Assembly (NCBI GenBank): GCA_022414725.1
Contig: CM039464.1
Span: 17,729,405 to 17,793,404, forward strand
Source: Microglena sp. YARC
Lineage: Eukaryota; Chlorophyta; Chlorophyceae; Chlamydomonadales; Chlamydomonadaceae
Length of the DNA stretch: 64,000 bases
Direction: 5' to 3'
This document shows, piece by piece, positions 1 to 64,000 of this stretch (within the stretch, counting starts at the first letter, position 1; each line of letters starts with the position of its first letter). The translations under genes were made by a program, and so were the position numbers. A model generated the notes under the pieces. That model had not been told where the DNA came from. It was given only the letters and a program-made list of their open reading frames with translations, and did no database searches.

Positions 1-1586
1 GGGATTGCTTAGCAAGGCTAGGAGTCAAGGACCCCTATCTCAGTATTCTGAAGTCCATGTATAATCATGTTGTTTTCCAAGTTCGCCTACATGGGGACAT
101 TGGATCCTCCTTTCCATCCCTTGTAGGAGTTAAACAAGGAGACCCCCTATCCCCACTCCTATTCGGTCTGTTCATTGATAGAATTGAATCGTTCCTCCAA
201 TCCAAGCTCCCAAATGTAGGGGCTGAGCTTAGGGGAAAGATTCTGCAACTGTTACTTTATGCTGATGACCTAGCTATAATGGCAGAATCCCCGGCAGATA
301 TGCAAGCGATGCTTGACTGCCTGAGAGATTTCTGCGAGGCTACTAAGATGGCTGTGAATATAAAGAAAACTGAGATTGTCGTTTTCAACAAACAATTCTG
401 TGATGAGGCCCGCATGGATCCTGATTACAAATTTGTCTATGATGGAGCACAACTTTCTACAAAGTTATCTTTTATCTACTTGGGATCCCTCTTTGTGGAT
501 GGTGACTCAAGCAATCGTGCAAAAGCTGCTTTTTCTAGGATGCTCACTAAGGCCCAAAAGGCACACCACATGCTTCGTAGGCGATGCCATACTATGGAGA
601 TATACAATATTGATATTCTCACCCACCTGTTTGATTCTCTTGTACAACCTATCCTGAATTTTGGCTGTGAGGTGTGGGCTCCTTCTATTCTGAACAACAC
701 ACTTATCTCAAATGACCATGCTTGTGAGAAATGGCATAGAGGTATACTTAAACAAATGTTGGTGTTTGCCAATCTACTACATCTAATATTATCATGGAAG
801 AGCTGGGTAGAACCCCGTTGTGTTTTGCTTGGCTTAAACAAGCTTTGCGCTTCTGGAACAAGACCATACATAAAGAACCTGAGGATCTCATTAGAATGGC
901 TCTTGAGGAATCTTTTGACTCCAACACTGGCTGGGTTCATGACTTGCGTTGTGCTCTCCACAAGCTAGGATCCAGTAAAAACATCAACATTTTGGAGGCT
1001 GTCGATGTCGAAGGTATTATGTCTGAAGTTTTTGAGTCATGGAGGTTTAAGTACCCAAGTGACACCAATGCAGTTAGAGACATCCCTGATGAGAGAAGGG
1101 TTGGCTTTAAACGCCTCCGATACCAAAAATGGTTCGCAGCCAACAGCAATGATGAGAATGGCTTGATTCCCTTTACATCCGCCTTACATAAGCAGGATCA
1201 GATTCGTTCTATAGCACAGTTTAGAATGGGTTCCCATTGGCTGAACACAGAAAGAATGAGGGTGGTGGATAGAGCACACATCCCTCGCTCAATGAGACAC
1301 TGTCAAAATGTGTGGGTTCCAAAAAACTGAGGATGAAATGCATATGTTTAAGTGCCCTTTTTATAATGATATTCGCCTCCGCTACCAGAATCTGTTTACA
1401 GATATTTATAGGCATGTCCATGAGGATACCGACTTAACCGTATGGAATGTGGAATTCTGCGATTCCACATTCAGAACCTTTATGAATGGAAATGGCACTA
1501 AGTCTTTTTGGAGCAACCTAGCCGACTATCTTTCTACTTGTAGAAGAGCAAGACAGGAAGCCCTGGACTGCTTAGTGGCACCGTAA
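1..1586 (+). pseudogene. LINE reverse transcriptase, frameshifted, 5' end outside the window
   Basis: The frame is open from base 3. It shows the RT blocks QGDPLSPLLFGLF (about 147-185) and the catalytic YADD (258-269), followed by the KTEIVVF and YLGSLF blocks typical of LINE polymerases. Near 780 the reading moves to another frame that carries the thumb/C-terminal region. Near 1310 it moves back to the first frame, where Cys and His residues (CQN..CGFQ, HMFKCPFY) form a zinc-knuckle-like end, with a stop at 1584-1586. Two frameshifts make this an inactive copy, or one with assembly indels. The product would copy the element's own RNA at the insertion site. The clade was not assigned. Confidence 0.85.
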
Positions 1587-1875
1587 TTTATTATCCCTTT
1601 TTTTCTTCTTGAGACTTCTCATTTGTTAGCTTCTTACCTCCGCCACTGTAAGTGGTTGAGATCTGGGTCCTGCTCTAAGGGGTTTAATACCTACGCCACC
1701 AAAACGGTGGTTGGGAGTTTGGTTTGTTTGTCCTCGACACACCCCTGATGTAATGGGGTTTTTTGCTTTGTGGGTGCTTTTTCTTTTTGTTTAAAGCACA
1801 GAGTCTCATACACCCTCGCGGTGTCAAGTAGACTTTAACATGTAATGTAATGTAATGTAATGTAATGTAATGTAA
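1..1875 (+). mobile_element. Non-LTR retrotransposon (LINE), 3' part, ending in a (TGTAA)7 tail
   Basis: The window opens inside a LINE. It holds a reverse-transcriptase frame, a C-terminal zinc-knuckle-like segment, a 3' UTR (1587-1840) and a simple tail of seven perfect TGTAA units at 1841-1875. Short microsatellite tails of this kind mark the 3' end of many LINE clades that integrate by target-primed reverse transcription. Directly after the tail the sequence changes to a virus-type coding frame that has no start of its own, so the element appears to have inserted into that gene. The 5' end lies outside the window, so target-site duplications cannot be checked. Confidence 0.85.
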
Positions 1876-2705
1876 CAGGCCAACATCGTTGCTTCGTGGA
1901 CGCGCTCGCTCCAGCACGTCTACGCCATCACGAAGGACTTGTTGTCGTCACCGACAAAAACGCATATGCATCCGGTCTTTTAAGAGGCCGACAACGCGCC
2001 ATGACAATCAACCAAGCCCTACCTCTCGTATCTCTTTCCAAGGTCCCAAAAGATCCCCGTGCATTCGGTGTGATCTCGCTCACCCAGGACCATCCCGCAG
2101 GTCCATCTGCAGCCATCTCAGGAACAGAGCTCCTAAGGATCGCAGAACAAGGTGATGTACGTGTCCAAATCAATTCGATCGGCGAAGGATGCATCTGGGT
2201 ATGTGACGAGACCGGATCAACTATCCATGCAGGTGATTACGTCACCACCAGTAGTTTGTCCGGTTACGCGTCTCTCCAAGTATTAGATGATGGAGATGTA
2301 CCGGATGGTACATTACGAAACTATACGGTCGCAAAACTCACGATGGATTGTGATTTCTCACAGCCTCTGGTAGATGTTGAAGAAGTACAACAAGATGAAT
2401 ATGGGAATGTCGTTTTCGATGCAGACGGATCTCTCGCGTACACGATCGTGACCACGACACAGGGTCCTTCTGTTGTGGACCCAGATACCGGAGAGACACG
2501 TACTGGGGAACCACTCGAAACACCTATTCCAGTGACCGAACCTGCCTACGAAATGCGCTGGATGACAACCGAAATCGATGCATCCCTAGGTGTATCGATC
2601 ACGACTCTTATTTCAAAAGAAGATTACGAGAAACGTAAGTCAGATGGACAATTAGTCGGTTTGTCACGTGCATCTTTCGTTGGATGCACTTATCATTGCG
2701 GATAA
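1876..2705 (+). pseudogene. Giant-virus fibre/S74-associated structural protein, 5' end lost to the LINE
   Basis: An open frame runs from the end of the LINE tail (in-frame stop at 1863, inside the TGTAA repeat) to the stop at 2703-2705. No convincing start exists; the first possible start is a GTG at 1896. The block around GEGCIWVCDETGSTIHAGDY (2173-2232), followed by YVTTSSLSGYA and NYTVAKLTMDCDF, resembles the C-terminal module that follows the fibre-chaperone region in structural proteins of nucleocytoplasmic large DNA viruses and marine viral contigs. It is probably a virion-surface or fibre protein. A larger fibre gene follows on the same strand at 2886. The missing N-terminus is best explained by LINE insertion. 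The family assignment rests on recalled motif similarity, not a search. Confidence 0.6.
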
Positions 2706-2801
2706 GTGTACGACAACGTTGTTAGAAAATTGGCATTTATAAAACTTTTGACGATAATTGTCAAGAACAACAAAATCTCCCCTGCAATAAGAACTGAATA
2801 A
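2706..2801 (+). pseudogene. Remnant of a Tc1/mariner-like transposase N-terminus
   Basis: This 32-codon stretch reads VYDNVVRKLAF at its start. That resembles the N-terminus of the transposase at 14000 (VCDIAVRKLAL), and the DNA shares the stretch gttagaaaattggc. It lies between the two fibre genes and is too short to be functional. It is probably a solo scrap of the same transposon family. Confidence 0.45.
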
Positions 2802-2885
2802 ATAAATGATTTATTTTCAAATAATACCCGTGAAAAAAGTGTGTGTGTATGATAATAATAACGAACAACTGCTGATTTGTTCGTC

Positions 2886-5800
2886 ATGCTTGATGAAGAC
2901 ATCCTCCTAGTTTGCAGTAACACCGAGCTGCGCGGACATGTCACGGTACCCGCCTCGATTACATCCATCGGTCGATTCTCTTCTTATGGTCCTTCAGTCT
3001 TTCACGCCGGAGCAGCGTTCTCCAATGCACCAACTACATTCGGTGCCAACATCGCATGCAGTTCGATCATCGATGCAAGAGGAGGAATAGCTGTATCAGG
3101 ATTCCTATCGAATGCTGCTCTGACACTTACTGATTCTGGAGGAGGACTGGCATTGTTATCAGCTCCACTCCATTCCACACAAGATGTGCATCTGCAAAAG
3201 GAGCTAAAAGTCCATGGCAATGCGACCTTCGATACACACGTCTCCGTTAACGGCACGCTATACGCGAAAAACTTACATCCGTCTTCCAACACATTCCAAG
3301 CTAGCAACATCTTGATTTCACCAGGTGGAATGATTCAGTTCGGAGAAGGAGGCACGGGTCTGTTCAATCCAGTGTCTAGAACACTAGGTGTGGTCGAAGG
3401 AGGGACGGAGATGGTGCGTGTGTCAGACACAACCGTATCATTGTTGGGGGATCTCGTGGTGTCCTCGAACATAGTCCCGATGACGAACGCGACGCAGTAC
3501 CTCGGGACATCGACCATGCACTTCAAAGAGGCGTGGATCGACGAGCTCCACATCTCGTCGAACACTCTCTACATCGGGGACACGCCAGTGCTTTGCGCTG
3601 ATAATGATGCCGTGTCCATCCGCGCTGACCCGGGGCAAGGCATCACGCTAACGACCACCTGCGATGGGGAGACATCCCTGGTGTCCGCCAAGGGAGTCAA
3701 TGTAGTGTCGGAAGGGGGTGTCACGATGTGTGTATCAGGACCTATAGGGAGAGTTAACATCCAGTCTAGCGGAGCAGGTGGCACCGTGAATTTGGGAGCG
3801 GAAAAGGAAATTGTGATGACAGCACCTCTTACGACGATATCAAGTAACATGATCGTAAAAGGTGACCTGACTGTAGAAGGCACACAATTAACGTTGAACA
3901 CGCAGACGGTGACGGTTGAGGACAATATAATTGTACTTAACTCAGGTGAGATAGGATCAGGTGTCTCAAAGGGTGAGGCAGGATTTTCTATAGATAGGGG
4001 AGATGCTCCCGAATATCAGCTTCTTTTTAGGGAGTCGGACAACGCGTTCGTAATAGGTCCGCTAGGATCCCTCACACCCATAGCGACCGAGACATTTGCA
4101 CGAAACGCAAACAATATATCCAGTGGAACATTAGCGGTTGATAGAGGAGGAATGGGAGTCTCCACCAGTACCGGAACAGGTAGTGTTGTTTTGAGTAGTT
4201 CTCCAACGTTTACGGGAACAGCTAACTTTGCATCTCTAACAACTTCTGGGCCTTCGACGATAAATGGTAACATGACCTTCGGAACTGGTGTCAATCTATT
4301 TGTAAACCCTAACGATTCCGTGACTGCTCCAGGGTACTCTTGGGATACTGATACAAATACCGGAATGTATCGTGTTGCGGCAGATACAATAGGGTTTGCT
4401 GTAGGCGGGGTCAATAAAGCTACTATAAACAGCACGGGGATAGTGGGTAGCGGAGCTAATATAACCAGTTTAAGTGCTGCCAACATATCCAGTGGAATAT
4501 TAGCGATTGTTATTGGAGGCACGGGAGTCAGTACTGGCTTAGCTGGTGCCCTGAACGCAAACAATATATCCAGTGGAACATTGGCGGTTGTTAGAGGCGG
4601 CACAGGGGTCACCCTTAGTACCGGAGCCGGGAGCAACGTGTTGAGCGACAACGCAACTATGAGCAACTTGACGACTATAGGAGGCATGATCAGCGGTAAC
4701 GGTGTCGGACTTACCGCATTGAACGCAAACAACATATCCAGTGGAACATTAGCAGTTGATAGAGGAGGAACGGGGGTCTCCACAAGTACCGGAACAGGTA
4801 GCGTTGTTTTGAGTAGTTCTCCAACGTTTACGGGAACAGCTAACTTTGCATCTCTAACAACATCTGGGCCTTCGACGATAAATGGTAACATGACCTTCGG
4901 AACCGGAGTCAATCTATTTGTAAACCCTAACGATTCCGTGACTGCTCCAGGGTACTCTTGGGATACTGATACAAATACCGGAATGTATCGTGTTGCGGCA
5001 GATACAATAGGGTTTGCTGTAGGCGGGGTCAATAAAGCTACTATAAACAGCACGGGGATAGTGGGTAGCGGAGCTAATATAACCAGTTTAAGTGCTGCCA
5101 ACATATCCAGTGGAATATTAGCGATTGTTATTGGAGGCACGGGAGTCAGTACTGGCTTAGCTGGTGCCCTGAACGCAAACAATATATCCAGTGGAACATT
5201 GGCGGTTGTTAGAGGCGGCACAGGGGTCACCCTTAGTACCGGAGCCGGGAGCAACGTGTTGAGCGACAACGCAACTATGAGCAACTTGACGACTATAGGA
5301 GGCATGATCAGCGGTAACGGTGTCGGACTTACCGCATTGAACGCAAACAACATATCCAGTGGAACACTAGTAGTTGATAGAGGAGGAACGGGGGTATCCG
5401 TCAGTACCGGAACAGGTAGTGTTGTTTTTAGTGTTTCTCCAACGTTTACTGGAACAACTAACTTTGCAACTCTAACAACTTCCAATTTGGATGTGGGTGG
5501 TCTTACGACACTGAATGGGAAGTGTATGTGTCATGATACATTGACTGTGGGTGTTGGTGTTGGAGATACTGTTTACCCACTACATATAAAGACAAGTGTG
5601 GATAACGTATCCCTATTCAGTGTGGGCGATGTGGTCATGTACTCCGACATTCGCACCAAGTCGGATGTGCTCCCGATTCCGGATGCATTGGAACGTGTGG
5701 GACGCATTCGAGGGTATACGTTCATAAAGAATGGTGACGAGACACGTCGTAGTTGTGGTCTCATTGCACAGGAACTATTGGATGTCTTGCCTGAAGCTGT

Positions 5801-5915
5801 GCATGCACATCCGGAATCTGGAATGCTGACTGTCGCTTACGGGAATGTAGTGTCTTTACTTGTGAATGCGATAAATGAACTTAAGGCACAAGTCGATACT
5901 TTATCGTGCACTTAA
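2886..5915 (+). CDS. Giant-virus tail-fibre-like protein with C-terminal peptidase S74 chaperone domain
   Basis: A protein of about 1,009 residues, starting at the first ATG (2886). The N-terminal half is a Gly/Ser/Thr/Asn-rich beta-type fibre sequence. Its middle carries repeats of the type NNISSGTLAVDRGGTGVS, the GGTG motif common in phage and giant-virus fibres. The C-terminus (about 5635-5905) is an intramolecular chaperone of the endosialidase type (peptidase S74): SDIRTKSDV supplies the S-D-x-R-x-K motif, then IRGYTFIK, CGLIAQELLDVLPEAV and VAYGNVVSLLVNAINEL. In this family the domain assists trimerisation of the fibre and then cleaves itself off. It is likely a virion fibre or decoration protein used in host recognition. 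A near-perfect 206-residue internal duplication makes it longer than a single-copy version would be. Confidence 0.85.
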   Translation: MLDEDILLVCSNTELRGHVTVPASITSIGRFSSYGPSVFHAGAAFSNAPTTFGANIACSSIIDARGGIAVSGFLSNAALTLTDSGGGLALLSAPLHSTQDVHLQKELKVHGNATFDTHVSVNGTLYAKNLHPSSNTFQASNILISPGGMIQFGEGGTGLFNPVSRTLGVVEGGTEMVRVSDTTVSLLGDLVVSSNIVPMTNATQYLGTSTMHFKEAWIDELHISSNTLYIGDTPVLCADNDAVSIRADPGQGITLTTTCDGETSLVSAKGVNVVSEGGVTMCVSGPIGRVNIQSSGAGGTVNLGAEKEIVMTAPLTTISSNMIVKGDLTVEGTQLTLNTQTVTVEDNIIVLNSGEIGSGVSKGEAGFSIDRGDAPEYQLLFRESDNAFVIGPLGSLTPIATETFARNANNISSGTLAVDRGGMGVSTSTGTGSVVLSSSPTFTGTANFASLTTSGPSTINGNMTFGTGVNLFVNPNDSVTAPGYSWDTDTNTGMYRVAADTIGFAVGGVNKATINSTGIVGSGANITSLSAANISSGILAIVIGGTGVSTGLAGALNANNISSGTLAVVRGGTGVTLSTGAGSNVLSDNATMSNLTTIGGMISGNGVGLTALNANNISSGTLAVDRGGTGVSTSTGTGSVVLSSSPTFTGTANFASLTTSGPSTINGNMTFGTGVNLFVNPNDSVTAPGYSWDTDTNTGMYRVAADTIGFAVGGVNKATINSTGIVGSGANITSLSAANISSGILAIVIGGTGVSTGLAGALNANNISSGTLAVVRGGTGVTLSTGAGSNVLSDNATMSNLTTIGGMISGNGVGLTALNANNISSGTLVVDRGGTGVSVSTGTGSVVFSVSPTFTGTTNFATLTTSNLDVGGLTTLNGKCMCHDTLTVGVGVGDTVYPLHIKTSVDNVSLFSVGDVVMYSDIRTKSDVLPIPDALERVGRIRGYTFIKNGDETRRSCGLIAQELLDVLPEAVHAHPESGMLTVAYGNVVSLLVNAINELKAQVDTLSCT
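4104..5339 (+). repeat. Two near-identical 618-bp tandem copies inside the fibre gene
   Basis: Copy 1 (4104-4721) and copy 2 (4722-5339) differ at only a handful of bases and keep the reading frame (206 codons each). A third, diverged partial copy follows (5340 to about 5480). The duplication lengthens the fibre shaft and looks recent. Confidence 0.9.
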
Positions 5916-6011
5916 TGCTTGGAGTGGGTGCATGAATCCCCCGAATTTTCGCATTGCAAGTTCAATGATCAGACACATATTCGTTTTCTTCTTTGTCAAA
6001 GCACGTTCTTC

Positions 6012-6064
6012 CGGTATAAGGAAAAAACGCATATTTTCCGATATAAGAAAAAAACGCATATTTT
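6012..6064 (+). promoter_or_regulatory. Duplicated AT-rich element upstream of the 6072 gene
   Basis: Two consecutive copies of about 25 bp share the core ATAAG(G/A)AAAAAACGCATATTTT, with the start codon 8 bases beyond the second copy. AT-rich repeats just upstream of a start resemble viral late promoters, but the role is inferred from position only. Confidence 0.35.
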
Positions 6065-6071
6065 TTGTAAA

Positions 6072-6422
6072 ATGTCTGTAGAAGCTACACATCCACATAA
6101 AGAAATCATAGACAGGTTTTCCATATTGGCAAGAGAGATGCGACAAGAGAGATGTGGCAAGAGAGATGCGGATATCTTTGAGGCTTTTAGAATGGTGGCC
6201 TTGCAAAATGACATCGATGTTCTGAATGCGATATGGACTCATTTCCCTACTTCTGTGTGGTCTTGTGCTTCTGGACATGTGGTTCAAGATCTGTATGAAG
6301 AAGAGATGATAGGTACATTAAATGAATTTGCCTTGAAAAGACGGTTTATCATGGGGGGGAAGTGGCAGTACCAAACATTATCACAAACAGATCCACGACT
6401 AAACGTGACCTTCGACGATTAA
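6072..6422 (+). CDS. Hypothetical protein, 116 aa
   Basis: The ATG at 6072 is chosen because it follows the AT-rich duplicated element directly; the frame is open further upstream but would include that element. The product is soluble-looking, with charged helices (EIIDRFSILAREMRQERCGK) and a Trp/Tyr-rich C-terminus. An internal 13-bp repeat (about 6131-6170, gagagatg..gcaagagagatg) encodes part of the first helix. No family is recognised. It follows the fibre gene on the same strand and converges with the pherophorin-like gene downstream. Confidence 0.5.
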   Translation: MSVEATHPHKEIIDRFSILAREMRQERCGKRDADIFEAFRMVALQNDIDVLNAIWTHFPTSVWSCASGHVVQDLYEEEMIGTLNEFALKRRFIMGGKWQYQTLSQTDPRLNVTFDD

Positions 6423-6462
6423 TGCGTCGATTTTTAATGATGAATGGTTGTCGGAACCAATC

Positions 6463-7818
6463 TCAAGAAAACTCAATGCACGTGTTTCTTGATGACAAGT
6501 ACCTCACTGTGCGGTCGCTGGAGCGCACAATGATCGTGCTACCACAGAGAAGCCCCGCATCCACGGTGAACGCATCTATACCCCCGCTCTGTACTAGCAT
6601 CAGAACATCCTCCATCGCGAAGAAGGGTGCAGGCGCGGACAGACCGTAGTACACGCCGGTGCTGGACTCAAACACCACCGAGCACGGAGCGGAACAGGAG
6701 ACTGACGAGAGACGCGGGCAGAGCAAGAGGGACACGAACACGGAGTCCAACACAGGCGCCTTCATTATCACACGCAAATCGGAAGAATCCAATGAAGGAT
6801 CAGGATCAGGAACAGGAGGTTTAGGCGGAGGAGACATATCAACCGGAGCAGGATGAGGACGTTTAGGCTGCGGAGACATATCAACGGGAGAAGGAGGAGG
6901 AGGTTTAGGCGGAGGAGACATATCAACCGGAGCAGGATGAGGAGGTTTAAGCTGCGGAGACATATCAACGGGAGAAGGAGGAGGAGGTTTAGGTGGCGGA
7001 GACATATCAACCGGAGCAGGATGAGGAGGTTTAGGCTGCGGAGACATATCAACGGGAGAAGGAGGAGTAGGTTTAGGAGGCGGAGACATATCAACCGGAT
7101 CAGGATGAGGAGGTTTAGGATGCGGAGACATATCAACGGGAGAAGGAGGAGGAGGTTTAGGAGGCGGAGACATATCAACGGGAGAAGGAGGAGGAGGTTT
7201 AGGTGGCGGATACATATCAACCGGAGAAGGAGGAGGAGGTTTAGGCGGCGGATACAATGTCGTATCAGAAACTGGCGACGAAACGAACTCGCATGTTGGG
7301 CAACACGCGTGTGTGAAAGGTTCGTATATGGAGTTCGTGCATACTGAGTTGTTGCCGCATAACTTAAATGGAGTATTGCAAGGGGGGGTCAAGTGTATGC
7401 AGAAAACGCTACCCAATATACTGTCGTAGTTAGACTGGATGTTTATCACGACGATCTCAGCGAAACCGGTGTAGTTGCGAAAGTAAATTCCGCCACCCTT
7501 GCGGACACCGTTGATAGACACAAGATCCACGCTCCCAGAACAAACGTCAACCGTCTTTATGCAACCTTCTGGAATGTCCGACGAAGGGCAGTGCAACAGT
7601 CGACACCTGTATCAGGAGAGATGCAGGAATGCGGAGTACAGTGAAACACATTAAATTATCGGAAAAAGAGGCGCAAGAACGTATGGACTACTGCTCGGTG
7701 AGCTGCAACTCGGCGGTTTGCAACTTCCTGCAGGGAACCTCGTGTACGCGCACGCAGGAGATAAAGCAGATAATAGGGACGCCAAAGCGAAGCAAACTAT
7801 TGCAAGTGATCTTGACAT
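6463..7818 (-). pseudogene. Pherophorin-like secreted glycoprotein, frameshifted
   Basis: On the minus strand an ATG at 7818 opens a signal-peptide-like start (MSRSLAIVCFALASLL, ending near ACA-Y). It is followed by FPAG.C...C and SSPYVLAP, then a stop at 7651. A CFTV block and a GVDCC block follow in two other frames. The main frame (stop at 7612, open to 6463) then gives a Cys-rich stretch SVFCIHLTPPC..LCG..VC....CCPTC. This order is that of the pherophorin domain (DUF3707) of volvocine and other green algae. A linker of about ten PPPKPPPPSPVDM-type repeats (6819-7250) separates it from a C-terminal domain of about 100 residues, as in pherophorins, which are hydroxyproline-rich extracellular-matrix proteins. 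At least two frameshifts break it, through decay or sequencing indels. Its place among viral genes suggests capture from an algal host. Confidence 0.6.
6819..7250 (-). repeat. Proline-rich coding minisatellite of the pherophorin-like gene
   Basis: About ten units of 42-45 bp encode variants of PPPKPPPPSPVDMS. Units alternate between two subtypes (PPPPSPVDM and PPHPAPVDM), which indicates that two-unit blocks were duplicated. Confidence 0.8.
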
Positions 7819-7868
7819 CAATCAATAAGAAGAAGGCTTACTTACTTACATACATTTTAAAGTGGACA

Positions 7869-8036
7869 CAATGGGCGTTCCTGCCTCCCGGCGGATGTTT
7901 TGGAATTTCTACTCAGAATTTAGAGACTCCGGAACGACTCGCTAGCCTGAGATATCAGCACAGAGGAATCACAATTCCGATCCATACCATGTTTCGCAAC
8001 CATTCAAAATCCGCCGGGAGGATGGAACTCCCATTC
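7869..8036. mobile_element. MITE copy 1 with terminal inverted repeats of about 30 bp
   Basis: The left end reads acacaatgggcgttcc.. and runs to cccggcggat. The right end is its near-perfect reverse complement (atccgccgggagg...ttcc...cccatt). The centre is shared, in inverted orientation, with the element at 12426-12573. A second copy plus terminal inverted repeats supports a non-autonomous DNA transposon. Target duplications are not clear. Confidence 0.65.
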
Positions 8037-8058
8037 TGTGTTGAAAAAATATTTGGTG

Positions 8059-8180
8059 TGCTTCGCTAAGGTGAAGAAGGACTTTCTTCGTTTGAACTAC
8101 AGAAATTCCAAAACATCCGCCGGGACACGTTGGACACGTTGTTTACATTACAAACCTTCCTCATACTCCTCAAACAAATA
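8059..8180 (+). pseudogene. Remnant of a Tc1/mariner-like transposase C-terminus
   Basis: The stretch tgtgcttcgctaaggtgaag and the nine bases after it are identical to the transposase at 14748-14776 (residues CFAKVKKDF). The frame then continues with a basic tail to a stop near 8180. The intact transposase lacks this tail because the Fanzor frame replaces it there. It is a scrap of a related element. Confidence 0.55.
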
Positions 8181-8186
8181 TTTGTA

Positions 8187-8348
8187 GTGAACCACAAAAA
8201 ACAAAAAATTGTAGTGAACCACAAAAAAAAAAATTGTAGTGAACCACAAAAAAAAAAATTGTAGTGAACCACAAAAAAACATTGTAGTGAACCACAGAAA
8301 AAAATATTTGTAGTGAACCACAAAAAAAACATTGTAGTGAACCACAAA
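8187..8348. repeat. Tandem repeat, unit ttgtagtgaaccacaaaaaa
   Basis: About seven units of 20-27 bp differ mainly in the length of the A run. They lie immediately beyond the transposase remnant. No coding potential. Confidence 0.85.
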
Positions 8349-8605
8349 AAAAGAAATAGCAGGTTTACATTACTAATTCTAAATAAAGTCGTGACTCAAA
8401 AACGGTTGAAGTGGTTGACATATATGCCATTCAAGTAAAGGTCAGGCAGGTGGTGTGGGTTAAAGGTTGCAAGGGCCACATGGAGTGGCACATGGCACAT
8501 TAGGTTAAAAAAAAACTTAACCTCGTTCTTTAACCTCGTGTGCCAACATGACTAATACGGAGAGTGATGTACACGTGGCAAGTACTTTCCGGCTAAGTGC
8601 TGACG

Positions 8606-8697
8606 TGGCAACTGTAACGATAAAGTCGCGTCCGTTAGCTATACAAACTGTAACGATAAAGTCGCGTCCGTTAGCTATACAAACTGTAACGATAGAG
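8606..8697. repeat. 39-bp tandem repeat, about 2.3 copies
   Basis: Units begin actgtaacgataaagtcgcg and continue tccgttagctatacaa. Two copies are perfect and a third is partial. They lie in a 1-kb gene-free stretch (8180-9158). Confidence 0.8.
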
Positions 8698-8714
8698 CTA
8701 GGGTAATATAAGGT

Positions 8715-8749
8715 AAGCCCTACCAAGCAGTACCTGCCTGGTAGGGCTT
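8715..8749. other. Strong hairpin with an 11-bp stem
   Basis: The arms aagccctacca and tggtagggctt are perfect inverted repeats around a 13-base centre that is itself nearly palindromic. It could act as a transcript 3' structure or a replication/recombination site; nothing decides between these. Confidence 0.6.
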
Positions 8750-8860
8750 CGGCCCGGGGGGGCTCGCCTCATCGTTCGAACGCGCAAAGACGCCTACCTG
8801 CCGGTGGGCAAAAAAACTAAACCGCTAACAAAAGCGTTTAGCAAAAATGGCAGTTTAGTT

Positions 8861-9059
8861 TCAGAGATATCAGTATAGTCTGTAGCTATCTATCAGATAT
8901 ATCAGTAGATATCAGTATAGTCTGTAGATATCTAGTATATCAGCATATGATATCAGTATATCAGCATATCATCTTATGATATCTCTGATATCAGTATATC
9001 TATGATATACTGATATCAGAGATATCAGTATAGTCTGTAGCTATCTATCAGATATATCA
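8861..9059. repeat. AT-rich palindrome cluster bounded by a 44-bp direct repeat
   Basis: The 44-bp sequence starting tcagagatatcagtatag occurs at 8861-8904 and again, identical, at 9016-9059. Between them lie many GATATC/ATATCAGTATAT palindromes, including a large imperfect inverted repeat around 8985-9025. Clustered AT-rich palindromes are seen at viral replication origins, but this is only a possibility. Confidence 0.7.
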
Positions 9060-9157
9060 AAGATCTCATCATCATCAGTTGATTGAAGGGGGGAAAACGG
9101 GATCATTGATGGACTGGACATTTTGTAGAACCATCAACTCATACTGTTATGCTGAAT

Positions 9158-10537
9158 CTAGTGCTCCATCAAGCAGAAATCGTTGAAATCATCTTGTAAG
9201 GATATTGTTTCAATTTCTCCCCAATTCCTCTTGCAATTCTTGAACATAGTAAACACAGTCCCGAAAACATTGTAGTGGGTTTCTGCTGAGACAACATGGT
9301 CTTCGTCATCACAGAATGGCGTCGTAGCACCTTGGCCGATACTCGAAAAGACGTCGTCACGGTCGAGCACAGTGTCTGTTGTTGCAGGGGTGGGGGCGGT
9401 TACGGCTGCAGAGACAACATGGTCTTCGTCATCACAGAATGGCGTCGTAGCACCTTGGCCGATACTCGAGAAGACGCCAAGGTCGAGCACATAGTCTGTT
9501 GCAGAAGGGGTGGGGGCGGTTACGGCTGCAGAGACAACATGGTCTTCGTCATCACAAAATGGCGTCGTAGCACCTTGGCCAATACTCGGAAAGACGCGAA
9601 GGTCGAGCACATTGTCTGTTGCTTCAGGGGCGGCTGCAGGGGCAGGGGCGGCTGCAGGGGCAGGGGAGGCTGCAGGGGCGGCTGCAGGGGCAGGGGCAGG
9701 GGCGGCTGCAGGGGCAGGGGCGGCTGCAGGGGCGGTTACTGCAGCATCACTACGAATAGTTCCCAACAACTTTGTAGCCTCGTCCGCGTAGATTGCGTTC
9801 CGGATTCTACGAAGATTGACCAGGAACACAGTCACTGCATTCTTAGGAGAATTCTCAATCAATCCCATTTTGCGCATCTCACTAGCGACATGTTGTTGTT
9901 GTCCATTGGGTCTGCCACCATAGCTTTCCAGCTCTCTGTACAGAACCGCCTTCTTGTACATTAACGTATCGTGTTTGTACTTGAGTGGCACCACGTCGTC
10001 CATCTCGTCGATTTGGTTCGTTGTCACCTGAATGAGCGCCAGTATTGTACTGCGCACCATGGATTCCCTGCTGACTTGTCCACAATTAGGCCCAACGTTC
10101 TTGAATCTCTTGAGAACATACGATTCTCGGACGACCTCCAATACCAGCATATCGTCGGTCAAATCACATGGGCGAGGAAGATACACAAGTGTAGGGGCCG
10201 GTACATCATGTGCAGTAGCAGTATTGCACGCCGCCTTGCAAGTGCAAAAGTCGTCCTTCACATATGGCCATACAATGACCATCATGCAATCGCCACAACG
10301 CTGGTCTCCTACCACGAAGCAGCAGACTTCCTTCTCCACATCATTGATAGTCTTCCCATCAAGCTCGGCCAACGCCTCCAATATCAGAGGGTTGCGTGAC
10401 GCGTAGTGTCCAGGAGTAATATACGAAGAAGACTCAGCTGCCGCGTTCATATCTTCAGGTTTGAGCCATGTTGTTAACCCAGGTATGTTTGTATCACGAC
10501 GCCAGGACTTGGACCTGTTCTGGGACAGGGAATCCAT
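9158..10537 (-). CDS. Unknown 459-aa protein with Ala/Pro linker and three C-terminal repeats
   Basis: The ATG at 10537 opens an uninterrupted frame. The N-terminal 270 residues look globular. They contain a Cys cluster (VCCFVV.DQRCGDCMM...DFCTCKAAC, about residues 70-105) that could bind metal, and a helical stretch around KKAVLYRELESYGGRP. An Ala/Pro linker (about residues 275-315) follows. Next come three repeats of about 38 residues containing VFSSIGQGATTPFCDDEDHV, and a conserved-looking end. No known family is recognised. The neighbouring methyltransferase gene lies just upstream on the same strand, separated by a 37-bp repeat array, so the two might share a viral transcription unit. 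Confidence 0.65.
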   Translation of the reverse strand: MDSLSQNRSKSWRRDTNIPGLTTWLKPEDMNAAAESSSYITPGHYASRNPLILEALAELDGKTINDVEKEVCCFVVGDQRCGDCMMVIVWPYVKDDFCTCKAACNTATAHDVPAPTLVYLPRPCDLTDDMLVLEVVRESYVLKRFKNVGPNCGQVSRESMVRSTILALIQVTTNQIDEMDDVVPLKYKHDTLMYKKAVLYRELESYGGRPNGQQQHVASEMRKMGLIENSPKNAVTVFLVNLRRIRNAIYADEATKLLGTIRSDAAVTAPAAAPAPAAAPAPAPAAAPAASPAPAAAPAPAAAPEATDNVLDLRVFPSIGQGATTPFCDDEDHVVSAAVTAPTPSATDYVLDLGVFSSIGQGATTPFCDDEDHVVSAAVTAPTPATTDTVLDRDDVFSSIGQGATTPFCDDEDHVVSAETHYNVFGTVFTMFKNCKRNWGEIETISLQDDFNDFCLMEH

Positions 10538-10637
10538 TGACGATGGAAGATGATGTATGTATGACGATGGAAGATGATGACGGTAAGTTTATACTAACAA
10601 TACAACGAATATCGGCGAAATGCTGTGAATGTGACTG

Positions 10638-10830
10638 GTAATACAACCAATGCGGTTTTGTGTATGGGACCGGCAATACAACCAATGCGGTTTTGTGTAT
10701 GGGACCGGCAATACAACCAATGCGGTTTTGTGTAAGGGACAGGCAATACAACCAAGTCGATTTTGTGTATGGTGGGGATGCGGCAATACAACCAATGCTA
10801 TTTTGTGTATGGTGGGGATGCGGATGCGGT
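10638..10830. repeat. Tandem repeat of about 37 bp between two minus-strand genes
   Basis: Five to six units contain aatacaaccaatgcggtttt followed by gtgtatgggaccggc. They fill the interval between the end of the methyltransferase gene and the start of the 459-aa gene. There are no unique spacers, so this is not a CRISPR array. Confidence 0.85.
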
Positions 10831-10835
10831 TGCTG

Positions 10836-12035
10836 TTATTTATTTCCACCACCAACACCTTTGTAAGCAACAGCGCCCACAACCATCCAGCCTTTCGGAA
10901 AGCCCATGATGGCGGTCTCCACCCACCGGATGTTGATTCGCAGTCGCTCCCGCGCATCGAGGTGATTTCCATGGACGTACCCGTTAGAAGCCGCAGTTTC
11001 GCTCGCGTGGAATACGCGCGTGGCGAAACCGCTTTTCACACGCCTACCATGCGCAGTCCACTCACGTGGCGTGAAGTGACTGGAGGAGCGCATAGGCGTT
11101 GGCCAGATGCTTACTCGCCACAAGCGGTCTTCACCAGGGTAGTACAGACGCGTGTAGAACTCAGCCTTCGCGCGATCCAGTGACTCCAAACAAGGACGCA
11201 CAACAAGAGGATATTGACTCAGACCCACATCGAGTAACCTGCCCATATTAGTTATATTACTAGTACTACTACCAAACACAGACCGCATCTCGGTCAGCAA
11301 AACAGCGAATGCAAAACGAGCCGCCTGAGGCACGATCGCATTTCCCAAGGCCTGCCATTGAAGCGTCAGAGACCGGACATCAGCACGAGACTCGGTGCCA
11401 GGCGAACGCGTCACGAGGCGAGGCATCTCCGCATCCAATTTTGCAAATGGATAGGACAATGACTGAGAAATCGAAGAGGACAGACGGGTCCTGCTCAAGT
11501 AAGGGAACAACATACTAGCGTCTTTGTCACGAGCAGCGAGTACCCAAATACGAGACCGGACGTGACGGGCACCCATGTCAGCTGCAGATAGAATACCATA
11601 GCGCACACTAAAACCGCGAGCCTCGAAAGCTTCGCAAATCGCATCCAACCCACGGTATCTCAACGCCGGAGAGTTCTCAAGAAAGACGGCCCGAACAGAA
11701 GGAAGACCGTCCAAAACACGGAATACCTCCCACACAAGTGAAGAACGCGTACCGGACAAACCACTGCCCTTCCCAGCCATAGAAACGTCCTGGCAAGGAA
11801 ATGATGCTGTGATGAGATCGGGGCCGAGAGCTTCTCCGACACGAGAAGAAGACGCAATCACATCCAACGGGTCCAGTGTGGTGACATCCGATATGATGGG
11901 AATCCCCGGAAACTGAGAGGACAACACACCGCACGCGAAAGAATCGATTTCGCAAAAACAACAAGGACGCGCCAACCCCTTCAAAGCAACAGCATGCCCA
12001 CCGATACCACTGAACAGATCCGCGTAGACAAGCAT
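10836..12035 (-). CDS. C5-cytosine DNA methyltransferase, phage/viral type
   Basis: The enzyme would transfer methyl from S-adenosylmethionine to cytosine C5. Starting at the ATG at 12035, the 399-residue product shows motif I DLFSGIGG (SAM binding) at the N-terminus, motif IV ASFPCQDVS with the catalytic Cys, motif VI FLENSPAL, motif VIII GARHVRSRIWVLA and motif X QALGNAIVPQAARF. After motif X comes an extension with WPTPMRSSS and a final WVETAIMGFPKGWM. That tail is typical of phage and virus-encoded enzymes of this family (VEWLMGFPxGWT). All catalytic motifs are present and the frame is intact. It may protect viral DNA or mark it. A longer reading from a TTG at 12056 is less likely. Confidence 0.9.
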   Translation of the reverse strand: MLVYADLFSGIGGHAVALKGLARPCCFCEIDSFACGVLSSQFPGIPIISDVTTLDPLDVIASSSRVGEALGPDLITASFPCQDVSMAGKGSGLSGTRSSLVWEVFRVLDGLPSVRAVFLENSPALRYRGLDAICEAFEARGFSVRYGILSAADMGARHVRSRIWVLAARDKDASMLFPYLSRTRLSSSISQSLSYPFAKLDAEMPRLVTRSPGTESRADVRSLTLQWQALGNAIVPQAARFAFAVLLTEMRSVFGSSTSNITNMGRLLDVGLSQYPLVVRPCLESLDRAKAEFYTRLYYPGEDRLWRVSIWPTPMRSSSHFTPREWTAHGRRVKSGFATRVFHASETAASNGYVHGNHLDARERLRINIRWVETAIMGFPKGWMVVGAVAYKGVGGGNK

Positions 12036-12080
12036 GTGTATCAATAATAAATTCAACGGCGGTTTTTTTCACACAAAATG

Positions 12081-12293
12081 TCACTTGATCAGATTGAACC
12101 GGCAAAAACGGTTCAGGGAAGTCTTGTAAAGGTAATGAACAAGGCGATCGTAGACCTCGTCAGGATTGCTCATGTGCCTGCTACCAGAACCACGCTCGAG
12201 GTGAGTACGCAGACAATTCCAAATACATTCCACGAAGTACTCGTGACGCGAATACCAATCGTCAAGCGACATCACGGAAGGAGACCTGGCCAT
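12081..12293 (-). CDS. Small hypothetical protein, 70 aa
   Basis: The minus frame from an ATG at 12293 (the frame is open to 12440) encodes a helical basic protein with DDWYSRHEYFVECIWNCL and a C-terminal YDRLVHYLYKTSLNRF. It was preferred over the overlapping plus-strand frame because of its aromatic/hydrophobic periodicity. It lies 45 bases upstream of the methyltransferase start, on the same strand. No family is recognised. Confidence 0.4.
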   Translation of the reverse strand: MARSPSVMSLDDWYSRHEYFVECIWNCLRTHLERGSGSRHMSNPDEVYDRLVHYLYKTSLNRFCRFNLIK

Positions 12294-12425
12294 CTTCGGA
12301 ACCAACGGAGGAGGATCACGACGCACATGACCTTGAACATGCACCATATTATTCTTACTTACACACATATTGTCATGGACCCAAAAACCTTTATGCACGA
12401 GTTCGATTATTATTACAGTTGTCAA

Positions 12426-12573
12426 TGGGCGTTCCAGCATCCCTGATGATTTTTACTTGTTGCGAAACATGGTCTGGAGCGGAATTGTGATTCCTCTGTG
12501 CTGATATCTCAGGCTAGCGAGTCGTTCTTGAGGCTCTAAATTCTGAGTAGACATTTCAAAAAATCCGCCCATT
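12426..12573. mobile_element. MITE copy 2, inverted relative to copy 1
   Basis: Its reverse complement matches 7869-8036 through the whole centre (ctactcagaatttagag, gaacgactcgctagcctgag, atcagcacagaggaatcac, ccatgtttcgcaac). The ends keep aatgggcg and its complement, but the longer inverted repeats of copy 1 are eroded. It ends 35 bases before the DUF2177 gene. Confidence 0.7.
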
Positions 12574-12607
12574 TGTTCTCAAATTATTTAGTAATACAGT
12601 AAATACG

Positions 12608-12964
12608 ATGAAGGACCTTGCGATTGCGCTTGCTTTTTACACAATCGCGGAGGCCGTTTGGCTCTTCGGGATGAAGGGATTTTACGTGGCCCAATTCGCG
12701 CGGTTCTCTGTGAATCTTGCGGTGCAATCTTGGCTTGCGGTTTGCATGGTGTACGCGTTGCTCTTAGCTGCAGCATACTTATTGTTGCGCCCGAATCCAT
12801 CGGTCAGGATGGGCGCATTGTTCGGGGGGACCGTGTACGGCGTGTACAACCTCACGAACAAGGCGACGATACCCGGGTACTCGTGGGGGATGGTGGCCGT
12901 GGACACCATATGGGGAGCCATAGTTTTCGCCACACTATCTTACATTTTCAAACGGTTCCGCTGA
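12608..12964 (+). CDS. DUF2177 family membrane protein
   Basis: A 118-residue protein with about four hydrophobic segments (residues about 5-25, 38-60, 67-85, 93-112). The C-terminal half has GALFGGTVYGVYNLTNKAT and SWGMVAVDTIWGAIV. These match the DUF2177 signature (YG.Y.LTN.A, ..VD..WG) found in bacteria and in several giant algal viruses. Function is unknown; an integral membrane protein is certain from composition. The start is the ATG at 12608, with no alternative upstream. The gene is intact. Confidence 0.8.
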   Translation: MKDLAIALAFYTIAEAVWLFGMKGFYVAQFARFSVNLAVQSWLAVCMVYALLLAAAYLLLRPNPSVRMGALFGGTVYGVYNLTNKATIPGYSWGMVAVDTIWGAIVFATLSYIFKRFR

Positions 12965-13001
12965 AAAAAAAGTATATAGAACAAATGTAAGACCCAAAAA
13001 C

Positions 13002-13589
13002 ATGTCAACACACGTCATCTCAAAAACAAGAGAGTTGCTGCACGCGTGGGAAAGGTTCTGCGAACAACAATCTAAAATGCACGATACTGCTCGAGCACAC
13101 TTCAAGTTTTACAACTATATGATCGCAATACCTGCAATCCTACTTACAACAATAAGCGGAGCAGGAAGTATAGGAATTTCGAGCAATGACGTAGCACTAT
13201 CTTACGTAATGGGATCACTTTCACTAACCGCAGGGGCCATGTTCTCAATCCATCGTTACATGAACATTCCAGAACTACAACAGTTACACGATTTTTACAG
13301 CGACGAGTTTCTAAAACTGCGAAATAACATTCGCCTTCATCTAGTTATCACAGACGACGGAGACAACAAAACGTTCTCTTCACTTGTCGAATTCAGCAAA
13401 CACATAAAGACCATTCTTGACAACTGCATCGACAAATCACCATCATTGCCCCCCATGGTTGTCGGTTTTAAAAAGAAAAGTATGGGGAAGAAGTTCTACT
13501 CAAAAAGGATGTTTAACGATGATTCATACGCTTTGTCGAACATAAAAGAAGACATAACAAACCCTAATGTACAGTCGACGGAATACTAA
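13002..13589 (+). CDS. Two-TM SLATT-like viral membrane protein, 3' end replaced by a transposon
   Basis: The N-terminal helix has a LLHAWERFCEQQSKMHDTAR pattern. Two membrane spans follow at about residues 38-60 (IPAILLTTISGAGSIG) and 63-84 (SYVMGSLSLTAGAMFSI), then a helical cytosolic domain. This W..........H......Y....IP.I.LTTI.G layout is that of the SLATT-type proteins common in nucleocytoplasmic large DNA viruses. The stop at 13587-13589 lies inside the left inverted repeat of the element starting at 13572. Reading the flanks across the element, with one TA kept, would leave the frame open for 16 further codons after 13571 before a stop. The original C-terminus was therefore displaced by the insertion. 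Confidence 0.7.
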   Translation: MSTHVISKTRELLHAWERFCEQQSKMHDTARAHFKFYNYMIAIPAILLTTISGAGSIGISSNDVALSYVMGSLSLTAGAMFSIHRYMNIPELQQLHDFYSDEFLKLRNNIRLHLVITDDGDNKTFSSLVEFSKHIKTILDNCIDKSPSLPPMVVGFKKKSMGKKFYSKRMFNDDSYALSNIKEDITNPNVQSTEY

Positions 13590-13678
13590 AATGAAACCGC
13601 CTCGTGTACGGCACACCTTACGGTGTAACCTAATGGTGTAGCAACCCACGGGGCAGTGGAACACCAATACGATTTTGA
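13572..13678 (+). repeat. Left terminal inverted repeat of the mariner-Fanzor element
   Basis: Matches the reverse complement of 16892-17022 with small indels. It includes the run cccacggggcagtggaacac in common. Confidence 0.8.
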
Positions 13679-13999
13679 ATCAACAAATTGCAGGATGTTA
13701 AAGAGAATATCGTGGTTCTTTTTTAGATCACGGCTCTCCATCCTGCAGACTCCGTATCGTTCTTTTGTCGGTACTTTCGAGAGTGTCCATTGAAGGACCA
13801 GCCGCACTTAAGCGATCGCCTCTTCCCCAGTACCGTGGCCCAAAAGAACACGGGGTCTTTGTTGATGTGCAATGCGTCATGTAAGGAGGTTTCTTTGCTG
13901 GACGGGTCATTTTATAGGACCATCCACTCATACGATATATGATTGTCACCGCCTTATACCGTTTTTTGATGTTTCATTTTACTGTTCCACCGACTGTAG

Positions 14000-14862
14000 G
14001 TGTGCGACATCGCCGTTAGAAAATTGGCGTTAAGAATGGTCGCTGACTTGGGTGTGTTAAAAACTTCTGTGTTTACGAACATCAGTCGTTCTACTCTGTG
14101 GAGGTGGAAACGCTTTGGTGTAAATCGAAAACGACGTGAATTTGTAAGCAAACTTTTTGAGACGAACAAAGATTTGTTGAAATTGTTTTTATTGTCATCT
14201 CAATGCACAACCGCAAGAGGTGTTGTTGCATTTTTCAAAAGTACTCACAATTTACGATTATCAACTAAAACAGTGTATCGTTTCATAAAACCCATTGGTT
14301 TTACAAGAAAAAGGAGCAAACTCCGTGGACAGTGTAAAGGGGACTTAGTTCCACTTGTCACTGAATTTTGTAGTAGATACAAGGATACAATCAATGCTGG
14401 GAAAATTTTTAGTATCAGTTGACGAATGTGGTTTAGTGAGCGTCTCAAGGCACATTATGGGTATTCCCTGTAGGAAAACCTGTTATCGTTAAAACTACTG
14501 GTGGGTGGGTACACCATAGTTTGTTGATGGCAGTTTTTTCAGATGGTAGGAAGGAGTTTGTTGTGAAGAAAGGATCTGTGAAGAAGACGGACTTCGCTGC
14601 ATTTATTGACTCATTGAGTTTGTGCAATAATTCAGTAGTAATAATGGACAACGCCAGTATCCATAAGAACTTGGTCCTCAGAAGCCCCGTAAATATTTGT
14701 TACACTCCTCCTTACAGTCCAGAATTCAATGCTATTGAGCTGTGCTTCGCTAAGGTGAAGAAGGACTTTCGTCAATGTGGTGAGCCGCATGTTGCGGCGT
14801 TCCAGTCTGGTGCTGACATTCCATGTCACGAGGCTCATGGAGGGCGACCTGCCGATTCCTAA
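14000..14862 (+). pseudogene. Tc1/mariner-like DDE transposase, frameshifted
   Basis: The N-terminal part (14000-14422) carries a helix-turn-helix region with STLWRWKRFGVNRKRR. Its frame ends at 14422, while an overlapping frame continues with FLVSVDECGL (first catalytic Asp) to a stop near 14492. The third segment (from about 14470) has VIMDNASIHK (second Asp) and YTPPYSPEFNAIELCFAKVKK (catalytic Glu). The spacing between the second Asp and the Glu is 29 residues, shorter than the usual 34, so a short internal deletion is likely. After KKDF the frame runs into the Fanzor region and stops at 14862. The C-terminal tail seen in the remnant at 8059 is missing. The copy is inactive. Confidence 0.8.
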
Positions 14863-16689
14863 TATGTACGATATGAAGGATACCTACTGGAAGGATTGGC
14901 TAAGGATCGGAGTTGACGGCGTCTTTCCAGATGAAGAGAGTAGAATATCATACGAATCCGTGAAAGACGTAATCGGAAAGGTGCTTGGTAGCGATGACCC
15001 TGACTACATCAACTCCTACCCTATCTATTTCGACCAGGTTTTGAACTATGCCGGTCACACATTGAGCACTGTCGTGTCGAACAACGCATGGGTTCCTTTG
15101 GTACCTCGTCTGACCCGCCTCACTAAGGCTACTTTGAATGCACTGGGAGCTCCGAAGACCATCCGTGTGTACGACGTGATGAGGGTTATCCAACAAGAAA
15201 TACAGGAGATGGAATCTTGGCCAGAGTCTGTTCAGGAGTATGTCCGTGAAGTTCAAGTCAGGCTGAAAGTTCCAAATGGAAGTCGACTTTATGATGACTA
15301 TGGCAAAGACATGGACTTCCCGACCATGGTCCGGTTCAATTATTGGATGCAGACACGGTTGGAGGCTATTGGTGCACGTCGTATCCGGTTGATGCCCATC
15401 TTTAATGTCCAACGGGCGCATGTCCGCCTTGACATGAAGACCCTCGTGAACCTGTTCAGGCACGTGTTCCCCAAAGACCCAAACATCGTCGAGCTTTCAA
15501 AGTGGAAAAATGAAAAGGATCCCGACCGCGTCATGTTGCCTCTGAAGCCTGCATTTAAGAAGAAAAATCATGTGGTCCTGGTGAATGGGAGGCATACAAG
15601 TTGGCCCAACAGAAGTACGATGCTGACGTTAAGGATATCAAGGCTACTGACGAGTACAGACATGCAAAGGGTAGGTATGACACGCTCGTGAACGCCCGAA
15701 AAACAGTCGCAGGTTCCTTCTTCAAGAAGCCACCTGTCAAGACGGGGTGGGTGTTCGATTGTAGCATCTGTACTGACGGAGTCTCATTGAGCATGCAGTA
15801 CAGCAAGACAGTACAGGTTCGTGTATCCGATCTGAAGAAGACAAGTAAGAGGTCTCGTGACGATGAAGGTATGAGCGTCTCAGAACAGTATGACCATAAA
15901 CTCAAAACGACATTGCCCGATATGGGTATCGTCGTTCTGGGTGTGGATCCTGGTAGGAGCAAACATCGCTACACAGTCACGTATCTGGCAGACGACAAAA
16001 GCAAGACATGGAAGCTTACACGCGGAGCTTTTTACCACAAGTCTGGTATCAAGAAACAGAAAAAACAGCAAGAAAAACGTTTATCGGACATGATTCCTAG
16101 ATGGGAGTATCTGCGTGAAAATGGAGCAGCGTTGAGTACATCCAGGAAGGATGATATCTCGGCTTACTTGAAAAATTACGCTACGTTTTCCGACGAGTGG
16201 TGGAGGATGGCACTCCGTCGCAGAGAATCCCGAGACAACTTTCAGAGGTGCATTGGCAAGCGCAAGGCTATGGACTCATTTTGGGCAGGGATCAAGCGCA
16301 AACATGAAGTTGGATCATCCTGACCTGAGGGTTCGCGTAGCATATGGTTCTGCAATCACGATGCTGAAGGCTACCGTACCAGGAGAGGTAGCTGTGCCTA
16401 CGGGATCTATGTTCGCTTCCTGCAAGCGCCTCTTCAAAGAGGAGGTTCATGTGACAGATGAGTTCAAGACGACTTCTCATGTCTTGGGAAACCGGTGGCA
16501 AGAAAGGAATATGTTTACAAAATTCCAAGTGTCCAAATAACCACGGAAGGGCAGATTCGTCTAGGTTACGAGTTGTTGGGTCACACCCCATTGAAGGAGA
16601 CTCCAAAGGTCTCTTATCGCGACCAGTTGGCGGTGAGGGTGTACTGCACACGTAAACAAATCCAAGAAAAACACAGGAGGGGTGCTTAA
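14837..16689 (+). pseudogene. Fanzor1-like RNA-guided nuclease (eukaryotic TnpB homologue), decayed
   Basis: Three frame segments read as one protein. Segment 1 (14837 to about 15580) is the N-terminal recognition region, with RLMPIFNVQRAHVRLDMKTL. Segment 2 (about 15580-16323) has VFDCSICTDGVSLSM and then VVLGVDPGRSKHRYTVTYL, the RuvC-I block with its Asp at 15946-15948. Segment 3 (about 16310-16540) has VRVAYGSA, VPTGSMFASCKRLF and VTDEFKTTSHV, equivalent to the E-F-x-T-S block before the zinc finger. A last frame (16495-16689) holds YRDQLAVRVY, possibly RuvC-III. The zinc-finger cysteines of active homologues are not evident. At least three frameshifts make it non-functional as read. Family members are transposon-encoded nucleases guided by an RNA made at the element's end. 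Assignment is from motifs only. Confidence 0.7.
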
Positions 16690-16891
16690 CCCCCTCTCTT
16701 GTCGACAACAACTCGATCAAGCGGTACCCTGAGTACGAGGACTGCGATTCTCTCCACGAAACCAGCACTTACTCGGACCGGGACTTCCGCTCCTCTGCTC
16801 TCACAATCGCAAGCTGCACTGCATGGAACTGGTTGGGGTCAAGGGAGACCGCTTCCCGATTTTGCAGGGATGCGTGATTTTGATGGGCTAC

Positions 16892-17022
16892 AAAAAACAT
16901 GATGGTGTTCCACTGCCCCGTGGGTGTGGCTACACCATTCCTTTGAAGGTTACACCATAAGGAAAAGCAGTTACCGTACACTCCAGAAAGCGGTTTCATT
17001 TTAGTATTTCCGTCGAGTCTCG
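16892..17022 (-). repeat. Right terminal inverted repeat of the mariner-Fanzor element
   Basis: Partner of 13572-13678, longer by an internal block near 16940-16985. Confidence 0.8.
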
Positions 17023-17167
17023 TAGCCCTTAAATCTGGATACCGAGTGGAAAGCAAGTCAGACTCGGTATCTGACAACTCCTTGTAAAGACTCGCCAAAA
17101 GAAACATTTGCACGCGTCAACCGATTGTCACATTTTACAACATCCTTTAAAACAACCTTCAAATTGG

Positions 17168-18230
17168 TCAAGAGACACAGCCATTTTTTGCTCGCATGGA
17201 ATTCATATGTGCAAGCTCGGACCGGCACTGCTCCAGCTCATACTTGAAATGCCATGTCATTCTTGACTCCGAATAAGTCGTCTCCAGCTCAGATTGGAAC
17301 CCCACACGCTCTTGAGCATCCGAATATACAATATCAATCTCAGAACATCCACTCCTGAAAGCTCGGGACTTCGTGTCCGCAAGCTCGGACTTCGTGTTCG
17401 CAAGCTCAAACATCACTCCTGAAAGCTCGGACTTCGTGTCTGCAAGCTCATACCTCACTCCTGAAAGCTCGGACTTCGTTGTTCGCAAGCTCGGAGACTT
17501 CGTGTTCGCATGCTCAACCTCGTGTCCACAAGCTTTGCCAACTCGTCCTCCCAACGAAGAACCATCCGCCCGCGCCATGCACAACCTTATGCCGAGTCTC
17601 CTCCACCGACAAAGCGTACGCTCAAGCTCAGCATTCGCATCCACCAGCTCCGCACGCGCACCAACCAGACGAGCGGTCACGTCCCCCAAACCCACACGCC
17701 CACATGATATCAGAACAAGGCGAACACGCGCACGCTCCCTGATCTCCACCAACTCAGCCTCAGCAGCGAGAGCCCCCCCTCACGGAAACCAACCAACTCG
17801 TCTTCATGAGCCCTAATCTTGCCGAGAGCGGCAGACCGCTGCTTACCGACAAGCTTGGTCTTGTGCGAATACGGTTCATCTCCAAACAAATCTCCTCGTC
17901 ACCGCGACGAAGAGCGACAAGCTCATTGCTTCCCCTTGCCAAATGGTGTCTGCAAATTTACGACGGTCAGCTTGTATGTCACGGAGTTGTCGAGCTTCTC
18001 CTTAGCACGACACTGCTCATCAATCAGCTGCGTGCCAAGGTGATTCATCACTCTCGTAGAAACCTCACATGCGCAACCGCGCGCCTGTTTCAATGGCGGC
18101 GGCTTTATCCTGCTCCCTCCCCTTGAGCTCCATCCAAAATCCTTCCTGAGCACGAATCGCCGAACGAAATACATCCGCCTTCGGACATAAGACCACATCG
18201 CATACATCCTCTCCTTACGCTGCTTAAAAT
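17168..18230 (-). pseudogene. Long coiled-coil protein gene, multiply frameshifted
   Basis: On the minus strand, Glu/Lys/Ala-rich helical text can be followed through changing frames. From 18230 there is a segment with GFWMELKGREQDKAAAIETG, then LGTQLIDEQCRAKEKLDNSV (ending 17923), then ELVALRRGDEEICLEMNRIR, then HKTKLVGKQRSAALGKIRAH, and finally the open frame 17168-17752. That last frame carries heptad-like repeats SELSGVRYELADTKSEL and ELANTKSELADTKS. At least four frame changes are needed. The 21-bp units at about 17375-17480 encode the (Y/F)EL.(D/N)TKSEL repeats. It is probably a viral or captured structural coiled-coil gene in decay. It starts just beyond the right end of the mariner-Fanzor element. 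Confidence 0.5.
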
Positions 18231-18485
18231 ACGTTAATGCACATTGTCAATATCCTTCACATCGACTTCACAGGGCACGGACATGTGCGCGTCACAGAAT
18301 CGCAAGAAATTGTCAGAACAAGAAGACCATGTGTCGATATACTGGGTGAATGGAGATATCTACCACAAATCTCTCACAAACATCGGTGGATAACATTTAT
18401 ACTCGATTCCAAAAAGATGCAAACAACATATTGAGTAAACAACTGTTATACACAGTAACATGAATCCGCCGCAAATAATATCAAT

Positions 18486-18734
18486 TTGATAGCGATATTC
18501 GGTTTCGTAGTGTACGTAGTATCTCGGCACTCTCATGCTAAAACACAACATCGACAACAACCGACCGAGCGAACAATAAACGCAACATATACTGCAGCGA
18601 TACGTGACAAGCACTTGAAAATGCGCCGCAACAGAAGAACAAGAAACCTGATCATAGAATGCATCACAGACGTACGACCCTTGAAGGCAGCCGACGCCGA
18701 CTCAGTGCTCAAGAAAAGACAATATGGCAGTTGA
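18486..18734 (+). CDS. Possible small membrane-anchored protein, 82 aa
   Basis: The frame begins with a hydrophobic segment (LIAIFGFVVYVV) followed by a basic tail, a layout common among small virion membrane proteins. An ATG at 18461 lies one base out of frame just upstream (MNPPQIISI), so the true start may be there if a single-base error exists. No family is recognised. Confidence 0.35.
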   Translation: MIAIFGFVVYVVSRHSHAKTQHRQQPTERTINATYTAAIRDKHLKMRRNRRTRNLIIECITDVRPLKAADADSVLKKRQYGS

Positions 18735-18819
18735 ATATAATCAACAACTGGAGAAGCGCGAGGTCAAAAAACGCGCTCGTATCAACCAAAACTTCAAACG
18801 CGTAGGAACTCGCAAATAA
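18724..18819 (+). CDS. Possible 31-aa basic peptide
   Basis: The ATG at 18724 overlaps the end of the preceding frame by 11 bases, an arrangement seen in compact viral genomes. The product is highly charged (QLEKREVKKRARINQNFKR). Coding status is uncertain. Confidence 0.2.
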   Translation: MAVEYNQQLEKREVKKRARINQNFKRVGTRK

Positions 18820-18984
18820 AAACACAATCGACCATTCAAGAATATGCGGATCGACGGTAGTCGCCTAGAAAAAAAGCAGAGATGATGTGCATAAAAAAAA
18901 CTGAACCTAATCAAGCAAAACAAGCCGACCATACAAACACGACATACCACGGATAAAATCAAGGAGAACGCAAATCGAATCACG

Positions 18985-21071
18985 AATTGTCAAAGAGGTG
19001 GTGACATCTCTGCAAGAGGATTAAATGCTCGACAATCAGATTAAAACATTTCGGCGCAACCGCGCATTCGAGGCAAATGCAATGTCAATCGAAAATACAT
19101 ACTGATGTTTCCGATCTACGAACTCACCGTCAATGCGGGAAGGGGGGGGCCCCAAATCGCCCTAATAAAAAGGGTATCATTCGTCCTCAATCAACTCGAG
19201 AACATACGAAGGTACCAAGACGGACATTCTAATGCTACAAACATAATCTGACAACCAATGACTCTTGATGTAACGGGGGGCGATGCCAAGTCTGCATAGA
19301 CGGGGTATGCAATGACCCCAAAGCAGACCTATCAATATTCAAGTCGCGACGGCCTCCACGCTCAACTAGAAAGAATGTCCGAGAGTAATGCAATAGGACT
19401 GGCACAAGGCACAGGACAGCACGGGCAATGTAGAGACAGTCTCGCAGCGCGTCAAATAAAGAGAGGCGGCAGGCGCGGTGCAGCACAGACAAGCAAAGTC
19501 GACAGGCATGGGCAATGTAGAGCACAGGCGATGACGCAGAGCGTGCAGCACAGAACAGAGCAAAGGCGCTGGCAATGCGCACTTTTCCCAAGCCAGATGT
19601 AAGTTGGTGACGTTCCCTACAAGTCATCGGACGAAAGAAGTCTGCATCGTATTCATGGGATGAGATGGATGTGAGAAAACTTCCAGGCAGTAGTATGTTG
19701 CCAAAAACGGAACGGGGGCTCTACAGGTTGCTAAACCTGAACTTCTGCCAAAGAATCCTATCCGTTCGCAGAGATGACTGGGGCAGAGCGCAGGCAGGCG
19801 TGCAGCACAGAACAAGCGGAAAGGCGCTTGCAAATCACGCGGTCGTACGAAACTGTGACGTATCGGATGGGCATTGTCGAAAGCCGCAGTGGAGCCCAGA
19901 CTGCGAACGTGACACAGTCTCCCGACCAATGGAGGCTCTGCTGCCCTACCCTCACACACTCATTGACAAACACACCAGGCCGCGAAAACAGACGAAGACA
20001 AATATCACAAGAGCGGATAGATCAGAAACCCGAACACAGTTGCCAACACTTTCATAGAACAAACAAACAACAACGTGGATAATTGCGTGTCTGTATTCCC
20101 CTGTTCAATTATAGTGCTTAGAGAATAACGGAGTTTGGTTGATTACAACTGCCATGGCTGATGGTCATGATTGCAAACATAGAATGCACTGCAACTGGTT
20201 GATGGACTGTGTCTGTAACCGCTGGTTCTCAACGAGTATTTCCGATAACCCCCCTTGAATTGGGCAAGGTTGGTGAAAGCGTGCAAATACTGGGGTTGGC
20301 GGGGTCCGCTGCGGATGGGAGGAATGGAGAAAATGAGGCCAGACAACTGTGAATGCACAAACGGGTCATCAGGCGGGACGATTCAAACCGAACTCTTGCC
20401 AGAATGTACCTAGCATCTTGACCCAAAGAATACTGGGGTAAAATGACCCAAGTGGGGGGGATTGACCTCTTCTTAGCGATGCAAACTCTGTATACAAAAA
20501 TACAATGGGGGAGGGGGCAACGGCGTATGCGGAATGGCTGCGGGCATTTGCGCGAAAAGGCCACAAACGGAAGTGTGGCCGATACTCAATGATGATTTTA
20601 TTGTTCATTTTTTATGTAATATAATGTCTCAACACACCACAATACCTCCTTCAACTTCTAAACGTAAAAAAAGATCTATCTGCGATCTACTTTTGCACTA
20701 AGCTGGCTAGTTCATGATTGTACGCTCATCACACGACATTCGTTTTTCCGAGAAGGAGGGGATTCCTGCCACTCAGAAGTGATTAAGTGAAGGGATAGAT
20801 TCCCTTTTGCAATATGAAACATCCTTCAGCAGAGGCGCTTTCAGGTGGTGAATGAGCACTACGAGTTAATTGCCTGGCCCTACTACAGTTGTCTTAGTAG
20901 TAAAGAAGCATCGAGATATTCTTCTTTACGAGAAGTCAGTTGCCTGCGTCAGTTGTGCTTTAAATGACTTCTTGCTTGACCGTCGTAGACACAGATGATA
21001 CATCTTATGAGACACCGTAAGAACGGAATAGTTAGGTAGAAGGCAGTTGCTAAGACAGCAGTGGCAAGGTG
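18985..21071. other. Gene-poor end of the left block
   Basis: No frame here has recognisable domains, and the open frames on both strands are mutually overlapping shadows. One diverged direct repeat is visible: gtgcagcacagaacagagc... at about 19540 and gtgcagcacagaacaagcgg at 19800, each followed by a ggcgct(t/g)gcaa block. It may be decayed viral sequence. The block ends at the N run. Confidence 0.5.
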
Positions 21072-22071
21072 NNNNNNNNNNNNNNNNNNNNNNNNNNNNN
21101 NNNNNNNNNNNNNNNNNNNNNNNNNNNNNNNNNNNNNNNNNNNNNNNNNNNNNNNNNNNNNNNNNNNNNNNNNNNNNNNNNNNNNNNNNNNNNNNNNNNN
21201 NNNNNNNNNNNNNNNNNNNNNNNNNNNNNNNNNNNNNNNNNNNNNNNNNNNNNNNNNNNNNNNNNNNNNNNNNNNNNNNNNNNNNNNNNNNNNNNNNNNN
21301 NNNNNNNNNNNNNNNNNNNNNNNNNNNNNNNNNNNNNNNNNNNNNNNNNNNNNNNNNNNNNNNNNNNNNNNNNNNNNNNNNNNNNNNNNNNNNNNNNNNN
21401 NNNNNNNNNNNNNNNNNNNNNNNNNNNNNNNNNNNNNNNNNNNNNNNNNNNNNNNNNNNNNNNNNNNNNNNNNNNNNNNNNNNNNNNNNNNNNNNNNNNN
21501 NNNNNNNNNNNNNNNNNNNNNNNNNNNNNNNNNNNNNNNNNNNNNNNNNNNNNNNNNNNNNNNNNNNNNNNNNNNNNNNNNNNNNNNNNNNNNNNNNNNN
21601 NNNNNNNNNNNNNNNNNNNNNNNNNNNNNNNNNNNNNNNNNNNNNNNNNNNNNNNNNNNNNNNNNNNNNNNNNNNNNNNNNNNNNNNNNNNNNNNNNNNN
21701 NNNNNNNNNNNNNNNNNNNNNNNNNNNNNNNNNNNNNNNNNNNNNNNNNNNNNNNNNNNNNNNNNNNNNNNNNNNNNNNNNNNNNNNNNNNNNNNNNNNN
21801 NNNNNNNNNNNNNNNNNNNNNNNNNNNNNNNNNNNNNNNNNNNNNNNNNNNNNNNNNNNNNNNNNNNNNNNNNNNNNNNNNNNNNNNNNNNNNNNNNNNN
21901 NNNNNNNNNNNNNNNNNNNNNNNNNNNNNNNNNNNNNNNNNNNNNNNNNNNNNNNNNNNNNNNNNNNNNNNNNNNNNNNNNNNNNNNNNNNNNNNNNNNN
22001 NNNNNNNNNNNNNNNNNNNNNNNNNNNNNNNNNNNNNNNNNNNNNNNNNNNNNNNNNNNNNNNNNNNNNNN
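21072..22071. other. Assembly gap of 1,000 N
   Basis: Exactly 1,000 N, the conventional placeholder for a gap of unknown length. Any frame spanning it is meaningless. Confidence 0.99.
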
Positions 22072-22660
22072 ACGGCACCAAGCATTCGTATTAAATAAAC
22101 AACTGGTTTCTGTCTGCCCCCCCCTTCTCTTTTCCTCCTCCCTTCCCTACCCCCCCCCCCCATCCCCCCCTTTCTCCCTCTCTCCCTGTCCCCCTTCCCT
22201 CCCCTCTACTTCCTCCCGCTCTCCCCTCCCATTCCCTCCCTCCCCCTACTATTCACACTACCCCTGCCTTTACTTATGACAGTACCCCTCCCTGCCCCTC
22301 TTCTCACATTCCCCTCCCATCCCCCTTCCCCCCCCCTCTCCTTTCCTGTTCTCCCTCCTTCCCCTCCCTTACTCACACAACCTTCCCTGGGACTTCTCAC
22401 CATTCCCCCTCCCTCACACTCCCCCCCATTTACCCCCCAGACTTTCCCCCTTCCTGCTTCCCTCCCAGAGCGTACACCAGTTCGCTCCCATCTCCCTTTC
22501 CCCTCTCCATACTTCCCCCTCCCCCATTTCCCCCTTCCCATAATCTCCCCCCTCCATTCCCACTTCCGATCCCATGACCTTATTCCACAATCCCCATACT
22601 TCCCCTTCATTTACCCACTTCAGACTTCCAATGTTGCATCATCGCAACCGTATGGTTAAA
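22072..22660. repeat. Polypyrimidine (C/T) tract region
   Basis: The plus strand is almost purely C and T, with CCCTCCC/CTTCCC blocks and C runs of up to about 14. No genes. Confidence 0.85.
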
Positions 22661-22679
22661 CTGTAAAAAATATAACATC

Positions 22680-22915
22680 TTAGTATCCATTCTCGTTATT
22701 ATATTAGTATAAAACACTAGTATTTAACTACGTATAAAATAGTATAAAAACGATTCATAAAACTAGTATAAAGACTATCACAAAAACTAGTTTACAAAAC
22801 TGATACAAAAAACTATTCATAAAACACTAGATAAAAACTAGTCTATTACACTAGTATACAAAACTAATATATAACTAGTATAAAATTAGTGATAACACCC
22901 AGTTTACTAAGCCAA
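22680..22915. repeat. AT-rich degenerate repeat, core actagtataaaa
   Basis: The motif (a/t)aaaactagtataaaa recurs every 15-30 bases. No coding potential. Confidence 0.75.
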
Positions 22916-22954
22916 ATCCATACTTACCACAGTAGCATCATCGATAGTATCCGG

Positions 22955-24215
22955 GTTAGTCGTGAGTAGACCTCGCCCTGTGTGTGGTGTGGTGATAGTT
23001 AGGTAAAGTGGTGGTAGAGGTGATGGTGGAGGGTGGAGGATGCAGTGAAGTTGGTGGAGAGTGGTGCGTGTTGGTTGGCGTCGCGGTGGTAGTTAGGTGA
23101 GTGGTAGTGGAGGTGGTGTTGGTGAAGTTGGTTGATGTGTGGTAGGTGAGTGGTGGGTACTTAGCTAAGTGGCCGTTGGAGGATAATGGTGGAGGTGCAG
23201 GTGGAGTTGGACGTGCCCTGCGTAGCCAAGGTGAGGTGGACGTGGCCCGTTCGGGTAGGTGGGTGTATAGGTAGACCTCAACTGCATGTAGGTGCCCGGT
23301 GAGTGGTTGTGAGGTAGACCTTGCCCGTGTTAGCCAAGTGGGTGGGTAGCTGGTTGTGAGGTAGACCCTTGCCCTGTGTAGCCAGTGGTGATGTGGGGAG
23401 TGGTGTGAGGTAATTGCTCGCGTAGTGGTGAGTGGTTTGTGAGGTAGACCTTGCCATGTGTAGCAAGGTGGGTGGTGAGTTGTGGAGGTCAGACCTTTGC
23501 CTGTGTAGCAAGTGGTGGGTAGGTGGTTGTGAGGTAGACTTAGCCGGTCGGTAGTGGGGTGAGTGGTGTGGAGGGTAGACCTTGGCCCTGCGGTACGGAG
23601 GGTGGAGGGCCGCTTCCCGACGTCGCCTGTGAGCGACCGCACCGCGTTGCCGCCTCCGCGCTCCACCGCTCGGGCCTCGGAGTGTGGGATTGTCGGAGGT
23701 GTGATGCTGTGCCCTGCGGGAGCAGATGGTGGTGAGTGGTGTTTTGCTTGAGGTAGACCTTTGCCTCGCGTAGTGGGTAGAGTGTGAGGCTAGAGGCCTG
23801 CGTCATGGCGTAGTGGTGCAGTGTTGTGAGGTAAGCCTTGCCGTGTCGGGTGAGTGTGGATGGGTGGTGTGATGAGGAGCGGTTGCGCTGGTAGCCAGAG
23901 ATGTGTGGTGGAGTGGGTTTGTGGTTGGACTTGCCTCGGGCGGTGAGGTGGTGGCGAGAGAGTGGTTGTGAGGTGAATTGCACCTGGTACAAGGTGGGGT
24001 GGGTAGGTGGTGTGGTGGGAGGGTGAGCTGCCCTGCATATGGAACGTGGGGTGGGGTGAGTGGGGTGTGTGAGGTAGATGCCTTGCCCTGCATGAGCAAG
24101 AGACGTGGGTGGATGAGTGGTTGGTGAGGTAGACCTTGCCGGGTGAGGCGCAATGGGTGGGTGGTGAGTGGTTGTGAGGGTAAGACTCGCCCTGTGGGAG
24201 CATCGGTCATGTAAT
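22955..24215. repeat. Degenerate minisatellite, unit about 50 bp
   Basis: Units contain gtggttgtgaggtagacctt and gccctgtgtagc in many variants, with more regular units at 23280-23560 and 24060-24190. A GC-rich, non-repetitive island at about 23585-23700 sits among them. It could be an exon, with candidate frames on both strands, but no family is recognised. Confidence 0.75.
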
Positions 24216-25015
24216 TTAGACTGGCTGGTGTTGTATAAGTATGAGAAGGACCCACCAAGTGTGGTGTAGTGTGTTAAGTGTTGTGCTGTGTGCGTATCGT
24301 GTGTATGGTATGCGGTGAATGCTGTGTATCTGTTGCGTATGATGGTGTGTGTGTGTGGTGTGTGGTGCAGAGATGTGGTGTGTATGGTCGTGGTGTCTGT
24401 GTGTGTTGTGTATGTTGTGTGTTGTTATAATTGTTGGATGGAGGAGGGTGGGGTGGGGTGGGTATGCGAGAGCAAGGAGTGTAAGGCTTGCTTGAAAGTG
24501 GGCTACATGTGTTTGGTTCTAATAGATAGCGGAATTGCAATAGATATCATATGATATCATTTCATCATATATGAATTCATATGATGCGACGTCTGACCAG
24601 GTAACTTTGGCATGGGCACCATATCATCATGATATAAAAGTGAGTATGATTTTTGTGATAATTGCATATGATATGATACTCGTCTTTGTGGTCAACATCA
24701 TTGATTTGCCGTTCCCTACTAATAAGATGGTATGAAAGCTAGCATTATTGTGCTTCCAAAAGATACTGGTATCAAGTGTTAGTGTGGGGCTAGTAGAAAC
24801 TTAGTTTAAAGTGGTTTAATGTGGGGCTATCAATTGTGTAGTTTAGTGTTTAGTATGGGCTATCATTGTTTAGTGTTTAGTGTTAGTGTGGGGGCTATCA
24901 AATTTAATTGGTGTTATGTGTTAGTGTTTAGTGTGGGCTATCATTGTTTAGCGTTTAGTGTTTTAATTGGGGCTATCATTGTTTAGTGTTTAGTGTTTAA
25001 TGTAGGGGCTAGTAG
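24216..25015. repeat. GT-rich, ATATGATATCATATG-rich and gtttagtgtgggctatcatt repeats
   Basis: In order: a TGTG-rich tract (24255-24440), a palindromic AT cluster (24540-24680), and about six degenerate units of tgtttagtgt..ggggctatcat (24780-25010). No genes seen. Confidence 0.7.
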
Positions 25016-25029
25016 AAAAAGAATGTCAT

Positions 25030-28000
25030 ACCCATGCCCACACACATATGCCAATTGCCCCAGACCCACCACAACCACCCACCACCACCATCACTACCCA
25101 CCATACCCACCACCACCACCCATCCAAAACATACCACCACCACCCATACCCACCACCACCACCCATCCAAACCCACCACCACCACCCATCCAAACCCACC
25201 ACCACCACCATACCCACCACCACCACCCATCCAAACCCATAACCACCACCATAACCACCACCACCACCATACCCACCAGCTCATGCTCACATGACCACAT
25301 GCACAAGCACATGCCCAAATACCCACGTACATACAGGCACCTGGTCATGCCACCACCACCATGCCACCATGTGCACACCCATGTGTGTCCTTACCCATGC
25401 ACACCCATGCACACCCATGCATACACACCCATGCACACCCATGCGTACACACCCATGTGTCCTTACCCATGCACAACCGCCTTACCTTTTCTTAAACCCC
25501 CCATGTGTCCTTCACCACATGCAACACCCGCCTTACGTAAACCCCCATGTGTCCTTACCCATTGCACACCCGCCTTACGTAAACCCATGTGTCCTTACCC
25601 ATTCACACCGGCCTCGTAAACCCCCCATTGTCCTTACCCATCCACACCCGCTTACGTAAACCCCCCATGTGTCCTTACCCATGCACACCCGCCTTACGTA
25701 CCCCCCATTTCCTTACCCAATTCACACCTGCCTTCGTAAACCCCCCATGTGTCCTTACCCATCCACACCCGCCTTACGTAAACCCCCCATGTGTCCTTAC
25801 CTATGCACACCCGCCTTTCATAAACCCTCCATGTGTCCTTACCCAAAAAAAAACACTAATGCGCACCCGCCATGCGTACACAACCATGCACATCCGCCAG
25901 TGCACACCCGCCAGTACGCACACGCCATGCATACTCACATGCAAAAATGCCTTGCGTAAACACCCATGCAAACACACTCATGCAAAAATGCCTTGCGTAA
26001 ACACCCGTGCACACCCGCCGTGTGCACCCATGCAAACACACCCATGCAAACACACCAATGCGTGCACCCGCTGTGCGCACACACCCACGCAGACCTGCCA
26101 TGCGTACACACCCATGTGATCTCACCCATGTGCACACACTCATGAACACCCGCTATGTGATCACACCCATGCGCACACACCCATGCACACACACACAGAC
26201 CCGCCATGTGCTCACACCCATGCACACCCGCTATGTGCCCACACCCATGCACACACACACGCAGACCTGCCATGTGCTGACACCCATGCCCACACAACCA
26301 TGCACACACACACACACGCAGGCCCGCCATGCGTACACAGTCATCCACATCTGCCATGTGCCCACACACGCAGACCCGCCATGTGCTCAAACCCATGCAC
26401 ACACACACATGCACACCCGCTATGTGCCCACACCCATGCACACACACACTCAGACCTGCCATGTGCTGACACCTATGCCCACACAACCATGCACACACAC
26501 ACACACGCAGGCCCGCCATGTTTTCACAGTCATCCACATCCGCCATGTGCCCACACACGCAGACCCGCCATGTGCTCAAACCCATGCACACACACACATG
26601 CACACCCGCTATGTGCCCACACCCATGCACACACACACACAAAGACCCGCCATGTGCTTACACCCATGTGCACACACACATGTACCCACACCCATGCACA
26701 CAGACGCAGACCCGCCATGCGTACACAGTCATGCTCACCTGCCATCTGTTCATACCCATGCGCACACACATATGTACACCCGCTATGTGTTGACACCCAT
26801 GCGCACACACACGCAGACCTGCCATGCGTACACAGTCATGCACACCCGCCATCTGTTCATACCCATGCGCACACACAAATGTACACCCGCTATGTGCTGA
26901 CACCCATGCGCACACACACGCAGACCTGCCATGCGTACACAGTCATGCACACCCGCCATCTGTTCATACCCATGCGCACACACATATGTACACCCGCTAT
27001 GTGCTGACACCCATGCGCACACACACGCAGACCTGCCATGCGTACACAGTCATGCACACCCGCCATCTGTTCATACCCATGCGCACACACATATGTACAC
27101 CCGCTATGTGCTGACACCCATGCGCACACACACGCAGACCTGCCATGCGTACACAGTCATGCACACCCGCCATCTGTTCATACCATGCGCACACACATAT
27201 GTACACCCGCTATGTGCTGACACCCATGTGCACAAACACGCAGACCCGCCATGCGTACACGCTCATGCTCACCTGCAGTGTGTTCACAACCATGCGCACA
27301 AACCCATGCACACCCGCTACATGCTCACACACATGCACACACACGCAGACCTGCCATGCGTACACAGTCATGCTCACCTGCCGTGTGTTCACACCCATAT
27401 GCACCCATGTGAACACACCCATGCACACCCGCCATGCGTAAACACCCATGAAACACACCAATGCGTACACAACCATGTGCACCCAAACGTACACGATGGA
27501 GCGACAGACGCGGGCCAGGGTGAATCCAGACACCATGACGACATGGGCCGTGCATGTGCACACACCCATGTGCACCCATGCAAACCCGCCATGTGTAAAC
27601 ACCCATGCGCACCTGCCATGTGCACCCATGAGTACACACCCATGCACACCCACCTTGCGTAAACACCCATGCGCACCTGCCATGTGCACCATGTGTACAT
27701 ACCATCACACCCACCTTGCGTAAACACCCATGCGCACCTGCCATGTGCACCCATGTGTACACACCCATGCACACCCACCTTGCGTAAACACCCATGCACA
27801 CCCGCCATGTGCACCCACGTGTGCACGCCCATGAAAACACACCCATGCGTACACACCAATGCATACACACCCATGCGTACACACCCACAAAAACACACCA
27901 ATGCATACACACCCACGCGCACACACCCATGCATACACACCCATGCGTACACACCAATGCATACGCACCCATGCATACACACCCATGCGCACACACCCAT

Positions 28001-28735
28001 GAAAACACACCAATGCATACACACCCAAGCACACCCGCCATGTGCACCCATGTGTACACACACAGGAGCACCCGCCATGCGCACACACCTATGCGTACAC
28101 ACCCATGAGCACCAACCCATGTGCACCCATGCGTTCACACACAGGAGCACCCGCCATGCGCCCACACCCATGCGTACACACCCATGAGCACCCACCCATG
28201 TGCACCCATGCGTTCGCACACAGGAGCACCCGCCATGCGCACCCACCCATGCGTACACACCAATGCGCACCCACCATGCGCACACACCCATGAGCACCCA
28301 CCCATGCGCACCCATGCGTTCACACACAGGAGCACCCGCCATGCGCACACACCCATGTGTACACACCAATGTGCACTCGCCATGCGCACACACCCATGCG
28401 TACACACCCATGAGCACCCACCCATGCGCACCCATGCGTTCACACACAGGAGCACCCGCCATGCACACACACCCATGCGTACACACCAATGTGCACCCGC
28501 CAACACACCCATGCGTACACACCCATGAGCACCCACCCATGCTCACCCATGCGTTCACACCCATGAGCACCCGCCATGCGCACACACCCATGCGTCCACA
28601 CCAATGTGCACCCGCCATGTGCACACACCCATGCGCACCGGCCATGTGCACCCATGCGTTCACACCCATGAGCACCTGTCATGCGCTTCCGTGCCATGGG
28701 TACCCATGTGCACCCATGTGCAAACACCGCTGCAT
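25030..28735. repeat. Satellite block: (CCACCA)n, then acacccatgcgtacac-type minisatellite
   Basis: 25030-25290 is CCACCACCAT/CCATCCAAAC repeat. From 25290 on, units built from acacccatgc(g/a)(t/c)acac and cacccgccatg form several sub-arrays. One of 107 bp lies at about 26700-27220 and one of 79 bp at about 28060-28570. Because stop codons are rare in this sequence, long frames arise on both strands; none is a gene. A unique island at 27478-27562 interrupts the array. Confidence 0.85.
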
Positions 28736-29080
28736 GCCCAATTAGGGCTGATTAGATAGGCGTATCTTTTGCCACATGCCCATGCATGCCTCATTAGGCC
28801 TGACTATATTGGTGCATTTCATACCGTATGCCCATGCATGCCTCATTAGGACTGACTATATAGGTGCATTTCTTACCGTATGCCCATGCATGCCTCATTA
28901 GGACTGATTAGATAGGTGCATTTCTTACCGTATGCCCATGCATGCCTCATTAGGACTGACTATACAGGTGCATTTCGTCCCATACACCCACGCATGCCAA
29001 ATTATAACTGCCTGGATAGGCGTATCTCTTGCCTCACACCCATGTTTGTCTAATTAGGGCTCATTAAGCAGGTGTATTTC
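28735..29080 (-). repeat. Tandem copies (about 58 bp) carrying the donor of the adjacent exon
   Basis: Six units of about 58 bp on the minus strand each contain a donor-like block, mostly ..ACGGTAAGAAATGCACC. The true exon end at 29085 reads ..GCG|GTAAGAAATACACC. The units therefore repeat the 5' splice site and intron start downstream of the exon. Confidence 0.7.
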
Positions 29081-29084
29081 TTAC

Positions 29085-29818
29085 CGCCATGTCGATCTGA
29101 ACAATTGGCACCCCCTCCAGCTCCACCACCACTGTTCCTTGATCATCTTGGTAGCACTCCACGTCCACAGGAGTGCCCACGTCTTTATCAGTTTCTTGTC
29201 GGGTACTTTGGCTGCACAGGAGGCAGTACAGGAAGCTTTACAGGAGGCGGTGCAGGAGGCGGTACTGGTCTCGGCTGGGGGGGCTGGTAGGGACGAGATG
29301 GCGGGGCCATGGGCTGGACCCCATACACAGGACCTTGCTGGAAAGGTGGTCCTCGGGACGGGGGCTCGGGACGGTATGATGGAAGAGGGGGTTGGTAAAA
29401 GGCTTGTATGGGTCCTCGTCCAAAGCCCCCCCGCCCCATGTTTGGATACCCTACCCTCCCTTCGCCCCGGCTGACAAACGCATCCCTTCCTCCCCCGTAC
29501 CCACCATGTCCTCCCAAAGCACCACCCGGCCCACCCTGCATGTGCTGTTGCTGCTGCTGTCCCCCACGCATGTTGTGCTGCCCCCCCTGCTGCTGCTGCT
29601 GGTGATGCCACCCCCCGGGGAGCTCTGGCTTGGAAATACCTCCCTCTCTCACACCAAAGGAGAAGGACCTCCCTCTGCCCTGCCCCCCCTGCCCTCTCCC
29701 CGCCCCCGCCTCTGCCCTCTCCCCGCCCCCGGCCCCTCCCGCGGCCTCCCCAATCTCCTCCACTCTTGGAGATGAGCGCATCCAGGCTGAGGTTCAGGCC
29801 CGCAGGCTCAGTGCTCAT
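29085..29818 (-). CDS. RGG/Q-rich protein with UAP56-binding-like N-terminus (mRNA-export-adaptor type), partial
   Basis: The ATG at 29818 starts MSTEPAGLNLSLDALISK, close to the UAP56-binding motif of ALY/REF and UIF-type export adaptors (LDMSLDDII). RGG-like text follows (GRGRGRGRGEGRGGG). After a G-run, probably a one-base indel near 29700, the neighbouring frame continues with SFSFGVREGGISKPELPGG, Q/N/G-rich stretches and a Pro/Tyr-rich segment. A following exon (about 29211-29085, acceptor CCTCCTGTGCAG) reads GTPVDVECYQDDQGTVVVEL.. and ends at the donor GTAAGA. Such proteins couple splicing to mRNA export in the nucleus. No RRM is visible in this part. Further exons would lie toward lower coordinates. 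Family membership rests on the short N-terminal motif and composition. Confidence 0.5.
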
Positions 29819-29879
29819 GGTGTAAGTAGAGCAGAAGTCCCGAGGAGGTATACACTCGCAGCGTCTCTGTGAAGCCGCG

Positions 29880-30729
29880 CCTGCTGGCGTTTACTTTCTG
29901 TCTTCCTTCCTGTTTTTCCTCAGCACAGGCTTGGTTTATCGGCGAGAGTGCTTCTGGGCAACTCAGATGCTACCGATACGCTCTGATGATGCGCTGGATC
30001 CGCGTCGCTGAAAATCCCGAGGTAAAGGGTGCAGATGGCGAGGGTTGAAAGTGGATGTATGCTACGCACAGGAGATGGAAGATCTGGTCGATCGTGTTAA
30101 CGTCAAATAGAGAGCTTGTGAATTCGCGCTCGATGGGGAAGGAGTTGATGGGCTTTCTGATGGGAGTAATTGTCGGCATGGCAATATGGCACCCAGGACA
30201 CGCCAGGGTTCGGGTTTCTAAATGCGCGCCTATGCCAGCCTGGATTCATGGGCCCAGGAATTACAGCCCAGACCCCCACTCCAGAGCAGGGGGCTCCTGC
30301 TCCAGAGGCCTCATACCCTCAAACTTCGACCCATTCGCATTTTTGATATGAGGGACCCTGGCATAGCATTATAAAGGCTTGATAGCTGCTTGTCTATTGT
30401 TATTACAAAGATGATATCAATTAAGTAATTATCTAAGACCCAACGTAGATTAAGAAAAGAATATACACAAGATTATCTAAATTTAGGGATCGGCGCATTT
30501 GGTGAAAATAATCGTAATCAAACTGAAAAAGCATCAAATTATTTAGATTTTCTTCTTATAATGACTCACATAACGAATTTAGAGATTATCATCAAAAACA
30601 AACTGAAATAGCAATTAGTGAAGAAGAAGCTAAAAAAGTTTTCGTTATAACTAATTCAGGGCCGGTGCTTTGTCTATTATTCTTTAAAATATGACATCAA
30701 ACTACTATCTTTTTATAAACTGAGAGCGA
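29880..30729. other. Intergenic, with an AT-rich island at 30410-30700
   Basis: The first half is ordinary sequence without a recognised gene. 30410-30700 is markedly AT-rich. On the plus strand it reads, in shifting frames, as lysine/asparagine-rich protein-like text (LRKEYTQDYLNLGIGAFGEN; later FRDYHQKQTEIAISEEEAKK). It could be organellar, viral or TE-derived; not identified. Confidence 0.4.
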
Positions 30730-30936
30730 CTAGACCAGGGTAATTCAAAGCGCGCGCTTTTGAGCTTATGGGCGCTGACTTTTTGGCCCCCTCTGCGCTT
30801 TAAGCGCAGGTTTTTGCAACTCCTTGTGGGCGCTGCAAGCAATTTTTGCGCTTTTTGCACTAGAAAGCGCAGTTTTTTTGTTTTCAAGTGCGTTAAAGCG
30901 CTGGCCAATTTAGCCAGTTGAAGTACCCTGGACTAG
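30730..30936. mobile_element. MITE-like element, 207 bp
   Basis: Ends ctagaccagggtaattcaa and ttgaagtaccctggactag are inverted repeats matching at 17 of 19 positions. The interior is rich in GCGC/AAGCGC palindromic blocks. It has no coding capacity. Confidence 0.6.
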
Positions 30937-31104
30937 ACCCTCGATTAGCGGCCCTCTGTCTCTGTATTTAAGCTGTCTACACACACATCTGCTTGCATTC
31001 TGTACTCATGTGTGCGGTGCAATTGTGCTTATACTATCCATATGTACTCCACCCGCAGACGGTGAGCAGCCTGATGGCTGATGTACCAAATTTAGCAATA
31101 TATT

Positions 31105-31262
31105 CCATTCAACTTACATGGCTCCAGCCACTAAGGCTGCCCGCCATCGTTGCAAAGTTGCCGGCTGGAGCCATGCAACCAAGTTAAATTATAATTGATT
31201 ATGTTGTTGCCGAAGACGGCGAGCAGCCTTAAAAGCTGGAGCCATGTAAGAAAGTTCAACTT
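31105..31262. repeat. Foldback structure
   Basis: catggctccagcc and ggctggagccatg (31119-31178) form a perfect 13-bp inverted pair. The block around ttacatggctccagcc..ggctgcccgcc recurs inverted at about 31216-31252 (ggcgagcagcc..gctggagccatgtaa). It is probably a decayed DNA transposon. Confidence 0.55.
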
Positions 31263-32269
31263 CACCAAGTCCATCTTTAGTTGGAACAACCACACTCAAA
31301 CATTCTTCTTACCAAGTGCATGTATGAATTGCTACTAGGCTAAATCAGCTTGCCCGACCTCACATAATCGAACATTTATATATAATTTAATTTCATGTCT
31401 GACCATATCTGAAGAAATAGCCATCTCCCCAGAATAAGCTGCAATACACCGCTACAGCCTAGCTACCAGCGTTGTGCAGGACGCTGCGTCCTCTGTCAAC
31501 ATAAAGGGAGTTACGTGAATTGATTCCGCAACCTCTAGCAAGCCTGTCGAGTCGCACAAATCGCAAGACAACTCTGTTTGTTGCTACCAGGCTTGTTCAG
31601 GACGCTGCTTGCTGCTCTTGATTGCCTGCCTCGGCATCCCTCCCCTTTACTCGAGTCTCGAGTCCGTTCTTTCCAGGACAATGGTGTTCCACTGCCAGGG
31701 CAAGTGCCACTTGTAATCTGTCTGCTTTCCTTCACGCTCCCCTTTCCGCTCTTCTTTCCGCCTCTAGTTTGTTTCCTCTTTTGGACTTGACCTAGCTTGT
31801 TTTTCAGGTTTGTGGGGGTGCCTTAAAAACCCTCGTGCTTCCATGTTATAAAATTTGATGGTCGGCAGGCTGTGCGGCTGTTCTGTCTCGGCAGTGATTT
31901 GCTGAGTTTATGTAACGAATCCTCTCTCTTATGTGTCGCAGACTCAACATCGCAGGGTCCATTGCGTCCTGAGACGCAACATGGGGAGGGTCCGTTGAAT
32001 CGCAGACGCAGCTCTAGTGCGTTGGTTGCGTCTCAGGACGCAGGCTGTGCTGGTTCGGTTGCGTCTCAGGACGCAGGCTGTACAATTAATTGCATCTCAG
32101 GAAGCAAAGCTGGGGGTTCCTCCAGAACAACCCTGCAAGCTACTATTTAGCTACTATTTAGCTACTCGGGCTCCTCTAGCATGGCCCTGCAAACGCAAGG
32201 AAGAAGTGGACAGGGTGAGTTTGAAGAACGTAATTTTTGTGTATTGTTAACGTTTCTAATCCCGTTTCA
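31263..32269. other. No supported gene
   Basis: The only structure seen is a short repeated block tgcgtctcaggacgcag(gctgt) at about 32028-32110, with an inverted relative near 31965. Confidence 0.5.
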
Positions 32270-32465
32270 ACGAATAGCTTGATGGTAGAGCTCGTTGCAA
32301 TTAGTTGGTGCGGGGTTCAAATCCCAACGGTGGCTTTAGTGTTCGCGGTCGCTGTCAACCGCCATGGTAGCACTGTCCATGTAAAGTAGCAGCCCGTTCT
32401 CTACCGCCGTTAGACAGGGCTCCCTTAATACAACGCCCCACCAGGCTTTATCATTACTTTTAACG
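32270..32465 (+). mobile_element. tRNA-derived SINE, copy 1
   Basis: A pol III A box (tagcttgatggtagagc, 32275) and B box (ggttcaaatcc, 32314) sit in a tRNA-like head whose acceptor stem does not pair, so it is not a tRNA gene. The tail (gggctcccttaata..acgccccaccaggc, atcattac) matches the tail of the element at 60387-60590 and the fragment at 47975-48045. Confidence 0.7.
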
Positions 32466-32814
32466 TTGCTAAAAGGTGAACCTTATCAATGACCCGCCAG
32501 TGCCTGGTCACCCGAGGGCCTCGGCCACATCCCCCTCCTGGCCCATCCCCCTTAGAGCCCAACTAACTGACTAGCAAGTATCTGACACCTCTAGCTGACT
32601 CCATCAACCCCCACCACTGCAGATGATTTGAGCTAAAATGCGAAGCTTCTCAATGACCCCTGCTTGCTTGATTACTGTGGCACAAACTCTTACATTTCGC
32701 CCCCTCCTGATATCATGGTTGGACCGGTCCGTTTAGCCTGTATTTGGCTACCCCTGGACTGTAACAACAACATACATTGCTTACTGGTGTCTCCCACTTG
32801 ACAACCCTCCTTCT

Positions 32815-33042
32815 ATGTTTTTTGGCGGAGCCCTCCCTTCTGGGGGGCGGGAGCCCCCAGTGTTACCCATTTGTCCGTCCGTCCGTCCGTCCATCCATCC
32901 ATCCATCCATCCATCCATGCATCCATCCATCAGTCTGACTGTGATAAAGCCCGACAAGTCAGCCAACGGTCTCGTAACTAACTCGCTTCCGTTGCCACAT
33001 CGCTCCCTCGCGATCACTCTCCGCCATTTTTTAGCGTCGCAG
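32815..33042 (+). mobile_element. Dispersed repeat of about 225 bp, copy 1
   Basis: Runs from ttttttggcggagccctccc through ctggggggcgggagccccca, a (GTCC)n/(ATCC)n tract and cagccaacggtctcg to ttagcgtcgcagg. The reverse complement of 61241-61436 has the same blocks in the same order. It abuts and truncates the first unit of the 39-bp array. Confidence 0.75.
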
Positions 33043-33044
33043 GG

Positions 33045-36000
33045 GTTGTACTCAGCCACCTCCTTGGGCACTACGCACACTCACTTGCACTCAGCCACCT
33101 CCTTAGGCACTACGCACACTCACTTGTACTCAGCCACCTCCTTGGGCACTACGCACACTCACTTGTACTCAGCCACCTCCTTGGGCACTACGCACACTCA
33201 CTTGTACTCAGCTACCTCCTTGGGCACTTACGCACACTACTTGTACCCAGCCACCACTCCTTGGCACTACGCACACTCACTCTAGCACTCAGCCACCTCT
33301 TTGGGCACTACGCACACTCACTTGTACTCAGCCACATCCTTGGGCACTACGCACATTCACTTGTACTCAGCCACCTCCTTGGGCACTACGCACACTCACT
33401 TGTACTCAGCCACCTCCTTGGGCACTACGCACACTCACTTGCGCTCAGCCACCTCCTTGGGCACTACGCACACTCACTTGTACTCAGCCACCTCCTTGGG
33501 CACTACGCACACTCACTGTACTCAGCCACCTCTTGGGCACTACGCACACTCACTTGTACTCAGCCACCTCCTTGGGCACTACGCACACTCACTTGTACTC
33601 AGCCACCTCCTTGGGCACTACGCACACTCACTTGTACTCAGCCACCTCCTTGGGCACTACGCACACTCACTTGCACTCAGCCACCTCCTGGGCACTACGC
33701 ACACTCACTTGTACTCAGCCACCTCCTTGGGCACTACGCACACTCACTTGTACTCAGCCACCTCCTTGGGCACTACGCACACTCACTTGTACTCAGCCAC
33801 CTCCTTGGGCACTACGCACACTCACTTGTACTCAGCCACCTCCTTGGGCACTACGCACACTCACTTGTACTCAGCCACCTCCTTGGGCACTACGCACACT
33901 CACTTGCACTCAGCCACCTCCTTGGGCACTACGCACACTCACTTGTACTCAGCCACCTCCTTGGGCACTACGCACACTCACTTGTACTCAGCCACCTCCT
34001 TGGGCACTACGCACACTCACTTTACTCAGCCACCTCCTTGGGCACTACGCACACTCACTTGTACTCAGCCACCTCCTTGGGCACTACGCACACTCACTTG
34101 TACTCAGCCACCTCCTTGGGCACTACGCACACTCACTTGTACTCAGCCACCTCCTTGGGCACTACGCACACTCACTTGTACTCAGCCACCTCCTTGGGCA
34201 CTACGCACACTCACTTGTACTCAGCCACCTCCTTGGGCACTACGCACACTCACCTGTACTCAGCCACCTCCTTGGGCACTACGCACACTCACTTGTACTC
34301 AGCCACCTCCTTGGGCACTACGCACACTCACTTGTACTCAGCCACCTCCTTGGGCACTACGCACACTCACTTGTACTCAGCCACCTCCTTGGGCACTACG
34401 CACACTCACTTGTACTCAGCCACCTCCTGCACTACGCACACTCACTTGTACTCAGCCACCTCCTTGGCACTACGCACACTCACTTGTACTCAGCCACCTC
34501 CTTGGGCACTACGCACACTCACTTGTACTCAGCCACCTCCTTGGGCACTACGCACACTCACTTGTACTCAGCCACCTCCTTGGGCACTACGCACACTCAC
34601 TTGTACTCAGCCCACCTCCTTGGGCACTACGCACACTCACTTGTACTCAGCCACCTCCTTGCACTACGCACACTCACTTGTACTCAGCCACCTCCTTGGG
34701 CACTACGCACACTCACTTGTACTCAGCCACCTCCTTGGGCACTACGCACACTCACTTGTACTCAGCCACCTCCTTGGCACTACGCACACTCACTTGTACT
34801 CAGCCACCTCCTTGGGCACTACGCACACTCACTTGTACTCAGCCACCTCCTTGGGCACTACGCACACTCACTTGTACTCAGCCACCTCCTTGGCACTACG
34901 CACACTCACTTGTACTCAGCCACCTCCTTGGGCACTACGCACACTCACTTGTACTCAGCCACCTCCTTGGGCACTACGCACACTCACTTGTACTCAGCCA
35001 CCTCCTTGGGCACTACGCACACTCACTTGTACTCAGCCACCTCCTTGGGCACTACGCACACTCACTTGTACTCAGCCACCTCCTTGGGCACTACGCACAC
35101 TCACTTGTACTCAGCCACCTCCTTGGGCACTACGCACACTCACTTGCACTCAGCCACCTCCTTGGGCACTACGCACACTCACTTGTACTCAGCCACCTCC
35201 TTGGGCACTACGCACACTCACTTGTACTCAGCCACCTCCTTGCACTACGCACACTCACTTGTACTCAGCCACCTCCTTGGGCACTACGCACACTCACTTG
35301 TACTCAGCCACCTCCTTGGGCACTACGCACACTCACTTGTACTCAGCCACCTCCTTGGGCACTACGCACACTCACTTGTACTCAGCCACCTCCTTGGGCA
35401 CTACGCACACTCACTTGCACTCAGCCACCTCCTTGGGCACTACGCACACTCACTTGTACTCAGCCACCTCCTTGGGCACTACGCACACTCACTTGTACTC
35501 AGCCACCTCCTTGGGCACTACGCACACTCACGTACTCAGCCACCTCCTTGGGCACTACGCACACTCACTTGTACTCAGCCACCTCCTTGGGCACTACGCA
35601 CACTCACTTGTACTCAGCCACCTCCTTGGGCACTACGCACACTCACTTGTACTCAGCCACCTCCTTGGGCACTACGCACACTCACTTGTACTCAGCCACC
35701 TCCTTAAGCACTACGCACACTCACTTCACTCTCAGCCACCTCCTGGGCACTACGCACACTCACTTACTCAGCCACCTCCTTGGGCACTACGCACACTCAC
35801 TTGTACTCAGCCACCTCCTTGGGCACTACGCACACTCACTTGCACTCAGCCACCTCCTTGGGCACTACGCACACTCACTTGTACTCAGCCACCTCCTTGG
35901 GCACTACGCACACTCACTCACTCAGCCACTCCTTGGGCACTACGCACACTCACTTGTACTCAGCCACCTCCTTGGCACTACGCACACTCACTTGTACTCA

Positions 36001-39000
36001 GCCACCTCCTTGGGCACTACGCACACTCACTTGTACTCAGCCACCTCCTGGGCACTACGCACACTCACTTGTACTCAGCCACCTCCTTGGGCACTACGCA
36101 CACTCACTTGTACTCAGCCACCTCCTTGGGCACTACGCACACTCACTTGTACTCAGCCACCTCCTTGGGCACTACGCACACTCACTTGTACTCAGCCACC
36201 TCCTTGGGCACTACGCACACTCACTTGTACTCAGCCACCTCCTTGGGCACTACGCACACTCACTTGTACTCAGCCACCTCCTTGGGCACTACGCACACTC
36301 ACTTGTACTCAGCCACCTCCTTGGGCACTACGCACACTCACTTACTCAGCCACCTCCTTGGGCACTACGCACACTCACTTGTACTCAGCCACCTCCTTGG
36401 GCACTACGCACACTCACTTGTACTCAGCCACCTCCTTGGGCACTACGCACACTCACTTGTACCCAGCCACCTCCTTGGGCACTACGCACACTCACTTGTA
36501 CTCAGCCACCTCCTTAAGCACTACGCACACTCATCTGTACTCAGCCACCTCCTTGGGCACTACGCACACTCACTTGTACTCAGCCACCTCCTTGGGCACT
36601 ACGCACACTCACTTGTACTCAGCCACCTCCTTGGGCACTACGCACACTCACTTGTACTCAGCCACCTCCTGGGCACTACGCACACTCACTTGTACTCACC
36701 ACCTCCTTGGCCACTACGCACACTCACTTGTACTCAGCCACCTCCTTGGGCACTACGCACACTCACTTGTACTCAGCCACCTCCTTGGGCACTACGCACA
36801 CTCACTTGTACTCAGCCACCTCCTTGGGCACATACGCACACTCAACTTTACTCAGCCACCTCCTTTGGGCACTACGCACACTCACTTTACTCAGCCCACC
36901 TCCTTGGGCACTACGCACACTCACTTGTACTCAGCACCTCCTTGCACTACGCAACACTCACCTGTACTCAGCCACCTCCTTGGGCACTACGCACACTCAC
37001 TTGTACTCAGCCACCTCCTTGGGCACTACGCACACTCACTTGTACTCAGCCACCTCCTTGGCACTACGCACACTCACTTTCAGCCACCTTCCTTGGGCAC
37101 TACGCACACTCACTTGTACTCACCACCTCCTTGGGCACTCACGCACACTGTCTCAGTACTCCTGGGCACACGCACACTCACTTGTACTCAGCCACCTCCT
37201 TGGGCACTACGCACACTCACTTGTCATCACTTGTACTCAGCCACCTCCTTGGGCACTACGCACACTCACTTGTACTCAGCCACCTCCTTGGGCACTACGC
37301 ACACTCACTTGTACCCAGCCACCTCCTTGGGCACTACGCACACTTACTTGTACTCAGCCACCTCCTTGGGCACTACGCACACTCACTTGTACTCAGCCAC
37401 CTCCTTGGGCACTACGCACACTCACTTGTACTCAGCCACCTCCTTAGGGCACTACGCACACTCACTTGTACTCAGCACCTCCTTGGGACACTACGCACAC
37501 TCACTTGTACTCAGCCACCTCCTTGGGCACTACGCACACTCACTTGTCTACTCAGCCACCTCCTTGGGCACTACGCACACTCACTTGTACTCAGCCACCT
37601 CCTTGGCACTACGCACACTCACCTCACCACCTCCTTACGGTACTCAGCACTACACACTCCTCAGGTACTCAGCCACCTCCTTGGCACTACGCACACTCAC
37701 TTGTACTCAGCCACCTCCTTGGGCACTACGCACACTCACTGTAGTACAGCCACCTCCTTGGGCACTACGCACACTCACTTGTACTCAGCCACCTCCTTGG
37801 TACTACGGCTACAGCACTCACTCCTTGGCACTACGCACACTTTGTACTCAGCACCTCCTTGGGCTACGCACACTCACTTGTACTCAGCCACTCCTTGGGC
37901 ACTACGCACACTCACTTGTACTCAGCCACCTCCTTGGGCACTACGCACACTCACTTGTACTCACCACCTCCTTGGGCACTACGCACACTCACTTGTTCAG
38001 GCCACCTCCTTGGGCACTACACACTCACTTGTACTCAGCCACCTCCTTGGGCACTACGCACACTCACTTGTACTCAGCCACTCCTTGGGCACTACGCACA
38101 CTCACTTGTACTGCAGCCACCTCCTTGGGCACTACACACTCACTTGTACTCAGCCACCTCCTTGGGCACTACGCACACTCACTTGTACTCAGCCACCTCC
38201 TTGGGCACTACGCTCAGCCACGGCACTAACTCAGCCACCTCCTTGGGCACTACCACACTCACTTGTACTCAGCCACCTCCTTGGGCACTACGCACACTCA
38301 CTTGTACTCAGCCACCTCCTTGGGCACTACGCACACTCACTTGTACTCAGCCACCTCCTTAAGCACTACGCACACTCACTTGTACTCAGCCACCTCCTTG
38401 GGCACTACGCACACTCACTTGTACTCAGCCACCTCCTTGGGCACTACGCACACTCACTTGTACTCAGCCACCTCCTTGGGCACTACCACACTCACTTGCA
38501 GACTCAGCCACCTCCTTGGCACTACGCACACTCACTTGTACTCAGCCACCTCCTTGGGCACTACGCACACTCACTTGTACTCAGCCACCTCCTTGGGCAC
38601 TACGCACACTCACTTGTACTCAGCCACCTCCTTGGGCACTACGCACACTCACTTGTACTCAGCCACCTCCTTGGGCACTACGCACACTCACCTGTACTCA
38701 GCCACCTCCTTGGGCACTACGCACACTCACTTGTACTCAGCCACCTCCTTGGGCACTACGCACACTCACTTGTACTCAGCCACCTCCTTGGGCACTACGC
38801 ACACTCACTTGTACTCAGCCACCTCCTTGGGCACTACGCACACTCACTTGTACTCAGCCACCTCCTTGGGCACTACGCACACTCACTTGTACTCAGCCAC
38901 CTCCTTGGGCACTACGCACACTCACTTGTACTCAGCCACCTCCTTGGGCACTACGCACACTCACTTGTACTCAGCCACCTCCTTGGGCACTACGCACACT

Positions 39001-39749
39001 CACTTGTACTCAGCCACCTCCTTGGGCACTACGCACACTCACTTGTACTCAGCCACCTCCTTGGGCACTACGCACACTCACTTGTACTCAGCACCTCCTT
39101 GGGCACTACGCACACTCACTTGTACTCAGCCACCTCCTTGGGCACTACGCACACTCACTTGTACTCAGCCACCTCCTTGGGCACTACGCACACTCACTTG
39201 TACTCAGCCACCTCCTTGGGCACTACGCACACTCACTTGTACTCAGCCACCTCCTTGGGCACTACGCACACTCAGTACTCAGCCACCTCCTTTTGGGCAC
39301 TACGCACACTCACTTGTACTCAGCCACCTCCTTGGGCACTACGCACACTCACTTGTACTCAGCCACCTCCTTGGGCACTACGCACACTCACTTGTACTCA
39401 GCCACCTCCTTGGGCACTACGCTCACTAGCACTCAGCTCTTGGGCACTACGCACACTCACTTGTACTCAGCCACCTCCTTGGGCACTACGCACACTCACT
39501 CAGCCACCTCCTTGGGCACTACGCACACTCATTGTACTCAGCCACCTCCTTGGGCACTACGCACACTCACCTGTACTCAGCACCTCCTTGGGCACTACGC
39601 ACACTCACTTGTACTCAGCCACCTCCTTGGGCACTACGCACACTCACTAGCACCCAGCCACCTCCTTGGGCACTACACACACTCACTTGTAATCAGCCAC
39701 CTCCTTGGGCACTACGCACACTCACTTGTACCCAGCCACCTCCTTGGGC
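33045..39749 (-). repeat. 39-bp satellite of about 170 units made from the 3' edge of MED10 exon 5
   Basis: On the minus strand the unit is CCCAAGGAGGTGGCTGAGTA-CAA followed by GTGAGTGTGCGTAGTG, that is codons PKEVAEYK and then a consensus donor and intron start. The last 23 exon bases of MED10 exon 5 (39848-39870) are the same sequence. Units are highly uniform apart from 1-3 base indels and occasional donor changes (for example cttaagc at 35705, 36515 and 38360). Since 39 is divisible by 3 and the plus strand lacks stops, frames of up to 2,129 codons appear there; they are artefacts of the repeat. Confidence 0.92.
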
Positions 39750-39847
39750 TCGATTCCCCACCCACTCACCCCACCCACTCACTGCATCCTACCCACCCAA
39801 CCCACTCACCGCATCCTACCCCCCCCCCCCCCCCCCAAATAACGCAC

Positions 39848-48490
<8,643 letters not shown>

Positions 48491-48542
48491 CCTGTCAGTG
48501 GATTCAGAGCATGCCCTATTACGTGCACTGCCCACTAGCTGC

Positions 48543-48940
48543 TAGCTACTAGGTTCTGCCTCAGCTACCCTAGCTTTGGACCCTCTTGCCAGGGCCCTGC
48601 AGCGTTGAGATACGATAGAGGGGTGAGCAGAGAGTGCCACCCTTCAAGAAATTGTGAGTTGGGAAGGAGGGTGGAAAGGAGCGCAGTTAGGGAGCGACAG
48701 TAATCGGTCTTTACCAAAATACGTACGAACTAGCAGAACGAGACACGAAGGACCGACAACTCGACGGACAGAATGGAAGATTGCGCTATAAGGCGTTGCT
48801 TATAGAATAGGCGAGAGGCAGTCGAGTACTGTTCGAATCTCTGCGAGAGAGAATTGAGTCTGTAGGAGAGAGGCAGCGTGGAAGTAATGACAGATTTTCT
48901 GACGAAGTGGTCCTCACCATGTGGCTTGGCTTGGTTACCT

Positions 48941-48971
<31 letters not shown>

Positions 48972-49404
48972 ATGCCAGCTACCTTGTACCCGCAGTACCG
49001 CACGCTATGATTAGAACTCCGTCAACTCGGCCTTTCGACAAAATCCATTGCACAGTTCGTTTTGAAAGGCCTATACCTATCAACGCCATGCATCGACAGT
49101 TGTCATCCTGGACCTGTCAGGTTCAGCTCCAATGGATCTTTCGTAAACCAACCTTGGACGATGTAAACCCGTCGCACAGTTTTGTTCGCGGCATCATTTT
49201 CATGCATAATTTCTCTTGCACTCGGGGCTACCGAGCGCTGCCCGGCTCAGGAGTTTTGGTCGAAGGACCCGGTCGAAGTCGCTTGCTTCGCTGCGAGCAC
49301 AAGGTGAGAATTCGGAAAACCAGAATCCTTAAGAATGGTGCCAGGAGTGCATGCTAGAAGTTGCGTGCATTAGGTCGACGTCTGGCTGAAGTTTGAAGGT
49401 TTTC

Positions 49405-49438
<34 letters not shown>

Positions 49439-49970
49439 CCCCCCTATCCTAGCCCCCCCGCTTGCTGCGCTGCGCGCACCTGGTGAGAATTTGAAAAACC
49501 AGAATCCTTGAAAATGGTGCCAGAAGTGCATGCTGGAAGTCGCGCGCCTTAGGTCGATGCCCGGCTGAAGTTTGGAGGTTTCCCGTGGGTCCCCTGTGGA
49601 ATTTGGTTTAACCTAAGCCCCATGCCCACCCTTAAGGCCTTGTAAGTGACCTGCGGCCATCCATACAGCCATGCAAGTGACCCACCCCCACCCAGACAGC
49701 CATGCAAGTGATCCAACCCCACCCACACAGCCATGCAAGTGACCTTCCCACACCCATACAGCCATGCAAGTGACTCACCCCCACCCATACAGCCATGTAA
49801 GTGACCTGCGGCCACACACGCAGCCATGTAATTTCACAAACACAAATACAAAAGATAAACAAAGTGCCTCCCACATACTGCCCGCCCCCCGCCCCCGCCC
49901 CCACCCCACCCTCCCACACCCACCCACACTGCCGCACACGCACTAAACAAACTTGCACTACTTGTTTGTA
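48543..49970. other. Intergenic region with poly-C tracts, a direct repeat and a minisatellite
   Basis: C runs lie at 48943-48970 and 49409-49437. A block of about 120 bp at 49280-49405 (gtgagaattcggaaaaccag, aatccttaagaatggtgcca) recurs at 49459-49580. 49630-49840 holds units of cacccatacagccatgcaag tgacc, each with a donor-like gtaagtg or gcaagtg on the plus strand. The plus frame 49008-49290 has no recognisable domain. Confidence 0.6.
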
Positions 49971-49971
49971 G

Positions 49972-50027
49972 GATGGGAAAATCACGAGCAGCACCTGGAT
50001 TCCAAAAGGGCCACGTTCATCCAAAAA
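49972..50027 (+). CDS. Possible first coding exon of a PWP1-like WD-repeat protein
   Basis: An acceptor-like TTTGTAG precedes ATGGGAAAAATC-type sequence at 49973. The exon reads MGKITSSTWIPKGPRSSKK and ends at a GTGAGA donor (50028). The pattern (S)xxWIPKG at the very N-terminus resembles PWP1 family proteins (..SAISWVPKG..). No further exon could be joined in phase, so the assignment is weak. Confidence 0.3.
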
Positions 50028-50689
50028 GTGAGAATGGATGAAGAGTAATATGACTGTACACAGCAAACTCCAGTTTGGTTGGCAACTTGCTTGGCACACA
50101 TGCAAGCATGCATATACTTAAATTGTGTTGCTGTCGAGGGGATACTGTGTGGTGTGAGTGCAATGGCAGCTCAGTTGTAGATGCACATGCATACTAAAGA
50201 CCAGCCAGCTAATGTTAAGTATAACCTTTGTTTAATCTTTCACCATGTAGAAGGGACCTCGGTTGACGGGAACGCACCAGCCTCTACTAGTGAGCCCGCT
50301 AGTCCAGGGGAGCTGCCTAGAAGCTGCTGCTTGTAGCCGAAATCTTCCATGATGGAGCAGCCGGTGGCCTACGAAGTCTTGTTGCATCCCGTGGGCCCCC
50401 TAGCCATCCCCAGGACTCGCAGGTACCCAGCGGTGTAAGGGTACAACATCCGTGCGGCGGGCACAAACCCCCTACTCTAGAGACTTTCTTCAGCGAGGGC
50501 ACGCAGAATTTGCAGGTAAGGCATGCATATGATAGACTCATACCTTGGGAGATTTTCGATCACATAGGCTTGAGCGGGTGACACAAGCCGGTCTGTTGCT
50601 TATGTATGTGTTTCAATTTTGATAAATGGGAGACTTGATGGTCGATGACTCGTTTGCATGCACCTCCTCTAGGTAGTACAGTCCCTTAC

Positions 50690-50900
50690 CAATACCGTCC
50701 AACCACCCTCTTCTCCTCAGTACCGACCGTCACTCGGGCCGTTTCTATACGGGCTGGCCAAGATTGTTTACCTTGCTCGCCTAATGGTGATGACGGACAA
50801 AGAGCGGGGGTTCTACCTACCTGACGCAGCAAAGAGGGACTTGGCCTATGTGCACCACATCCTGAAAATGAACACCGGAGTCGACATGCATCGCCAGTAA
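50690..50900 (+). pseudogene. Possible retroelement polymerase fragment
   Basis: After a CTCAG acceptor-like site, or simply in an open frame, the plus strand reads YRPSLGPFLYGLAKIVYLAR and later GFYLPDAAKRDLAYVHHIL to a stop at 50898-50900. The fLrPLy... DLayvh..L layout recalls the thumb/RNase H connection of DIRS- or LTR-type elements. The rest of the element is not recognisable. Confidence 0.3.
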
Positions 50901-53130
50901 GAGAAGCACAAAAATAGGAAAGATAGCAAGTCTTCTGCCTTGACGAAGGCCCAGGCAACGACGACAGTCTGTCAGCACCACAGGTCTTCTTCACACTAGG
51001 TCGTGTACTTGGCAATAGCATGCTACATGAATACATGATGTTCATGCTGCTACCAAGAGGCACTCATTGGCAGGTTTGGGGGGGGGGGGGGGGGGGGGAA
51101 ATTTCATTTTATTTCATTAGTAGTGTTTGTGTGCTAGCTGGTATCATACATGTTTAGTGCATGCAAACACATGAGGCCATATCAAAAACAGAAGAAGAAA
51201 ATAACCTGCGTACTTGGTATTTTTTGTTCTTTTTTACACCACCCTACGACGTCGATGACACTTTTTGTAACAACAGATGCACCGTTCCTTTTTTTTGCTA
51301 CATGTACCAGCTTCTAGGCAGCTCCAACTGCCTGTCCTCACCACAGGCCAAGACCTTCTCATTATGGAGGAGTTTGTGTACCTAGGTTTAGTTCATTAGT
51401 GCTTTTTCTTTTTAGCCCCTCCTAGTTACAAGGTTGGGTAAGTCCCCTTCAGCCTATTTGGCTACCCCCCCGGACTGTAAAAAACAAGAATTGAAAAATG
51501 GAATACCCGCCCTTGAGCCGAACTTGAAGTTAGCTAGTATTCCAAAAGCTAACATGACGGGGCGGTTCCATGCACTTGAATTCTCCAGGCTAGAACCACT
51601 GGCCAGAGAATGGAGCTCGCTAGAACCTGCCATTCATAGCACACAAAAAGTGGACACATGAGGAGAGCCTGGAGCTGGTGGGCTGGAGCCCTCTGTCTGG
51701 AGCCCATTCCTATCCCATGCATGGGCCTATGCCCTGCATGGGGCTGTGGCCTGTGGGGAGCAGGCTCGGGATCCCAGTCTGGCTCCCGAGCACTCAAATC
51801 GCCAAACATCTAGCCCAAAACCTTCCCAAGACCATTAATTGCCCTTTCGAATCATTCGTGACCCTGGAGCGAAAGGATGTAGCTCGAGGATCGGGGCACA
51901 AGAGCCCCCCTAGGCCCTGGCGTCGGGCATTTGGCCCAGGCGCGCTGCGCAGAGAAAGTTGCAAGATCAGGCAGTCGGTGGGGCTGTTAAGGAAGCATAG
52001 GCGGTCAATTGCTGCGCAAAAGCATAGCCATTGGTATTCTATGCGCTGAGAAAGAATCATCGCGTTCGACCCTGAGGGGGGCTTGGCCCGGCCGGTCTGC
52101 TTGCATGGGGGGGGGGGTGACCACCACCCGGTGACCACCACCGGTGACCACCACCCACCACGGGCATCTGACCAACCACCGCAGTCGGGAATTGGGTGAG
52201 AAAGAATGAGAGAGCTCCGAGCCGAGGAGACGAGGAAGCAAGACGAGGTTGCAAGTTAGGACATCTGCGGTCTTACCTCGTCGCATCCTATGCCCGAAGC
52301 TCTCTAATTCCTGCAAGGTGGTGGTGTAAGGCGCGCAGGGCTTAGGCCTATGGCGGCACTTTTACGTAAGCCTTACGACGCTTTCGGCGAATTTCATCTT
52401 CCATACTGCATCATAGCAATAGTACTTGGGCTCAACTTTAATTGTGTCTACACAAAATCTCAATTTCTAAGGCCAGTCTCGGTGGTGGAGCAAGATCGGC
52501 ACTCCGGTCGGACCCCGGCTGGTGATCTATCCCGGTACCGCGGCGGGCGGCGTTCAAATTCAAAGTCATCGGACTAAGTTGCAACCTTTGTCTAGGTAGC
52601 CCCGAGGCATACTTGGGGGGTGCATAAGGTACACCTACATGTGGGCGGAGAGGTCTGACTAGGCCTCATGGGCACCAGATTACTCCCTACTAGGGCATGC
52701 CTATTATAGGGGTGCCTAGGCAGCAGGGCTAGGCACCCCTGCTAGGCAGTGACATGCATTTGCAAGAATGTGGCCCATGGTGCACACCTAGCAGCTCTAC
52801 CTTCTCTGGATGTGTCCTCCATGCATCCCCCAACATGCCACATGGGTACCCAAACATAGCTTGGAACTTGGTCCGCTGACTTTTATGCTCTAAGTTTTCA
52901 CCCTGTAGGTGTGTGTGGAATGTACATAGCCTATTTACATCAAATTTGAGGCAGGTGAATAGAAGGAGCACCTAGCTAAAGGACGGCCATGCACCGCACC
53001 ATTCAATTGCTTGCCTCAGGGTAAGCCATACCCAATGCGATGAATCCATCTTCACATGAGATATACATTAACATACACGGGCTCAAACATTGGGGACCCT
53101 AGGGGTTGATCGGAGGTAGTGGACTTGGCC
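50901..53130. other. Intergenic, dispersed repeats only
   Basis: Contains a G run at 51076-51098. At 51449-51485 lies a sequence (cctatttggctacccc..ggactgtaa) also found at 32738-32766. At 52110-52160 is a small ggtgaccaccacc repeat. No gene is supported. Confidence 0.5.
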
Positions 53131-53139
53131 GAATTCCAG

Positions 53140-53850
53140 CTGTTGCTAGGAACCCTAGAGTCGGATTATACTCTAGAGTCGGATTATAACCGATAACCGA
53201 CAGATTACCGATCCAACCGTCATAATCGTGTCCAAACTCGTCCGACGTGACTCGCCTGTCGATCTATTTTGACCTGGAATCCTGTTTGACCGACATTGTT
53301 GTAAACTGCCACCACCCTGCCTGTCTGACGCGCGCATTGGAAACAATATTTAGCGCCTAATCGATAGCAGTCTTCTACCTATCTTCATAATACACTGCGA
53401 AGTGACAGACAGACTGCAGCCAGAGACCAACTAGCTACTTATCAAGCAACCTTGCTGGGCAAAATCCCCCGCTGCTGAATAAACTCTTTAATTCTGCACT
53501 TACTCGCATTGCGCTTCGCATTTGCCACCAGGGCTGCTGCAAAGAACCGACGCGCTTGCTCGAATTAGCTCTGCTCGCGTTGCAACCATGACTGGGGCTA
53601 TGGGCGCGTCATTCATCGTCTTCCTGCTATGCCTTCAAGCAGCCATTGGCGTCGATATCCTATCACCTCAAAGCAAGATTAAAGGTACTTCAACGGCACC
53701 GGTCAATCCTACCTCACGACTTCTGGTCTCTAGATATCAACCAATCAACCTTCAGGCTGCTCTCCGACGGCGGGCGGACTAACGATGGTCAGACTTCGGG
53801 CACTTCTAGGCGCAGGCATGGGTTATCATGGGTAGATTTAGGGTAGACTT
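53140..53850 (+). mobile_element. Possible LTR-retrotransposon 5' end (LTR, leader and gag start)
   Basis: A segment with ctgctgaataaactctttaa (promoter/polyadenylation-like) is followed by gcatttgccaccagggctgc and an ATG at 53588 opening MTGAMGASFIVFLL. The frame closes after about 65 codons and no pol region follows. Suggestive only. Confidence 0.25.
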
Positions 53851-53999
53851 CCACGAGTTCATAGAGTGGGCATGACTGTCTGACCTCAGTATCAGCACTA
53901 CTGCACCTACCACTGAGGCTATGCCATGCCCCCACATCATGGTAGCTAGCTCTTCCCAGAGAAAGTGAACTCTCTGACAGCCTAAATGTCTCGCCCCAT

Positions 54000-55990
54000 G
54001 TACCCAGCTCTCACCTGCCCTCACACCCACACATGCACCACCACCATAGCCCAGACCACCACCACCATCACCTATACCGGGCCATATTAAACCTCCACCA
54101 CCTTCACCACCACCACCACCACCACCACACAAACCTATAAAATATTTAAATATCACACCCTCATATCCACACACACACCACCACCACCACCACCACCGCT
54201 ATCACCACCACCACCGCCACCTTGTTTCCTGCACCCATGCCCAGACATCCACACGTGTGAAGATGAGAATTCCCAACCACCTAAACATTTCCTACCACCT
54301 AAACCCAAACCATAAAGCACCTCCATCCTCATCTCCACCACCACCACCTTAATCCACACCATAACACACCTCCACCACCACCACCAGAACCTAGAAATAA
54401 CACACCCTCACATCCACACACACAACCACCACCACCTATACCCAGGCTATATCACACCATCACCACCATCACCACCATCACCACCACCACCACCCCAAAC
54501 TATAAAATATCGCACCCTCATATCCGCACACACCACCACCACCACCACTACCTATACCCAGGCCATACCAACCCTTCACCACCATCACCACCACCACCAC
54601 CCCAAACCTATGAAATATTGCACCCTCATATCCACACACACCACCAACACCAACACCTATACCCAGGCCACATCACACCTTCACCACCATCACCACTATC
54701 GCCGCCCAAACCTATAAAATATTACACCCTCATATCCACAAGCAGGAACAACACCCCCCCCCCACCTTGTTTCCTGCACCCATGTCCAGATATCCCCATG
54801 TGTGAGGATGAGGATTCCCTAAGACCTTAACCTTTCCTACCACCTAAACCCTTGCCATAACGCACCTCCATCCCTACCACCTAAACCCTGGCCATAACGC
54901 ACCTCCACCCCCACCACCTAAACCTACACCATAACACACCTCCATCACCACCACCACCACTAACACCAGAACCTAGAAAAATCACACCCTCAAATCCACA
55001 CAAACCAGCACCATCGCATAACGCATATCGCACCACCACATAACGCACCTCCTCCTCCACCACCACCACCACCACCTAAACCCACACCATAACACACCTC
55101 CATCGGCACCACCACCACTGGAACCTAGAAAAATCACACCCTCATATCCACACAAACCAGCACCATCGCATAACGCATATCGCACCACCACATAACGCAC
55201 CTCCTCCTCCACCACCACCACCACCACCTAAACCCACACCATAACACACCACCACCACCACCACTGGAACCTAGAAAAATCACACCCTCAAATGCACACA
55301 AACTACCACCATTGCATAACACATAACGCACCACCACATAACGCACCTCCTCCTCCACCACCACCACCACCACCACCTAAACCCACACCATAACACACCA
55401 CCATCACCACCACAACCACCACTGGAACCTAGAAAAATCACACGCTCATATGCACACAAACTACCACCATTGCATAACACATAACGCACCACCACGCAAC
55501 GCACCACCACCACGCAACGCACCACCACCACCACCACCGCCATCACTGGAACATAGACAAATCGCACCCTCATATCCACACAAACCGCAACCATCTCATA
55601 ATGCATAACGCACCGCCACATAACGCATCTCCTCCACCACCAGCATGTCCAGATATCCCCATGTTTAAGGATGCTGTGGTGCAAACCACCACCAACGCCA
55701 CATAAACCACCACCAATGCCACACAAACCACCATCATTGCATAACACATAGGCCACCACCGCCATCACAACCACCACCACCACCACCAGATATTCCCATG
55801 TGTGAGATTGCTGCGGTGCAAACCACCACCACCGCCACACAAACCACCACCATCGCATAACTCATAGGCCAGCGCCACCATCACCAACACCAGATATCCC
55901 CATGTGTGAGGATACTGTGGTGCCAACGACCACCACCACCGCCACACAAACCACCACCACTGCATAACGCACCACCACCACCACCATGTC
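54000..55990 (+). repeat. CCACCA-rich intron with copies of the methyltransferase exon 1 acceptor edge
   Basis: Within ccaccaccacc and cataacgcacctcc repeats lie five copies of (t)g(t/c)ccagatatccccatgtgt gaggatg, at about 54240, 54779, 55645, 55788 and 55892. These equal the acceptor and first codons of the exon starting at 55994. They become closer to the true sequence toward the exon, and all are upstream of it. Larger tandem units (about 100 and 145 bp) at 54960-55470 also repeat. Confidence 0.82.
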
Positions 55991-55993
55991 CAG

Positions 55994-56133
55994 ATATTCC
56001 CATGTGTGAGGATGCGGATTTCCTACCAGCTGTCAAGACTGAGTGCGAAGCTCAGATGGAGGTCATCGGCCCCCCTTTGGAGTTGTGTCGAGTACCTGTA
56101 CCTGCTGGGTACAGCCTCAAGGTACGGTACGCG

Positions 56134-56224
<91 letters not shown>

Positions 56225-56427
56225 TCCCTCTCTTTCCCTCCCCCCCCCTTGGAGTTGTGTCGAGTACCTGCACCTGCTGGGTACAGCCTCAAGGTACGGT
56301 GCATGCATACTTTGGTAAACTGTGTTACGCAATTTAATTGCGGTCCAGCCACACAGTAATAAATAAAAAAAGCATTAGGAATAAGTCACCAAGTCAACCC
56401 TATATTAGAGAAAGTACAGTAAGCATA

Positions 56428-56477
<50 letters not shown>

Positions 56478-59400
56478 CTCTACCTCTACCTCTACCTCCC
56501 TCTACCTCTCCCTCTCCCTCTCTTTCCCTCCCCCCCCCGACACGCATACAGTCACACACACTCTCACCCACAAACATGTACTTTTCTGTTGCAGGCCAAG
56601 TACCCTGATAGCTTGTGGCAAATTTCATACGCCAACATCCCCAAAGCAGCTCTTTGGGAGTCTATCAAGTCAGACCAGTCTTGGGTGGTGGTAAGCAATC
56701 CCCAAATTCCATATTTTCACAGTGCTTGGTTGTGTTGTTGCTGTCATCATTGTTGTTGTTGTTGTCCTTGTGCTTGCTGTTTATTGGTGGTGGAGGTGGT
56801 GGTGGTGTCCTTGTAGTTGTTTTTGTTGTTGTCCTTGGCCTTGCTGTTTCTTGGTGGTGAAGGTGGTGCTGGTGGTGGTGTCCTTGTTGTTGTTGATGCT
56901 ATTGTTGTTGTCCTTGGCCTTGCTGTTTCTTGGTGGTGAAGGTGGTGCTGGTGGTGGTGTCCTTGTTGTTATTGTTGTTGTCCTTGGCCTTGCTGTTTCT
57001 TGGTGGTGGTGGAGGTGGTGGTGTCGTTGTTGTTGTTTTTGTCGTCCTTGCTGTTGTTGGTGGTGGTGGAGGTGTTGTTGTTTTCCTTGTTATTGTTGTT
57101 GCTTATGGTTGTCCTTGTTGGTGTTCTTGTTGTTGGTGTTGCCCTTGTTGTTGGTGTTGGTGTCCTTGTTGTTAGTGTTGTTGTCCTTGCTGTTGGTGTT
57201 GTTGGTTTTGTCCTTGTTGGTGTTGTTCTTATTCTTGTTCTTGTTGGTTTTGTCCTTGTTGGTGTTGTTGTCTTTGTTGGTGTTGTCCTTGTTGTTGTTG
57301 TTGTTGCTGTCCTTGATGGTGTTGTCTTTGTTGGTGTTGGTGTTGTCCTTGTTGTTGTTGTTGTTGCTGTCCTTGATGGTGTTGTCTTTGTTGGTGTTGG
57401 TGTTGTCCTTGTTGTTGTTGTTGTTGTCTTTGTTGTTGTTGTCCTTGTTGTTTTTGTCCTAAAACCTATACTCTAACCTGTGTTTGTTTGTGTGTGTGCA
57501 TGTGAGTGAGTATGTGCAAGAGTGTGTGTGAGGGGGAGAGAATGGGGGTGGGGTGGGGTATGGAAGTGGGGTGTGGGGGGGAGTGGACTTAATTATATCT
57601 CCGGCTTCCTCTGATGGAATCTGTCGTTTGACAATGTAGATCAACGGGGACAAGCTGGACCTGCTAAGGGAAGGAGGTACATAATTAAGTTGTTGTTATT
57701 GTTGTTGTCCTAATTCCTAAACCATAAACTTGGGGGGGAGGGGGGTACGCGTCTGTGTGAGTGGGGGGTGGGGTGGGGGGAAATTAATTATAGCCCCGGC
57801 GTCCTCTGATGGAATCTGTCGTTTGACTATGTAGATGTAGAACGGGGACAAGCTTGATCTGCCAAGGAAAGGAGGTATATAATTGAGTTGTTGTTGCCGT
57901 CCTTATTGTTGTTGTTGTTGTAAACCCTAGACCCTAACCTATGGCCGGGAGGGGGGAGGGGGGGTATGCGTCTGTGTCTGTGCATGTGTGTGAGTGTGTG
58001 TAAGTGTGTGTGTCTGTGGGAGAGGGTGGGGGTGGGTATGGAAGCGTGTGTGTGGGGGAGTGGACTTAATTATATCACCGGCTTCCTCTGATGGAATCTA
58101 TCGTTTGACTATGTAGATCAACGGTGACAAGCTGGACCTGCCAAGGAAAGGAGGAAGTGGGGCAGCAAGTGACTTCCTCAAAATGATTCCCCCCACGTGA
58201 GTCAACTGGTCTGCATATGAGTTTGTCTGCGTGAGTGTGTGCCAGTGATTGTCAACCTGGCTGGGGTGAGGTGCACGTGCCCAGCATAAATTTACCAATT
58301 GAGAGGTTTGCGGATAGCAGTGAAGAAACGGCAAGTGATTTCCTGAAGATGATACCCCCCACATGAGTTTGTCTGTATGGGTGTGTGCCAGTGTTTGTCA
58401 ACCTGGCTGGGGTGAGGTGCACATGCCCAACTTAAATTTACCAATTGAGAGGTTTGCGGATAGCAGTGAAGAAACAGCAATCGAATTCGTGAAGGTGATA
58501 CCCCCCACATGACTCAACAGGTCTGCATATGAGTTTGCCTGTATGGGTGTGTGTCTGGTTTTGTAAACCTAGCTGGGGTGCGGTGCACATGCACAATGTA
58601 AATTTACCAATTGAGAGGTTTGCGGATAGCAGTAAAGAAATGGCAAGCAACTTCCCGAAGATGATACCCCCCACATGAGTTAACAGGAAGTGGTGATGCC
58701 GATAATGGTGATGCTGATGGTGGTGACGATAATTACGATGCTGCTGCTGCTGGTGATAGTGATGATGATTATGATGCTGCTGATGCAGCTGATGGGGTAG
58801 GTTTTTAAGTGATCGCATTGATGATGACGGCGATGATAGTGATGTTCATGATTTCCATAAGATGATACCCCCCAAGTGAGTCAACAGGAAGTGGTAATGC
58901 CGATAATGGTGATGCTGATGGTGGTGATGATGATTACGATGCTGCTGATGCTCATGATTACGATGCTGCTGATGCAGCTGATGGGGTAGGTTTTAAAGTG
59001 ATCGCAATGATGATGACGACGGCGATAATAATGATGTGTATGATTTCCATAAGATGATACCCCCAAGTGAGTCAACAGGAAGTGGTGATGCCGATAATGG
59101 TGCTGCTGACGGTGGTGATGATGATTACGATGCTGCTGATGCTCATGATTACGATGCTGCTGATGCAGCTGATGGGGTTGGTATTTAAGTGATCGCAATG
59201 ATGCTGACGACGGCGATAATAATGATGTTTATGATTTCCATAAGATGATACCCCCAAGTGAGTCAACAGGAAGTGGTGATGCCGATAATGGTGCTGTTGA
59301 TGGTGGTGATGATGATTACGATGCTGCTGATGCTCATGATTACGATGCTGCTGATGCAGCTGATGGGGTTGGTATTTAAGTGATCGCAATGATGCTGACC

Positions 59401-62400
59401 ACGGCGATAATAATGATGTTTATGATTTCCTTAAGATGATACCCCCCCACGTGAGTAAACAGTAAGTAGTGATTCCGATGATGGTGATCATGATTACGAT
59501 GCTGATGCTATTTACGATGATGGTGGTGATGGTGATGATGGTGTCGACGGTGACGATGATAGTGATGTTTATGATGATGATTGCGATGGTGATGACGGTG
59601 ACGATGATAGTGATGTTTATGATGATGATTACGATGGTGATGACGGTGGCGATGATAGTGATGTTTATGATGATGATATATTATAGAGGAAGTACCATTG
59701 CTCTCTGTCGCTCATCAGGATAGGCAAGACTTGTGTGCTATGTGATGTTCTCTTGTAGCTTGAGGATGCTGGCTAGGTGCACCCACACCCTCATACCCCT
59801 ATACCACCACCCTCACCCCCATACCCCACACCCACACCCCCATACCCTCACACCCATACCCTCACACCCCACCCCCACCCCCACCCCACCCCACGCTACC
59901 CTTGTCGGTCCACAGGGTAGACAAGACCAAGATCCGTACTATCCTTGATGGTAAGTGGAGGATGGTTCATATGATTGTTCCTAATTGTTTTAGAAGTGGC
60001 CTGCAATATGATTTGGTGCCCTATGCCCTTACCATCAAATGCTTTTGCATCTTTTTGCTCCTTTCAGCTGTTTCCAAACAGAGTTTTGCTTTTCGTGAGG
60101 TTATAACAAATTAAATAAAATGTCGTTTTGTTATGGTCATACAAATGTCGTTTTGGTATGGTTATATAGACATTCAATTCCCTATTTCCTCGAATTTTTC
60201 ATTCATGTGTGCTTGATTGACAAACACTTTTTCATCTTTTTGCCCATTATGCTATTTCCACTCCAAGGTTTTACTGTGCATGTAGTGTAACGCTTTTAAT
60301 GTCGTTTTATTACATTCATAAAGATCTTTTAATCTCCTATTCTGCTGATGGCAACCAAAAGGTTTTGCCGTTCATGTGGTTCAATTAAAAAAAGGTAATG
60401 ATAACGCCTGGTGGGGCGTGGTGTTAAGGGAGCCCGTCGTACGCGGGTGGGGAGCGGCCTCCTACCTCAACTGGACAAGCTACCATCAGGGTTGATAACG
60501 ACCTGCAACGCCAAGAGCGACTGAAGGGAGAGTCGACCCCCCCGACTCTTCATCCTCAAGCGATCTGGTCTACCACTAGACCATTGTATATCCCTGAAAG
60601 GGGCTACGTGGTTTGATCAAATTTAATAATTAAATCGTTTTATTACATTCATCAAGACATTTCAATCCCCTGTTCCTTCAAATTACATTGTATGTGCTTT
60701 ATTGACAAATGCTTTTGCATAGTTTTGATCCTTCTGCTGTTTGCAATCAGAGTTTTGCTTTTCGTGAGGTTTTAACAAATTAAATAAAATGTCGATTTGT
60801 TATGGTCATAAAATGTCGTTTTGGTGTGGTTATATAGACATCCAATCCCCTATTCCCTTGAAATTTTCATTCATATGTGCTTGATTGACAAATGCTTTTG
60901 CATGTTTTTGATCCATATTTCAGCTGTTTGCTATCGAAGGATTTTGCTGTGCATGTGCTTTTAACGCTAAAAAGAATGTCGTTTCACTACATTAATAAAG
61001 ACCGTGTAAATCTTCTGTTCTGCTGATGGCAGCCAAAGGGTTTTGCTGTGAATGTGGTTTAAACGTTTTTAAAGTCGTTTTATTACATTCATAAAAACCG
61101 TTTAATAACATTCATAAAGACCTTTTAATTGCATTTGTATGTGCTTTATTGACAAATGCTTTTGTATATTGTTGATCCATCAGCTGTTTGCAATCGAAGG
61201 GTTTTGCTGTGCATGTGCTTTTAACTTAACAAGTTCGATGCAGCGTCGCCTGCGACGCTAAAAATTGGCAGAGAGTGAATGCGAGGGAGCGAACAGGTGG
61301 CGATGGCAAGCAAGTTAGTCCAGGCCGTTGGCTGCCGTGTCGGCTTCATCGGACGGATGGATGGACGAACGGACACAAACCCATGGTAACACTGGGGGCT
61401 CCCGCCCCCCAGAAGGGGGGACTCCGTCAAAAACAAAATGACGTTTCACTGCATTCATGAAGACGGTTTAAATCCCCTATTCTGCTGATGGGAGCCAAAG
61501 GGTTTTGCTGTGCCTGAGTTGGTGGGACTTATATTTTGTATTTTTGTCTGCATTCCTTACTCTGTCTCCCTTTCTGTCTATTTGTGTCTGCATGCCTTGC
61601 TCCCTTTCTGTCTATTTTGTCTGCATTCCTTGTTCCCTTTCTGCCTATTTTTGTCTGCATGCCTTATTCCCTTCCTGTCTATTTTGGTCTGCATGCCTTG
61701 CTCCCTATCTGGCTATTTTGGTCTGCATGCCTTGCTCTGACTCCCTATCTGCTTATTTCTCAATCTCTCTTTCTGTCTGTTTCGCTAAAAGTCCGTCTCT
61801 CTTTTTCCTGTTTGTCTGTATACCTGTTTCTTGATCACCCCACGTCCTTAGAAGTGTCATTGTGACATGTCTTGGAAGATTTGTTTCTTTTATTTCTCTA
61901 TCTGCCTATCTATATCTGTCTGTATCATGCATGCATGTAGGTAGGTAGGTCTTGCCTGCATCCTGCTCATCTGAATTTATGTGGATCGTACCTGTCTGCA
62001 GTCTATCATGCCTATCTGCAACCTGCTTATCTAAATTTATGTATTTTTGTGGGTGGGTGGATGGGTGGATGAATGGATGACTAATGTGGCGACCCTTCAA
62101 CCCCAAAGTGGCAAGCCTGACCTCAACCCTGTTTTAACTTGTGTCCTTATATTAAAGGGAGCTGGTATGTGTGGATTGGAAGCTAAGGTCTGTTTATTTA
62201 AATTTAGGTATATTAGTGCATAGATGGATGGATGGATGGCTAAAGTGGTAGACCTGACCTCGACCTGCATTGTCTGTCCTCAATCTTCATTATTTTCCCT
62301 TGAAGAGGGAGTTGGTGTGTGTGGGGTGGAAGCTAAGGTCTGTTTATTTAAATTCAGGTCTATTAGTGCATAGATGGATGGATGGATGGCTAAAGTGGTA

Positions 62401-63639
62401 GACCTGACCTCGACCTGCATTGTCTGTCCTCAATCTTCATTATTTTCCCTTGAAGAGGGAGTGGTGTGTGTGGGGGTGGAAGCTAAGGTCTGTTTATTTA
62501 AATTCAGGTCTATTAGTGCATAGATGGATGGATGGATGGCTAAAGTGGTAGACCTGACCTCGACCTGCATTGTCTGTCCTCAATCTTCATTATTTTCCCT
62601 TGAAGAGGGAGTTGGTGTGTGTGGGGTGGAAGCTAAGGTCTGTTTATTTAAATTCAGGTCTATTAGTGCATAGATGGATGGATGGATGGCTAAAGTGGTA
62701 GACCTGACCTCGACCTGCATTGTCTGTCCTCAATCTTCATTATTTTTCCTTGAAGAGGGAGCTGGCGTGTGTGGGGTGGGAGCTGGCTTGTGGGGTGGGC
62801 GCTGGCGTGTGTGGGGTGGGCGCTGGCGTGTGAGGGGTGGGCGCTGGCGTGTGTGGGGTGGGCGCTGGCGTGTATGGGGTGGGCGCTGGCGTGTGTGGGG
62901 TGGGAGCTGGCGTGTGTGGGGTGGGCGCTGGCGTGTGTGGGGTGGGCGCTGGGGTCTGCTCATCTAAATTTAGGTTTATACATGGATAGATGGATGGATG
63001 GCTAAAGTGGCAAACCTGATCTCAACCTGCATTGCATGTCCTCCATCTCCATTCTATGCCCTTGAAGAGGGAGCTGGTATTTCTTTTAGGTTTATACATG
63101 GATAGATGGATGGATGGCTAAAGTGGTCAACCTGACCTCGTCCTGCATTGTATGTCCTCAATCTTCATCCTATGTCCTTGCAGAGGGAGCTTTTTTTTAT
63201 GTGTCGGTTGGGAGCTGAGGTCTGCTTATCTAAATTTATGTATATTAGTGCATAGATGGATGGATGGATAGATGGAGTGGCAAACCTGACCTCAACCTGC
63301 ATTGTATGTCCTCAATCTTCATTCTTTCCCCTTGCAGAGGGAGCTGGTGTGTGTGGGTTGGGAGCTGAGGTCTGCTCATCTAAATTGAGGTGTATTAGTG
63401 GATACATAGATAGATGGATGGATGGCTAGAGCGGTAAATCTGACCTCAACCTGCACGCCTCAATCTCCATTCTATGTCCTTGCAGAGGGAGCAGGTGTGT
63501 GTGGGTTGGGAGCTGAGGTCATGGCCACCTGGGCGCATCGCCCCACTGTCTTGTCCTACGCCCCCCACGACACGCATGCCAGCCAGGTGCAGGTGTGTGC
63601 GGAGAGGGGAGTGCCCTCCATCCTCTTCAGCATGGCAAG
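55994..63639 (+). CDS. DUF248 (Methyltransf_29) S-adenosylmethionine methyltransferase, QUA2/TSD2-like, partial gene
   Basis: Five plus-strand exons: 55994-56121 (YIPMCEDADF..LELCRVPVPAGYSLK), 56595-56690 (AKYPDSLWQISYANIPKAAL..SWVV), 58117-58196 (INGDKLDLPRKGG..DFLKMIPP), 59916-59950 (VDKTKIRTILD), 63486-63639 (EGAGVCGLGAEVMATW..). Donors are GTACGG, GTAAGC, GTGAGT, GTAAGT, GTGGGT; acceptors end in AG. Phases 0, 0, 2, 1 join without a break. The text follows the plant family block by block: YIPCLDN, CLVPLPKGYK, WP.SRD..W.ANVPH, QNWV...GD, IRT.LD.G.GVAS.GAYLL (here the SAM-binding DEGAG), then MSFAPKDEHEAQVQFALERG (here LSYAPHDTHASQVQVCAERG). Plant members are Golgi methyltransferases needed for pectin and cell adhesion. 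The FPGGGT block is diverged. Both ends of the gene are missing from the window. Confidence 0.78.
56122..56310 (+). repeat. (CT)n tract followed by a copy of the exon 1 donor edge
   Basis: After exon 1 comes (CT)n (56136-56222). A near-exact duplicate of the last about 50 exon bases plus donor follows at 56241-56304 (ttggagttgtgtcgagtacc.. cctcaag|GTACGGTGC), with a single-base change (gta to gca). A second (CT)n/poly-C tract follows at 56431-56540. Confidence 0.88.
56725..57465 (+). repeat. (TTG)n-rich repeat, intron 2 of the methyltransferase gene
   Basis: Units of ttgttgttgtccttg and ggtggtggtgtccttg, with a 57-bp duplication (57290-57400). Long leucine/valine frames arise from the composition and are not genes. 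Confidence 0.8.
57595..57890 (+). repeat. Two upstream copies of the exon 3 acceptor edge
   Basis: 57600-57681 and 57800-57880 repeat cctctgatggaatctgtcgt ttgac(a/t)atgtag|atcaacggggac and end in gga(g)|gta(c/t)at. The copy at 58080-58155 continues into the full exon. Copy 2 has an insertion (atgtag duplicated) that would break the frame. Confidence 0.88.
58326..59465 (+). repeat. Seven downstream copies of the exon 3 donor edge
   Basis: Copies of gatttcct.aagatgatacc ccccca(c/a)(g/a)tgagt(c/t) lie at about 58340, 58490, 58645, 58850, 59045, 59235 and 59425. The true exon end reads gacttcctcaaaatgattcc ccccac|GTGAGT. Several copies have lost the donor GT (cacATGAGT, cacATGACT). Copies 4-7 sit in units of about 190 bp, filled with gatgatgctgatg repeats. 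Confidence 0.88.
59466..59900. repeat. GATGAT-rich and CCCACACC-rich intron sequence
   Basis: A 60-bp unit (gatgacggtgacgatgatag tgatgtttatgatgatgatt) is repeated at 59530-59690. A C-rich tract (59780-59895) runs into the exon 4 acceptor. Confidence 0.75.
60387..60590 (-). mobile_element. tRNA-derived SINE, copy 2
   Basis: On the minus strand the A-box-like tggtctagtggtaga (60583-60569) and a B-box-like ggggtcgactctc precede a body. The tail is ..gggctcccttaacaccacgc cccaccaggcgttatcattac ending in T7, shared with 32420-32464. Confidence 0.7.
61241..61436 (-). mobile_element. Dispersed repeat, copy 2
   Basis: The reverse complement follows 32815-33042 block by block: gacggagtccccccttctgg, ggggcgggagcccccagtgt, a GTCC/ATCC tract, cagccaacggcctgg, ttagcgtcgcagg. 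Next to its end, agcgtcgcctgcgacgct is a short palindrome. Confidence 0.75.
61540..61740. repeat. About 60-bp tandem repeat, tctgcatgccttgctccctttctgtctatttt
   Basis: About six degenerate units of 33-60 bp with ttgtctgcatgccttgctcc and ctttctgtctatttt. Confidence 0.75.
62080..63480 (+). repeat. Eight copies of the exon 5 acceptor edge in units of about 150-185 bp
   Basis: Each unit has gatggatggatggctaaagt, acctgacctc(g/a)acctgcat and tgtcctcaatcttcatt, then a pseudo-acceptor and exon start: ccttgaag|agggagttggtg tgtgtgggg. The true exon 5 (63486) reads ccttgcag|agggagcaggtg tgtgtgggt. Most copies have GAAG or TAAAG in place of GCAG. Units at about 63176 and 63329 have a proper GCAG. At 62762-62955 one copy has expanded internally into about nine units of gggtgggcgctggcgtgtgt. 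Confidence 0.9.
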
Positions 63640-63660
63640 GTGGGTTTTGAAAAGGAGCAG

Positions 63661-63664
63661 GGAT

Positions 63665-63730
<66 letters not shown>

Positions 63731-63810
63731 CTGGTTAACAATCATGGACACCCTCCATGGGTGGTTAGCCCCAGTGCAAGCAAACTGGACCCCTGAACAC
63801 CAGTCCACAA
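63661..63810. repeat. Poly-G tract (about 70) plus dispersed block
   Basis: After 63665 the plus strand is almost pure G to 63730. Then come gggtggttagccccagtgca and agcaaactggacccctgaac, which resemble 42708-42755 (ggtggtttgccccagtgaaa, gcaaacgggctggacccctc). A further relative follows at about 63870-63935. Homopolymer plus this block therefore recurs as a unit. Confidence 0.65.
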
Positions 63811-64000
63811 CACAGAAATCATTGAAGCAAAAAGCACCACAACCCGTGTTTGCCTGCAGTTACCTTGTCTGCCTGGCCAACAATCATGAATGCCCTCCAT
63901 TGGTGCTTGGCCCAGTGCAAGCAAAAACACGGACCAAACCACCAAACCACCCCTCATAACCCACCAGCACCCCTCATAACCCACCAGCACCCCTCATCAC

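Follow-up and report, generated by a model that had tools for sequence, protein, structure and literature searches.

Tandem copies of exon edges and splice sites beside exons of a green alga suggest intron growth by local duplication across junctions

Repeated exonic sequence that includes splice sites is not new to the study of introns. Zhuo reportedly proposed in 2007 that human introns derive from tandem arrays, and Gao and Lynch are said to have connected internal gene duplication with intron creation in 2009; both accounts concern intron origin. Related events are found in the consulted portions of several published reports. In potato, a tandem duplication across an intron-exon boundary was described (PMC4974935). 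Human genes in segmental duplications carry internal tandem repeats at exon-intron boundaries (PMC2812944). In Chlamydomonas and Volvox, the density of tandem repeats is highest in introns and greater near intron-exon junctions (PMC3887541). In Drosophila, novel introns arise via the tandem duplication of proto-splice sites (PMC2891723). The initial annotation of the locus presented here stated that no described system has its layout, which is too strong a statement, as PMC4974935, PMC2812944, and PMC3887541 describe related cases in the portions consulted.

The window, that is, the whole 64,000-nucleotide stretch of DNA that was analyzed (C3:17729405-17793404), comes from the Microglena sp. 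YARC assembly of 568 Mb in 2390 contigs; among ten contigs that were sized, six measured 19-195 Mb and four <0.3 Mb. In the right half of the window, MED10 is encoded on the minus strand and a PMT-type methyltransferase (Methyltransf_29) on the plus strand. The two genes are arranged head to head, ~7 kb apart (46500-53500), and the region from 50 to 53.5 kb is practically without repeats. Eight exons were placed by homology, via the Pfam match of exons joined at the proposed junctions. The joined MED10 exons matched Med10 (E 1.9e-20, profile 41-118 of 119) and the joined methyltransferase exons matched Methyltransf_29 (E 1.9e-21, profile 35-170 of 506), and both matches were unbroken across the junctions. 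At the outer limits, the starts of MED10 exon 3 and of methyltransferase exon 1 and the donor of an added exon 0 lie outside the profile match, and their placement is based on frame and splice signals. The left part of the window (1-20000) contains virus-like or mobile genes, possibly from an inserted large virus, and a collection search returned eight distant cytosine-methylase loci on viral contigs. Exactly 1000 N in a row at 21072-22071 represent a scaffold gap or a masked stretch. The positions of all features are given in Table 1.

Introns of both genes contain direct local repeats that carry exon and intron sequence from around a junction. Gapped BLAST with queries of 40 nt on each side of a junction found crossing copies at 7/17 junctions: ten at the start of MED10 exon 4, three at the start of MED10 exon 5, and 4, 1, 2, 6, and 7 at methyltransferase exon 1 start, exon 1 end, exon 3 start, exon 3 end, and exon 5 start, respectively. 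These 33 copies were unchanged in number at E<=1e-4, and reversed queries found copies at 0/17 junctions in the window. Ungapped 30-mers by themselves detected 7/16 junctions, and with 90-nt arms the counts at the seven junctions became 8, 3, 5, 1, 2, 4, and 7. The addition of a 39-bp array derived from the end of MED10 exon 5 brought the window to 8/17 crossed junctions. All 33 BLAST copies were on the intron side. In other words, copies of an exon start with its acceptor lie upstream of the exon, and copies of an exon end with its donor lie downstream. Two of the junction arrays have units of ~150 and ~191 bp.

The initial annotation had listed ten such cases. Its counts for MED10 exon 4 start (10), MED10 exon 5 start (3), methyltransferase exon 1 end (1), and exon 3 start (2) were reproduced exactly; those for methyltransferase exon 1 start (5), exon 3 end (7), and exon 5 start (8) agreed to within one copy; and the ~170 copies it saw at the end of MED10 exon 5 correspond to 174 units of 39 bp. 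Eight of the ten cases consist of junction-crossing copies, but two were not verified as derived from an exon. No homology marks the proposed MED10 exon 2 (46380-46511) as an exon, and the array at 29085, when read by eye, shares the donor and the intron side but hardly any exon sequence. An ORF upstream of the latter array (29188-29793) had no Pfam match. Some other arrays, such as the one at 44235-45654, showed no link to a junction.

The 39-bp unit consists of 25-26 nt from the end of MED10 exon 5 followed by 13-14 nt beginning with gtgagt. By eye, a unit appears as an exon piece and then a 14-nt GT...AG segment that resembles a miniature intron. The unit is exact in 98/174 cases and its GT is intact in 166/174; the exon end recurs in the array as an exact 25-mer 104 times, in 99 cases with gtgagt directly after it. 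The 40-nt BLAST test missed this array, since the genuine donor reads gtgcgt and that of the array gtgagt. The stretch beyond MED10 exon 5 was counted as an intron by assumption, and no further exon was found there.

Table 1. Features of the window, with positions counted from its first nucleotide.
Feature	Position	Strand	Basis or remark
Endosialidase-chaperone (S74) ORF	2862-5915		Pfam
ORF with PPPSPVDMS-type repeats	6463-7611		Sub-threshold pherophorin (DUF3707) match, a hint of green-algal origin
C5 cytosine methylase	10836-12068		Pfam
DUF2177	12551-12964		Pfam
ORF	12924-13589		93 % identical metagenome protein
Helix-turn-helix ORF	14000-14422		Precedes DDE_3 piece
DDE_3 transposase piece	14440-14862		Pfam
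52-bp array repeating donor and intron start	28731..29087	-	TRF; adjoins candidate exon ending ~29086
174-unit array, 39 bp per unit	33046..39749	-	TRF and unit count
MED10 exon 5	39848..39942	-	Pfam Med10 match of joined exons
MED10 exon 5 start and acceptor, three copies	40114..41057	-	BLAST; first exon base ~40114, 40559, 41057
MED10 exon 4	43338..43410	-	Pfam Med10 match of joined exons
MED10 exon 4 start and acceptor, ten copies, unit ~48 bp	43411..43905	-	TRF, BLAST
MED10 exon 3	45679..45762	-	Pfam and frame/splice signals; crossing copies at neither edge
Methyltransferase exon 0, probable first coding exon	53588..53684	+	Signal-peptide-like by eye, phase fits; outside Pfam profile; donor without crossing copies
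Methyltransferase exon 1 start and acceptor, four to five copies	54780..55914	+	BLAST
Methyltransferase exon 1	55994..56121	+	Methyltransf_29 match of joined exons
Methyltransferase exon 1 end and donor, one copy	56254..56311	+	BLAST
Methyltransferase exon 2	56595..56690	+	Methyltransf_29 match; without crossing copies
Methyltransferase exon 3 start and acceptor, two copies	57600..57873	+	BLAST
Methyltransferase exon 3	58117..58196	+	Methyltransf_29 match of joined exons
Methyltransferase exon 3 end, six copies	58475..59463	+	Five with GT near junction; later copies spaced ~191 bp
Methyltransferase exon 4	59916..59950	+	Methyltransf_29 match; without crossing copies
Methyltransferase exon 5 start and acceptor, seven copies	62278..63373	+	BLAST
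Methyltransferase exon 5	63486..63639	+	Methyltransf_29 match of joined exons

The same pattern was found outside the window. The methyltransferase gene runs on into the next ~15 kb of the contig, where five further junctions were placed by similarity to a plant enzyme together with splice signals. Copies crossed 4/5 of these junctions (3, 2, 3, and 5 copies), all on the intron side. With 90-nt arms, 11/22 junctions of MED10 and the methyltransferase were crossed, the 39-bp array being left out of the count. An inner piece of a methyltransferase exon also recurs ~1.4 kb upstream of that exon (stretch L009, ~1370 and 2769).

Beyond the window genes, kinesin was the one family tested at the sequence level. 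A kinesin-motor search gave 128 matches, of which 14 long ones were excluded, being judged intronless by their span and open frames. Among the 114 taken, 42 had enough flank, and the removal of 4 that were secondary copies of a better match left 38 exons on five large contigs (C1-C5). Each match supplied three 30-mers (start, middle, and end), which were searched for in the flanking DNA at a threshold of 24 of 30 identities. Exon starts had copies upstream in 20/38 and downstream in 0/38, and exon ends had copies downstream in 17/38 and upstream in 0/38. Exon middles had copies upstream in 2 and downstream in 1 of the 38, 3 in all. The sign test was done per exon and not per copy, since copies in one array are not independent, and it gave 2e-6 for 20 vs 0 and 2e-5 for 17 vs 0; two of the exons (C1:190745351 and C1:190771084) appear to stem from the recent duplication of a single gene.

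Kinesin splice sites were picked by their signals close to the edges of the match; 2 acceptors and 4 donors had no good site and stayed undefined. Copies crossed 38/70 predicted junctions (21/36 acceptors and 17/34 donors) and numbered 113, with 63/63 acceptor copies upstream, 50/50 donor copies downstream, and none opposite; reversed queries gave 2/70. Compared with the functional junction, copies were more similar on the exon side than on the intron side, both at kinesin loci (identity 0.90 vs 0.85, n=113) and in the window (0.87 vs 0.77, n=32), as would follow if constraint acted on the exon reference alone. Partial profile matches were also compared with the polarity rule. For kinesin, 8 were consistent, 3 ambiguous, and 1 inconsistent, and in this single inconsistent case the two members were each copied from a third. 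For HSP70, with 75 matches used, 2 were consistent, 0 inconsistent, and 1 ambiguous. Among 27 myosin matches read by eye, one partial match (C4:9716449-9716556) was located on the downstream side of its exon end, in agreement with the prediction. The distance to the nearest copy at kinesin junctions (loci L025-L054) had a median of 188 bp, with 21/38 within 130-215 bp; these spacings cluster near nucleosome size. Frame keeping was considered and rejected, as 15, 10, and 13 nearest shifts had lengths with remainders of 0, 1, and 2, and multiples of three were not clearly in excess.

How do the copies arise? That about half of the examined junctions are flanked by copies of their own edges suggests, on the basis of sequence, intron growth through local duplications across junctions, with the copies being passed over in splicing. 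Very probably, tandem duplication of local segments of ~40-500 bp extends the introns. Where a duplicated segment straddles a junction, the copy attached to the exon body would stay functional, and the remaining copies would bring the exon edge and its splice site into the intron as decoys, from which further rounds of duplication would make arrays. Splicing would then pick the exon-body copy, probably as only the acceptor and donor of that copy bracket a real exon (exon definition). The use of a decoy would be harmful, and duplications that cross a junction would be near neutral. The intron-side polarity follows from this geometry, because a junction-spanning tandem duplication with an intact exon body must place the extra copy in the intron. 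Thus, the consistent direction pointed out in the initial annotation held for 33/33 and 113/113 copies, but it is not independent evidence. Its proposal that introns grow by duplication across junctions is sustained in that the copies are local, polar, and present in other genes, but junctions are not preferred and much of the intronic array DNA crosses no junction.

The lack of preference bears on a model in which a junction-directed process (R-loops, paused polymerase, replication stress, or nucleosome positioning at exon edges) favours duplication at exon borders. In agreement with such a process, repetition at kinesin loci lies at 0.37-0.58 between 60 nt inside and 500 bp outside the match edge and drops to 0.30 at 800 bp, compared with a mean of 0.16 (range 0.01-0.71) in random genome stretches (n=12). 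The spacing of kinesin copies described above also fits it, as does the greater abundance of tandem repeats close to intron ends of two green algae, in the consulted portion of PMC3887541. However, long spacing is expected at junctions because longer segments cross them more often, and the introns at kinesin loci have many units of 150-180 bp too. Junctions are also no more repeated than the adjoining intron. A crossing copy was present at 8/17 window junctions vs 244/300 random intron positions (31/150 intergenic and 1/150 coding positions), and at 38/70 kinesin junctions vs 84/133 intron positions and 41/144 positions of the random genome, so that the kinesin junction rate is slightly under the intron rate and about twice that of the random genome. 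In other words, a junction preference, which was expected from the original finding, was not seen in the window or at kinesin loci when junctions were compared with random intron positions. Repetition in the window rises outward, from 1/16 at 40 nt inside the exon to 7/16 at the junction and 10-13/16 at 45-300 nt outside. An exon edge was repeated in 30/44 cases when the flank 60-150 bp out was repeated and in 1/21 when it was not. Eight stretches taken as introns had 53-95 % of their positions repeated, as in intronic minisatellites, with methyltransferase intron 1 at merely 24 % once low-complexity positions were taken out; eight 1-kb blocks between MED10 and the methyltransferase were 0-42 % repeated, with practically nothing at 50-54 kb. 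The arrays belong to introns and the neighbourhood of exons and run across junctions; they are not focused on junctions. A junction-directed process is an unlikely explanation.

A role of the copied splice sites in splicing regulation, or in alternative or stepwise splicing, is less likely still. It would explain why the acceptor AG is nearly always kept, within 8 nt of the expected place in 26/26 window copies and in 60/63 kinesin copies, and why the AG columns reach 0.99-1.00 vs 0.81-0.85 for other intron columns. However, the fair yardstick is the constrained exon columns, whose mean is 0.89-0.92 with many single ones at 0.93-0.98, which leaves a small AG excess; selection on decoy acceptors was rejected on this comparison. 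The donor GT is not specially kept (40/50 kinesin copies). Among the 33 window copies, GT is missing from one donor copy, and splicing at any of the remaining 32 would cause a frameshift or run into a stop. The insertion of dispersed sequence (introners, other transposons, or gene conversion from elsewhere) is highly improbable; introners are known to create introns. The copies derive from the exon next to them, and their polarity, which has no exception in the local flanks searched, argues against it. An artefact of long-read assembly is equally improbable for the pattern as a whole. In the 39-bp array, many of the differences between units are losses of a single base, often in runs, such as uncorrected long reads show, so that the exact copy number of this array is uncertain. 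Copies elsewhere, however, are mostly 5-25 % divergent and stand in differing local contexts, and the pattern recurs with one polarity on five chromosome-sized contigs.

Local tandem duplication remains the preferred reading. The decoys are neither purged nor clearly protected: the acceptor AG is conserved about as well as the best exon columns and the donor GT less so. The spliceosome must therefore tell the exon-body copy, the presumed functional one, from many good sites, and exon definition would be the natural candidate for this choice. Special targeting of junctions would not be required, as random duplication in short ancestral introns yields a similar share of crossed junctions. In a simulation of random tandem duplications with no junction preference, whose free parameters were set after the fact, starting introns of 200-300 bp gave a mean of 5.2-6.0/16 repeated junctions (range 2-11) when crossing events were kept; starting introns of 100 bp gave ~8/16 and those of 500 bp ~3/16, and the observed value is 7/16. 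When the survival of crossing events was halved, 100-300 bp starts gave 3.2-5.3/16. Thus, crossing duplications are probably close to neutral if the ancestral introns were short. The simulation under-predicts repeated junctions from introns of >=500 bp, and with starts of 200-300 bp its values for repetition 12-20 nt inside exons are too low (0.15-0.30 vs 0.38-0.50 observed). The fall in kinesin repetition with distance, from ~0.5 at 100-500 bp to the value at 800 bp, is also not an obvious outcome of a uniform process. The random-duplication model is sufficient but not proven.

These arrays bear on the old questions of how introns lengthen and how the spliceosome selects one among many good sites. 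Because an array retains the edge of its source exon, growth is open to the counting, ordering, and dating of its events. With many near-identical decoys next to real sites, exon definition could be tested directly against the use of the nearest site, and gene finders are warned that exon-like fragments in such genomes may be copies. A broader idea, which we regard as possible but somewhat doubtful, is that junction-straddling tandem duplication is a main engine of intron growth across the lineage and is tolerated since strict exon definition makes arrays of intact decoys harmless. If this were true, the genome would amount to a saturation experiment, performed by nature, on how splice sites are chosen.

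How does the locus compare with the described systems, as far as the consulted portions of the reports go? Searches of openly licensed PMC papers turned up no title or abstract on exon-edge arrays of such a scale. In Drosophila, splice sites are likewise supplied by local duplication, but there exon-internal duplications create introns, whereas here arrays extend them (PMC2891723). The Chlamydomonas and Volvox repeats have units of 1-50 bp only, compared with the median spacing of 188 bp at kinesin junctions, and the consulted portion of that report does not mention copies of exon edges, which are what is copied here (PMC3887541). In the human paralogues, boundary repeats change intron structure as they do here, but the primate set comprises 27 intron modifications, most with an alternative transcript, whereas the present pattern involves about half of the sampled junctions in ordinary genes (PMC2812944). 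The potato duplication crosses the boundary and carries the acceptor and exon start along, as here; it was one event with one extra copy that gave a new intron and added exon sequence, unlike the present case, in which up to 174 copies lie beside one exon and the conserved protein is unchanged (PMC4974935). As far as searches of the open PMC literature show, what is new is the scale: about half of the sampled junctions, many copies, and one polarity rule.
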